This document shows positions 1 to 64,000 of a DNA stretch of 64,000 bases, one piece after another. A program made the translations under genes and the position numbers. Each line of letters begins with the position of its first letter. Position 1 is the stretch's first letter. The notes beneath the pieces are model-generated. The model ran no database searches and had not been told where the DNA came from. It saw nothing but the letters and a program-made list of their open reading frames with translations. The stretch comes from Niebla homalea (lineage: Eukaryota > Ascomycota > Lecanoromycetes > Lecanorales > Ramalinaceae): NCBI GenBank assembly GCA_019925105.1, contig JAHGAU010000035.1:1-64000 (forward strand), given 5' to 3'.

Positions 1-3000
1 GGTCTGATTTAAATAAAAACTCTAAAAGTTTATTCCGTTTATTTTTTAAGAAATTAAACCGGAGAAATCTTAAATCCGATTAATCTTTTAAGTGATTTAA
101 ATTAATATCTAATAATTTACTTTAAAAAATAAATAATAACTCTATATATAACCGTTCCCGAGCCGTTTCTAATAATCCGTATATAATAAATCGTAATAAA
201 TCTATAAATAATATAATATCCCGGTAAAATAAAACGTTACCGTTTTAATTAACCATTCCTTCCCGGCTTTTATTACGTATAATAAATAAATTATAAAATT
301 AAAATAATTATATTTAATTAAAAGGCTATATTTTACCCGAGAACTAGGTTAATATAATCATTTTAAGATAAAGTCATATTATGTAATGGTAGATTTTAAC
401 GGGTTCCGGCTCTTAATCTTATGATTTATTTTTGGTTTAAGTTTTATTTATTATTTATTAAGCCTCAAAAAGGATTAATAGTTAACTTTACGTAATAATA
501 ATATTTAACTTCTTAATAAATAGCTCCGGGCCGAGCTATATCCTATCTTCTCCGATCTTAAATATTATTAAGTTATTAATTAAAGGGTTAAAATATTTAT
601 TATTAAGGATTTATTACCTTAATAAGTTAATCTAAAAGTCTATTAAGAGTTATTCTAGTCTATCCCGGATCTTGGGCCGTTTCCGGTTTAGTTTTTTAGG
701 ATTTATATTATTAATAAAACGGTTATTTTTATTTATAATAAAATAAAAAGTATAAATAATAATAATTAATTTAAATAAATAAGTAAATAAATAAATAAAT
801 AAATAAAAAAATAAATAAAGAAATATTTCTTTATAAAAATAAAAAAAGATATATATATATTTTTAAAAATTAAAAAGATATATATATATTTTTAAAAATT
901 AAAAAGGTATATATATAAATAAGTATAAGTCTTTAAAAAGTAAAATTAAAAATATATAAATTTAAAATAATTAAAACGTAATAAAAGAAAAAAAAAGGAA
1001 TTAATTTATTTTTAAATAAACGTTTTATTCTAAAATATAATCTTTATAAATAGATTTTTAAACTTTTTTAAGAAAATAAAGTCCGGCTTTTCTCGGATAA
1101 ACTACGTATTCCAGAAATAAATAAAGATTTAAAACTAAATAAGGGTATAACTCCTTATAATATTTTTATTAAATTCCGTATTAAATAACTTAATATTCTT
1201 TTTATTATTATTATTTTTTTTCCGGTAAATAAAATATAATAAATTAAAACTTATATATTTACTTACCTTTAAAGCCTTAATAAAGACGGAATTAAGCCGG
1301 TCCTTAATAAGATTTAAGGTAAATTTTAAATAATCCCGATTAATAATTAGATCTTTAAGTATAACCAGTACTTTTAACTATTTATAAGCTTTAATTAAGC
1401 TAAATCTAATAAAGTATCCGGATTAACTTATTCGCTTCAACTATATATTAACTTTAAAATTTATTATTTTAATAATAATAATATCCTTATCTTTAAGTAA
1501 AACGTTACCTATTTATTAATCCATAATTATTAAGAGATCGGTCGGCCCGTTATCCGGTTATAAGGAACCTATATTAACGGCGGGATTTATTTTAAATAAA
1601 AATTAATTTAAACCTTAAATAAAGAATTATTAATACGTAATATTTACTTCCTATATAATAAGTTTTTAACTTATAGTTTTCCGTTGGTTCCCGTTATGCT
1701 TAACCGGATTTATTTAAGCGTATTTTATTTTTAAATATTTTATTATTTATTTAAGGCTTAAATAAATATAAGAATAATTATATTTATACTTAAGGCCTTA
1801 ATAAACCGGTAATTTATTAATTTAATTAATTTTCCGGGTAAGGTAAATAGCCGGGCTAGAATAATTCTTTAAGATATATTCATTAATACCTTTACAGGTA
1901 ACGGGAGTTAATAAATGGAATTTATATAAGTAAGTTTAAGCCTTATTAAAGTAAACCTTATATCCGTATTCTCGGTAAATAAGGACGTTATAAGCCGATA
2001 AATAAATAAAGATTGACTTAATAAAGGTTTAATTTATAATAAAAGCGGGAATAATTAATATAATAGAGTATATATAGAATTACGTAATAATTAATATATA
2101 TATAAGCCGAGAAGGATTAAAAAAACCGGATAAATAATAAGATAATAATAAATAAAGCTTAAAACCAGGTTAATTAAGAATAATAATTACCCAGATTATA
2201 TAATACCGCCTCTAAAAATCGTTACGTAAGATAATACGTGATATCGGAGGTAAAAGGACGGTAATATTAATTAAAAAAGGTAAATAAAGGTAAATAATAT
2301 ATAAAATAAATAATTTAAAAAATAATAAGAAGTTCTTTTATAGATTTAAGACAGAATTAATTCCGGTTTAATATTATAAATTATATAACTTAAGTTACGT
2401 AATTAAGAATTATTTATTAATTAATTATATAATAAGATTCCCGTTAAAAAGTAAGTAATATATAGGTTAAATAAATGCGAAAAATATAAGAAGTTCTTTT
2501 ATATAGTTAAACGCGGAATAATTACCGTAGTTACGTAATATTAATTACGTAATATTAGTTACGTAATATTAATTACGTAATATTAATTATATAATATTAA
2601 TTACGTAATATAATATTATTAATATACTTAATAATCTTTTATAGATTTAAGTAAAAATAATATAGGAATATCTAAAAAATCGAAGATTTTTAAATTAATT
2701 TAAGACTTTAATAACTTAAATTATAATAGTCAGATTTTAATAATTCTGGTACCATTATAGCCCTTTTTTTTTACTTTATATAATATATATAAATAAATCT
2801 TTAAAGAGGTAACGTTAAGCCGGATATAGTAACCTTTTTAAATAGCTTAAAATTTCAGAAGGATATACTTAATAAATACTATAGCTTTAATAAACGGATT
2901 TTAATTATTCCGGTACCATTAAATAGTTCCTTTTTACTAATATAGATAAAGATATTGGGTTAAATAAAAGAATAAAGATTATTTGGATATGCCTTAAAAA

Positions 3001-3290
3001 GTAAAAAAGAATTCTTATCGGCGGGAATTAAATTAACTTAAGAATACGATAAATCTATAATTTTAATAATAATAAAAAAATATATATTGTTAAAGGCTTA
3101 ATAAACTTAATCCGGGAATATAATAATAAGGCTTAATAAAATATATAATTATATATTATTAAGGTAAAATCAATATTATTAATTTTAAAGATTTATTTAT
3201 AAATATAATTTTATTAAATATATTATTAAATAAAAATTTATAAATAAAATTAATAACTTAATAATATAGCGTTCCAGTTAAATACGCTCT

Positions 3291-3361
3291 TAAAATCTGA
3301 CTCAATCGGAAATCAAAGACGTACTATGGAAAGATCGTGGGTTTAAATCTTACCCGGCTTA
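3291..3361 (+). pseudogene. RIP-mutated tRNA-like (Pol III) relic
   Basis: An A-box-like segment at 3298-3309 (tgactcaatcgg, one G-to-A change from the consensus) is followed by a B-box-like segment at 3340-3350 (ggtttaaatct). A T-arm can fold with wobble pairs, and a T-run follows at about 3362. This is the arrangement of a tRNA gene or a tRNA-derived SINE head after C-to-T and G-to-A mutation. The acceptor stem no longer pairs and the anticodon arm is unclear, so it is at best a relic. Confidence 0.35.
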
Positions 3362-4163
3362 TTTTTTTAATTTTTTAAGTTTTTTTATTTATTAAGTAAA
3401 ATTTATTACCTTTTTTATTTATAGATTTTTATCTTTTTACTTTAATTACTTATATATTAATATACTGCCTATACGGACTTAATCGGACTATAGAGTAATA
3501 CGGTTTAAAAGGGTATATAATTATTATTTATAAACGTAAAAACTATAAGAATAACCGGTATTTTAATTATTATAAAGGGTTATTTACCGTATAAAGGGGA
3601 TATATTATTTTATTCTTATTAAGTTAATACTTATATATAAGTCTTAATATAAGGTAATAACGTTAATAGTTATTTAATATTAAGATATTTAAGTTAATAT
3701 TTAAATAATAAAAATAATAAAAAAAAGGGTAACTTATATTAATATTTAAGTTAATAAATTTATAAATAAAGTTCGGATTATCTTAAGTCTGAAACCGTTA
3801 AAATACTTAATTTTTTTTTTTTTTTTAAAGATAAGAAATTTAAAGAAGGGATTAAAAATATTCCGGATATACCTTAAAAAACCGAAATATTTACTTTACG
3901 TAAAGTTTACCTTAATACTAATAAAGGGTATATTAGATGGATTTTCATTTTTTTTATTACTATTAAAAACCGCTTATTTAAAGTTAAAAAGTTAAATTAT
4001 TAGATTTTAAAAAGGAATAACGGGTTAAAAAATGAGATTTAACGTTGGGAAATAAAGTTAATTAAAAATATCGAAAATCTCAAAAAGTTCTAAAATCTAT
4101 AATTAAATTAAGCGTTATCGGATTTAAGTGAATAAAGGCTTATTTTATAGGGCTTAATTAGTT

Positions 4164-4194
4164 TTATAACTTTTATATATAAAGTTAATAAATT
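4164..4194. repeat. Dispersed repeat copy 1
   Basis: About 31 bp centred on the palindrome ctttatatataaag is found again at 6661-6694 with a few transitions. It may mark two copies of one degraded element on either side of the minisatellite. Confidence 0.4.
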
Positions 4195-4233
4195 CAATTA
4201 AGTTTTACCCTACGTCCCTTAAGTTAAATCCCG

Positions 4234-4312
4234 GAAGGGATTGAGGGTACCCTATCGATCTCAGCCCTATCCTTCCCCATAGTCCCGGAAGGAATGCAGC
4301 CTCAATCCCTTC
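4234..4312. repeat. 13-bp perfect inverted repeat in a GC-richer islet
   Basis: GAAGGGATTGAGG at 4234-4246 is perfectly complementary to CCTCAATCCCTTC at 4300-4312, with a 53-base loop. The surrounding 120 bp is much less AT-rich than its neighbourhood. The motif tcccggaagg occurs twice, once near the left arm and once in the loop. It could be a terminal or subterminal structure of a small element. No function can be assigned. Confidence 0.6.
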
Positions 4313-4379
4313 GAGATTAAATATTAGAATATAATAAAAATAAAGCGGAATTCCCCTTAACGGAAAAAATAAATAAATA

Positions 4380-5310
4380 AAAACTATAATTATTTAAAAT
4401 TAAATAATAAGCTTATATATCTTTTTTAATTATTTTTCTTTTTTTACTTATTATATTTATTTATTTTATTTACTTTTTACTTTTTTTTTTTTTATTATTT
4501 ATTTTATATTTTTTATTTTTTTTATTTAACTTTTATTATTTATTTAAACCTTTTATTATTTATATATATATTTACTTTTTATTATTTTATTAATTATTTA
4601 TTTTTTATTAATTATTTTATTTTACTTTTTATTATTTCTTTAATTTAATATTTTTTATTATTTAAATAATTATTTATCTATTATTATTTATTTAACTTTT
4701 TTATTATTTAAAATTAATTATTTATATTTTATTATTTAATTACTTATTTACCCTATATTATTTAATTAAATCTTTATTTTATATTTTACCCTATATTATA
4801 TATTTAATTTTTTACCTTATAATATTTACTTTTTATTATTTAATTTTTATTATTAATTTAAACGTTTTATTATTTAATTAAATATTTACTTTCTATTATT
4901 TTATTAATTATTTACCCTTAATTATTTATTTATTTACTTTTTTTTTTTTATTTAATTATTTTCCCTTTATTATTCTATTATTTATTTAACCTTTATTTTC
5001 AACTTTTTACCCTTTATTATTTAATTAAGTATTTAATTTTTATTAATTAATTAGTTATTTACCCTTAATTTTTATATTAATTATTTATACTTTATTATTT
5101 AATTAATCTTATACTTTTTATTATTTAATTAAATATTTACCCTTTATTATTTAGTCTTATTCCTTATTATTTATTTAAGTATTTATTACTTATTATTTAA
5201 TTAATTATTTAACCCTTTTTTATTTAATTTATTATTTATTCTTTATTATAAAATTAATTATTTATGCTTTATTATTTATTTTTTATTATTTACCCTTAAT
5301 TATTTATATT
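4380..5310. repeat. Degenerate T-rich satellite-like tract
   Basis: About 0.9 kb of strongly strand-asymmetric low-complexity sequence in which motifs such as tttaccctttattatttaattaa recur at irregular spacing. It looks like a minisatellite mutated beyond clean periodicity. No coding signal is seen. Confidence 0.6.
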
Positions 5311-5710
5311 AAAGTAAGGTTTAAATATATAAATAACTAATAATCTTATTAATATAAAGGGGTTTTTACCGGTTAAAGGTTATAAATAATAAGAGTTAAA
5401 TTTAATAAAAACTTTATTAAAAAAATCTTAAAATAAAGAAGCGACGTTAATAGTTATTCTATATTAAAATATTTAAGAAATTAATTAAATAAAAAAATCA
5501 ATAATAAAAAAGAAATAATTATTATTTATTATTATTAAGTAAATAATATATTTATTAATTTATTCCGGATTATAATAATTCCGATATTATTATAACCTTT
5601 TTTTATATTTTTTTTTTAATATTTATTCTTTTTTATTTTAACTTAAATATTTTTATTTATAATAACGTTTTTCTATTATCTTATTATATTTAACTTTTAA
5701 TTAAATAATT

Positions 5711-5820
5711 TAATTAAAAACTTAATAAAAAGATTAATAAAAAGGTTAATATAAAACTTAATAAACAACTTAATAAAAGGCTTAATAAAAAGCTTATTAA
5801 ATGGCTTAATAAAGGCCTTT
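5711..5820 (+). repeat. RIP-mutated arm of the 12-bp minisatellite
   Basis: Roughly eight 12-bp units of the form cttaataaaaag. They match the downstream units cctggtaaaagg and cctggtaaaggg if C-to-T and G-to-A changes are allowed, so this is the mutated edge of the array that follows. Confidence 0.6.
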
Positions 5821-5929
5821 TAAGGGTAAAGTAAGGGTGCAGGTAAAGGGCTTTACTTAGCTCTCGGATTCTTTATGCAAATCACGGTATTTTTGGGCTT
5901 ATTGCGGTGGGGGCACCCTGTAAAGTGCT

Positions 5930-6580
5930 TGCTAAGAGGCCTGGTAAAAGGCCTGGTAAAGGGCCTGGTAAAGGGCTTAGTAAAGGGTTTGCTGGGGGTG
6001 CAGGTAAGGGTGCAAGTGAGGGTGCAGGTGAGGGTATAAGTAAGGGTGTAAGTAAGGGTAGTGGTACACTTGCAGGTAAGGGTGCAAGTGAGGGTGGTGG
6101 TAAGGGTAGTGGTGCACTTGCAGGTGAGGGTGCAGGTGAGGGTGGTGGTAAGGGTGGTGGTGCACCTGCAGGTAAGGGTGCAGGTAAGGGTGCAAGTAAG
6201 GGTGCAGGTAAGGGTGCAAGTAAGGGTGGTGGTCAGGGTAGTGGTACACTTACAGGTAAGGGTGCAGGTGAGGGTGGTGGTGAGGGTGTAAGTAAGGGTA
6301 TAAGTGAGGGTACAAGTAAGGGTGCAAGTGAGGGTGCAAGTAAGGGTGCAAGTAAGGGTATAAGTGAGGGTATAAGTAAGGGTGCAAGTAAGGGTATAAG
6401 TGAGGGTGCAAATGAGGGTGCAAGTGAGGGTGCAAGTAAGGGTAGTGGTGCACTTGCAGGTAAGGGTGCAGATAAGGGTGCAAGTAAGGGTGCAGGTGAG
6501 GGTGCAGGTAAGGGTGCAGGTGAGGGTGGTGGTAAGGGTGGTGGTGAGGCTACAGGTGAGGGTGGATTACCTTTGGTGGT
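5930..6580 (+). repeat. 12-bp minisatellite, GGTGCAGGTAAG-type units
   Basis: About 50 tandem 12-bp units, opening with cctggtaaaggg types and continuing as ggtgcaggtaag, ggtgcaagtgag and ggtggtggtaag variants. The array is strikingly GC-rich inside an AT-rich block and the plus strand is purine-rich with regularly spaced GGG runs, so G-quadruplex formation is conceivable. One frame stays open and would encode a Gly-Ala/Ser-Gly-Lys/Glu tetrapeptide repeat of about 225 residues, but it has no ATG near its start and the other frames are open too. I treat it as a repeat, not a gene. Confidence 0.85.
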
Positions 6581-6727
6581 AAAATCTTAATCCTTTTATT
6601 TCTCAATAACCACCCTATAAAATTTTATCAACAGAGGCTTGTTTAAATACGCTTACTTCACTCTATAACTCTTATATATAAAGTTAATGGATTAAGTAAA
6701 TAACTTTAAAGATATATTAAGATAAAG

Positions 6728-6831
6728 TATCCGTATTTCACATAAAGTTCAGATCCAAGACTTAACAGATAACTTACTACATACAGCCTCTCCTATTAGT
6801 CAGCTATCCGTACTTCATATGAAGTCCAGAC
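6728..6831 (+). repeat. Short direct repeat, 77-bp spacing
   Basis: The segment at 6728-6754 recurs at 6805-6831, differing only by transitions (for example cacataaagtt versus catatgaagtc). It is consistent with a small tandem duplication in which RIP altered one unit more than the other. Confidence 0.5.
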
Positions 6832-7257
6832 ATTAATAGTGTTAGGCGTTAAAAAATAAAAAGTACCTATTAATAATACGTAATATTAAAAAGACAAATT
6901 TATTATAAAGGGAATAAAAATAAGTTAATACCGTATTAATACCTTTTTAACTTTTATATTTATGATAATTTAAATTATTAAAAAAATATTATAAGAAATA
7001 TATATATAATTAAGATATATATAAATAAATATAATATAATTTAAAGTATAATAATATTAAAAGCAGTATTTCATTATAGAGGGAATTAAAAAAGGGAAAG
7101 TATAAAAGATATTAAACTTACAGATAAGTATATAAAGGAATAGAAATATTAAAAGGGTTAATTAAGGGTAAAATCAATTTATATATACTTTAAAAAAAGA
7201 AAAGATAACGGATTACGATAATAAGTAACTTATACTTTACCAACTTATATAAGGGCT

Positions 7258-7620
7258 GCGGCCCATCTTCAATTGCACTCCATTGTTACCTGCTATTTCA
7301 TCACTTTTGCTCTTTCCTTCCTTCCCATCTTTTCTGCCTTCTTTTCCGCCTTAATTAAAGGCTTTTCTTTAACGTTACTCGCCAAAGGGGCTCTTTAACT
7401 CAATTTTAAAGTATTACTTTTAAAAGTTAAAGCCAACCCTTCCGATAGCGTTATTAAGGAGGGTATAACTTTTTCTTTCTCCTCTTTAAACGGATTAAAG
7501 CCCAAGTTATACGTACTTAAAAATTCAGAGTTAAACCCTTTCGTCGCCGGCGAAGCGCCGGGACTTAAAGGTAAATCCTTTAACGGATTGATTAATAATA
7601 AAGAGCCCGGATTTTCTATA
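7258..7620 (-). pseudogene. RIP-inactivated transposon-like coding relic
   Basis: On the minus strand a single frame reads as plausible protein for about 120 codons, with a lysine-rich C-terminal part (for example KAEKKAEKMGRKERAKVMK). It is broken only by TAA, TAG and TGA codons that each become Gln or Arg if one C-to-T change is reversed. That pattern fits an inactivated transposable-element gene. The upstream part (higher coordinates) is too degraded to follow and the family is not recognised. Confidence 0.45.
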
Positions 7621-10600
7621 ATAATTTAATTTAATTATTAAGCGTTAACGTTATTACGCCGTAAACGGATTAAATATACTTATTTATTCTTTAAGGAAAC
7701 GGACTTTTTCCTCCGCCGTTACCGTATATATGGTAAACGTATTTCTTTCTATTTAAAGAATTAAAGCCTTCTTTTTAACTTTTATAATAACCCGGCGGAG
7801 CGTATACTTTATACGGCCGGCCGTTATTAATATTTAATTAATATTTAACCGGAAAACCTTTAAATCCCGAAGGATTTTCTTACGTTTCTATACGTATTAA
7901 ATAAGCGCCCCGATAAATAACGAACCGGCACGGTATTACTTACGTAATTATTAAGTTACCCGGGGCTAAAGTTAATCCGGAAGCTATATATATATTAAAA
8001 TAATAATACTATAACGGTATTAAGGATGCTTACGGGGATATAACGGCTTAAGTATTATTTATTATGATATTTATGATAAGGTACGGGGCCCCGTTAATAT
8101 AAAAACTTATCTTATAAGAAGTAAGTCGAATAAAATATTATTATATATATTATTAATATTATATTTACGTTTACGCCGGCGATACGTTATTATATATACG
8201 TTATATTATTTAAAGATTAAAATAAACTTATATATCTTATTAATAAATAAAAATAAACGGACTATTAACGTAAATAAAGCGTTTACATAACGTTAACGTT
8301 ACTTACTATAATAATAATATAAATAATAAGGGTATATAGCTATATATATATTAATTAGTAAATATTTATATAGACCTTTAATATATTATATTTATAAAGT
8401 AATTAAAATTATTAAGGAGAAAAAAGAAAAAGTTTAAAATAAAATAAAAGCCTTCTTATAATTACGCGCTGTTTCTATAATAACGCTTATTTTTATTATA
8501 ACGTAATAAATTAATAATAAAACCTTAAGTAATTATTGATTAATACCGTAAAAACTCTTTTCTTATTTATTTTTTTTATTAGGTTTTATAAAAAGGTTTT
8601 TAATAAGCTTTATAAGTTATATTAATTATTTATTAACGCAAAATACCCCTATTATATTATTATTAAATAAATATTATTATATTTACGTATATACTTAAGG
8701 ACTCTTTTCCCTTTACTTTTTTCTTATTAAGTTTAATAATAGGTTTTTAATAAGCCTTATATTTAGCCGGCTTTACGTTAGCTTCTTAAATATATCTCTT
8801 TATGCCTTAAAAATTAACGTATAAAAAGGAAGATAATTATTAATAGTTAACGTTATCTTTACGCCGGCGTTATAATAATACGTTATATTATTACGTTAAA
8901 GTAAACCGTTAAGCCTTAGCAAAAAGCCTTAATAAAGGGCCTTAATAACGGCCTTAATATACGTTATTTATAAGCCGTAACTTAACAGGCGTAAAGCGGG
9001 GTAATTATTACCTTTACCTTAAGTAAAGGCTATACCTTAATTCTTTCTAAGTTCTTTAAGAATTAATCTTATTACCAATCTACTTATTAAAGTGGTATTT
9101 AACTATCCAGACCGTAACGTTACGTCTTCTATACCTACCTTTACTAGTCCCGCCGGCGTGCCGCCAGCGGAGTTAGTCTAATAATAACCGAAATTAAGAA
9201 GCTTAAAATAAAATTATAAATAAACTTTAAAACCGGAAATATAAAGTATAAAGTATAAAATAAAAAGTAAAGGTATATATTTATTATAACGTACTTTCCT
9301 TATTAAACTTAAATACTTTATTTTTATATTATTATAGTTTATATAATAAAGCTTTATAATTACCTTTAAACCGGTAACCTATAATATTATAACAGAAGTA
9401 TTAAATAATAAAACAATTATATTTATTATTCTTTACCGTAAACTTAAGGAAATTATTAAAGTTTCGTTTAAAATATAGCCGTAACTCTTAAAAATAACGT
9501 TTTATTTAAGCTTTTAATATACTGAAAGTAAACTTAATCAGGTTATAATTAAATAAATATGGTAATAAATATTTAATAATATAGTTTTTAACTTTAATAA
9601 ACTTTTTAATTTAAGGGGAAATATAAATATTAACGTAATTTTTATAAATAATATTATTTATAACGGGGTAAATATTATATTAAAATAAAAGCTTATCTAT
9701 AAATTATTAATAAAGCTTATTATTATTATAATAACCCTTTTTAAAAAACGTATATAATAAGTATTTATTAATCGTATATATTGGTAAAATCAACCACGTC
9801 TCCCTTTAATTAATATCTACATAGTAACGGACGGATTTATTAATAGGCCTATATATTATTAATCGTTAATAACTTTAAGCTTTAAAAAATAACTCGTTAA
9901 TAAAGACGAATTAATAAGTAAAGTAATTATTTATATTTATTTATTATATAATTTCTAAGAGCTTATTTTAAGGCTTAATATATTAACCCTTTTTTTAACT
10001 TAATTTTTATTCTTTTAATATTATTAATAATTTTAATTATAATATTTTATATCCTATTTTTTTATTAATTATTCATAAAGCTTAAATTAATAAATAAAAA
10101 AATAACACTGCTGATATTTAAATAATATTATTAAAGTAATAAAGTAAAGCTTTAACTATAAACCTTGAAGAAATTATTTAAATAACTTTATTTACTTATA
10201 CTTTTATATACGTTTTTTTTATTTATAAGCCGTAATTTAATAAATATATATTTTATTAATAACGGTAATTAACTTTTAATAATTACGAAGTAAGAAACGA
10301 ATATTATACTTAATAAAGGAGTCGATTTTGCGGTATATTATAATAGTAGTTATCCAGAAAACGATTAATATATAACCGTTAAACTAAAAACACCATAAAT
10401 CCACTTATTAATATAATAATTAAGTAACGCGTACAGTAATAAATGTTACGCAATGCTTCAATAAATTTATATAGTGGTTCCTAACAAAAGCCCGGGAGAG
10501 GTGCGTTTTGTTTTTTTTGCCAAGCATTTGCAAGCTTCTCAAACATGCTAAATGCTTGATTTATACTCATAGGACAGCCCTTCACAAAAGGACTAGATTC

Positions 10601-10921
10601 TCACTCACTGCAGACCAACTCAGTCACGCTCGTGTTGCAGCATTGGCGATGCGAAGGTCTTAACAAGAAGAAAGTCAAATCAGTCTTGATGTGCCGGGCT
10701 ACCTGCGCAGATTCGCCACACTTAATGGTTTTCTCATTCGGTGGAGTCTCCGGCGTGATACCATCCAGGAACATAGTGCCTCTCGGCACAGTCGCATCCT
10801 GCATTAAGATATATCCCTCGGTAACATGAACAATACTAGTCTGTTCGTCGCGAAGGTATATGTCTAAGATACCTGTATTCAGGCGGGTCCATTGTTTTCT
10901 CTTAGCCAGCCAGTAGATCAA
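10601..10921 (-). pseudogene. Decayed gene piece, C-terminal part (unknown family)
   Basis: An open frame of about 106 codons without an ATG at its start. It seems to continue the reading of 10,925-11,110 after a one-base frameshift. No domain is recognised. It lies in an island of normal composition between two RIP blocks, where intact genes are not expected to survive well. Confidence 0.35.
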
Positions 10922-10924
10922 TCA

Positions 10925-11110
10925 CGGCCTCAGATGCAATTGCAGCATCTTCGTACTTTGCTTGTCGGACTGAGAATCCGTCGACCGTGCCGTTGCATGG
11001 AAAGCCTTGAAAATAGATGACAGCCTGGCCAAAAGTAATATTTAACGATGAAGGGACTGCCGTTCCACCAGCTGGTATATACGAGTCGTTGGACCCAGAC
11101 GCTTGCTGTG
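10925..11110 (-). pseudogene. Decayed gene piece, N-terminal part (unknown family)
   Basis: The minus strand reads as protein-like sequence containing NITFGQAVIYFQGFPCNGTV. Near 10,920 the frame shifts by one base into the open segment at 10,601-10,921 that continues plausibly (YWLAKRKQW...). No start codon or intact gene can be built. The FPC-containing motif resembles one in the piece at 11,858-12,334. Family not recognised. Confidence 0.35.
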
Positions 11111-11857
11111 AGAGTTAAGCTTCAAGGCGGCAGACAGATTATCCCGCATAAGCCGTGAGCGGTAATTTTCTGGCCCTTCGATTCGAGAAGCCGGGAGCTA
11201 CTGCAAGATTGTGGCCATTACTTGCCATTTGGGAACAAATGCAGAAAATAGAGCCTATCAGTCAGCTAAAGTGACTGGCTCTTACTCAGAGAAAATTACT
11301 TTTCGGCGAGCCAGGCAGGCATCAAAGTCTCTGAATCGCATCTTTTAGGCGGCCTCATTGTTGTTGAGATAGGGATTTACCAAAAGGAGCAACTGTGTAT
11401 GGACCGCGACCGACGTTGGAGTGCAGCTGAAGAGTACCAATCACTGGCATATCTGGCCATGTAGCAGAGCTACGAAGACAGAACTGATGATGGCAGCTGG
11501 CATCATCAGGTTGATCTGATCGCACAACTTCAGCCTGGAGGAGGCACAAATCCCTTCTTGACCATTCCAGCGCAGTCAAAACAACAAGCCCACCACTGCA
11601 GTCCAAAGCAGTCCAGTTGAAATCTGTTGACGATATGCAAAATCAAGGTCTCTTCGAAACCGTACTGCTCTGCATCTTCAGCCAATTAATTACGGCACGC
11701 GCGTATGCCCGGTCGAATCAATAAATCCAATCTGTGCCCGACAACCAAAGTAAGAGATAGCTCTACTCACCGTCTCGAGCAAAATTCTCTCCGACTGACC
11801 CCAACCGATTAGTTCTTCTGCTGTGTTCAGTCAATAGGGAATAGCGATAGCGATATC

Positions 11858-12334
11858 GTGGTCCTGGCTAATCTCAACGACAGAATAGGGTCGACCTATG
11901 CGCCAGAAAGCTACAATCTGCCAGAGCTTTCTCTCGCTGTTCAAGATGGCATCAATTCGACTAGCGGTTCAAGCTTCGCCACTCATGACGCCCTCCTCTA
12001 CGGCAATGAGTTCAGTCCTTACAGCACCCTACCTTACCCTACCATCAACTTCACTCATGGGGACGCTAGCCTCTACCTCGAAAAGTTTCCTTGCACAGTG
12101 ACCGTCAATAATTTGCCTGTTGGTGCATACCCTGGTGGGACGGATGTGACCACCGCACAATACAGCGATCTCGTGGAAGGTTTGACGGGCTTGAAGGCGC
12201 TGCTCGAGAACGGTGTCAGCATTGACAAGGGAAATGACAGGGACATCTCCCTTGTCAACTCCTTGCCCCCGAAAAGTCAGCAGCCCCAATATGGGCCTCT
12301 GTCTAGTCGAGGCAGCCCCAATTTGATTGCATAA
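11858..12334 (+). pseudogene. Decayed gene piece (unknown secreted-like protein)
   Basis: An open frame of 158 codons starting at GTG, not ATG. It includes TINFTHGDASLYLEKFPC, which is similar in layout to NITFGQAVIYFQGFPC of the minus-strand piece at 10,925-11,110, so the two could be relics of related genes. Ser/Thr/Asn-rich composition suggests an extracellular protein. No domain is recognised. Confidence 0.35.
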
Positions 12335-12628
12335 GGGACACTTTTTGCCTGGGCGACGTTGCAATCTGCGAAAGGGGATATGGAAGGCTGGGTTACGAAT
12401 GGGAATGGTTTAGGAAAGTCAGATGCGTTAACTGTGAACGGAATGGTACAGCAGCCGTGCCCTTACTGGATGTAGATAGGTAATAGCTGTTCCCCCAAGC
12501 AGATCGAGCGTACCACCAGGGCTTTCGATTGAGCAAGACAAGCTGACACTGATCCAAGAAACCTCCATCCACTTCGGGGTGTAGAAATGATTCGGGAGTA
12601 GCGCATCCTTCAGGCCAGCAAAGAAGGG
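12335..12628. other. Island sequence without gene
   Basis: Normal base composition, no supported gene. It ends exactly where the transposon-like element begins. Confidence 0.5.
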
Positions 12629-15600
12629 TGTAGTTTAGCTACTAGCTAATTTGCCGGACATGCGGAATAGCCACTTATCGGCTAAGCGGCTCTTTAGGGG
12701 CCGTGCGGGGGAGCTTAAAGATTTATATAAGCCAGCTTATTTAAATCTTTAAGTTCTTTATTTTATTCTTAAGGATTTATTTAAATAATGGCTTTTATTA
12801 AAATTACTTTATATATATCTTTTCTATTAAAAACTTATTATTTTTTTATTAACTTTATATTTAATAAACTATTTAAAATATTTATTATTATATTTACCCA
12901 CTTTAACCTTATTATTACCGTTTATTTTACCCGATTAACCTTGCATAATAAAGCCGTCCCGGGGCTTTTATTATTAAAAAGATTAATTAAAACGTTTTCC
13001 GCGGTTAAAAAAATAATAAATTATATTTTATATAATTAAGTTAAAAAGCTTATTAATTATAAATTTATATCTGGGTTTACGTTATAATCTCGTTTTTATT
13101 ATATTTATATTATAAGTTTATAATTATTAATTAAATTTATTATTTTTAATTTTAATAATAATAATAATATTAACGTATAAAAGATTAAGGTCTATTATAT
13201 ATAAGGGTTTTTTACTTAATAATTTAATTAACTTAAAGTCCTATTTTTATAAGTTTTATAAACGGAAAAATAATTATATATATTAACCGGATATATTTTA
13301 TTTATTTATATATTCTATTAATAATCTTAACCGTTTTTCCCTTAATATAAATAACCTTAAATTAAAATATAAGGTATAACGTCGGAATTAAAGGCTTTAT
13401 AAAATTTATACCGTAATAAATATAAAATATCCTTTAAAAGTATTTTATTAAGTACGTTTCTTTATAAATATTATAATATTTATATTAAATTTCTTTTAAT
13501 TAAAAAATCTTAATTTATTATTATATAAAAAGGGGATTTAAACTATTTAACCTTTAAAAAGATTATAATAGAATATTACTTTTTCAGAATTAAGCCTTAA
13601 GGTAAAAAAAAACGTATTTAAAAAAAAAAAAAATATTAATTATTATTTACCGGTATTAAAATTTACTTTATAATTCTTTATTACTTTATCCCGGAGAAAC
13701 GGCTTAAAATATATAAAACCTTTATAACGTATTAAACCTATTTCTTTAAGTTATTAATCTTATATACTTTTAATTCCGTAATTTAATATTATTATATTTT
13801 TATTAATTATATAATAACTTATAATTAAAATAAACCGGAAAACTAAACGGTTTATAATATAAATAAAACTTATAGCGTCTTAAAACCTTATTTTAATATG
13901 TTAGTTTTTTTAACTTTACGGCTGGCCGTTATAATAACGTTAAAATATAAAGATAAAAAAGATTAAGTTTATTATAATTAAAATAAAAATAAATATATAA
14001 CGTCCGATTTTAAATATCGATATAATTATATATATTATAATTATAAAGGCTTTTATAAAGCTTAAAATTATATTTAATAAAATAATTTTAATATATTATT
14101 ATTTAAATAGCCTTATAATAAATAATTAATTAATTCCGTAATTATCCTTTTATCCTTAATAAGTATTAATAAAGGTTTATTTTATTATATAATAAATATA
14201 AATAATAATTAAAGATATAAAGAAGTTTTATTTAAAACTAAAAAATAAGATTTTTAATTATATTATTATCCGGATTACGATTATTACTTATTAATAGGGT
14301 AATTAAGCCGTTTTAAAGTAAAATTAAATTATTACGGCCTTAATAAGTCCGTAATTTATTTACTTTATCCGTTAATTATAAAGGATTTTACTATATTAAG
14401 TAACGATATTTATAAATAATTAATTAAGAACTATCTTATTACTTATACGTACGTCTTTAATAAACTATATATATATTTTTTATTAATTTTAACTCTTAAG
14501 TATAATAATAGATAATATTATATTTATAATTTTTTATATTTTTATAAAGAATCTATTAATAACGGAATCGACGTCCTTTATAAGGCCTTTAAATATATAT
14601 TTATTAATAAAGCGATTAACGTAATAATTATATAAAGCTTAAGCTTTATATTTATTAAAAAAGATTTATTTAATATTTTTCGTTATATCTTAATAATTAT
14701 AAATAATTAATAATTATTTAAGTTTATATAAAATAATATTTATTATATTAAATATTTCTTTCTTTTTAAATTAAGAACTATACCGTTCTTATTTAATTTT
14801 ATGGTAAAAAACTTATATTAAATATTTATTATTAAGCTTAATTTTAATATCGTATTTTATTATTTAAATAATTTCTTTAATATATTTTTATTAAAAACCG
14901 ATTTTAAGGTTTTTAATTAAGCTTTTAACTGCTTAACTAATAAACTTAAGTTACTTATAAACCTTAAGAAAAACCTCGTAAATATTATATTTAATTTCTT
15001 AAATATTAAGATAAATATTATAGTAATAAAGGTACGTTTACCGTAAAATAAATTATAATAAATAATTTAAGGTTTTAAAGATATTTTTAAGAGTTACTTA
15101 ATTAAATATATTATATTTAAATTTTTAATAAGTTTATTAAGCTTTATAATTAAAATAATATTATTAAAACGGCCTTTCCTTTATAAACTATATAATAAGT
15201 TTATAAAAACCAATTATTAATAGATTTATATAAATAACGAGATCCATAAGGATTTCTTTTAATAATAAAGGTTATTAAGTAATTATAATAATTTATACTT
15301 AAGACGGCTTTTAATAACTTAATTATGGTATTACCTTTATATTAACGCGTTATCTATTTACGGTATAAATGGCTATTTACTTAAAGATATTGAGGATATA
15401 TTTACCCCGGAATTCACCTTTATTTATAGGTTACCTTTTTAACTGAAAAAAGCTTATATAAATATCTTTAAAATAACGGCCGTATTTAAGGCTTTATAGT
15501 AATAATATACCATATTAATAAGGGATTCGGTAATAATTTACTTAAATAATATAAAGGTTATTTACGGTATTAAGAACTTAACCATATAAGGTTAAATTAT

Positions 15601-17015
15601 AAATATTATTCATTAATTAATTTTTATTTTATTCTTAAATAATATTAAGTATATTATAAAATAAATCTTTATTAAGGATAATTAAATAATTAATTAAATT
15701 TTAAAATTTAAGTAAAAGAAAATTATTAATAATTTATTTTAACTTATATATTTACGTATATTATAATTATATCGGATTATAAATATATTAAAAACGGATA
15801 AAATATAAGTTAAATTAATTTATAAACGGTATAATATTTACGTTTTAACTTTATATTAAATATAAGGTCGTTATATAATATAGAAAGTAATTCTTACTTT
15901 AAATAATATATTATATATAAGGTTTATCCGATTATTTTTACTTTATTTTTTATATTTATTAAATAATATATATACTTTATTAATATTAAAAAGCTACTTT
16001 ATAAGATTATTAAAAATTATTTTATTACCGTTAAATCGGTATATATTAATTAAAGCGTCGGAAATCTTAAAGTTTTTTAATACCTGGTACTTTAACGTTT
16101 TATATACGATATAAAGAAACTATAAGATAAATATATATAAAAAGAATGGCTTCTTATTATTAATAATATCCTTATTAAATTTATATATAGTTTTAATATT
16201 ATTATTAAATTTAACTTTATTATATAAGCCGTTTTTTATTTTATTTATACGGGCTTTTTATAAATAAAAAAGTTTATTTATAATAAAACCGACCTTAAAC
16301 CGGACTTTAAGAAATATTATATAACTTAATTATATATAAAGTTTAAGGATAATTATATAAAGCTTTATATTTTAACGTTAAAAACGGATATTTTCCGGGA
16401 AAAAGTTATTTTTAAAATTATAATAACCTTTAATAAAACTTATTTTATATAATTTTTAAAGGATTTATACTTTTAAATAATAACTTTATTATAAGTCCCG
16501 TTTTTCTTTTTTATTTTAAAATTATTTATATAAAACCTTATTATTAATATATTATATAAATAATTTATATAATATAATATCCGTAATAATTATTTTAATT
16601 ACTTTTTCCGTTAAAATATAATTACGGATATATAAAAAGCTGGATTAAATATTAAATTTATTAAAAAAATTTAATAAATAAAAATTAAATATATATTAAC
16701 TTTATATTAATTTAATTAATAATATTATCTTTACGGTATTATAATATTATTAACTTATTTAAGGTTAAATAAGTTAATTAATATTTATTTAAATTATTTC
16801 TTTAAAACTTATATTTTAACTTTAAAAATTTTTAATTTTAATTTTACCTTATAGTCGGGTTATAATAAAAAGTATTTTAATAATAAAGTACCTTAAGATC
16901 TTAACGGTAAAGTTTTTATAGCTTAAGTTTTAAGATAAGTTAATTAAAATACTATAAATATTAAAAATATTATATATTTATATATATACGTAATAAAAAT
17001 TAAGTAAATTAAAAA
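12629..17015 (+). mobile_element. RIP-degraded transposon-like element, copy 1 (about 4.4 kb)
   Basis: The first ~190 bp (from tgtagtttagct) match the start of copy 2 at 17,016, and the segment at about 16,830-16,975 matches the end of copy 2 at about 17,250-17,390. The left ~90 bp are unmutated, while the interior is mutated to extreme AT content. Aligned copies differ almost only by C/T and G/A transitions, the mark of RIP. The inside carries a few short open frames but no recognisable transposase or reverse transcriptase. An LTR element was considered, but the end segment is not found near 12,850-13,050, so copy 2 is better read as a separate deleted copy. Confidence 0.7.
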
Positions 17016-17395
17016 TATAATTTAATTATTAATTAATTTTTTAAATATACGGAATAATTATTTATCGGTTAAACGGTTTTTTAAAGGTTATATAAGGGAG
17101 CTTAAAGATTTATATAAGTTAACTTATTTAAATCTTTAAGTTCTTTATTTTATTTTTAAAAACTTATTTAAATAACGGTTTTTATTAAAATTATTTATTT
17201 ACTTATTCTTTTTATATATATAACTTTATATAAATAGCCTTAAGTTCTTAGCTTATACGGGGGGGTTTTTAGCCTTAACTTTACCCCGTAGCCGGGCCAT
17301 AACGGGGGGTATTTCGACGGCGAAGTACCTTAAAACCTCGACGGCGAAGTCCCTGTAGCTTAGGTCCTGAGACAGGTTAATCATATACACGTAGC
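17016..17395 (+). mobile_element. Internally deleted tandem copy 2 of the same element
   Basis: About 380 bp made of the element's left end (17,016 to about 17,200, heavily RIP-mutated) joined to its right end (about 17,250-17,390, nearly unmutated). The right end contains a 13-bp direct repeat, tcgacggcgaagt, at 17,314-17,326 and 17,338-17,350. A MITE-like derivative sitting directly behind the long copy is the simplest reading. The right boundary is approximate and no target-site duplication could be confirmed. Confidence 0.65.
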
Positions 17396-17479
17396 AGGGA
17401 TCGAGCAAATTAGCCTTTTGCCTTGGACACTGACAGTAATCTTTGCTTCACCAATGTTGTTTGAGTGGGTTGCATTAAA

Positions 17480-18600
17480 GTCTTGTTATCACCAAAGCTG
17501 TCCTTCGCTTTAAGGTATCGCGCTGGTCACCGGGGTCAGACCATTGTTTCCATGGCGACGATTCACAAGGCGGTTTGGGCTGATGTTCATGTGCTCGAAC
17601 AGGTGGCCGGCGGAATCGGCAAAGAGACCGCTCTTTCTTTCCGCAGAAGTTAAATCCTGGGGCATCGTCTTGTCCAACATCAGCCTGAAAGGCGGTTTGG
17701 AAGCTGCGGAAGAGAGTAGCAAGAACGTCGCGAAGAACCTCCGATCTACAGCCTTGGCAGTGGAGGCGAATGTGATGATTCGAGCGTCAAGGACATGGTC
17801 CAGCCGACGCTCGGGGAGTTCCACTAACTCGACTATAGTGTGAGCAGCGCTGCGGTTTAGCAGTAGATGACCTCTTTATTGGCATTTTCATTCGAAATGT
17901 TATGCTGCTCCTGTTAAGCCTGAAGCTTTTCATTCATTGCTGCCGCCACCAACCCTGATGACCTGCTACTCCATCTTTTTCGCCATGGCAGATGGCAATG
18001 TCGCCGATGCAACAACGTCAGACATCAAGACAGACGGGTTCTCCCGCACCATGGACGTCAATATCACATGTCTCATGCTTTACGTACGTGCCGTGTTGTC
18101 CAAAGTCATGGCAGCGCAAGAGCCCATCACGTATGAGAGCCGTTGTCTGGGAAGAGGACTCTCCGAGCCGGTACAGCGTACATGGCAACGCCAGGCATGA
18201 TGGCCTACATTGCTTCAAAACAGGCAGTCCTAAGATAGCCTGTACGGTTTCCCTTGCCGTGTCCCCACCACTATACCTTTCAACAAGATATTTCCTTTCT
18301 ATTCCAACTCTATGCATAGATGAGTAACCTCATTGACTGGAGGTCCGTTTAGCGCTCAACTTGACGGCATCATCAATCCATGTCAGTTGCGTCCGTCGGT
18401 CCTAAGTTAAAACACCCATGGTAGGCAGCGGGTGCCGCACCTCTATGCGGTGATCAAGAAGATGAGTCCCCTGAAGCGAGCCGCCGCGCCGTATCAGATC
18501 GTGGACACGCTCTGCTCCTGTACAATCCGGCGGCAAATTGTATCAACGGGACGGAGTTCGTTGTTGATGCCGCTGCTACGATGTTAAAAGCCATAATCTA
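17480..18600 (+). pseudogene. Short-chain dehydrogenase/reductase pseudogene
   Basis: The Rossmann motif can be rebuilt as GIALVTG, then a probable intron (about 17,537-17,610), then VAGGIGKETALSF, giving TGxxxGIG. Downstream come MDVNITCLML near 18,050, the catalytic-type stretch MMAYIASK near 18,205 (YxxxK), and the typical C-terminal segment INGTEFVVDAAAT near 18,545. These lie in different frames with stops between them, so at least four frameshifts or stops separate them. It was an NAD(P)-dependent oxidoreductase of the classical SDR type and is now dead. It lies next to the RIP block. Confidence 0.8.
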
Positions 18601-19585
18601 AGGGGCAGGAGTGGCTGAGAAGGATACGGGAAAGTGCTCGGACAGTTTCTGAGACAATATCTCGGGTAGCACCGATGTCATATGAAGGTGCAATTGGAGG
18701 ATAAAGATACGCGAAGCAATTTAGACCTAAACGTCTATGATCAGAGATTTATGATCACATAGATTCAGAGAGGACTTCCCGGGCAAATGCCGCGTGACAA
18801 TATCTTTGCAGTACCAAACGAAGACGTTTCTCGATTGCGAGAAACAGGACAGTGTTAGTGCTGCCCAAGCGACTCAACTGATCTCGCATTCTTCTTCGGA
18901 GTTTTCGCGTAACATGGCTCTACATCGCCCTTCAGTGCTCGTCCGGCTGACGTAGCCAACCACAGCAGGACGCCTCAACATGACATGAGCTTCATCGCAA
19001 TACAGACTTAGTAAGGTTATGTTCTAACAGCCTGACGCTGGTCTCATGTTGCTTGTGATTCATGGGCATCGCGTTTGGCAAATCCCACAACGAGTGATAT
19101 GTTTCGTACGCACGAAAATGAGGTATCAGGACCAGCAGGCACCGACCTCAAATCCCGATCACCGGAGGCGATGTCCAAATAAGGGAGTTGGCACACGATC
19201 ACGAGTACACTGTTCCCATCATGCGATGAAAGATGAATGATGATGTGGCAAAGCATAACTTGGTGACAGTCGTTGTTTAGTAAGAGCGGTGGATTGCGCT
19301 GGGCGACGAACGCCGAGAAAAAAATCTCCCTTGCCAATAGAACGACTTCCTAGGACGAAGATTGACTTTGATCGGAGTACGGAAAGCTAATGCAAGCCTC
19401 GAACTTGGACGCTCTTGGAAAGTAAACATGCACGCAGCAACACATGAAGAATTCGCAATAGGAAGGTGTCGAGCAGGCCCCTAAAATTCGAATCTAGATC
19501 CTCGAGAGATGAATATAAGTTATGGAACCAGGGTCGAAATCTCAATCTCTTCTCCCCTGTTTCTTGTGTCCATTTGATAGCAAAG
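18601..19585. other. Intergenic region, nothing recognised
   Basis: No supported gene. It contains the presumed promoter of the mannanase gene. Confidence 0.5.
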
Positions 19586-20877
19586 ATGTTGCTGTCCCCA
19601 AGGATTGCCCTGACACTGATCGCCTTTCATTGGTTTGGGCATGTGGTCCCGGCTGCAATTCCCCCAGTAGACGCAGATGCCATCATCGAAGCGAGAGGGA
19701 CCACATACCCTTCGGTGTCTGGTCGGCTATTCAACATCAATGGAAAGACCCAATACTTCTCCGGTGAGCCAAAGAGCCACGGTCTCCAACCAGTATTAAT
19801 GTCCACCCAGGGGTCAATGCATGGTGGCTTGGTCACCTTTTCACCAACAGCGATGTCGACCAGGCGATGAGCCAGATCTCAGGTGTCAGTGTTCCACGAC
19901 TTCTTCTTCAGCGAGTACTGATCCAGAGCCCGCAGGCCGGATATAAAGTTGCTCGCGTTTGGGCATTCGGGACTACCAATGCTGCTGCCACAGAGACGGA
20001 CGTGTACTATCAAGTCCTCAACTCTTCAGGCCAATACTTCAATTCTGATACGAAGAATGGCATTGGTCGCCTCGATTATGTCGTCTCTAAGGCCGAATCA
20101 CTTGGTCTCAAGTTGACGATGACACTTCTCAACAATTTCGACGCCCTGGGTGGGATCAACACGTATAACACAGCGTTCGGCGGCACTCACACGTCTTTCT
20201 ACACTGACGCTGCGTCTCAAAATGCTTACAAGAAGTACATCCAATTCATCGTAAACAGATACAAAGCGTCGTCCGCCATCTTCAGCTGGGAACTCTGCAA
20301 TGAGCCGCGTTGCTCAGGTTGCGATACTTCAGTCATTACCAACTGGGCCACGACCACCAGTCAATACATCAAAAGCCTAGACAGTAATCACATGGTCACT
20401 CTTGGCGACGAAGGCTGGCTGACTCCTTCGTACGTTGGTGGCGACGGCACGTACGGGTACAGCGGCTACGAAGGGGTTGACTTTGTCAAGAATCTTGCAA
20501 TCAAGACCCTCGATTATGGCACTGTCCACATGTACCCTGATCAATGGGGCTACAACTACACCTGGGGCAATACATGGATCAGTCAGCACAATGCCATTGG
20601 CAAGGCTGCCGGCAAACCTGTCATGATGGAGGAGTATGCAGCGCCCAGTCCGGCGCTGAGAGCGCAATATATGCCACAATGGCAGAACACCATCCTCAAA
20701 AGCACCAGTCTGGCGGCCGATATGGTGTGGCAATTCGCCTCAAGCTTTGCTGATGGAACCAATCCGTATGACAATTATGCGATCTATTACAACAGCACGG
20801 CAGGAAGTGAGTTCCAGACCTTGGGCGTAACGCAAGCGAAGGCCATGCTGGCGAAGACACCGACGACCAATATCTGA
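19586..20877 (+). CDS. Secreted GH5 endo-beta-1,4-mannanase
   Basis: Three exons (19,586-19,763; 19,811-19,884; 19,936-20,877) give a 397-residue protein that stays in phase. The first ~24 residues form a signal peptide, so this ATG is preferred over upstream in-frame ones. Fungal GH5 mannanase features are visible: YFSG-VNAWWLG across intron 1, KVARVWAFG, the acid/base motif WELCNEP (Glu near residue 207) and the nucleophile motif MMEEY (near residues 314-318). Length matches a single catalytic domain, with no CBM1 module. It should hydrolyse mannan or galactomannan of plant cell walls outside the cell. It is the first intact gene beside the repeat block. Confidence 0.93.
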
Positions 20878-22113
20878 AATATCCAGCGGGGTTAATGTGT
20901 TTCCTTTGTCTAACAAGATTGTTGAGCCATGGTGCCTGCATTAGCAATCAATAGTCGCAACTAATCACTAATGACATGATGATTCGAAGCAAAGCTGTCC
21001 ACGCAATCTCTGACTACATCGCTCCATTTGAATCGACAGGGACACGATGATCGTCGCCACGACTTCCCTTGCGTGGAAGGTCCGCGCAAGTCCGACGCCG
21101 CTATGCTCGGAACATGGAACAATTGGCGCGCATGTCTATTCAGGGCATCCGGTTCAGATCCGGCAGACCAGCAAGCATATCCGGCTTCGTGCGAAAGTAA
21201 AGTCAAAGCAGCGTAAAAGAGTACTTGAGGATCGAGACCTTCTCATTGCGATTTGGGTTTGACACGTGTTCAGCGTGCAAATGACCACGGGATGTCAACC
21301 ACTTCGCAGTTCCCCAACTACTACTATGGGGACTCTTTCGGCAGATCTCGGCCTGGTGGAGACCTCGATGAGAGTCTCTGGAGGGGCCGTGTTTGAAGCG
21401 ATTCTGAGATGACATTACAAGGCCACTGACTGGCTTCAGTGGCAGGACCTTAATCCCCCAGGGTCTGGCAGGCAAAGGTTTGCAGGGTCGAGAACGGGCT
21501 TCCTCTTGTAATAACATGATATATTTAGAAAAAGGAAGCATCATCAAATAGCGCCAGTCCGTGGGACTCAGAAGTCAGAACACACGCTGTCGGCAGCTTT
21601 CCCCTCGTGGAAATCAGGTTGTGGCATGAGAGTTGGTTTTTCGATCCTGGTTGCGACTGAGTGAAAGCACAGGCTTACAAATTTGACCTTTTCGTCGTTT
21701 CCACACAACGATGTGGGCATGCGATGATTGTGGCTTCGATTGAGAATGGTCGACATTAGACGTAATGATCAACAGCCTGGCCTTGTTTTCTGCATACGGA
21801 GATCATCGGGTCCAACCGGTACGCCGAGAGCATTGCGATCGCCCTCAGCCGCGCCTTGCTGGTAAGCTTTCGTTTGAAAATTCTGGAGATCATTCGACAG
21901 CAAAGTTCTAGGCACTTGACTCTTTAGGGTGTAAGGATTCAGCCAATTAGAATCTCTGGATATGACGTCTACTTCGCGCCGTTGTTCGCCACGCCGCTGT
22001 CCGCGTCGGTCGCTCCTTCCTAGTGGGTCCAGACTCATTTGACGTGCAGCACCATCATGCCGCCCCACCTTTTCAACCTTTGCAAAAGCCTGCAGCTGTA
22101 CCATTCGTGCACA
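20878..22113. other. Intergenic region, nothing recognised
   Basis: About 1.2 kb without a supported gene between the mannanase and the P450. Short open frames here have no family features. Confidence 0.5.
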
Positions 22114-24158
22114 ATGGCTGTCCTCACGACGAGTGAGTTTCTAGCGCTTGGCTTTGGCCTTGCTTGCCTCTACACAGCCAGCCTCATTGTCTATCGCTTG
22201 TATCTGAGCCCATTGGCTAAATTCCCGGGCCCCAAGTTGGCTGCTGCGACGCTTTGGTACGAGTACTATTACGACGTGATCAAGCGGGGCAGGTATAGCT
22301 GGAAGATTGCTGAGCTTCACGCACAATATGGTACGCCGGTCCATCAGATGTAATCATTGAGTTCACCTCGCTGATTATCACCTAGGCCCAATCGTACGAA
22401 TCAGTCCTTTTGAGCTGCACATCGATGATCCTGAGTTGGTATTGGCCATGGATAACGCGGACACAATACTGACCAGCTCAGCTATTATGACGAGCTCTAC
22501 GTCGGACCTTCCACACGAAGGACGCTGAAATACGGATGGTCATTGAGAGGATTCGGACCCCTGAACTTCACTTTCTCCACGGTCGGGCATGAGCACCATC
22601 GGATCCGACGAGGCGCGCTGGCTCCATTCTTCTCAAAGACACTCGTACAGCAGCTCGAGCCAGCCGTTCAAGTCATGATCGACAAGCTGACGACGCGTCT
22701 GGAAGGATTCAAGGGCACTGGTGCCGTCATTAACATGATCAACATGTATCCAAGTCTCACCACAGACATCATGTGCCAGTATGCGTTCGGTGCTCCTTAC
22801 GGCTATCTGGACATGCCGCAATTTGCCCCTTTGTGGCATAAAGCCGTGATGGAAGCCTCTGAAGCCTCGCACTTTTTCAAACAATTCCCTTGGATCGAGT
22901 CTGCAATGCGGCAGATGCCGCAGTCGCTTGTTAGGAAGATGGCACCAAAGCTGGCGTCACTCTTCCTGCTCGTCGATGTGCGTCATCAATCGTTCGCGTG
23001 ATTGTTGCGTGTGCTGATACGACGGAGCAGATGGTGCACGAGAAAGTGTCGGAGGTGCAGGCGGATCTCAACGAGGGCGTCAAGATAAAAGGGCAGAGGA
23101 CCATTTTCCACGAATTGTTGTCCAACAACCAGCTACCGCCCGAAGAAAAGACGACCGAGCGCCTGGAAGCTGAGGGAGTGGGATTGGTGGCTGCAGGGTA
23201 TGGTTTTGCTGCCAGCGTCAAGGCCAGATTGACTTGGGAATGATGGCTGACGTTCTGTACCATTCAAGCTCTATGACCGTTGCCCATACCTTGTCGGTCA
23301 TCTCATACAACGTTGTCGCGAACCCGGTGATACTAGCAAAGCTGCAAGCTGAATTGGTGGAGTTCCAGTACAACAGCACATCTCGCCTCAAGTGGACTCA
23401 ATTAGAGCGACTTCCCTACCTCGTAAGTAGATGCGCGTGTCTTTTAAGCCCAAGATAGTCTTGGGTCCTTGCTCATAATATTCAGAGTGCGATCATCCAA
23501 GAAGGCTTTAGGTCAGTATTATTGAAACAGCCATATCAACTTGTTCCTCGGCAGACAAGGCCTAATCACCCATGCTTCCTAGATGGGGACATGGCGTATC
23601 CCACAGGCTTCAACGCATATCACCGGACATTGATCTTCAATACGGAAAGTGGTCGATTCCACGAGGTGTAAGTGCAGTCTTGAGCTGATCTCCATACAGG
23701 CAGCAGGGAGCTCTTTCCGCCTTCTTACATGACTGATTGTATGCACAGACGCCGGTAGGCATGACTTCAATCATGATGCACAACAACTCGGAACATTTCC
23801 CCAATGGTCAGAGCTTCGACCCCGAGCGCTGGCTACATCCAAATGCATCGTACTTGCGCAAGTATCTCGTACCGTTCAGTAAAGGCTCGAGGCAATGTCT
23901 GGGCATGAAGTGAGTCGACTTGATCAGTTCCATGACCAATCCTGACATCCACGGTGGATCCGCAAGCTGATGAGAATCTTGTTTTCCCCTAGCCTCGCCT
24001 ATTGTGAGCTCTACCTCACGCTTGCTGCTGTCTTCGCACCTGGTCGCTTCAAGTTTGAGCTGTTCGACACCAACGCTAGTGACGCGGAGGTAGCACATGA
24101 TTTTTTCAATGCGTGTCAGAGGATGGATTCCAAGGGCATTCGGGTCAAGATTACGTGA
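22114..24158 (+). CDS. Cytochrome P450 monooxygenase
   Basis: Nine exons were assembled: 22,114-22,330; 22,386-22,438; 22,477-22,977; 23,031-23,197; 23,269-23,422; 23,486-23,511; 23,583-23,667; 23,749-23,909; 23,993-24,158. All junctions keep phase and give 509 residues. An N-terminal membrane anchor is followed by [13 protein letters not shown], the [11 protein letters not shown] region, and the ExxR-type helix as IQEGFR. The heme-binding loop is [14 protein letters not shown], with the Cys ligand. It resembles fungal P450s labelled trichodiene-oxygenase-like. Intron 2 is only 38 bp and could be misplaced. The substrate is unknown. It could serve the peptide cluster 6-16 kb downstream, but that is only inference. 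Confidence 0.9.
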
Positions 24159-24323
24159 TGTTGTATAAACAACACTGGGTGGCAGCTTCGTGGATGACTA
24201 GCGTTTAGTCTCGAAGGTGGACTCGCGAAGGGATTACACGAGAGCATGCATGGCATCTTGCAACGAGATACTGAACTGTTGCCCTTGCCTATGTAGGCTG
24301 TCATAACGATAGCAGTCTCTTCG

Positions 24324-25520
24324 TCAGGCCACATCGACACTCGAATTGCCTGAATTCGGGAGCGTAATTGGCGTGACTGAAGCCCGATCCGAGATGAGCG
24401 CGATCACGCCCACTCGGTATCCTCTGTAAATCACCTGCACCTGTATACCCTTCCACGTCCTCTTCTCAAACATGATCCTCGGTATCCTCCCCAAAGAGAT
24501 GAGAGCCAACTTGTTGGTGAACCCTAGGTTGATCGCCTTTCCCGTCGGAGCGCCGCCCACAAGAAAATTAAGATGCGTCTGAGCATTCTTCACATTGATA
24601 GGTATGGCCGGCTTATTGATGCCTTCCTCGTAGTTGAAGCCTCCATGCCAGATGTAACGGGCAAACGGCATGTACACCGCATTCAAATCCAGAGTGGGGC
24701 CGGGAAAGAAGCGGCATCTGAACTGGAGGGAGCGCGAGTTTGGATCCTGCCAGATGAACCAGTCGTCGCTAGTGGCGCTGTCCGTGTCGTCAGGAGGGAG
24801 CGCGGCGCTGGTTGGAGACTCTAGGAGAGTATCGATGTCACTATCGTTGGTGGCCGGTTGCCACACGTCGGTTTTGTTTTTGTTGCTCGAGCCTTTCAAC
24901 TCACCGGTCGTGGGGAAACTCTGGCACAGGCTATCGTCCGGTTGTGTGAAGTTGGATCGCTTGGTGATTGTCAGCGCATGCTCCTGGATGGTCGGCGTCG
25001 TCGAGTCAGAAGGATAAATTTTAATGAATGCAACGGCTCGGCCTCGAAGACCCACTGATTCCTGCGTGTAGGCGTAGAAGCTGTCCGTGTCGCTGATGAA
25101 ATCAAGGGCCATGTAGAGCCCAGTGAGAGCCAAGTCTCTCTTCAAACGCGCTGTTTCAGTTGTGCCGTAAATGTTGATGGTGACTCGATCATACACTGCA
25201 CCAGAACTCTGGTGTGAGATCGGATCTTGGAGGCCTGAGGCTGGCCTTAACGCGAGATATGCTAGCAAGTCAATAGCGTTGATATAGGTTGCAGGCGCGC
25301 ACATTGGTGCATGGTAATCCAAAACCCTTCTGTAGCCTGTATCTTGTAGCGCAGTGTCGTTGCGTAGGACGAGAGGTCCGCTCCCGGTCAAGTTCGTATT
25401 CCTACTGATTGGTGCCGTAACGTCATCTAGTGAAGGAAATGGAGCAGGGTCGATAGCTGTCGCATATGCTTTGCAGGTTGAGATGGCCATCATGCAGATC
25501 GAGTAATGCCATCCACGCAT
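24324..25520 (-). CDS. Secreted protein of unknown function
   Basis: A single long open frame. An in-frame ATG exists at 25,658, but the one at 25,520 opens directly with a signal-peptide-like segment (MRGWHYSICMMAISTCKAYA) and is preferred, giving 398 residues. The protein has several N-glycosylation sequons and a Thr/Ser/Asp-rich central linker. The C-terminal half contains repeated beta-strand-like hydrophobic stretches (LNFLVGG, VQVIYRGYRVGVIALI). No family is recognised. It is convergent with the P450, with stop codons about 165 bp apart. Confidence 0.7.
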   Translation of the reverse strand: MRGWHYSICMMAISTCKAYATAIDPAPFPSLDDVTAPISRNTNLTGSGPLVLRNDTALQDTGYRRVLDYHAPMCAPATYINAIDLLAYLALRPASGLQDPISHQSSGAVYDRVTINIYGTTETARLKRDLALTGLYMALDFISDTDSFYAYTQESVGLRGRAVAFIKIYPSDSTTPTIQEHALTITKRSNFTQPDDSLCQSFPTTGELKGSSNKNKTDVWQPATNDSDIDTLLESPTSAALPPDDTDSATSDDWFIWQDPNSRSLQFRCRFFPGPTLDLNAVYMPFARYIWHGGFNYEEGINKPAIPINVKNAQTHLNFLVGGAPTGKAINLGFTNKLALISLGRIPRIMFEKRTWKGIQVQVIYRGYRVGVIALISDRASVTPITLPNSGNSSVDVA

Positions 25521-25658
25521 TACGGGCAATTGTAGGGATGCCCTTCTGAACAGATTGAGCTGTTCTCGTGTCTTCGGATACGGTTGAGATACTCCTGCCG
25601 TGCATCGTAGAGCTGCCAAAGAGATTCTTGTCACAACGAGGCTCCTAACTTTATTCAT

Positions 25659-26228
25659 GAATTTCTAGGGTAGGGGAAACAGCTTTCTAGTGTCTTTAAG
25701 TTTCGCGTCTTACGGGTGTCTGACTTGAGTTCAATGTCTCACTGATCGCGTTCCCGCTGCGATTACCATTCGCCGCTGGATCTGGCCGAGCACGACATTG
25801 TTGTAAAGTCATCTGAAACATGTTCTGGGGAAGGATCAATGTCACAGCCTGGGTGAGACGGCCTTGGCCCCAAAGAAGGATAAGGAATCGGTGCTGAGGA
25901 CTGGTTCGCTGCGTTATTGACCAGTGACCAGGCATCAGGTACACGAGGCGGTGAATCAGTCAGTGAACGATTCGGCCTCGCGGGGAAAGACCCCTAGAGA
26001 TTCCGTGACGGAATATGGCCCACCAGAGCAAAAGTGCCACGAGGAAAGTTGCAACATCAGAGCCACAAGGTGCCCTGACGATTGGTGAAGTTGTGTGAGA
26101 TGGGTTCAACAAGATGGAAGGAACATCGATCAGAGGATCAAGGTGAAGATCACAACTAAAAGCGTCTGTTGATTGTAAACCCAGACATCATAAGCACCCT
26201 TGCATGCCAGCTGAGCCTTTGAGCCCTT
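25659..26228. other. Intergenic region, nothing recognised
   Basis: Presumed upstream region of the secreted-protein gene and 3' flank of the next minus-strand gene. No supported gene. Confidence 0.5.
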
Positions 26229-27206
26229 TCAATGTGATTGCAGCTCTTCAACGGTGTACCTCTCCTCCCTCCTCGCCATTCTCTTCTCGTATGCCTTACG
26301 CTCCGCCTCCTCATGCGCCTTCCGCTTCTCCTCCCTCCGCTGCCACCCAATCCTCACGTTATTGGCGCCAATGGCCAGAGTAACAGCAGCGAGCCCATCC
26401 ATCATCAAGCGCCTGTTCCGTTGCTTCTTTCTCTCCGACTCATCCCACTCGCCCTTGGAGAGTCCCTCCTTGTGGGCATTGCGACGGCCATGGAAGCCCT
26501 TGGTGACTTGGTAGATGCCGTTCGCGGCGGAGAGGGTGGTCATCGTCGCAAGACCGGTGTACAGCATCTTCTTGTTGCGGGCTGCGCGCTTCTCGCCCTC
26601 GTGGCTTTCGAATTCAAAGTCGGAGGAGCTAGAGGAGGAAGAGGAGGAGCGGCGTGAGCGGGAGTGGCGTCTAGGGGTGCGGATGAGTTCACGGTTGCCA
26701 TTGTAAGGCGCCAGTGGGCCGGAGACTGGTGAGGATCTTTGTTCGACGCGCAGCTCAGGCGGGGAGCGATGACTTTCAGAGCGCCCATGGCGGTAATGAT
26801 TGGAGTGGCGGGCATCTAGTTCGTCGTCTCCATCCGGTTCGTCGTTGTAGTCTTTTTCGCGGTAGTTGTCTTTGCGCTCGATCGACTCCCGATGCCGTCT
26901 TCTGCTATACTGCCTGTCTCCATCAGAATACCCAGTCTGCTTTCGCTCCTGGCGTTCTAGGTCCTCGCCCAACTTCCAAGGAGGTGATCGGTGCTTGAAA
27001 GCGTCGTCCTTGGAGCCGACACTACCAGCTGGCCGCCGACGCACGTGTCGGACCTCATGTAGCACAGTACGAGCGGATTCACGATCCAGGCTGATGTTAC
27101 GAGGAGGGACTCTGGAATATGTGGCCAGTGCATCTTCGCTGACATTCCCATCTCCTTTCCTATCGTTGTCGGGTACGGACCTGCCGTAGTTGACTCTTTG
27201 GGACAT
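26229..27206 (-). CDS. Low-complexity Arg/Ser-rich protein with two hydrophobic segments
   Basis: Uninterrupted 325-codon frame from a clear ATG. The N-terminal ~200 residues are charged and rich in Arg, Ser, Asp and His, including a run of nine Ser near residue 190. Then come two hydrophobic segments of about 20 residues (MLYTGLATMTTLSAANGIYQ and LMMDGLAAVTLAIGANN) separated by a basic stretch, and a Lys/Arg/Glu-rich helical tail. This layout is common in conserved, uncharacterised ascomycete proteins. No function can be given. Confidence 0.7.
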   Translation of the reverse strand: MSQRVNYGRSVPDNDRKGDGNVSEDALATYSRVPPRNISLDRESARTVLHEVRHVRRRPAGSVGSKDDAFKHRSPPWKLGEDLERQERKQTGYSDGDRQYSRRRHRESIERKDNYREKDYNDEPDGDDELDARHSNHYRHGRSESHRSPPELRVEQRSSPVSGPLAPYNGNRELIRTPRRHSRSRRSSSSSSSSSDFEFESHEGEKRAARNKKMLYTGLATMTTLSAANGIYQVTKGFHGRRNAHKEGLSKGEWDESERKKQRNRRLMMDGLAAVTLAIGANNVRIGWQRREEKRKAHEEAERKAYEKRMARREERYTVEELQSH

Positions 27207-28170
27207 GCTCCAAGGTGTTCGAAGTGATCACAATGGGGATCGATCTAGAGCAAGAAGTTGACAGCTGCGACGGTGAAGCTTGGAAGGAGCTCGAGAGCAA
27301 AGGGCGAGCCGTAAGAGAAGAGGACTGAAAGGGGGACTTCGAAGAGGACCAGGACCAGGACAAGGATGGGAGATTGGAGCCTCTTGCATCGCCCTGACAT
27401 TGCATGTTTCAAGTGAGTCCGTCCAGACACTGCCACCTTACATCGTTGTGGTTTGTCGTTTCATGTGGGATCCCGTGATCTATTTTGGGGGAATTGACCA
27501 TTTAGAGGCATTCATTCCGGTGGACTCGAGAGGTAAGTCGCCCTCAGATGCACGGTACCATCTCTAGCAGCCATCGCTATAGCTCTGAGCCAAAGGTGAA
27601 AGTCCCTGGGAATGAAATTGTCGTGGCGCATTGCATCAGATGGAAAAGCTTCGTGTCAGCAACCGCCCGGAGATTAAGTCTTGGCGGTTGGAGCTTCCTA
27701 TTCCCATACTCCTATCGACATTGTCATTCCTCTGGACATGTGTCAGATAGCCAATGCGATGTACGAGAAGTACTTGTGAAACATTCTCACTTAGAGCCAG
27801 AGATTTTTAGTTGCTGCTATGTTTCATGCTTGATACATACTCAAGCTCCAGCACTCGCTGCAGTCTTCCGAGCCATTACGATGCAGCTTATTACCAACAA
27901 CTGGATGCGGCTAATCTCTACAGTCGACGTCGTACGTTTCTCTGAGCTTGCTGTAGACTTTAGACAGGCTCCTAGGCTGTGGCAACCAACGGAGACTCGT
28001 TTTCTCCGTGTATCAGACGATGTCAAGCCTGTACAGGAGACTGAAACAGTTCCAGCTTTGAGTCCGCCTATGTCTCACCTATTCTCTGGATATCTTTCAT
28101 ATCATGGTCGCCGAACGAACCTAAATCCCGTACCCATACTCCTTTCATGGGCCGCACTTGACGTTGTGCC
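27207..28170. other. Intergenic region with an unsupported open frame
   Basis: The plus strand holds an open frame at 27,548-28,240 (230 codons) with an ATG. Its sequence shows no family features and it overlaps the end of the PLAC8-type gene on the other strand, so it is not called as a gene. Confidence 0.4.
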
Positions 28171-28737
28171 TTATCGCGCACCGCCGTATTCCATCGGCGC
28201 CTGCCCTACCGGCTGCTGGTCAAAAAGCCGCTGTCCATAGACCCCGACGCTTCCATGCCAATTTTTCGCCTCCATATCCTGCTGGACCAAGACGCAACAA
28301 TGACACGCGAAAGATGAAGCAATGTCTGAACCATTTGTTCCTGAGATATTGAGCTGTGACCGCATTTTCCTTCTTTGCCGGAAACCCCAGATACACGCTG
28401 AGGGTAGGATTGGGGCGACCGAGGTGAATTCGAGGCACTGATGCAAATTGAGTGTTAGAAATCGCGTCGTTCATTGTGGTACAATCGTGAGAGAGGGGAC
28501 GGAAAGCAGATCCGACTACCATCGTAGTTGCAGAAGCTACAGCCTTCGTTGTTGGGATCCTCGGGGTGGTGGAGGCAGTACTGGGTTTCCCCATAAGTGA
28601 TAGAGTTGCAGAGGGAGAAGCCGTGGACGCCTTGTAGGAGGAGAGTCAAAGACTGCGCTCATGCAGATGTGGGGATTCTCACACGCTAGGCCTGCTGAGA
28701 AGCAATCAAAAAGACCTGTTTGCCATTCGTGCGCCAT
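28171..28737 (-). CDS. PLAC8-family cysteine-rich protein
   Basis: Exon 1 (28,683-28,737) encodes MAHEWQTGLFDCFSAGLAC, the typical PLAC8 opening. A 52-bp intron leads to exon 2 (28,520-28,630) with SITYGETQYCLHHPEDPN and CSFCNYD. The last exon carries QRRKMRSQLNISG and CHCCVLVQQDMEAK, then a Gln/Pro/Gly tail ending at 28,171. The second intron is a problem. The best family match starts exon 3 at 28,437 but leaves a one-base phase error, while an acceptor at 28,397/28,398 restores phase but loses about 13 conserved residues. So either a frameshift is present or the junction is unusual. PLAC8 proteins are small membrane-associated proteins linked to cell size, cadmium resistance or calcium entry. 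Its role here is unknown. Confidence 0.75.
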
Positions 28738-30489
28738 CTCCAGCTGTCACAGCTCTGTCCGTCGATGATGCTTTTCCGCCTTTCTCGCAAATAGCAACAC
28801 CATGTGCAGTAAAAGCGTGCAAGAGCTGAGAGCAGTGAGAGACGTGGGGAGGAAGATGATATACATACACGAATCGGCAATATACACAATCAAAAAAGTA
28901 AATAAAGTCAACATCGCGAGTCTAACGGCTCAATCCTCCAATGGCCCTATTGGGCAAAGCAAAATGCACGAGGCTGTAGTGTAACATGATCTCATTGGCT
29001 ATTCGGACATTGGAAGTGTTCGCGAAGCGCCAAGGTCGAAAGGCGTAGATCTCACGGGCTTCATCAAAAGGGGTGAGAGTTAACGCCGATTTAGCCTCAG
29101 TATGGCTCTCCGAATGGTAAATCAATGAAGCTACCAGACAATGATCTCTTGATGTTCACAACCTAAATGTCTTACCGCGAAAACGGCGATTTTGCAGCAT
29201 AATTCCTCTTCTACTCGAACCTTGAGAAACCATCCAGCAGAACATAGCAGCACATGCTGTGTGAGCAGTAAAGTGTGCCTCACTGCTCACCTTTGCGGAA
29301 TGCGCATCATATCTATACAGCTTGGACAGCACAGCCAGCACCTTCAAATTCGTCAAGCTGACTGTGGTATAGCGTCCCGTCGGCTGCCCTTTGTAGAAGT
29401 AGTCGCGATAGTCATTATACGCACTACTCTCCCCTCCGTTCTGAATCGTTCGCCTTATTATGGAGATTTGAATGGGCAACGAACATCTCAAAATTGGCTC
29501 CAACCTGTCTATATATTTGTTCAGGACCCATCACCTTCAGCTCACTGTTTATCACAACTCTCCAAATGGTGCTTTCGACTTTGTCTGCGCGCAAGGCCTC
29601 GAACAAGGGGACGCAACTTCATGGCCGAGCGAAGTTGCACTAGTCATTAGCAGCGCATCACACCACGATACTTATAATGCTTGAAAGACGTTACAGTGGA
29701 TAGCTTGGGCATATACTAGACATTCCGGTGAGTATTAAGGGATGGACGGGGTGAGAATGCCTGAGACGCTTTCTCTCGACGGCACAACAGTACAGGCATG
29801 TGTATGCATGGCTCCACTTGGGCATTGCAGAGACGCCACAGGATCCTGACCACACTCTTTATTGTCACATCGTACCGTGCCTCTTGCAGTACATTTCAGA
29901 GGCGTTTCATCCAACTCTGTTGATGTTTGAGAAGCCCTAGATTGTATGCAGCAATGCGAAATCCACGTTTTAGCTAAGCAAGCAATGCTGACTCCGCCTT
30001 TTACCTGGATCTCGTGGCTCTATGGTAAAATTGCGAGAATACTATAAGATTTTGCGCAGATCTCTGGCACGTTGGAGAGTCTAGCCTTACGTCAGTGTGC
30101 TGGAGCATCGGGAGACGCCATCGAATGGCTCGTAAGGTACCCCATAGCCCGCGTTTGACGGGACCCTTGGAAGTCGATCGCCACAGCATCTTTCTGCAAC
30201 AATGACTGCGACATGGAGATCATGGGTCTAAGATTGGCCATTGCTTGCTGAGGCATGTCTGGCGCAAGCACCTCTCATCAGAAATATCGGTGGTATACTC
30301 GCGATTTCTGAGTCTTCAGATCAATTGAGCACTCGAGCTATGATGAGTCCTTTCAGGACGAAGTGCTGAATTGTACTTTCATGCAATGCAAGTAAGGTAT
30401 ACCCATCCTGATCCGCAGAGCTTTCTATCGGGGTCTTCGGACTCTCTTCCTTGTGTATGAGATGAAAATTGTAGACCTGTGTCGCTCTT
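28738..30489. other. Long intergenic region, no recognised gene
   Basis: On the minus strand 29,156-29,606 two overlapping frames read somewhat protein-like (for example STIWRVVINSELKVMGPEQ and YRDYFYKGQPTGRYTT) and could be exons or relics of one gene. No start, splice path or family could be established. Nothing else is seen. Confidence 0.4.
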
Positions 30490-32041
30490 TCACAGAAATT
30501 CCTTTGTGAAAACGCCAGTGGGATCGTATACATGCTTGATCCTCTGCAATTTGGTAATTCTGTCGTCCCCTCGGTACCTGCGCTCAATTGGGCCATCACG
30601 CGTGCAATTCGGATAGTCGATATAATTGGTCGGTTGTTGGCCCCTCCGCATGATGTTGATTACATGCCGTTCGAGCTCAAATAGCTTGACGCAGCTCCTG
30701 GGATCTTTGGCCCACGAGAGGCAATTGCTGGAAAGCGAATCAGCTTGAATCATCCGTTCATATATGGGTGGTCGTCACCTACCCCCATAAGTGTACGTCA
30801 TGGTGGCTCCATGCAGAGTCCAACGCTGGCTTGGGGATATTCGAGGCCCTCGAATGCCACTCGACGATGTAAACTGAGGCTTTTGCATCTGGACAAGATT
30901 GCAGCAGGCCCTTGAAAGCCTCAATCACCTCGAGGAAATTCTCTGTGCGAAATTCTTCCAGGCCTGCAAGGTTGAAGCCTTTAAAATCTCCTTTTTCGCA
31001 TGGTTTATCCAGATGGTCGCTAAGGTTCGGGACTAACGGTGTCTTCTCGCTAAACATGACTGGACCAAGACTTTGAAGTGGTTGAAATGCTTGAGGCGCC
31101 TCCGCGATGTCTCCGAAATAGTGAGGTGCAACCATTATCATGGGTTGAAATGCTGGAGGAGGAGCCATGACCATCAGATGTCCTGCAGTGAGGTTCTTGG
31201 TATCCGACATGAGTCCCTCCATCACTTTGCAAACCTCCTCTGCTTTCTCGAGAGGAAAAATGAAGTTGCCAATCCAATGTCGCCCGTCTGGACTCCCGTA
31301 GACCAAGAGCGGGTAGGTTTTGAGTGTAATTTCGAGAACCAAACAAAGATGCTGTCCTGCGCCTTTCAAACCCCAGAAGAGGTCAGGATGTGAACTTATA
31401 TCAGTGTGTACCACTTGCCCATCCGCTAAAATGACCCTCGCGCTTTGGATATTGTCACAACCAAAGCCCATCAAACCAGTCGCAACGCTGATGCCTCCCC
31501 CAAGGCAGTACGGGATGACGCCTACAGGATTCCCGTTCCCCAGAGCTTTGGCGAATTAACAAGGTACACAGTCAGCTAGCAGCGAATAAGTACCTGTGCA
31601 ACGTCCCGCGGCTGCTAGTGCCGTTGAAAGCTCTTTCATCAACACTCCTCCAACAACTCTCACGTCATTGGTCTTGTCATCGATCTCGATGCATTTGAGG
31701 GTGGAAAAATCGAGAACAAATCCATCGTCACCAATGTTTGACCAAGGGCTGTGCCCACCGCAAACGGGGACAAAGGGCGTATGAGTCTTATGAGCAGCGT
31801 TGACCTATGTTAAAGTCACGTTATTAACACAATGAATCCCATTTGGTGGGTGTTCCTTGCTCACGGCTGTGACTGCATCATCTTCGACTGCGACCTGTAC
31901 GATAGCTCCAGGCGTTTGAACTCCAATTTCAGACCATCTTTGATTGGCCTCTTGAAATTCTTGGTCTGATGAGTTTGTATAGAGAGAGGCTGAAGGAGAT
32001 AGCTTTCCAGAGACTTCTTTGAGGAATGCACTAATGGTCAT
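30490..32041 (-). CDS. Berberine-bridge-type FAD-linked oxidoreductase (no signal peptide)
   Basis: Four exons (32,041-31,865; 31,804-31,594; 31,545-30,783; 30,727-30,490) remain in phase and give 462 residues. The FAD-binding PCMH domain shows CGGHSPW with the His used for covalent flavin attachment in this family, the strand-loop VIPYCLGGGIS, and DLFWGLKGAG. The end matches the BBE domain (YDYPNCTR-like NYIDYPNCTR, then RIKHVYDPTGVF). No signal peptide is visible, so it is probably intracellular. It is separated from the SAT4-type gene by a 1.28-kb divergent promoter region. In fungal clusters such enzymes oxidise or cyclise pathway intermediates. A role in the adjacent peptide pathway is inferred from position only. 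Confidence 0.9.
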
Positions 32042-33320
32042 GCTTGCTGGACGAGCCTGCGTACGAGACGCAAAGTGGGACCGGAAAATAACTACTGCTA
32101 GCGGATGGGAATGATCCACACAATCGCATTGCAGGCAGTCGTGAAACACACGACAGAATTGACAGACTCGATACAACTTTACAAGATCTCCAAGAAGTGT
32201 GACAGGTAATACGATACGTCGTAAAATTACCGTACGAGATTGTCGAGCAAAAGATCCCGGGTTATCCAATCTGAGACTGGAGGTCAACACCATGCCTGAT
32301 GGAGCAAGTGTGTTGGCCTGAGCGGCAATCGACCAACTCGCATGCATTAGCTCCGTTGCTATCATGCTACACATCCTATAATGCCAACAAACCTCACAAG
32401 TGCTTATGCGCACGAGTAAGTCTTCCCGACCAAAATAAGCAACAAGCCGTGTGTCACTGTCGGGATAGAAAATTAGGGATGCCGACTTTACACAATGACT
32501 GCAGATCAGAGTAATTATTCGCGGCATCGAAATTGGATTGGCTGGCAACCGGAAGAGCGTTGACTTTCGTTCTGCCGTCTTTGCGCCAACACCGGGGATC
32601 CTGCGGAGAGTTCTCGATGCAGTCAAACACTCAGACATAAGCGGGGAAGGTCGAGACATGGGTTCAAGCTTGCTAGGAGAGACCTACCGGGCCGCCGTGC
32701 GGCGCGATCCTCTTCTCATTGGCTTCGTTGTCACCAGATGTAAAGCAAACGTCATACGTCCAATTATAAAGCGCCAATAATGTTGCTCCCGAACCACCAC
32801 GTGTAGCTTAGCAGACGTTTCCCAATTCTTATTGAGTACGTTTCCTCCCCCCAATTCGAATTTCCGGAATGCCGTCTGTCTTCGGTATCTGTGTAAAGGA
32901 GCTTGTAGCGGAAGCAAGTTATGATATTAAGCGTCCCAGGCATTTCTCGAATAGGGTCCACGCATACATGATAGAATTCGCTTCGAGGAAGACTATCAAG
33001 CTATTTTCCGACGACAAAGCTTAATTACTGAAAGGGAAAATTGGAGTACAACTACGAATGTGCTTACAACAGTGATATCGTGCATGAGTCGCGGCGTTTC
33101 AGGGTTGCAGTAGCCTTTTGTTCAAAATTTGGTCTAAGCGATAACAGCAGCACCCACACCAACTCTCTTCCGTCAGTATGCAGGCTCCCATGCCCACGAT
33201 TTCTCCGCCCGAGCTCTCGGTCAGCCTGCAGAAGGACTTCGCATCTGCGACTGAAATGCTTCACGGCCCACGCTCCCATATTGGATTGTCTCTCGAGGAC
33301 CATCATACAGGCCTCTCACT
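32042..33320. promoter_or_regulatory. Divergent promoter region, FAD oxidase / SAT4-type gene
   Basis: About 1.3 kb between two outward-facing genes. No gene is supported inside. Individual binding sites cannot be called with confidence. Confidence 0.4.
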
Positions 33321-34702
33321 ATGGGCTCCGAGGAATCGAAAGGCGAAGTTATAGCACTGGGTAGTGTGTTTGCAGCTGCTCCAATCATTGCTATTGCACT
33401 GCGATTCTACGCACGCCGCATAGTCCGCACAGCCTATGGACCTGATGACTATCTCATCATACCTGCAGCTGTGAGCTTGTCGCCACCTAGGATGGGACCC
33501 TGGCTGAATGTGCTAGCTTTTTGCAATAGCCACCGCCGTCACGCTCATCATTGGTAATACTTCGCCTCACGCTGCCATCATGCAACTCGCTGATTAGCTC
33601 AGGTGCCTGTGTCGGAGAGCTTGGGCAGCACCAGAGACAGGTGCATAATGCTCAGGGGCAGCTCATCCACGACAAGGGACTGGTACATTACGAGAAGGTG
33701 GACATCTCTATTTCACACCGACTCTGACACATTGATAACGACAGTAGGTCAAATTGGCTACCCAAGCTTTGTCCATTGTTTCCATCGGGTGTGCAAAGCT
33801 CTCGCTCGTTTTCTTCTACCGAAGGATCTTCTCTACGAAGACCTATCGCAGGATCGCAGACTGCTACCTGATATTCATCACATGCTGGACAATCGCCTTC
33901 GTACTTGCGACAATCTTCCAGTGCATCCCAGTCTCAACAGTCTGGACGGAATTTGAATACCTCTATGGGTCAAAGTGCTTCAAGGTGTTACCGTTCTACT
34001 ACACCTTCCAAGTCACGGACGCAGTCTCAGATTTGGCTGTCCTCATTTTACCGCTCCCAATGCTATGGCGATTGCAGATGCCCACGAGACAGAAAGCCGC
34101 TGTTGGGCTTATGTTGCTGATGGGCGCTCTGTAAGCGACTCCGCCCGCTGTGCACAGTGGCTGAATGCTGATAATCCTGGCAGAATCATTGCTATCTCCT
34201 GGACCAGACTTGGCATCTACGTGACGGTTGGAAAGCAGCTTATGGAGCACTTCCACGACGTCGTCTGTGCGTTGAAATTGCTTGCGCCAGATCTCCAAAT
34301 ACTGATGAAGTACCAGACTACACAACATCGACACTCTATTGGAGTAGTATTGAAAGCTCGCTCTCCGTTCTTTGCGCTTGCCTCCCCACGATGCGGCCCC
34401 TATTCTCTTCTAAGATCAGACATTCAAAGAACAGGTCATACTCATCAAACCCTTCGAAGAGTTCTTATATCCCCGGCTGGAAGTTAAAAGCAAGGAGGTT
34501 GGAAGAGGGAGAGTTGGAGTCGCTGCATTCGGTGACGCGGCTGAGAAGAGAGAATGTACTCCCGACAAATGTCGGTGTGAATACGCATGTGACTGCGGTT
34601 CCATTGGAGCTTCTCCCACAGCCTGAAGCTGCGCATCGAGGCATTTGGGTGCAGAAAGAGCTTTCGAGGACAGGATCGAGGCAGATGCACAGTGGCTATT
34701 AG
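33321..34702 (+). CDS. SAT4-type (fungal rhodopsin-domain) integral membrane protein
   Basis: Six exons (33,321-33,470; 33,517-33,553; 33,603-33,697; 33,748-34,130; 34,184-34,266; 34,317-34,702) stay in phase and give 377 residues. Typical family features are: an opening helix with ALRFYARR and YGPDDYLII, KLATQALSIVSIGCAKLSLVFFYRR-type helix 3 (in two parts), the CxxVS-type loop CIPVSTVW, the VTDAVSDLAVLILPLPMLW region, and WSSIESS...CLPTMRPLF closing the seven-helix core. A hydrophilic Ser/Lys/Arg tail of about 110 residues follows. Members are plasma-membrane proteins of unsettled function, and genes of this family are often found inside secondary-metabolite clusters. The last intron (34,267-34,316) was chosen because it restores the family reading frame and has a CTGAT branch-like site. 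Confidence 0.85.
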
Positions 34703-35215
34703 TGGTGAGCTATTTTGAGCGCCGTTCGAGGCATTTCCAGAATACCTCTAGGGGCATCATTTACGATCTGCTCACATTACGTTAATATTACCTGTTAATT
34801 CACATGTCAATTAGGTAAAGCTGATGGTTGTTCCACACTGTGAATCGCACGTGACGTTCTACTAACTTTTCTTGAGAGGTCCGGTCGTGCCATTTGTTGC
34901 GCATATAACAAGCATGCATTGTCCTGTAGGCGCATGATTAGACTCAGCAATGTGACGACAGTGTGCATAAATCGGCAAAATGATGCAGCCGGCCAGCGTG
35001 CGGGGCACTTCCCAGGTCTACAGGAAACACGGGTTCAAAGGGTTGGGGAGAAGAGTCTGGGCCATGAGTCAGAGGTAATGGTGCTGCTTTTGCGCATCGC
35101 GCCGATTGCAAGATGAGGGGATGAGTGCTTACTAGATGACGATCAACAGGCTCAATGAAGTCTGTATTCCTTCAACGATCATGTGATTGCGAGTGGATTC
35201 ATACATCATTCTTCA
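34703..35215. promoter_or_regulatory. Upstream region of the first UstYa-type gene
   Basis: About 0.5 kb without a gene between two plus-strand genes. Presumed terminator of one and promoter of the next. Confidence 0.4.
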
Positions 35216-36274
35216 ATGGATAACGAGAAATTCCAGCCTTTGCTTGACGACCGTCTTGATTTCGAGGACGAGACCGGCTACAGTAAAGGGAGCGTGTGGC
35301 GGAAAGATGGCAATGCGACGAGAGGGAATTCTCGCGGACTCAAAATCATCACTGTTGCGCTCAGCGTAGCTTACATCCCCCTTGTTGTCCTCTACATTGT
35401 ACTGTTCACACGATTCCAATATCCTCCATTACTTGATAACGTGCGCCCATTTGATCTCTTTCCTTGTAAGTCGTGCTCGGCATTGACGCCATTGCTTCGC
35501 CATTTGTGATTTCTCCATGCGCGCAATCACTGACCCAATTCCTGGGATTCAGCTCTGGCTTCCAGCAATGCCATCAACTACGAACAGCGACGTTTCCAGG
35601 TAAAACTGCATAACAATTCATTCTCCGGCCCACCCAGGCCAGAGTTGGATGCAGCATGGCATGAGCTGTTTGAAAGTAAGGATGGATCCCCAATCTATGC
35701 TGGAAATGTCAGGCGCAAAAGCTGATCTCACACTGTCAACGACAGATATACGAATCAACGTGACGCAGCAGGACCTGGACTACTACAATCTTACGTCAAT
35801 ACCGTTGGCTGGTGGCCAAGGATATGCGGCGGAGTTGGGGGTGCATCATGAATTGCATTGTTTGGTGAGCCGTACGTGCCGACAAGGGTAATAGATGGTG
35901 CTAACAAGGCTTCGTGCAGAAGAAGATCAGACATTGGATTCACAGGGATTACTATCTAATGAATGAGACGGATGATGAACTGATGGAGTGGGAAGCGCAC
36001 ATTGGTAAGCGGAAGCCCTGTTTGAGAAGCAAAGCTGTACGCTGACTGAAGACCTCCAGATCATTGCGTAGAGATGATGAGAGAATCGATCATGTGCAGG
36101 GGCGACCCTTCACTGACGACGTTCAAATGGGTGCCCAACGATCCACCGCAATTGACCGCAGTCGCACTGGGTCATCATCAATGTGTCAATTGGGATAGCA
36201 TGATGAGCTGGGTCCGGGATCGTGCTGTACCGATTTTTGAACCTGCTGTTTTGCAATCACCAGATGAGATGTAA
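35216..36274 (+). CDS. UstYa-family (DUF3328) oxidase, first copy
   Basis: Five exons (35,216-35,465; 35,553-35,675; 35,746-35,864; 35,920-36,004; 36,060-36,274) keep phase and give 263 residues. One membrane segment lies at about residues 42-65, after a hydrophilic cytoplasmic N-terminus. Both family HxxHC motifs are present: HELHC at residues 159-163 and HIDHC at 191-195, the second assembled across intron 4. A DAAWHELF block precedes them. In dikaritin RiPP pathways UstYa-type proteins catalyse oxidative cyclisation of the precursor core, probably as metal- or copper-dependent enzymes in the secretory path. It is convergent with the second copy; only 76 bp separate the two stop codons. The spliced motif strongly supports the model. 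Confidence 0.92.
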
Positions 36275-36350
36275 TGTATGGTTTATATAGAACTCATCCG
36301 TTAGCAATAGTCGCAATATTGTATGACCCGCGGAACGGACTGCTGAACGT

Positions 36351-37187
36351 TCACCGCTTGCTTGGTTGCTCAATGGCTGGATCCCAACTGTGCCATTTCT
36401 CCGCCCAATTCTTCACCTTGTCAAAATTGCGACACGATCGCTCAAACGTCCAGCCCGTCACACCTCCAAGTTCAAAATCCACAGGCTCAAGATTAGTGTC
36501 TGCATTACAAATGAGCGACTGACGCAGGTAGTCGAAGCAGTGGCGTAAGTGATGCGGATCAGGTCTTTTATTGTGATCGTGTATATGCTGCATGTCTGCA
36601 ATGTTGCCGTTGAGCGCGGCGTAGTACCCTACTCGAAGCATATTGACGCAGTGCAATTCGTGGAATACGGCAATTCCTGAGAGCTTTGGGGAGATCTCAG
36701 GGTGCTTGACGAAGCCGACACCGGCTTGAGACCTTCAGTGAAAGTATGCGAAAGGATGGACCTCAAGTGACTCACTGGGAAACATCCCGTCCCATGCAGC
36801 GTTGGTCTCATCTGTTGGCTCCTTCGTATAGGTCAAGTTGTACACCATGGGATATCTGACGTTGCCGGGCGGATTCATGAAGTCTACAGGCGTCAATTCG
36901 GGACCGAGAGGAGAGAGGTGCGATGACACACCATGATCCGATATTACTGAACATGTTTCTGACTGCGAATGGAGATTGTACCCAATGATTCCGGAAGCCA
37001 GTGCTACCACGGATAGTGTGACACTGATGTACAGGATGCTCAACACATTCCATCTGTTCAAAGCCCTTTCTGGCTCTTCGTATTGGCTCTTGTTCTCTGT
37101 TTCCGCATCTCCCAGTCGCACGTAATGGATGTCTTCTTTCATCGAAGACAGCGGCTTGGTCATCAAGAATGACCAGATAGGACTCAT
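36351..37187 (-). CDS. UstYa-family (DUF3328) oxidase, second copy
   Basis: Two exons (37,187-36,776; 36,724-36,351) give 261 residues. In-frame ATGs at 37,163 and 37,142 are possible alternative starts. A single membrane segment lies at about residues 47-70. The family motifs are HELHC at about 159-163 and HLRHC at about 196-200, followed by LRQSLICNADTNLEP, which is very typical of the family, and a Trp-rich tail. The intron count differs from the first copy, so these are old paralogues and not a recent duplication. It is transcribed away from the precursor gene, with 464 bp between the start codons, which suggests shared control. Having two different UstYa-type enzymes is usual in ustiloxin-type clusters. 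Confidence 0.92.
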
Positions 37188-37651
37188 TATTCAGGTTTAC
37201 GATGTCTTTATTTGTGCTTTCAACAACATCCAATTCTGACGGATACCACTTTCAATTCTGATTTCTCAGAAGGAGCTAGGCAAACGTATCGGCCATGTGG
37301 AATTGCTAAAGCGGCAATAGTAAGACCGTTGGGAGCGAGACCGTGCGTCCAAGGCTTACCGATCACTATTAGTAGAGCCAATGAGCGCTTCTTCGTGACG
37401 AAATCGTACCTCCTTCTCGCTCTCTTTCCTTCCCTTCATATGTACAAGTCCTGGCTTGCAAGGCGCCATTGCTTCATGCACTTTGGAGCGCATGTAGAAG
37501 ATTAGGCTTACGATTGTCATCATTCTCGAAGCTGTAGAATTTGAGCAATTGATTATATATACATACAGTGGTGGACGCAGAAGCCATCAGGGTCTCAGTC
37601 GAGGATTCAAATACTGGGATCGACCTTTTGGGCCATCAGACGATAGCAGCC
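37188..37651. promoter_or_regulatory. Bidirectional promoter, UstYa-type gene / peptide precursor
   Basis: This 464-bp region separates the divergent start codons of the second UstYa-type gene and the precursor gene. A TATA-like box, tatatata, lies at 37,554-37,561, about 90 bp before the precursor ATG, which suits a strongly expressed small gene. No transcription-factor motif could be assigned. Confidence 0.6.
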
Positions 37652-38052
37652 ATGAGGCCGTTCAGTTACCTCTTGTTCCTAAGCAGCTGCATACAGGCAT
37701 ATCCAACGGGAAGAGATGATTGTGGGTTCCTCAACAAAGATTGATGGATATGATTATGCTGACCGATGAAGCTTTGACAGCAAGGTCTGAGAGTGCAGAT
37801 GGTGACGATCGAGTCGTATATTCGTGGTCGCTCCCGGAAGAGAGGATGACGCCCAATGATGGCAACTACAAACGTTCAGAGACAGCCGACGGAGATGACC
37901 AAGTGGTGTACTCGTGGTCACTGCCAGAGGAGAAGGCTCAGCCTGACGACGGAAATTACAAGCGCTCAGAGACCGCCGATGGAGACGATCAAGTCGTCTA
38001 CTCATGGTCACTGCCAGAGGACAGAGCTACACCAGAGGAAGACAATCCTTGA
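37652..38052 (+). CDS. Repeat precursor of a dikaritin-type RiPP (Kex2-processed)
   Basis: Two exons (37,652-37,721 and 37,772-38,052) give 116 residues. The 50-bp intron has GT, a branch-like CTGAC and AG, and restores frame exactly. Exon 1 encodes a signal peptide (MRPFSYLLFLSSCIQA). Exon 2 encodes three tandem units with a strict 90-bp, 30-residue period (residues 29-58, 59-88, 89-116). Units 1 and 2 end in Lys-Arg, the Kex2 cleavage site; unit 1 is preceded by Ala-Arg and the last unit lacks the KR. Each unit holds an invariant VVYSWSLPE in an acidic Asp/Glu-rich setting, so the core is probably within this Tyr/Trp/Leu/Pro segment. Many differences between units are synonymous, which points to selection on the peptide. 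Flanking UstYa-type genes complete the assignment. The product is not recognised and its bioactivity is unknown. Confidence 0.88.
37786..38052 (+). repeat. 90-bp in-frame tandem repeat in the precursor gene
   Basis: Units at 37,786-37,875, 37,876-37,965 and 37,966-38,052 (the last one slightly short). Protein identity is highest over SETADGDDQVVYSWSLPE, while DNA differs at many third codon positions. Confidence 0.9.
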
Positions 38053-38873
38053 CTGTGGTACTTAAGAAGGACGCGCCAGACTGCTCAAGTTAGTTTTGGA
38101 GACATCTTACTGCGGGATGCCAGGCAGGCTTTGGATGAAACGACTGGGGGAATTGGTAATGACTCGACTGTGTCTTATAACTTGCTCTAGACATTCAGAG
38201 GAGGGGATGCGAAGGGTGCCTGAAATTGTTAGTACAAGCATTCAAATGGATGATGTGATGTCATTGTTGGAGCGCGAGATTTGTAACGTTTGTTTTCAAC
38301 GTAATGGGTAATGAAAGTTTCGTATGATTGGGTCTAGGCCAGAGCCTATCAAAGGCCAAATTACCAAGACCCTTCGTTGTTACTTGTACCTGCCCACTTT
38401 GTGTTGTAGAATATGATCAATCGATTTGGCGAGACCAATCAGCAAGCACAGCGCCATGCTACCTTCCGTTCCGAGGAATATAATCCGGTCTCCACCTCGT
38501 GTGTAGCCCACACCCTTTCCAGATTGCGACGTTGTAATTCCATGACGTGTTGCATTGTCAAACAACGATCCTTCAAAGCCATCGACCAGCAAGAGCGCGT
38601 CTCGAGGCCCTTCTACGCGGTCAGAGACATAGCCTATTAGGATCCTGGGGGAAGTTACTTTCCATAGGACTCGCGAACACGATTAATCGACCTATTGGAA
38701 CGGTGAAATCCCTTTATGCTCATTGAAATTTGTCTTACTCTGTGATGCGGCTTTTGCAACGAAAGTGCCGAGATCCGTTAATTTTAGCGATGAGTCTACT
38801 TCAACACTGACTGAGACGCCTTGAACACCTCAGATTGAGCCCGAACAGCCGTCGCCTCCTGGAAAATCAAAGC
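38053..38873. other. Region between precursor and second FAD oxidase
   Basis: Contains the possible minus-strand coding piece listed next. Otherwise it is presumed terminator of the precursor gene and promoter of the oxidase gene. Confidence 0.4.
38380..38682 (-). other. Possible exon or gene relic, unknown
   Basis: The minus strand is open for 101 codons and reads protein-like (for example LLVDGFEGSLFDNATRHGI and GGDRIIFLGTEGSMALC), but has no ATG in its first part and follows an in-frame TAA. It could be a terminal exon or the remains of a lost cluster gene. No family is recognised. Confidence 0.3.
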
Positions 38874-40461
38874 ATGGCTCGCATTGTGGCCTTTATTGCC
38901 TTGCTGGCCTTGGGTTCATGTACTCCCGACCCTGCTGTAGTCTCATGCGGTCTGGCTTGTAAGATCGATGGAATTCTTGGCCCACAGTTATCCAAATTGT
39001 CCTCCATTGTCCACTCTTCGTCAGCAGCTCCCAGATGGAGTGAGTACGATGCGCCAACGCCGGGGATTGTTGTGAACGCCAGGACGGAGAAAGATGTTCA
39101 GATGACCGTAAGTACATGACCGTTCTCTTGGTTCACCTGTGAGCCAAGCAGACTATAGTATGCTCAGTTCCTTTGTAGGTGCAATATTGCAATGCCTACA
39201 ATATCAGCTTCTTGGCGCAAGGTGGAGGAAACGGATGGAGTGACACGTTCACACTCGGCAATCGAGGCGTGCTCATCAACCTTCGAGGAATGCGAGACAT
39301 CGATTTCAACGCCGACAAGACCGTTGCGAGGGTTCAGGGAGGAACCATCATCAGGGAACTTATCGCCGCTGCTTATGGGAACTCCACCCAAGTCTCCACG
39401 GGCAATTGCAACTGCATCGGCGTCCTTGGCTCTACTCTTGGAGGTGGATATGGGCGCTTGATGGGCTTATACGGCATGAGCGTTGACAATCTTCTCTCAA
39501 TGAATGTCGTGACTGCGCGTGGCGACGCCATCACTGTAACCCCGCGGGATCATGACCTCTGGTGGGCTCTCAGAGGTGCAGGTGCCAACTTTGGGATCGT
39601 CACCTCTGCCACCATGAGAGCTTATCCAGTGCCGCAAGCCCAGAATGGTGCCTGGCTGGGCCCGCTTATCTTCACTCCTGACAAGATTCCTGAGCTCGTC
39701 ACGGCCATCAACGGCCTTACTTTGACTGGTCGGATGTCGATATTCATGTATTTCACCACGGCGGGGCCTCCAAACTACATGCCTACAGTGATCGCCATCC
39801 CGTTCTATCTTGGCCCTGCAAGTGAGGGTGAAGCAGCTTTTGCCTCTATCTTCGCCGTCGGACCCATCTCCAACATGACAGCCTTCACAGCCTACAACCA
39901 GGTCAACGAAGGAAGTGAGTCCTTCTGCGTTCCAGGTGGTCGCAAACCCTCCTATGCCGCTGGAGTAACGAAGCTCGACCCTCGGACCTGGGTCACCATC
40001 TTCAATAAATACGTCGACTTCTTGAAAACGCCTGGTGTGCAGAACACTACTGTGCTGATGGAGTACTACCCATCAGCAAAGGCAGACTCTTTTGGCGTAG
40101 CATCTTCGTCATACGCATTTCGTTCCTCTATCAGAATGAATGCGGTCGTGAACACGGCATACGTCGACCGCAGTCTGGATCCTGTAGCAGAGTCGTTCGG
40201 CTCATCCGTACGAGATCTATGGCGGTCATCGGGAGGCCTGAGTCAGAATGATACGTAAGTACCGTACTTGCTGCAACATCACCAGCAAGAAGCACAAGGC
40301 ATTCTCAGGTCAACGCTGACATCAGTCTCAGGTACATCAATTACGCGAACGGTGATGAGCCATTGATATCGATCTACGGTGACAATGTGCCCAGATTGCA
40401 GCAGCTCAAGCAGCAATATGACCCCTCAAACCGGTTCAATCAATGGTTTCCTCTGTATTAG
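38874..40461 (+). CDS. Secreted berberine-bridge-type FAD-linked oxidase
   Basis: Three exons (38,874-39,107; 39,179-40,254; 40,332-40,461) stay in phase and give 479 residues. A signal peptide precedes a PCMH-type FAD domain: NISFLAQGGGNGWSD, then TGNCNCIGVLGSTLGGGYG with the Cys that may bind the flavin (about residue 155), and DLWWALRGAGANFGIVTSAT. The BBE end is PRLQQLKQQYDPSNRFNQW. The usual flavin-linking His is replaced by Asn (about residue 96), so attachment would be single or absent. It lies on the same strand as the precursor, about 0.8 kb downstream. A secreted FAD oxidase next to a secreted precursor suggests a role in oxidising or cross-linking the peptide. That is inference. 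Confidence 0.9.
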
Positions 40462-42629
40462 AGATATCATAGAAGTTACTATCATTTGACACCCAAAACC
40501 TTCACACCCTGCAACGCAGCTCGTACAATTGTGCATACAGTATATTGATAAGCTGAACTATAGTAGCCAAAGACTTCACTTTCTCCTCTTTGTAAAGATA
40601 TAGAGCTTACGTTAGGACCACGATCTAGGGCCTAATTTCTTCTCGGACGTCGAAGGTTCCCATCAAATGCAGCTACCGGTCTGCCACTATATTTGTACTA
40701 TCGAGACCGCCTACCTTTCCTGCTTGCGGGGAGAAAACTGCACCATTGGATCGATCCATCTTTGCTCGATGATTTGCGTTCGAACCCATTCCCTCAAAAT
40801 TGACTTCCGCGCATTGCTCCTATGGACACTCTGATCATGTGAGAGGTATGTAGAGCGTCGCGATTTGCCACTCAAAGCAAGCCAATGCGATTTCAATTCG
40901 CGGGGAGTATCTTCACGCCACCTAAGTCCGGATTCATTGTGTCTCTCAAGCCATTGGCGATCCTGCTCGCACTGTATACGTCATGTTGCCGGAGTGGCCT
41001 ACGAGAATACTTTTCAACTTCGCTCCGGAGGACTTCTGATAGAAACAATTGAAACGAGGGCCTGGAAAAATCCCGATTTTTCCCAATTGACCCTACCTTT
41101 ATTATGTTTTTGATTTACTTAGAACGTGTTTAACTACTCTTTGATTGGTCCAAACGTGATTAATTGAAAAAAATCTTGGTCAAAACGTCACCGCTCTTAT
41201 CCCAAACTACATATTATTTTGTACCAAGCCCCTGATCACAGAGTGTACATTTGCTAGGGGAATAGGAGTACAACATTGCCTACCTTCCAACTCTTTCTGT
41301 TCTTAACGAGCTAGGCTCAAAACACACGAATGGGACTTTTTAAAAGCCCCAAGTTGATCCTGTGGCTACCACGCCAGCCATTGTCACACTTCCTTGACAG
41401 GGATGGCTATCCACCTGAAGCACTGACGACCCAAGAAATTCCCACGGCTCATTCGGTAGCATGGCAACAGCGCTCTCATAATCGCTTAGGAGAATGACAT
41501 CCTTGATGCTGGACAGTGTAGAGCCTAGCCCACTATGTGTGGAGTTGCGTAGGGATCGATCAGCGTGATTTTGACCGACGACCCGGATCCTTATTGGTTG
41601 AGTTGAGCCTCGATCCTCAATCATTCAACGTTGGGTGCAATCCCTTCTGTCGTGAGTTGCTTTTTCTTCATCGGCTTGTTGTTTTCTTCGTCCGAGGTCA
41701 CGTCTTTCTTCTTTCGCTTCATAGCATCCTCCTGTTCCTGCCGTGAATGGAGAGTCAACACGGATTCCAAAGGGAGCAAACCAGTAAACAAAAAGGCTAA
41801 ATGTGGGGTCGGAATGGGAAGCACGCCCCCACCATCTTAACTATCCAGGAAAAGCGCTCCATCCGCCGCTAGCTTCGTAGTCGGGCCCGTCTTGTAGAAA
41901 TCGTATAAGTTTTTCATGACAAGCTGAGTCATGCCTGAAGCCACTGAAACTGCTTGAGGAGGCCTCGATGACGGCTTGGATAGGGAATAAGGCATTACTG
42001 CGGAGGAACAGCGCGGTCTCCTAGCTCAGAACGTTTTAGACCAGCTGACATTGGGAGGAGCAGATAAAGATGACACCATGATGGTCAATTTTGATGAACG
42101 AGAGCAACGTGGGTCATGTAACCATGAGCTGTGCTCGAGCACATCTCTGCTTACCCTGAAATATCATGATACTATAGGCGGATACAGGGTAGCCCCGTGC
42201 CTCGTGGATAATCAGGACCTACGTATTACCTGGGTGACTGCGTCGTATATCTGGAGTCTTGGCGACTATGGAGACAAGTACAAAACAGAGCCTCCCGCAG
42301 ATGTGATCAAACTTTCTCTGCGGGTTAAACTTTACGAATCGTTTCGGATCTTGCATTGTTGCGCAGGCTCGAAGAGATATAGCCGTCACATGGATATTTG
42401 CGATCAGTGCGCTCCTCATGATACCCCGTTCTAGTACCCGCACGGGGCAATATCCAAATTGGTTCGTTTAGCAAGAAAATATACCAGGTGAGTGTCCAAC
42501 ACATACAGTCAGTGGAATTTCCATATCGCACGGAAAAGATCTCTAGAAACAAATCGCCTAGTAGAGATACAAATTCAGAATGTAACCTTCGTCCGCGTCC
42601 TTCAAGTCTAAGGGCCTGCAGTAAAAGGC
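40462..42629. other. Long intergenic region
   Basis: No firmly supported gene. On the minus strand 41,621-41,824 opens with a signal-like segment followed by a Lys/Glu-rich stretch, and 41,340-41,624 is another open frame. They might be exons of a small secreted-protein gene, but no phase-consistent splice was found. Confidence 0.4.
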
Positions 42630-45600
42630 ATGGCAGGCTTGACTGAAGGTCTTCCTCTAGGGTTGATAGCGAGGCTTCTGCTTTTGGTTTTCATGATTTC
42701 AAACTGCTCGCCACTTAAGCTTCCTGGCTTTACCGGTATGTTGATCGCCTCGCTTTCCGACAAGTCCTTATCAAGGAAAGATAATGCAACAGAGCAGGGC
42801 GTGGCCCACCATGCTGGCTGTCAGGGCTACAACAACTCCTTTCCTTACGTAATCCCTTACAGCATATCGCAGAGCTGCAACATCTACGGACCGCTCTGTC
42901 AAGCAGGTCCAGTGACAGTCAGGTGTACTGGGCATGACTACTCTACAACGACCGTGACGCAGAGTTGCTCTGATTATCTGTCCGCTCAGGCTAGGCAAAT
43001 ACGATCGTATGGGGGTTCGTCATTACCCTCTTGGTTCTTGAACAGGCTGACGCATAGAGAGTAGGGTCTATGCTCGGATGGGATGCAAATTTTGGCCGAA
43101 GCCCCGAGTGCGCTTCGTACGCCAACGCACAGGGTCTTGGGACGAGGCTTGCCCCTAGCTGCGCGACCAACAGCCTGAAAAGAACTCCCCAGAGCCTTGG
43201 CTCCTTCAAAGCTCTTTGCAATGACTCTTTTCCGGAGCAGCTGCCCGATCCACGGCTTAATCCGGCGAAGTCAAAAGACTTTTGTTGTGGAGCTTGCGAT
43301 GGAAGGGTCTATAAAGCCCGACTTCATTACATTTCACAATTGACATTGGAGAACGTGACCATGTCCTCAAATGAATTCTTCACAGACATCTAATGCGACG
43401 TACAAGGACTCCATAGGCTTAAGTCCTCGTGCCCTCTCCAACATAACATATTCGGGATCAGATACGGCGCCGCTTGAACGAGGATTTTACCATCGAGTAG
43501 CTACAGTCGATGACTTCGCAATGTAAAAAATCCAAATCTTTGCATTGTACTTCATCCAAAGGCTCGAGACTGACTAAGACCAATGTTAAAGGACATGACC
43601 CACCTTTCACTTTGAAGTACTGCAGCCTGCCACTATCGATGATGCCTGCGGGGTTTTTAATACAATCATACCCAACAAGTACATCGCCATCTCCGCCGAT
43701 GATTTGTCGACGATCTCCGGCGAATATGCTCTAGGTGACGAGTACGTCGAGTCGTCATACAAGCCAGAGTTGCTCACCACAGCAGGTGCAGACACCCCGC
43801 TGGGAGGAGCATATACAAAAGTAGCAATTCCCAAAACAAATACAGACAAGCGACTTTGCGGCTCGAGCTCGGGTTTCGGGGGTCAGCACAGTGACCAAAA
43901 CGCTCGCTACCGGGTACAGAACAGACACTGTCACCACAACAATCACCACTTTTGGACCCCCTTGGCTGCCAATGATGTCAGCTCCACCCCAGCTTCTGTT
44001 CGCCCCGTTGTGGAACGTTCTCAAATGCACCGATCGATATGCTCCGCCGACGATAAGACCATTTGTGCTCTTTGAACGATCTGTTGCTCATACAGGGAAG
44101 TACATGCAAGAACTTACAGCGTCTGGTCAAGCCATTCCCGAGGCTCCTGCTGCGCTATTTCCGGCTGACCGTCTTGTTCCTGAAGAACATCCAAAAATAG
44201 GTGGACGGGTATCTGGGGAAGGAGCAAGCAAGATGATCGAGGGAAATCCAGCTACCTCTCAAACACCTTCTACAGACCTGCATGGAAGCGTTAGTCCAGC
44301 GAACCGAAGAGGGTCAACCAAAGCGCCTGAGCTGTCCCATCCTCCCAGCCCGGTAGACAGAATATCACAGCCGCATGGCGTTGCCTCTGTAAATCCTCCA
44401 GCCCCTTCAGAGACTCATTTCCAATCACCCAGTCAGCCCCCTAATCACGTGGACCTGAATCCAGAGGAGCCCACGGATAGCTTAGACAGCATGGGGAAGG
44501 CAAAGAATACCGGCGTCTGGTTCACTGATAAAGAAGCAAAAGCTACGACAGGGGGTACAGACCCTATCCATGGTAGTCAAGATTCAAGACCTCAAGAAGG
44601 CAAAACGCCGGGGGATGCATTCGCCGACACATTTTAAAACAAAAACCTATTCAAACAAATCTCTAATGGACCTTCGCAGTCAAAGCAAACAGCAGGCCAC
44701 GACCAAGGGCAAGCGGCAGAGAACTCTGGTCCTGAGCAGGCTAATCAGGGAGATGGGAAGCCTGGGATAGGTGACACATCCTCAAATGATACAGACTGGC
44801 GATCAATCTGATCATGGGGGCAACACCTCTTCGGAATCGTCAGAAGCAGACGAGAAACCAAGCCAAAATGAAGGCCAAACCATTGTGAGTCCAGACACAA
44901 GGGTGGCTGTCCAAGGAAGCGATAGGCCCGAGCAGAGTGACTCCAATACAGAACGTCCCGAAAAAGGCGATTCATCTGACGGTAAAGCTAACATACCTGT
45001 CAACCACATCATCAACCCATCAATAGCAACAGATCCTCCTCCATCTAACTCACAGTCGTGATCACACCTGGAAACGGGCATGCTCAACCTGAAGTGACTG
45101 GAACAACTGCCCTAAAATCTAACGGAGCTGCGCTCGTTCCTGATAATGGTTCTCCGCAAGTGTTCAACGGGCCTGCCCCAAAAGATGGCAACCTCACCAT
45201 CTCAGCAGAAAGTAGCGGCATCTTGGACGTCGGAACCTGAAAGATCGACCTAGCAGCACTATCAGCTTCTCACGTCCCCCTGACTATTGGTAGTATGATA
45301 GTCGCTCTAGATCCTCAGGGTATCAAAATCAATGATCAAGTCATACATCCTGGTGAGCCAGGTATGGAGATTCCAGACCCCGAGAGTTTAATCGCAGCGA
45401 AGCCATTAGCTTCTGCTCCTCAAGATGCCGAGGCCATTATCTCCCTGGGAAGTAGTGGCATCTTAAATATCGGAAGCTCGAAGATTGACCTGGCAGCACC
45501 ACCAGCCCCTCACACTCCGCTGCCGGTCGGCAATCAAGTAATCGCTCCAGATTGTCAGGTTTTCAGAATGGATGATCATTTCCTAAGTCCCGGTGGACCA

Positions 45601-46818
45601 GCTATCATGATTCCATCTCCAGAAGAGTCGATCGTAGCGAAGCACGCAGTGAGTATTCCAATCTTCCTCACCGGTGCCATTGGATCCAACACTGTATTTC
45701 CGACAGGCCTTGCAACTGCAGGAAACAGCATCAAACCCGGTTGACCCGAGGTCACGATATCCGGGATTGGTGTCGCGTTGGACAAACCAGGGCATTTGCT
45801 CGTGGCAGGAACGGCGATACGTCCTGCAAGCTCTGGTGACTACAACGACCCAGGAGGTCAGCGACCCTCGGGAGATGCTCCGGGACTTGCAATTGCAGGC
45901 AAGACCATCACTCCAGGGGGTCCACAGGTCACAGTATCCGGCACGGAGATCTCCCTTGGAGAATCGGGTGTTCTTCGGATAGGCAGCCTGACGACCACCT
46001 TGCCTGGTCTATAAAAGTCGGGCGAGCCGCTCGGATTCATCTTTTCCGGCGATGGGGGAACGGCTGAGGTGTTGAGTGTTACTCCGGTAAACCTGGCTGT
46101 GCCGACAGACGAGCCAACTCCTGACATTGCAATAGCTGGCAAGACCCTCACGCCAGGGGCTGCTCCGCTCACTGTATCCGGCGAAGCAATCTCTCTTGGG
46201 TGGTCAGGTCTTCTTCGCGTAGGGAGTCTCACAGCAACGGTTGGTAGCTCACAACAACCAGATGGTCCGCTCGGATTCACGTTTGCCGTAGATGATGGTA
46301 ATGCCGATGTTTTGCGTGTTACCGCGGTATCTGTGGCTGGACCCATGGACGAGCAAGAACGCTCAGCGAATGCTCCTGGCATTGCAATCGCAGGCAAGAC
46401 GCTCGTTCCGGGAGGACCACAGCTTACGGTCTCTGGTGAAGCAATTTCCCTGGAAGAATCAGGTATTTTTAGGATAGGAAGCTTCACCACCACACTGGAT
46501 CCAGAGAAGTCGGCTGGACCGCTGAGGTTCACGGTTAATGCGGATGATGGTATGGCTGAGGTGTTGACTGTGACGCCGGTGTCTGTGGCTGTGCCAACAG
46601 ATGTTGCTGGCATTGAAATTGCAGGCAAGACGCTCACTCCAGGGGGGTTGCAAGTGATGATCTCCGGTGAGGCAGTCTCGCTCGGACAGTCAGGTGTTCT
46701 GAGGATAGGGAGCTTAATCATCACATTGAGCCCTCAGATCTCCGAGAAACCGCTCGGGATCACTTTCGCTGGTGATGGTGGGACAGGCGAGGTGTTGAGT
46801 GTGACACCGGTTTCCTAG
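42630..46818 (+). pseudogene. Decayed large cell-surface/adhesin-like repeat protein gene
   Basis: The plus strand carries successive parts of one large secreted protein in changing frames. First, an N-terminal module has a hydrophobic leader (42,630) and Cys-containing blocks (QSCSDYLSAQA; FGRSPECASYANAQG near 43,090; DFCCGACDG near 43,290). Next comes a Pro/Ser/Thr-rich part (44,100-45,060). Last, repeats of the type GIAIAGKTLTPGGPQLTVSGE (45,100-46,818) occur at least five times. Similar large proteins are common in ascomycetes. Stops at 45,238, 45,742, 46,012 and 46,816 interrupt the repeats, and several frameshifts lie upstream, so the gene cannot make the full protein. Introns may explain one or two breaks, but not all. 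Confidence 0.75.
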
Positions 46819-48506
46819 GCCAGACCAACGGATGGTGGAAGTCCATCGAGGACGAAAGCATTCAAGGGGTCTGCAGAGCGCTCATGTAACAACAGAGCGA
46901 ACCTTCTTTGGGCTGGTCTCATATTTACGAGTTTTGTATTTTACATATGAAAGACATTCTCAAAAGGTTGCCGTGTGTCCACGGTACGTGTAATACTATG
47001 AGAGCGGCAAACATTGTAAGAGGCTATTGAAGAAAGCTCATGATTCCTGTTTTCATCTTAAGGCATGACGAAACATGAAGCGCGCAGCATCGCTTGACAT
47101 GATATTCTACCTGCTACTGATCACGATGGTCACGCAAGCAGGATTTTGCTGGTCGTGATCTATGCCGCGGGCACAGTGACCAGATTGCGGATTTTACAGC
47201 GTCTCCTCATCCTTGACCTTGCGAGGACCTCATCGTGCTTGAAGAAGCTTGTCTTCGGAGACCATCGGAGGCTGACACGTTCACTCTGTGAGGTCGGCCA
47301 TGAAGTGACGCCTTCGCCTCCCATCGCCTATTCCGAGGAAGTGGCGCTGACGCGTCCGAGGTAGACGTTCAACAGAACCTCTTAGCAGCGACCGGAGACG
47401 GTGGATAGCGTTGGAGTCGGCCGCCTACATCCATCTGGATAAATCGATCAATGATTTTCGCCGCCTCTCGCCATATTATGGTTGGCATTCCTCGTCCTTC
47501 TGGCCGCCTCCGAATGCGACCAACCATCATGTCTCGATTTTGGTTATAATCCTACTACCAGACGGTTGATTATCTCCTCAGTCTTTACAGAGGCGATGGA
47601 AGCGGGGTCCAAGCATCTCATTTTGGTGTCATATTTCTGGACCCCAACCGGACCATTCTGTTTGTTAAGCGACACGGGCGAGGCGCGTACCTTGCAGATG
47701 ACAGCATCATTCAGGTTGAGAAGGCTTGATGTGGTAAAAGTATGTCTTATACAACGTAAGCATACTGATCGACATTGCTGTCTCGGAGCTTCTCAACCTC
47801 CAGCCAAGCTTCGACTTCCACGGCTATTTGACGGTGGGGGATTCCACTCACTTCGATGGTGATGCACAGCCCGACCTGAGTTGATGCGATTCGCCCCCAA
47901 GCTAAACTGATGTGGATTGACCCAGATGGACTTCACGTGAGAATTCAGAGCCACAGACACAAAATGATGCGATCCGTCTCAGGGCTAGACCAATAATGAA
48001 GAAGTTGACCTTACTGCTGTAAAAGCCTCAGACCTGACATCATGCGGCTACTATCACCCGTGTTGAAGCCAAGTCTAGCCTCAGGAATGCCTTCTTCGGG
48101 TAATGTTGCGGATAGAACGAAGTCGTCACGACGAGGTGTGCACGTGCTTCCAAACGTTCCTGCCTTTATAATGTCTAATTAGTGACTTACTTCTCCTCCT
48201 CAGTATTGGAACTACAACGACCAGCTTCCTGCTTTTGGCTTCTAAGCATGGGTTCAGACCCCAAGCTTACCACTGTTGTCAATGGCACCGTGGTTGCGAT
48301 GGCTGATTCCGCCAAGGGGTCTTCTTCGAGTTGCGTAAAAGCTTGAATCCAGTATCCCACTCATCTATTCTCAGACGGCTTCCAAAGACGGTATTCTCTT
48401 GAAAGGGGCCGTGCTGGATCTGTCAAAGAATATAAACCTCGAGGATGTCCGACACCTTGGATAAAGCTCCTCCTACCAACTCAGCTTCACTCACTCGCCC
48501 TCCATC
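46819..48506. other. Intergenic region, nothing recognised
   Basis: Two open frames on the plus strand (47,146-47,364 and 47,482-47,862) show no family features. The end is the presumed promoter of the next secreted protein. Confidence 0.45.
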
Positions 48507-49556
48507 ATGACATTGCCAACTCCTCGAGCTCTCGCTTTGAAAATTCTCGCAGTCTGTCCATCGGTGGTGTTCTCCGCTGCAGTATATAACAATGGACCAT
48601 TCATCAAGGTCCCCACGACAGCTCCCAATCGGACGACCCCTTACTACATCGAACCAACCGTCCCCGAGAATTCCGTCTATTTCATCCACAACGAAACCAT
48701 ACATTCTTTCAATGAGGCACCCGCCGTCTACTCTGTCCGCAACGACGACATCCCTTTTGGTCTTCTCAGCAAAGGCAACCTCATGATCCGGAACGACCAC
48801 CCTCCCGAGCAATACAAGAATGAGAACCAGCAAGCTAATGACACGGCCTGCGGCATCCCGGGCAGCGCCTATCAGCACGATAAGGTTGCCATCCACCCTT
48901 GGTGGCTGCAATTCGCCCCTACCCCACCACCCGACAACACTTTCAGTCAACTCGGCCGCTACTGCATGCCCGACGTGTGCATCTCCGTCTGGAACGAGAC
49001 TGGTTTCGCAGGTGGCTTGACCGACGTAATTGTCAAAGTCACCGACATCTGCAGCACCGACCCAGCTGATGCCAACTATTGCGCCAGTCCGGCCGACATC
49101 CTGATGGAGCGCGGCAAGGTCAATCAGCTCTACACGGGCACCCCAACTAGGGACCTAAATGCCATCTCACACGGCACCAAGTACACACGACCGGTGTGGT
49201 GGTACTTCTCCCGCTGTTTCCAAGATGCCATCACGAACAAGGGATACAACCATACGGACAACTGGTGGGCAAACCCTGGGTACCCTAACAACTGGGCAGA
49301 GTGGGGTGTCAATTCGACGAGCGTCCAGTGGCAGCGGAATCAGAACAGTTATCCGGCAAGGAAGCTGCCGACGTATCCGAATGGTAATTTGCCGGCCAAC
49401 GAGAAGAGGAGGGAGGCGGCGAGGTTTCACCTCGAGGATCATTGGAAGAAAGGAGACAAGACGCCAGAGTGGTGTCCTGTTGCGGGGGGTTCGTCATATC
49501 TGGGGAAGCCCGCTGCTGATTGCGGCACTGCGGCTTCGCAGAAGTGGCACTTGTGA
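48507..49556 (+). CDS. Secreted protein with a double-psi beta-barrel (expansin/GH45-like) region
   Basis: One uninterrupted 349-codon frame with a clear ATG and an N-terminal signal peptide (ALKILAVCPSVVFSA). Residues about 110-215 look like a double-psi beta-barrel: ACGIPGSAYQHDKVA, GRYCMPDVCISVWNE, and the Asp-containing core VIVKVTDIC followed by CASPADILMERGKVNQLY, where expansins and GH45-like proteins have the same layout. The C-terminal third is Trp/Asn/Tyr-rich and ends with a Cys-containing tail. It probably acts on plant cell wall or serves as an apoplastic protein. The domain call is from pattern only. Confidence 0.75.
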   Translation: MTLPTPRALALKILAVCPSVVFSAAVYNNGPFIKVPTTAPNRTTPYYIEPTVPENSVYFIHNETIHSFNEAPAVYSVRNDDIPFGLLSKGNLMIRNDHPPEQYKNENQQANDTACGIPGSAYQHDKVAIHPWWLQFAPTPPPDNTFSQLGRYCMPDVCISVWNETGFAGGLTDVIVKVTDICSTDPADANYCASPADILMERGKVNQLYTGTPTRDLNAISHGTKYTRPVWWYFSRCFQDAITNKGYNHTDNWWANPGYPNNWAEWGVNSTSVQWQRNQNSYPARKLPTYPNGNLPANEKRREAARFHLEDHWKKGDKTPEWCPVAGGSSYLGKPAADCGTAASQKWHL

Positions 49557-49816
49557 TGGTTTGAGAGACGGTTTGGTAAGTCAGTCGGAGGCGAAGGGTT
49601 GACGGTTGGTATGTTTCACTGCAACATTTTGTCGAAACGTAAAGCAAAGAATGGTGCCTTCACATTACGTGAATCCTTGGCATTGCCACCACAGCGTCCA
49701 AGATAGATTTTGAAAGGCTCCCATGTTGTCTATCATCTGTGAATAACGGTATGACCCGCTTCGAAAGATTGGAGTGCTTGCTGGGACGCGAGATGCTCAT
49801 GTTCTTTCATGACATA

Positions 49817-50068
49817 TTAGAGGTGTGATGCACAATAGGTGTATAAATTCCAGCCGAAAATGCACCAATCTGGTTCTGGAAATCTCAAGACAATCTCCCA
49901 GATATCGCCGGACGACGTCACTGGGAAATTGTCATGAGTCGGGACGAGCTCCCAGTCGTTTAACGTAAAACCCTCCTCCTGGAAAAAGCCTTCCTGCATC
50001 TCGTTACGCAAGGCCACCAAAACGCTCATTGCCTTACTCGGGTCGATGCCCGTCTCTGCCATCGCCAT
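49817..50068 (-). other. Possible small gene or gene relic
   Basis: Open frame with an ATG at about 50,068 giving some 83 residues. The sequence reads protein-like (EEGFTLNDWELVPTHDNFP, FPEPDWCIFGWNLYTYC), but it is short and has no recognised domain, so it could be the last part of a lost gene. The frame is open a little further upstream without an ATG. Confidence 0.3.
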
Positions 50069-50588
50069 AGCATCAGACCCACTTCTGTGATGCAGCGAAT
50101 GAAACGCACCCAAAGATTTATTTATTTCCTCGAGTCCAGACGATCACCTATAATCGCCATCTCTTGATACGCCCAAAGCAAGTCTGGAGGCCCGTTATGG
50201 GCACCATCGGGACTCAACGCGCAGATTCCACATCTCCGCGTATCTTACCCCAGCTTGGCAATATGCGCCCGCCAATCCTGGTCGGACAGTACCTCAAGTC
50301 CAGTATGGGCATTCACATGCCTGCCTCTCGCCTCTAGATCCCCCCCTCCACCACACACCCATATTTACGGCCCGCGCCCAGTAGTCTCGGAGGTCCTGCT
50401 GCCTGTGCGCTGATTGTTCCTGTTTCCCCTCTTGCCGATCAGACGTCCCACGCTACTCTGAGCCACGTGGTATTCCTTCACAGGCGTGAGGTCCGACTTG
50501 ATTTTACCAATCACAACATCAAGGAGCCCTCCAAGATTGGAGGGTCAGAGTTCGAACGCGTCAACCCGAAGGACGCCCCCGTAGGTAC

Positions 50589-50640
50589 CACGTTTGAAGG
50601 ACACGTTTGAAGGACACGTTTGAAGGACACGTTTGAAGGA
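50589..50640 (+). repeat. 13-bp tandem repeat, four perfect copies
   Basis: cacgtttgaagga is repeated four times without error at 50,589-50,601, 50,602-50,614, 50,615-50,627 and 50,628-50,640. No function is apparent. Confidence 0.95.
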
Positions 50641-51628
50641 CGAGCGCAGGCAGGGAATGGGTGGGAGAGCGCAGGTCGCGGTGATGGAATGGGACATCAG
50701 GGACAAGATCCATCTCGAGGGGGGTGTAGGTCCTCCATCGATCCTCGCAGGCCTAAGACAGGCCTTGTAGTGGATGTGTGACTTATGGGAGTGAGTCGCT
50801 TATGTCGCTTCGTGGTCATGGAAGGGCCTGATCCGGTCAGGACAGATATTATGAGCGCGACGTTATCTTCAGTGGTTACCGCAAGTGCCATTATTCGCAG
50901 GATAGCAAATACAAGTCCAATAGCCAGCTGCTTGTAGAGTTGTATCAACATGGTAATAATGCGGACGATCGACGAGAATGAATCTCGAACCACTAGTGTT
51001 ACCTACAGCTTATTAGCAATATCAACCGCCAGCTTCTACACTCTCAGTGTTCAGGCCTTATGGTCGAAGGTTAGCATGCTTCAAGAAGTATGGTGGACAG
51101 ATTCCGGTCATAGTTGGTAAGAAAATCCCCTGGGACCGTAGTTGGTTCATCAATAAGGGATGACTGCAATTCCCGCAGAGCACACCATCATCGAGGAATC
51201 TTTAGTCACATTCATGTAGCATGCAGAAAGACTTGACTCAGGCCTCATTGGATTCGACAGGTCCCTCACAGAGCACACGATGTGTATGGACATTGTTTAT
51301 CCTGTGCACCGGCCTGAGAGCCGTCTCTGGCAAACGCAGAGGTGGTCAATCATCTTTGACGTGGAAGATTCTTTCAAAGATGCGAGGCCAGAGTAGGTGG
51401 AAAGCGCGCGACCCTTCTCTTGGTGTTTGAGACAGTCAGCATGCATTTTTGGCGTTAAGATGAAGCGATTTAGAAAGATGAAGTATGTGTACTCTTCCAC
51501 TGCCCCAAACGCGAACACCTTCTTAATGAACAATTGGAAGATGAAGTCCTCTCAATCAACACCAATGCTACTGACTCTTAGCATGACCAACCTGCTGCCT
51601 TGATTTTGCCAGACTACATCACGGACCT

Positions 51629-52725
51629 CTAAGTATCCTTGTGCTTGATAACGCCTCTACCAACCATGCGCCCGTTATCGCGAATATTGAAGACACATTC
51701 TTTCCATCTAAATTGTGCCGGTAGCACCGTCGCAAGGCTTTGGGCGAGATCAGCTATCGCCTCTATGATGATGCGGTGTGTAAGGTCATCAATGCTGGTC
51801 GGAGTCAGCGCCTGGATGGTGACCTGCCATTCACGATCCACATCCAAGCCTCGCAAGCCAAGAGTGCCCTCTTCCTTGTAGTCTTCTTGAGCCTCTACGA
51901 GAAGCAGATTCATCAGGATACTGTATATGGTATACGGATCGAATGTCTTGCCATTCTGGGAGACTTTCAAATCGACGATCTCGGCAGCTGCATTAGAAGC
52001 CCCGGAAGTCACCGAATCCGGAAGTTGGATGACACCCTCATCGCTGTGGGAATTGTCCTCCATATCTGCCCTTTGAGCTAAAGTCACGTTGCTTGCAGCC
52101 ACATTTGGTGTTTTCGGTGACGGGGCAGCTAGCTTGACAAGCTGCGCAAACCCAAGCTGCGGGGAGCCCTGATACTCAGGTTGGGCACTGAGCTCGGCGT
52201 AGCCACGTTTCTCTCTGTGGAGGAACGCCGAAATGATGCGAATAGACCATATGATTTCCTTGGTCGCTAATTTCCTCTGCCCTGGGGCTCTTGTACTGGC
52301 GAAGCGGAGTCGCAAGCTAGCAAAGTCGTGCAAGAAGCTCTCTTGGATTTCGTTCCATTGGCGAAGTGCTAGCTCGCTGAAGGCCGTCACAAAGTTGACT
52401 AATGCATCGATATCATACAAATCAACGCCCCTAGGCTTGTATTGTATGATGCACTGGAAGTCTTCTGGCTGGTCTTCTCCAAGGGTAATGTAGCTACCAT
52501 TGGGATAAGACAGTTGCACCGGCGATAGGGGTTGAAAATTGACAATTGATGCTGTTCTGGCAGACCTATCAGTGCTCGTCTCTCTACCCCAGATCGTGAG
52601 TAATCTACTTACGTGTTGAGCATAAGTAGCAAGTCGCTTTCAGGGTTGACTGCTGGAGCCGCATCGGCAATCCGCAAAAGCCCATGAATAATAAAGAATG
52701 GGCTCACTGCTTTGAGCGCCTTCAT
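51629..52725 (-). CDS. Secreted protein of unknown function
   Basis: Two exons (52,725-52,613; 52,565-51,629), joined by a 47-bp intron with GTAAGT, give 349 residues in phase. The first exon supplies a signal peptide (MKALKAVSPFFIIHGLLRIADA), which would be missed if only the long open frame starting at GTG (52,519) were called. The mature part has several Asn-glycosylation sequons and a long internal Ser/Pro/Ala-rich stretch. No domain is recognised. The signal peptide and its correct splice phase argue for a live gene. Confidence 0.7.
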
Positions 52726-54316
52726 ATTTACCCAGCTGGTTTGATGGTGGCTTGCGTTTCACTCTGGTTTCTGTCTGCAGGTCGTGTTTTCATACTCGTA
52801 CTTCTTTCAGACCACCCTTGTTCTCTTTCACTCTCGCAACCAATATTCTCGCCGGTCGACGGCGCATACATGCTATAAGCCGCCTGAATGTAACGCCTAA
52901 TACGTCGGGAATGTCTTGCGCTTCGCCATGGTCACCAGCGTCCTTCATGGTCTACGCGAGAAGCGAAAATCATTCTGGGGCTGCCTGCGCCTCCTGACCA
53001 GCGGAAAGCTAGCAAATGAAGCTGGGTTAATGGTCTCTGGGTGTGGAATTCGGATGACTTGACTGGTGGCTGATTACTCCAGACATCGAGGCACAGACGA
53101 TGATCTTGTACATCGTCTCGTTCTAGATAAGTACCATATGAAATAATGGTTTACCATGATCGAGATCTTTTTTAGCGACTGATAACCCCTTCGCTCCTCC
53201 CTTTGGAGTCAGCTCAATGGCAATACCTGCCCAAGCATCTTAAGGTCATGTGAAAGCAAGCCGCGTATGCATGAGATGATATCCTCTCTAATGAATTATC
53301 GGTATGCTGACTTGCATGTATTTGCAAGGCGGGGATAATCGACTTACGGAAGCTGGAAGTCCACTGATACGTTATGTCTCAAATGGAGAGTCGCTGCCGT
53401 GAATAATCGCGCCCACGAAACAGAACGCGCTTTGTTGATCAATGGATCGCCTGGAGGTTTGGCCTCGATTCTGCTTGAAACGTTCCTGAAATAGCTTTTG
53501 ATGATCATTCGAGCTCCAAACATGTTTTACAGCCTTGCGCCTGTGTGGCACTTGTCTTCTCCAGACGCTTGATTGCTCCTGACAAAGACCTGGCCCAACA
53601 ATACTGCCGATTCTTTGACTTTTCCTTGCGGTTTTTTGTGATCTCCATCTTTGTCAAGTTTCTCAGGTGATGCAGTCCCGTGGCAATCCTGACAGGCCAT
53701 TCTCTCAACATGAGGTGAAACTGATCCCATAGGCGGGCCGAGTCTGGTAGCCGTATACCGCATGTCCCGTCGCAATGAGTTGGCACACTCATGGCGAGCG
53801 TGAGTAAGACGAGTTTGAAATCGAACGTTGCTCGTAAGTCTTCGAGCGTGTGGAACGGAACCTACAGGCCGTAATACTTTTGCTTTGGCTGCTTGGTGGT
53901 CTTAGATGATATAGTCCGCTTACCAGCGAGTGGGGAATCCTTGAAAAGACATCTGGGCAATAAATGAGAGCGCATTCAAAAAAGACTGGCATACACCACT
54001 TGGTGTGCCCTGACAAAGGGCTTAAAACATGTGGTCGTTCGCTCTATCGGTCAATGTCTGCGAATGATCTTGATCAAAATTGCTCTGTGGCAGGAGGCAT
54101 GTTCCCTCCGTAGCGAGGTTATTTCCAGTAGCATGGTGTCATTGAACCTGTCGGCACTCGTGACCTGCCAGTTAGGTAACATAATATACTCCGTTTGCCC
54201 CATTAAACGAGAGTTCAAGCAATTGACTTTTGTCGCAGCAAAATCCAGGGCCATAATCTTCCAGCATCCTAACCTTCAGTCTCTCCTCCTGACAGCTCCC
54301 TTCTTAACGCTCACAC
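52726..54316. other. Intergenic region, nothing recognised
   Basis: No supported gene between the secreted protein and the acyltransferase. Confidence 0.5.
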
Positions 54317-55846
54317 CTACTGCGATGACCTCCCAGACCACGTAGCGTAATGCTTAAACACATCTATTTTCTTCAACATCTCAAGTTTCTTCCTTTCTAT
54401 CCCTACCATGACCTCCAGCCCCTCCTCCAGCCCCTTCTCGGCAAATAGCATTCCCTTCAGTTCCGGCGCCACGACGATCAAGCCAGGAATCGCAAACTTG
54501 CAAATTCTTACCCTTTCCACCTTGCCCACTTTGCTGCCGAAATCACATTCATAAAAGCCTTGCTTCGCCCAAGAAGTAACGGTAAGAGACTCCCCATCAG
54601 GTGCGCGGGTGACATAGGTCACTTTGCTGATGTCAGGGACCGTGTTGGTATCGGTAAGGAGGGCAACCAAGCCTTTCACACGGGAGACATCGAATTTATT
54701 AATGGAGCGGCGGAGACTGTGGGCACATGATGCTATTGAGGCTGGTATTGCGCTGGGGGTGGCACTGCTTGACCCGAATCGTCGCCTGGACGGGGATATG
54801 GTGAGGCGTAAGATGTGTATGGCATTTCCGATGTAGTCGGGCGAGATGGGCGGGTCGTAGTGGCGCCGGAAGTTGATGGCTATGCCGATGTTGAGTGGAG
54901 CTGGGTCATCTGAGCTTAGGTTAGCACCTGTAGAGGTGGAATGCATACAGAGGGCGAGGAGGGAGCAGAGCGCGTCATTGGTACTGATCCAGGGTAGGGT
55001 TTCGTCGTGACAGGCAGAGGGTGCAGGAGTAGCTAGATTTTTCAGCTCTATGAGCTTTGCATTGGAAAAGAAGAATGTTTCGTTGTCAATAATCTCATTG
55101 TTGGGCATGGTAGCGCCCTTCTCGCTGTACACATTCGGCTTTGTATTATCGTTTGGTTTAATAGCAGCTGCTGTGTTTGCTTCCATCCTTTGGGCGGCAG
55201 CAGGCGAGAAACTCAGCTCAGGGTAGTCTCCAAGATTCGCCGTTCGAACATCAATATCACTCTGCATCAACGGCCCTCGATCCATCACGTTTTTGGTCAA
55301 ATGTCGTGATCCATCATCGCCTTTGCAGTACGCCGCCCACACCTTCGCTACTGTAGCTGCACCATTTCCATCGGTGAAGCTGTGATTCGTGCCTATCCCC
55401 ACGATGAACCCCCCTGTGATGACATTGATTTGAACAAAGAAGACTGGATCCGTCGACGTATCCGCCATGGTTGGTGCAGGGATCAAAGTGGCAGCAGGCA
55501 ATTTCGCCACTGGGAAATTCTCTCCTTGGAGGGTGGAGTAATCGAATTTGGCATCGTTGCTTAGATCCTGAACTCTGAAAATTTCTGATATGGTTCGCCA
55601 TGGTTTCGAGATGCAGAGTCTGCCCTGCTGCTCGTCCGCTGAGTTTGTAGAGATGACTTGGGTGGTGCCGGCAATGAGGGGTAAAGCCTGAATGGTTTTC
55701 TCGAGACCCTCTCTGAGAGTAGCAACAGTGTCGGCGGCTGGAACTGATGGAATGAAGGGGAAGAAGAGCAGCTCCAAGACTGGCCGGCGTGGGAGGACAT
55801 TGTCTATCGGTGTCAGGATGAATGGTTCAACTGGTGTCGAAGGCAT
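54317..55846 (-). CDS. BAHD-type acyltransferase (trichothecene 3-O-acetyltransferase-like)
   Basis: Intronless 509-codon frame from a clear ATG. The catalytic motif HxxxD is present as NHSFTDGNGA near residue 175, and the C-terminal structural motif is seen in variant form as YECDFGSKVGKVERVRI. Length fits the PF02458 transferase family, which moves acyl groups from acyl-CoA to hydroxyl or amino groups, in the cytosol. Such enzymes decorate secondary metabolites. It lies 14 kb from the peptide cluster, with pseudogenes and other genes between, so a joint role is uncertain. The variant DFG motif (no Trp-Gly after it) is tolerated in fungal members. Confidence 0.88.
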   Translation of the reverse strand: MPSTPVEPFILTPIDNVLPRRPVLELLFFPFIPSVPAADTVATLREGLEKTIQALPLIAGTTQVISTNSADEQQGRLCISKPWRTISEIFRVQDLSNDAKFDYSTLQGENFPVAKLPAATLIPAPTMADTSTDPVFFVQINVITGGFIVGIGTNHSFTDGNGAATVAKVWAAYCKGDDGSRHLTKNVMDRGPLMQSDIDVRTANLGDYPELSFSPAAAQRMEANTAAAIKPNDNTKPNVYSEKGATMPNNEIIDNETFFFSNAKLIELKNLATPAPSACHDETLPWISTNDALCSLLALCMHSTSTGANLSSDDPAPLNIGIAINFRRHYDPPISPDYIGNAIHILRLTISPSRRRFGSSSATPSAIPASIASCAHSLRRSINKFDVSRVKGLVALLTDTNTVPDISKVTYVTRAPDGESLTVTSWAKQGFYECDFGSKVGKVERVRICKFAIPGLIVVAPELKGMLFAEKGLEEGLEVMVGIERKKLEMLKKIDVFKHYATWSGRSSQ

Positions 55847-56405
55847 GCTTGCAGCTGAGTGGCCCAGCGAAATAGACTACACCGGGTGCTTGACCTCTAA
55901 CGTTTCCAAGTCTGGGATGTATTTCCAGAGGGAGGCTTTTGCTATAGCGACAATATAGTCTGAGAGAGTCTCTTTCTGCCTATTCAATCTCGTCTCAGCG
56001 CGCTGTAAGATGCGGACATCACCTAGGCTCGAAGTTTCGGGGAAGACTACTAGATAATGTACGGAAGTATGTTATATCTCAGGACCAGGTATCCTGATCT
56101 CTTGGATACGGTGAGATGCTCGCTGACGTCGCCTAAGCACTATAAAGTATTTGTTGTGCTCCTCCCTTGGAGGCTGTGACGTCATTGGAGACCCTGCCAT
56201 AGAAAAGGGGCTCACTTGTGATAACAGACGTTCTTGTTCTTGTCCATGTTCTTAGTAAAGGGACTGAAGATAAATGGTACATTGCTGTCTATTATGGATC
56301 TCATATAACCAAGAGGCTGAAGGGAATCATGGCTTCTATTGCCTGCAGTAGAGATGAAGCATCGAGGTATTTCCCCAACCAGCACCAAGCTCAAATCACA
56401 TCATA
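55847..56405. other. Intergenic region, nothing recognised
   Basis: Short gap containing the presumed acyltransferase promoter. No gene is supported. Confidence 0.45.
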
Positions 56406-59108
56406 CTATGTCAAGATAATAGTCTCAGCAGTGAACTGACTATTCCTCCATACAAGCTCCGACACTCGCCCCAAGCCTAATCGCGATGCGATTAGCTTCC
56501 TCACGGTCCATTCGATCAACATGACATTGTACCACGGGTAATCTGCGTCTTTGTTGTCGTACCGTCGCAGTTTCTCCTCGCTATAGCCGAAATATTCAGC
56601 TTCCGAAAGCACCACCAGAGCGTTCTTGCCTTCAACTAGCTCCGGATGTTATCCTGCTTCCAAAATGGAAGCTGGAGGAGCAAGAAGACTTGAATATCAA
56701 TTCTCGGCTGTTGAGAAGCCGCACCATGTCATTCGAGAGATCGAGATCCTTTAGAGACTCCCGTGACTCAAAGCCTGCGGGCTTTTGATCCCACTCGACA
56801 GGAAGAGGATCGTCCAGTCCGATAGGCAGCGGAATGCCAAGCCCATTGCCATTGATCGGTTGCAGATATCGCCATCAAGCGAATACCACTGAAGAAGGCA
56901 TCGGGTCCGCTCCTGGCCGAATTGTTTAGGAATTGGCTTGATGATCTCTTTCTCACCTTCGTCGTCTTCGAAGGTCTCATCGTAGCCAACGCGGCCGACC
57001 CAGCCTGCCCAGCTCCAGCTGGGGATGTTGATATCCTTCAGCCGCCGCCGCCGTAACCTTTCCTGTGGCCGCCAGAGGATGGCCACGTCGAACAATTTGT
57101 GAGGAAGGCCGTAATTCGTCCGGCAATGAAAGCACTGCTCCAAGATACCAAGTATGCCTGCAAGGGCCTTCAAAATGTCCCTTGAATATGTGATTTGCCG
57201 GTGAGTGTAGTGCTCGACGATTTTCACATACTCCGTGAATGCCCCCGAGCGCACGAGGACCGTCCTCCCGTCTGGTAACATGGAGATGCTACCATCCACG
57301 TATCCTCTCCTGGCATTGCGTCCGACGTACTGAGGCTTGATGGACAGCCAATCGAATCGCTCTATCTCTCCGAGTTTGTCAGTGCCTACTACATCTTCAA
57401 AGTGGACGGCCTGCCGGCAACGCCACATCATCTGTCCGCCAATGAAGATCAGGAGGCGCCGCGAGAGTAGCCTCTCCTGTAGGGTCCATGCTCTTGAATT
57501 CCATACCGACTCTTCGAGGCCGAGCGGTATGGGCAGGTGCCCAATGAGTCGTTGATCCTATTCTAGATGCCCAACCTGCTGCTCAACGTTGCGAGTGTCT
57601 TTCTGCACTCCTGAAAACCCTTTATACGCATCAGCAGCGTCTGCCGCAATGATAGTCACTCGAGCATTGCCGAACATGCGATCCATGGCAGCCATGTGCG
57701 CATTCCTCTCGTGTTCGTCATCTTGCTGAATGCACAAGGAATCAATCCAGAGATATCGCAAGCCCAGACTGCAAGTCGCTGTCATTGCATCCTTGAGCGT
57801 CTTAGGGATGTCATGTTTGAGGAATGGCTCCAGCCCGGACTTTTGTAACAATTCCTTCAAACGTTCTTTCTTCAGTCGAAAATCGTTCTTCGGTCCGCAG
57901 ACATAGCTCAGAGCGACATACTCTACGTCAACGGTCGAAGGTCCACTAAACTCCACCAGGCAGTGGTCCTCGACATCGATTAAGCGGATGAAGTCTGGCG
58001 GTCGGAGCACGAATTGCCAGCCTTGCTCGGAGCACTGATTCCCATGATGGCGGCGACAGTGGTCAAGCCACATCTTACTCGTCTCCAGGGCGATCTGCCC
58101 CTTGTCGGGCGCCTTCTGATAGCGGAGATGACTTCTCGGCGACCCACCAGCATTGGCCCTGGGTCGTCCTTCAGTGCTTAAGCGGAAGTGGCTAATGATG
58201 GAGTTTTCTGCTTTGTGGCCTCGTCCGTAACCCCGGAGCTTGATGTCGAGAAGACCTTTGGGATCTATGTCCACGATGATCTGACATGGAAGCCGCTTCG
58301 GGATTGATTTAGCCGCAGCGATGGCTCCAGGGCCAAGCAGGCCTAATTCAATCACATTCCGACTGTACCGACCGGGTGCGCGAGTGACACCATCGAAAGA
58401 CCCGTGGATGTCCTGTCTTGTGGTGGCGCCATACCCGAATGGCCATCCATTCAGACGGAAGGATTTCTTGGACCAGACATCGAGCCATGTCTGGAAGTCT
58501 CTCTCGCCAATTGCGGGCCATTTGCGTCTGTTATCGGTGAAGTCCTTCTGCCGCTCGCCTAGATGGTCTCTGATCTGTGGGTGTTTGAAGGGATCATTGT
58601 GAGGCTGGCAAAGAGTTTCCAACAGCAAGGTACAGAGTCGACACTGGTGTCGGTATAGGATGACTCGCTTGAGTGTGGTGTGCCATGCGCAATCAGCGGT
58701 CGCATTCGAGGCCGGTGGTTTCAATTTCAAGGCGAGTTCCTGACATTTGCTGCAAAGATAGTCTGTGTTGGAGAAATAGTGGTTTGAAATGTCGGTAGCA
58801 TCGTTGGCGATTGGCGTAAATGATCGTCCAAAGGATTGTCCCCAGGATTGCTGTAATGTCAGAGGGCGAGATGGAGGTTGCTTCTCGGCGACAGTAGCCT
58901 CTAGGTCTTTCGGATTTGGCAACGATTTGGCTGTACTGAGACCTTGCTCAGGAGCTTCTTCTCCCTCCTCGTCCGCAGGTAGTGGCGAATGAGCTAGCGG
59001 TCGGAGCTCATCTAGCTGACTCTAGACATCCAAAGAGCTGTCCTCAGAGTCTGAGCAAGTCGCGTTGGGGGAATCCCATCCCGCATGAGGTGTAATCATC
59101 GAAGACAT
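56406..59108 (-). pseudogene. HET-domain (heterokaryon incompatibility) pseudogene
   Basis: From an ATG at 59,108 one frame runs almost to 56,751. It has the HET core: VEYVALSYVCGP, IPKTLKDAM, LGLRYLWIDSLCIQQDD, MDRMFGNARVTIIAADA, SGV, then SVWNSRAWTLQERLLSRR. It is interrupted by TAG at 59,022-59,024 (codon 29) and at 57,558-57,560; both would be Gln (CAG) with one C-to-T change. Near 56,810 the protein-like reading moves to another frame (LPVEWDQKPAGFESRE), and the tail at 56,406-56,615 lies in yet another. So there are two nonsense changes and at least one frameshift. HET proteins trigger cell death after fusion of unlike strains, and decay of alleles is common. Confidence 0.85.
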
Positions 59109-59837
59109 AGTTATGCGATATATGATGCGCACGCAGACTCAGACAATGATGTACATGGAAGTTTGTTATCAATAAGATTTGCAGGCTCTATCGCTAGAGA
59201 ACATTGAGAATATCTGGCAACGAATGAAGGATTTGAGTTGAAAAGTCAGAAGATGCAAGGATGCTCTTATGAGAGAGCAGGCGGGAATTGGAAAGGCAAA
59301 AGGTTTTCTTATTATAGCTCTTGACATGTAGGCCCAAAAGGCTGCCACGAAAACGGGGGGAAAGGTAGCAACCGCTGGCTCCTGACCGCCACAGCCTACT
59401 ACAACCCGGCTAGATGTTGATATCATCGATCACCAAACCAATGTTCATTGCTTTTAGTCACTTTCATGAGGTCGAGCTCCACATGAGGCTCCCTTGGCCA
59501 GCGCCATTGAGCGGCGTCTCGTTTCACTTGGTGCTTGCTGACGTGGAACAGACTCGGGCTTTGAATCTTGAAAGGTCTTCAGACATGGAGTCAGCACAGC
59601 ATCCGATGATACCTGTACTTGCTCATGCTGCCCGCAAGGCCGACGAATCACCTTGGCATTTCGAACGTCGTACCTTTAAGCACTTAAAAGTCCCCTCAAA
59701 AGTTAAGATTCGTTCTTAGTTTTAAACAAGTAATTTGTATATGAAAATTGAATAGACAGTACGAAAATCTGGGGTGGGGTGGAGTCGAAACGGAATAATC
59801 TATCGATTTGCAGCCCTTTTCTGCATGAACTGCAGCT
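59109..59837. other. Intergenic region, nothing recognised
   Basis: No supported gene. The missing 5' part of the P450 fragment should have been here if it were intact. Confidence 0.5.
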
Positions 59838-60605
59838 CGAGGTATTTTCAACAGTATACTCGCCACAGTGGACCATGACTTGCATCGTCGGCGCCGGCAA
59901 CCGTTTCAGAACTTCTTCTCCAAGCAATCCATTCGCAAGTACAGCAATGTCATCCAATCTACCGCTGACCGTCTCTGCGCCAAACTTACGGAGCATCAAG
60001 CGCGGGGCGACAAGATCAATCTGATGCATGCTTGGACCGCTTTCACGGGAGATGTCGTGACCGCCTACTCGTTCCCGCAGTCATATGGTCTACTAGACGC
60101 CCCTGACTTTGCGCCAGATTACTTTAAGCTCTGGATCTCGGTCCTGAGTAATTGCCACATACTTAAGCAGTTCCCATGGATATTCCCAACCATGCTGGCG
60201 TTGCCCGAGTGGTTCGCCGAGAAATTTCTGCCCGATCTGGCCGTAACGTACAAGTGGCAGAAAGAGTGGCGGCGGCAGATTGGGGAAATCAAGGCAGAAA
60301 AAACCTTTGACGGGAAAAGGGTCGTGGAAGGGCAAGTCGAAGACAGTGAAGCAAAAGGCAACATATTCGAGACGATATTGAATTCAGACCTTCCGCCACA
60401 GGAACGAAGCGTCGAGCGACTCGTGGAAGACGCTCAATTACTCGTCGGGGCGGGATCTATCACTACAAGCAACGCACTCGCCCTAGCGACATACTACATC
60501 ACTACCGACCCTGCGATCCTCAACGAATTCATCGCCGAGCTCCGAGCCGCAGTGCCCGAGCCGCAATCACGATCTGTTTGCCCCAGTCGCGAAGATGGGG
60601 AGTAA
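59838..60605 (+). pseudogene. Cytochrome P450 fragment, both ends missing
   Basis: An open frame of about 255 codons matches the middle of a fungal P450: ATVDHDLHRRRRQPFQNFFS (helix C region), FTGDVVTAYSFPQSYGLLD, a QFPWIFPTM segment, the PPQERSVERLVEDAQLLVGAG helix I region and the following helix. The region matches the P450 at 22,114-24,158 in layout. There is no membrane anchor or PxxP region upstream, and the frame ends before the ExxR helix. No heme-binding Cys loop is found downstream. It cannot form an active enzyme. Confidence 0.85.
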
Positions 60606-61155
60606 GGGGATTGTGATGTTGATTGATGGAGAATGACTTTCTTCACGCAAGAATGTGAACATCGTCCGCCAGAGATACTCCGACAGGGGAAGAAAGCACA
60701 ACAAGCGAGAGGCATTGATAGCGCGGGTACTGAAGAGCAGAGGCGGGTTTCGCAAGTTCTAACGCACATGTTCTGGCTAACAGATCTTAGAGTGTGAGTA
60801 GACCACAGCCTGACGGCGAGACAATCTCTTCAATCTTATAACTACTTGCAGGCCAGACTGAAGGAGGATCGCAGGAAAGCAATCTAGGAGTTTGGTATCC
60901 TGATCCATACGGTCCTCCTCGATCCAATCGCTGTTATCTTTTTTCACTAGGGCAATGGTTTGAAGGGTAATCCTGTGCGCGGCTTTAATAGGACGGGTTT
61001 AAGGAGGCGACCAGGATTTCACCCCAGACTTTTGTTGAATATCAATTATAATATCATTTGCATCACCACCATCACCAGTATTCGCATGCCACCACCTTTT
61101 CCGCCTTTGTCTCCTCCCAAATCCCTCCCCGCCCTCCCCCCTTCCCCACCCTTCA
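60606..61155. promoter_or_regulatory. Upstream region of TRM61
   Basis: About 550 bp with no gene. The last ~120 bp before the ATG are pyrimidine-rich, as often seen before fungal housekeeping genes. Confidence 0.4.
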
Positions 61156-63018
61156 ATGCATAAGCTCAAAATGCCCACCATCACCTCCCCCTTCCTCCAC
61201 CCCGGGCCCCTCACCACCCCTTCCACCCTTTCGATCCTCCACCTGAAACGCGATCTCCTCCTTCCCACGGTCCTCCTCCCTCCCTCGGCCCCCACAGACG
61301 GCTATGCCGAGGGTCCCGTGACCAACACCCGCTTCGGCTCCTTTCCACACAGCACCCTCATCGACATCCCGTGGGGCAGCCAGGTCCGGGCCAGCGCGGT
61401 CGATACCGGGTCTCGGGGTCGAAAGCGGAAACGGTCGCCCGCGCCGTCCGAGATGGAAGAGCAGCAGGAAGCTGAGGAGAACACCGCCGTCATCAGGCAG
61501 CTCAAGGTTGAGGAGGCTGAAGCCGCCCCGAACATCAAGAAGTCCAAGACGCATCGGGGGGGCAAATCGGCTCAGAAGAGGGAGGAGCAAAAGCAAGAGC
61601 AAGGGCCGAGCGGATTCATCCACGTTCTGCCGCCGACGCCGGAGAGCTGGACGTTGGGATTGCCGCACCGGACCCAGGTGGTATACACGCCGGATTACTC
61701 GTATATCCTGCATAAACTGCGGGTGAGGCCCGGCACGAGGCTCATCGAGGCCGGGGCGGGGAGTGGGAGTTTCACGCACGCGGCTGCGAGGGCGGTGTTC
61801 GGACCTGCTGCCTCCTCTACATCGACGTCTACATCTACATCTCCCTTCTCGACTTCTCCATCCACGAGTCACCTGAAAGCAGATGATGGTGGTGGTGGTG
61901 GTGGTGTTGACGCCACAATCCCAACCACGGCCGGCGCAGGCCAATCAGAGGAAAATGACGATGTTGATGAGATACTCGATTGGGGCAAAGTCCACTCATA
62001 CGAGTTCCACGCGCCGCGGCACGAGAAACTCGCCCGCGAGATCCACGCGCACGGGCTCTCGGACACGGTCACGCTGCACCTGCGCGACGTGTGCGCCTCG
62101 GGCTTCCAGCAGCAGCAGCAGGGCACCGACTCCGCCTCCGCCTCCGCCATCTTCCTCGACCTGCCCGCGCCCTGGCTCGCCCTGCCGCACCTGACGCGCG
62201 CCGCGCGGCCCTCCTCCCCGCTCGATCCCACACGCGCGGCACGGATCTGCACCTTCAGCCCCTGCGTCGAGCAGGTCGACCGCACCATCTCGGCCCTCCG
62301 GAAGCTCGGCTGGGTGGACATCGAGATGACCGCGGTGGCGGCCCGCAGGATCGAGGTGCGGCGCGAGAAAGTCGGGGTCGGGTTTGCGGGGAGGAGGGGG
62401 GAGAGGGGGATCAGTGGGCACCCTTGCGATGTGGGGGAAGCGGTGGGGAGGGGCCGGGAGGTGGAGCAACGGGGGAGGAAGTATCATGAGAGGATGGCGG
62501 AGAAGGGGAGGAGGGAAGAAGAAGAGGAGGAGGAGGAGGAAGAAGAAGCTGGTGGTGAACAACCCAAAGCAGGGGAAGCAATGACAACGAAAGGAGATGT
62601 CAAGGTACCCGCATACAAGGAAGGAAAACTGGTCACGAGGAGTGAGACCGAGATCAAGGAGCACACGAGTTATCTCGTGTTTGCGGTTTTGCCCATGGCG
62701 TGGACCGAGGAGGATGAGACCAGGGCTGCCGAGAAGGCTGCGCGGATGGGCAAGGAGGCGGGTGAGGCGAGGGAGATGAGTAGGGCGATGGGGAAGAAGG
62801 CCAGGAAGCGGGCTGCTGCCAAGGAAGCCGCCGAGGGGAGGAATAAGGGGGAGGGCGAGGCTGAAGCTGGCGGAGCTGCGGTGGAATTAGAGGGTGAGGG
62901 TGAGGGTGAGGGGGCCGGCCTTGGAGATGTCAAGTTGAAGGTCGAGCGAGATGGAGCGGCATCAGTGGATGAGGGAGGAGACGTCAAGATGGAGGAAGCG
63001 GAGCAAAGTCTTCCGTGA
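61156..63018 (+). CDS. TRM61: tRNA (adenine-N1-)-methyltransferase catalytic subunit, m1A58
   Basis: A single frame of 620 codons, with a second in-frame ATG at 61,171. The enzyme methylates A58 of tRNAs in a complex with the TRM6 subunit, in the nucleus. The S-adenosylmethionine-binding motif is LIEAGAGSGSFTHAAARAVF (about residues 195-214). It is preceded by VVYTPDYSYILHKLRVRPG and followed by the motif FLDLPAPWLALPHLTRA. Length is greater than usual for this family because of a charged insert near residues 85-145, a Ser/Thr/Gly-rich insert near 215-265 and long Glu/Lys-rich C-terminal stretches. These are low-complexity and probably disordered. It marks return to core genome. Confidence 0.9.
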   Translation: MHKLKMPTITSPFLHPGPLTTPSTLSILHLKRDLLLPTVLLPPSAPTDGYAEGPVTNTRFGSFPHSTLIDIPWGSQVRASAVDTGSRGRKRKRSPAPSEMEEQQEAEENTAVIRQLKVEEAEAAPNIKKSKTHRGGKSAQKREEQKQEQGPSGFIHVLPPTPESWTLGLPHRTQVVYTPDYSYILHKLRVRPGTRLIEAGAGSGSFTHAAARAVFGPAASSTSTSTSTSPFSTSPSTSHLKADDGGGGGGVDATIPTTAGAGQSEENDDVDEILDWGKVHSYEFHAPRHEKLAREIHAHGLSDTVTLHLRDVCASGFQQQQQGTDSASASAIFLDLPAPWLALPHLTRAARPSSPLDPTRAARICTFSPCVEQVDRTISALRKLGWVDIEMTAVAARRIEVRREKVGVGFAGRRGERGISGHPCDVGEAVGRGREVEQRGRKYHERMAEKGRREEEEEEEEEEEAGGEQPKAGEAMTTKGDVKVPAYKEGKLVTRSETEIKEHTSYLVFAVLPMAWTEEDETRAAEKAARMGKEAGEAREMSRAMGKKARKRAAAKEAAEGRNKGEGEAEAGGAAVELEGEGEGEGAGLGDVKLKVERDGAASVDEGGDVKMEEAEQSLP

Positions 63019-63176
63019 CAAGTGCGCGAGGAGACAAACCATAGCAATAGTAATACCCATTTCACAGACAGTCGAGAACATCAATGTTGGATATATTCAA
63101 GTCGAGCTTGAACCATGCTACTGGGTATTCATACACTGCCTCGCACGTCCACCCTTACAGCTCACCCGTAAGATCC
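63019..63176. terminator. Shared 3' region of convergent genes
   Basis: 158 bp between the stop codons of TRM61 and the convergent cysteinyl-tRNA synthetase gene. It must hold both polyadenylation regions. Confidence 0.4.
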
Positions 63177-64000
63177 TCAAGTAGTAGAGCCATGCTCCTT
63201 AACCCACGCCTCATGCGACCGTTTCTGCCTCTCCCACTCCTTCCTCAATTTCTTGACCCGACTCTTCGTCAGCTCCTCCCCCTTGGCGTCTTTCGTCGGC
63301 ACCCCATCGTCATCCCACGCCCCAAACTCCTCCGTCCGGAACATCTTTCTCTCACTCAATCTCCCTTTATCCGCCTTCGCCGCCGCCTCGGCTTCCCTCT
63401 CGGCTTTCGCTTTTAGTTTGGACGCTTCGCGCTCTTCTTTTTCCTGACGTGTGGCCAGCAATTCTTTGGTGACCAGCCGGATCAGGGCGGGGGTATCGCC
63501 GTCGCGGTCTTCAAGGTAGATGCCATGCAGCCAAAGGTCTGTGTCGCGGAGCGTGTCGCAGAGGGAGAGGGTGGATTTGGATAGATCGTATGATGAGGAG
63601 GATGTGCAAGCAAGGGCGGAAAGGCGTTGTTGGAAAGATTGAAGGACGTCGGCAAAGGGTTGGGGGGGATTTGATGATACAGGAAAGATGTCTTTGCTCG
63701 TTGCTATGGCGTCGTTGATGTCGTCTTGAGAAATACCGGAAGAGGATCGGGCTTTCTTGCGGAGGAGATCGCGGAGGTTGGATATTGCGGTCAAGCCGGG
63801 GCGGGCGGATTCAGGGATGTCGAGACCGGACCAGCCGATGTTAGGGTCTGAAGGGGTGGCGGTCTCGTTGAGGCCAAACATGTTTACCATCGAGGTGATC
63901 CATCTTGCAATATCGAAGGTCGTCTGGGATGTGGGCGGCGGTTCTGTGGCATTGTAGGCTGTGATGAGTTCGGAGATGGATCCCATGACGGCTGCCGTGT
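63177..64000 (-). CDS. Cysteinyl-tRNA synthetase, C-terminal part (partial)
   Basis: The frame ends at 63,177 and is open through the right edge of the window. The ATG at 63,986 is internal, since the codons before it read on (TAAV then MGSISELITAYN). The C-terminal portion has the pattern of eukaryotic class I cysteinyl-tRNA synthetases: LCDTLRDTDLWLHGIYLEDRDG, LIRLVTKELLATRQEKE, a Lys/Ala/Glu-rich helix, KMFRTEEFGAWDDDGVPTKD and KLRKEWERQKRSHEAW (the longest of these in shortened form). It charges tRNA-Cys in the cytosol and possibly the mitochondrion. The catalytic domain lies outside the window. Confidence 0.92.
   Translation of the reverse strand, partial: TAAVMGSISELITAYNATEPPPTSQTTFDIARWITSMVNMFGLNETATPSDPNIGWSGLDIPESARPGLTAISNLRDLLRKKARSSSGISQDDINDAIATSKDIFPVSSNPPQPFADVLQSFQQRLSALACTSSSSYDLSKSTLSLCDTLRDTDLWLHGIYLEDRDGDTPALIRLVTKELLATRQEKEEREASKLKAKAEREAEAAAKADKGRLSERKMFRTEEFGAWDDDGVPTKDAKGEELTKSRVKKLRKEWERQKRSHEAWVKEHGSTT

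Follow-up and report, generated by a model that had tools for sequence, protein, structure and literature searches.

The window analyzed in this study is a stretch of 64,000 nucleotides of the Niebla homalea genome (contig JAHGAU010000035.1, positions 1 to 64,000). All of the six genes that a first-pass annotation had placed within 10 kb of one another were found at positions 30490-40461, and they are listed below with the associated features.

30490..32041, minus strand: BBE1, 462 aa, FAD_binding_4; exons 31865-32041, 31594-31804, 30783-31545 and 30490-30727
33321..34702, plus strand: SAT4-type (Fung_rhodopsin) membrane protein gene; model uncertain in the 3' half
35216..36274, plus strand: UstYa-A, 263 aa; exons 35216-35465, 35553-35675, 35746-35864, 35920-36004 and 36060-36274
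36351..37187, minus strand: UstYa-B, 261 aa; exons 36776-37187 and 36351-36724
37188..37651, no strand: divergent intergenic stretch of 464 bases between UstYa-B and the precursor gene
37652..38052, plus strand: repeat precursor gene, 113 aa; exons 37652-37721 and 37781-38052
37786..38049, plus strand: three repeat units of the precursor, at 37786-37875, 37876-37965 and 37966-38049
38874..40461, plus strand: BBE2, 479 aa, FAD_binding_4 and BBE; exons 38874-39107, 39179-40254 and 40332-40461

Five of the six genes have intact frames and ordinary introns, with two joints in the models set by hand; the first intron of UstYa-A and the stop in exon 2 of UstYa-B are manual placements. This integrity argues against regarding the locus as decaying or silent and lying near an AT-rich, RIP-like contig end. 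Such decay is suggested by the RIP-like dinucleotide ratios in the first 16 kb of the window and by the SAT4 model, which is awkward in its 3' half, but the ratios are normal from 20 kb onward and selection has acted on the repeat block of the precursor (see below). We regard decay or silencing as very unlikely.

Both UstYa proteins matched PF11807 (UstYa-A, 6.9e-44; UstYa-B, 2.7e-28), in agreement with their initial assignment to the UstYa family. Each of them bears two HxxHC motifs (HELHC and HIDHC in UstYa-A, HELHC and HLRHC in UstYa-B), and the six His/Cys residues of these motifs are invariant across 28 UstYa-B relatives in the family alignment. UstYa-B lies 464 bases and UstYa-A 1.4 kb from the precursor gene. 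Repeat precursors were found at six of the 21 UstYa loci scanned in the genome, that is, at this locus and at five of the 20 others.

The precursor had been read in a single frame as a Kex2-type repeat protein. The repeats and the KR sites stood, but the single-frame reading is replaced here by a one-intron model, in which translation starts at the ATG at 37652 and a 59-base GT-AG intron (37722-37780) links a signal-like exon to the repeats. The N-terminus of the precursor, as well as that of its relative P0002, is hydrophobic as judged by eye. The three units share a block of 19 residues, their consensus being SE-x-ADGDD-[QR]-VVYSWSLP-[ED], and KR dibasic sites close units 1 and 2. The repeat is not a product of chance. 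A set of 631 stop-free peptides, each having two or more dibasic sites, was taken from the 20 other UstYa loci and window positions 18001-60000; when each was residue-shuffled once, the top score was 7, against 37 for the precursor. In a codon comparison of the three units, pN was 0.02-0.07 in the block and 0.29-0.40 in the spacer. As the changes in the block are mostly silent while those in the spacer are not, the peptide appears to be under conservation, and this codon evidence shows purifying selection acting on the repeat block. The proposed pairing of UstYa genes with a presumably secreted repeat precursor is supported.

No second copy of the precursor was found in the genome, and the database contained two relatives, P0001 and P0002, in which ADGDD[QR]VVYSWSLP is kept in all six units. 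P0002 lies on a contig of 24,735 bases. The cleavage site is not uniform; the residue preceding Arg is S, A, K, E or Q across the nine units, and ER or QR replaces KR at some sites of P0001 and P0002. Co-location of relatives was judged from contigs of equal size. P0001 and P0150, a relative of UstYa-B, share their sources and reside on contigs of the same length (45473), so that the precursor repeat is not missing from all of the relatives that keep UstYa genes.

The two flavin oxidases differed in how well they fitted their assignment to the BBE type. BBE2 matched both FAD_binding_4 (8.2e-26) and BBE (2e-9) and has an N-terminus that is signal-like by eye. For BBE1 the label is approximate, as FAD_binding_4 (1e-21) was matched but the BBE domain had no match at E<=0.01. 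At the FAD-tether sites, inspected by eye at presumed motif positions, BBE2 has the Cys but Asn at the place of the His, whereas BBE1 has the His but no Cys. Among 120 BBE2 relatives, a simple pattern at the same presumed positions found the Cys in 103, and at the His place H in 42, N in 35 and other residues in 19, with 24 unmatched. The best match of BBE2 among solved structures was EncM (2.8e-27), but its match to EncM and to the other solved BBE-like flavin oxidases is distant. EncM acts on a substrate of a different kind.

Relatives of UstYa-B and BBE2 reside on equally long contigs in three pairs (46265 bases; 21466 bases, P0131 and P0085; 23885 bases, P0149 and P0116), where 0.015 would be expected from shifted lengths. 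The pair on the 46265-base contig carries the consecutive locus tags P7C71_g2573 and g2574 of Lecanoromycetidae sp. Uapishka_2, and the UstYa match of the 23885 pair is just 32% identical. No equal-sized contig was common to the precursor and BBE2 matches. Taken together, these data suggest that the precursor forms a conserved module with UstYa-B and BBE2. The first-pass annotation had united all six genes in one cluster; this view is supported for BBE2 by its linkage in other species, but the membership of BBE1 and the SAT4-type gene is unproven.

The linkage of UstYa-B and BBE2 bears on a second explanation, in which the precursor and the two UstYa proteins make the peptide while BBE1, BBE2 and the SAT4-type gene are neighbours belonging to other secondary metabolism. 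Within the genome, UstYa and FAD4 genes are paired at the present locus alone, none of the other 22 UstYa loci having a FAD4 gene within 5 kb, which counts against a role of BBE2; moreover, the asperipin-2a pathway has no need for a FAD oxidase (PMC6514808, in part). Speaking for an association, the present locus is the only one of 23 UstYa loci with two FAD4 genes within 5 kb; uniform placement would predict about 0.0006 such loci, although this null takes no account of how secondary-metabolism genes cluster. The three equal-sized contig pairs, one of them with consecutive locus tags, speak against mere neighbourhood, and we consider this explanation unlikely, albeit worth keeping in mind.

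The membrane protein gene had been assigned to the SAT4 type, and its main open frame indeed matched PF20684 (2.1e-32). Its distance from the UstYa pair is 1.4 kb, and SAT4-type genes occur within 5 kb of nine of the 23 UstYa loci against 0.64 expected at random. One could therefore conceive of a signalling pair, in which the SAT4-type protein, with its seven helices, would be the receptor and the processed peptide would act on it as a pheromone-like ligand, the more so as dikaritin processing has been likened to that of alpha-factor in a review (PMC9233826, in part). However, SAT4-type genes are common within 5 kb of P450 loci (16 of 89) and FAD4 loci (8 of 30) as well, which is also in keeping with the SAT4-type gene being a mere neighbour. 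Among the six repeat-precursor loci, a SAT4-type gene is found within 5 kb at just two (C8 and the present one) and within 10 kb at a third, and the receptor role is itself putative. We therefore hold signalling to be a remote prospect.

As had been noted in the initial reading, no tyrosinase or small-molecule methyltransferase domain was found in the 73 proteins and open segments scanned in the window (short exons left out), and PF00264 (tyrosinase) had no match anywhere on the contig. The sole methyltransferase-related protein among the 73 is GCD14, a subunit of a tRNA methyltransferase, encoded at 61-63 kb. Neither a trimming peptidase nor a transporter gene was seen at the locus. The suggestion that the FAD oxidases take the place of tyrosinase, and hence that the chemistry differs, is not established: the four-gene asperipin-2a cluster of Aspergillus flavus contains no tyrosinase either (PMC6514808, in part), and a missing tyrosinase alone thus predicts no new chemistry. 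That cluster resembles the present locus also in its repeat precursor with a Tyr-bearing core and its UstYa-type oxidase. In contrast to the core FYYTGY, single UstYa, transporter and isoflavone-reductase-like enzyme of asperipin-2a, the present locus has another core, two UstYa genes and FAD oxidases.

The ustiloxin and phomopsin clusters, the dikaritins in the original sense, share with this locus Kex2-separated repeats and UstYa-family oxidases, and the signal peptide of their precursors has a candidate counterpart in the signal-like N-terminus seen here (PMC6514808 and PMC9233826, each in part). They use tyrosinase and methyltransferase, the genes that the strict sense of the term demands and that were not found here among the scanned segments (short exons unscanned), and their flavoproteins UstF1/F2 belong to the monooxygenases and not to the FAD_binding_4/BBE oxidases. 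In the broad sense, a dikaritin locus has an adjoining UstYa/DUF3328 gene, at least two near-identical repeats, each 10 residues or longer, and dibasic sites between the repeats, all of which are present. Dikaritins in this sense also have an N-terminal signal peptide on the precursor, for which the signal-like N-terminus is a candidate, and a side-chain-cyclised peptide as the product, which is predicted here. The same defining pair characterizes the 1758 Kex2-processed repeat proteins that were counted together with DUF3328 genes in 1461 strains (PMC7329392, in part). The cluster had been called a candidate undescribed one with partial justification: the core YSWSLP occurs in no paper searched (the supplementary lists of PMC7329392 were outside the search), but the kind is known. 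In a 2025 survey of lichen fungi, the Parmeliaceae clans R1 and R2 likewise have UstYa/DUF3328 genes with HXXHC motifs, R1 with tyrosinase and methyltransferase and R2 with GNAT acetyltransferases; the consulted part of that survey reports no conserved repeat precursor for either clan (PMC12048977), whereas the present locus has a clear one as well as FAD oxidases. We know of no UstYa-BBE peptide pathway within the literature searched, in part as excerpts and with many subscription papers outside that scope. In the portion of PMC8982410 available, UstYa and berberine bridge genes belong to different clusters, and a term search found neither 'RiPP' nor 'ribosomal' in the main text of a 2024 review of BBE-like oxidases (PMC11375781).

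We propose that the locus probably directs the biosynthesis of a secreted ribosomal peptide that is cut by a Kex2-like protease and oxidised by the UstYa proteins and BBE2. By analogy with the known family, from which we infer secretion, Kex2 cleavage and cross-linking, the precursor would enter the secretory pathway, and membrane-anchored UstYa-A and UstYa-B would oxidise side chains of the conserved, hydrophobic segment VVYSWSLP, most likely Tyr and/or Trp, between the acidic flanks. A Kex2-like protease would then cleave after KR, perhaps also after other xR, between the units, and peptidases encoded elsewhere may trim the remainder. BBE2 may add a further oxidation on the peptide, as suggested by its linkage and signal-like N-terminus. 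The locus would accordingly represent a new member of the UstYa/Kex2-repeat group (dikaritins in the broad sense) with a conserved flavin-oxidase partner; the peptide and this partner look new, while the general kind is already known. More tentatively, there might be a flavin-dependent UstYa branch, in which the step that falls to tyrosinase in other dikaritin pathways is carried out on the peptide by a secreted FAD_binding_4/BBE oxidase. This oxidase would be tied to UstYa-B among Lecanoromycetes, perhaps also in further ascomycetes, and would yield a Tyr/Trp-centred cross-link or oxidation unlike those known from ustiloxin, phomopsin, asperipin or victorin; we see this as a possibility, and a rather doubtful one.

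The reported dikaritins numbered just five in a 2022 review (PMC10512285, in part). The present locus offers a concrete peptide target, the VVYSWSLP block, together with a flavin oxidase whose relatives in other species are linked to those of UstYa-B, and it raises the testable question of whether BBE-like oxidases may serve as tailoring enzymes of ribosomal peptides.

All the genes that the first-pass annotation had placed within 10 kb (two UstYa-family oxidases, a repeat precursor, two FAD oxidases and a SAT4-type membrane protein) were recovered in 30490-40461 by gene models and a Pfam check. The models join open frames across GT-AG introns, and two of the joints were made by hand. The gene order was BBE1 (-; FAD_binding_4 (FAD4) oxidase), the SAT4-type gene (+), UstYa-A (+), UstYa-B (-), the precursor (+) and BBE2 (+; FAD4 oxidase), and a 464-base stretch forms the common divergent origin of the UstYa-B and precursor genes. 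The SAT4-type gene and the features flanking the locus in the window are as follows:

33321-34702, +, SAT4-type gene (3' half of the model uncertain)
22456-23455, P450 fragments
54320-55876, trichothecene-acetyltransferase-like protein
57561-59021, HET-domain protein
59829-60602, further P450 fragment

The assembly comprises 50.6 Mb in 52 contigs, and the window, which covers the initial 64 kb of C35, opens with an AT-rich contig end (1-16000) bearing RIP-like dinucleotide ratios (TA/AT, 1.22-1.34; (CA+TG)/(AC+GT), 0.18-0.72), which are normal from ~20 kb. Inside this AT-rich stretch, a 12-base unit, GGGTGCAGGTAA, recurs ~47 times in degenerate form (5996-6564). A 13-base unit, CACGTTTGAAGGA, occurs in four perfect copies at 50589-50641.

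The precursor comprises three units of 30, 30 and 28 residues, each consisting of a block, SE-x-ADGDD-[QR]-VVYSWSLP-[ED], and a variable spacer, and KR closes units 1 and 2. In the first 19 codons of the units, the differences were mostly silent (pS of 1.04, 0.85 and 0.54, and pN of 0.057, 0.068 and 0.023, for pairs 1-2, 1-3 and 2-3, respectively), while the spacer pN values were 0.29, 0.39 and 0.40; these figures are descriptive, being from three units, albeit with the same direction in all three pairs. A protein database search (E<=10) retrieved only two matches, P0001 (64% identity) and P0002 (57%), and ADGDD-[QR]-VVYSWSLP was kept in all six of their units. Over the nine units of the three proteins, the residue ahead of the Arg preceding SE was S, A, K, E or Q, and thus the sites are not dibasic throughout in the strict sense. 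A genome search turned up no second copy of the precursor, and the string YSWSLP was absent from the literature searched.

Repeat precursors with dibasic sites were found at six of the 21 UstYa loci examined (20 fetched stretches and the present locus; 23 in total). The five further precursors are:

L014 (contig C14), 2963-3400
L015 (C38), 7300-7731
L012 (C8), 3223-3516
L011 (C3), 7037-7324
L019 (C29), 7297-7515, the weakest of the set

Their repeat units differ from each other (e.g., IAYPDAYKR, QYKYGKYAEEKR and ELYPAPDLGRIKVDD). As in the present precursor, a signal-like exon lies upstream in another frame in those of C3, C8, C14 and C38; none was found for C29.

Linkage across species was read from the size given for the longest contig of each match. 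P0001 and P0150, the latter matching exon 1 of UstYa-B (53% identity over 51%), had 45473 bases and identical sources in common. UstYa-B and BBE2 matches shared sizes in three cases (46265, 21466 and 23885 bases), the first being Lecanoromycetidae sp. Uapishka_2 with locus tags P7C71_g2573 and g2574, against a mean of 0.015 after shifting the sizes by 1-200 bases either way (119 of the 120 BBE2 matches listed and all 32 UstYa-B matches covered). On the other hand, the UstYa match of the 23885 pair was only 32% identical, and precursor and BBE2 matches had no size in common among the matches listed, where clustering at 90% identity may hide a member's own contig. Given the shared sizes, the precursor and UstYa-B, and UstYa-B and BBE2, look like conserved neighbours. 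The named matches were mostly of Lecanoromycetes and other ascomycetes; the top UstYa-B match was of Ramalina farinacea (92% identity across 67% of the query), and those of BBE2 included Uapishka_2, Icmadophila and Circinaria, but also Lachnellula, Hypoxylon and Aspergillus. These matches suggest that the host is probably a lichen-forming fungus. A Hypoxylon match, P0088, fuses a Fung_rhodopsin domain and a BBE2-like enzyme within a single gene model, which fits frequent adjacency.

Within the genome, we found 23 UstYa, 30 FAD4/BBE and 120 SAT4-type (Fung_rhodopsin) loci. Within 5 kb, the UstYa-A/UstYa-B pair has two FAD4 genes and the other 22 UstYa loci have none. A SAT4-type gene lies within 5 kb of nine of the 23 UstYa loci (0.64 expected under random placement), and also of 16 of the 89 P450 loci (Fisher P = 0.047 versus UstYa loci) and eight of the 30 FAD4 loci (P = 0.38). 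Thus, the SAT4-type gene is most reasonably regarded as a frequent neighbour of secondary-metabolism genes.

UstYa-family enzymes are described as taking part in several peptide modifications, namely oxidative cyclisation, desaturation, hydroxylation and chlorination (PMC10880069, PMC12048977), and one is termed copper-dependent in a title cited by PMC12186524. By analogy, UstYa-A and UstYa-B would oxidise VVYSWSLP. The N-terminus of BBE2 is signal-like, a feature not seen in BBE1, and BBE2 could meet the peptide inside the secretory pathway; its function is inferred. Judged by eye and a rough pattern count at presumed motif positions, the FAD-tethering residues appear to differ between BBE1 and BBE2.

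On its genetic features, the locus fits the proposed dikaritin-type assignment in the broad sense (a repeat precursor whose cyclisation is carried out by UstYa homologs; PMC10512285), the cyclised product being predicted, but it does not fit the strict phomopsin type, which has a tyrosinase and a methyltransferase. The nearest gene content is that of asperipin-2a. Nine clusters of the same kind are noted for one plant-associated fungus in PMC9632046, so finding one such cluster is expected. In the literature examined, no pathway was shared by UstYa or DUF3328 proteins and berberine-type or FAD enzymes. A possible distinguishing feature of this locus is the apparently conserved flavin oxidase.
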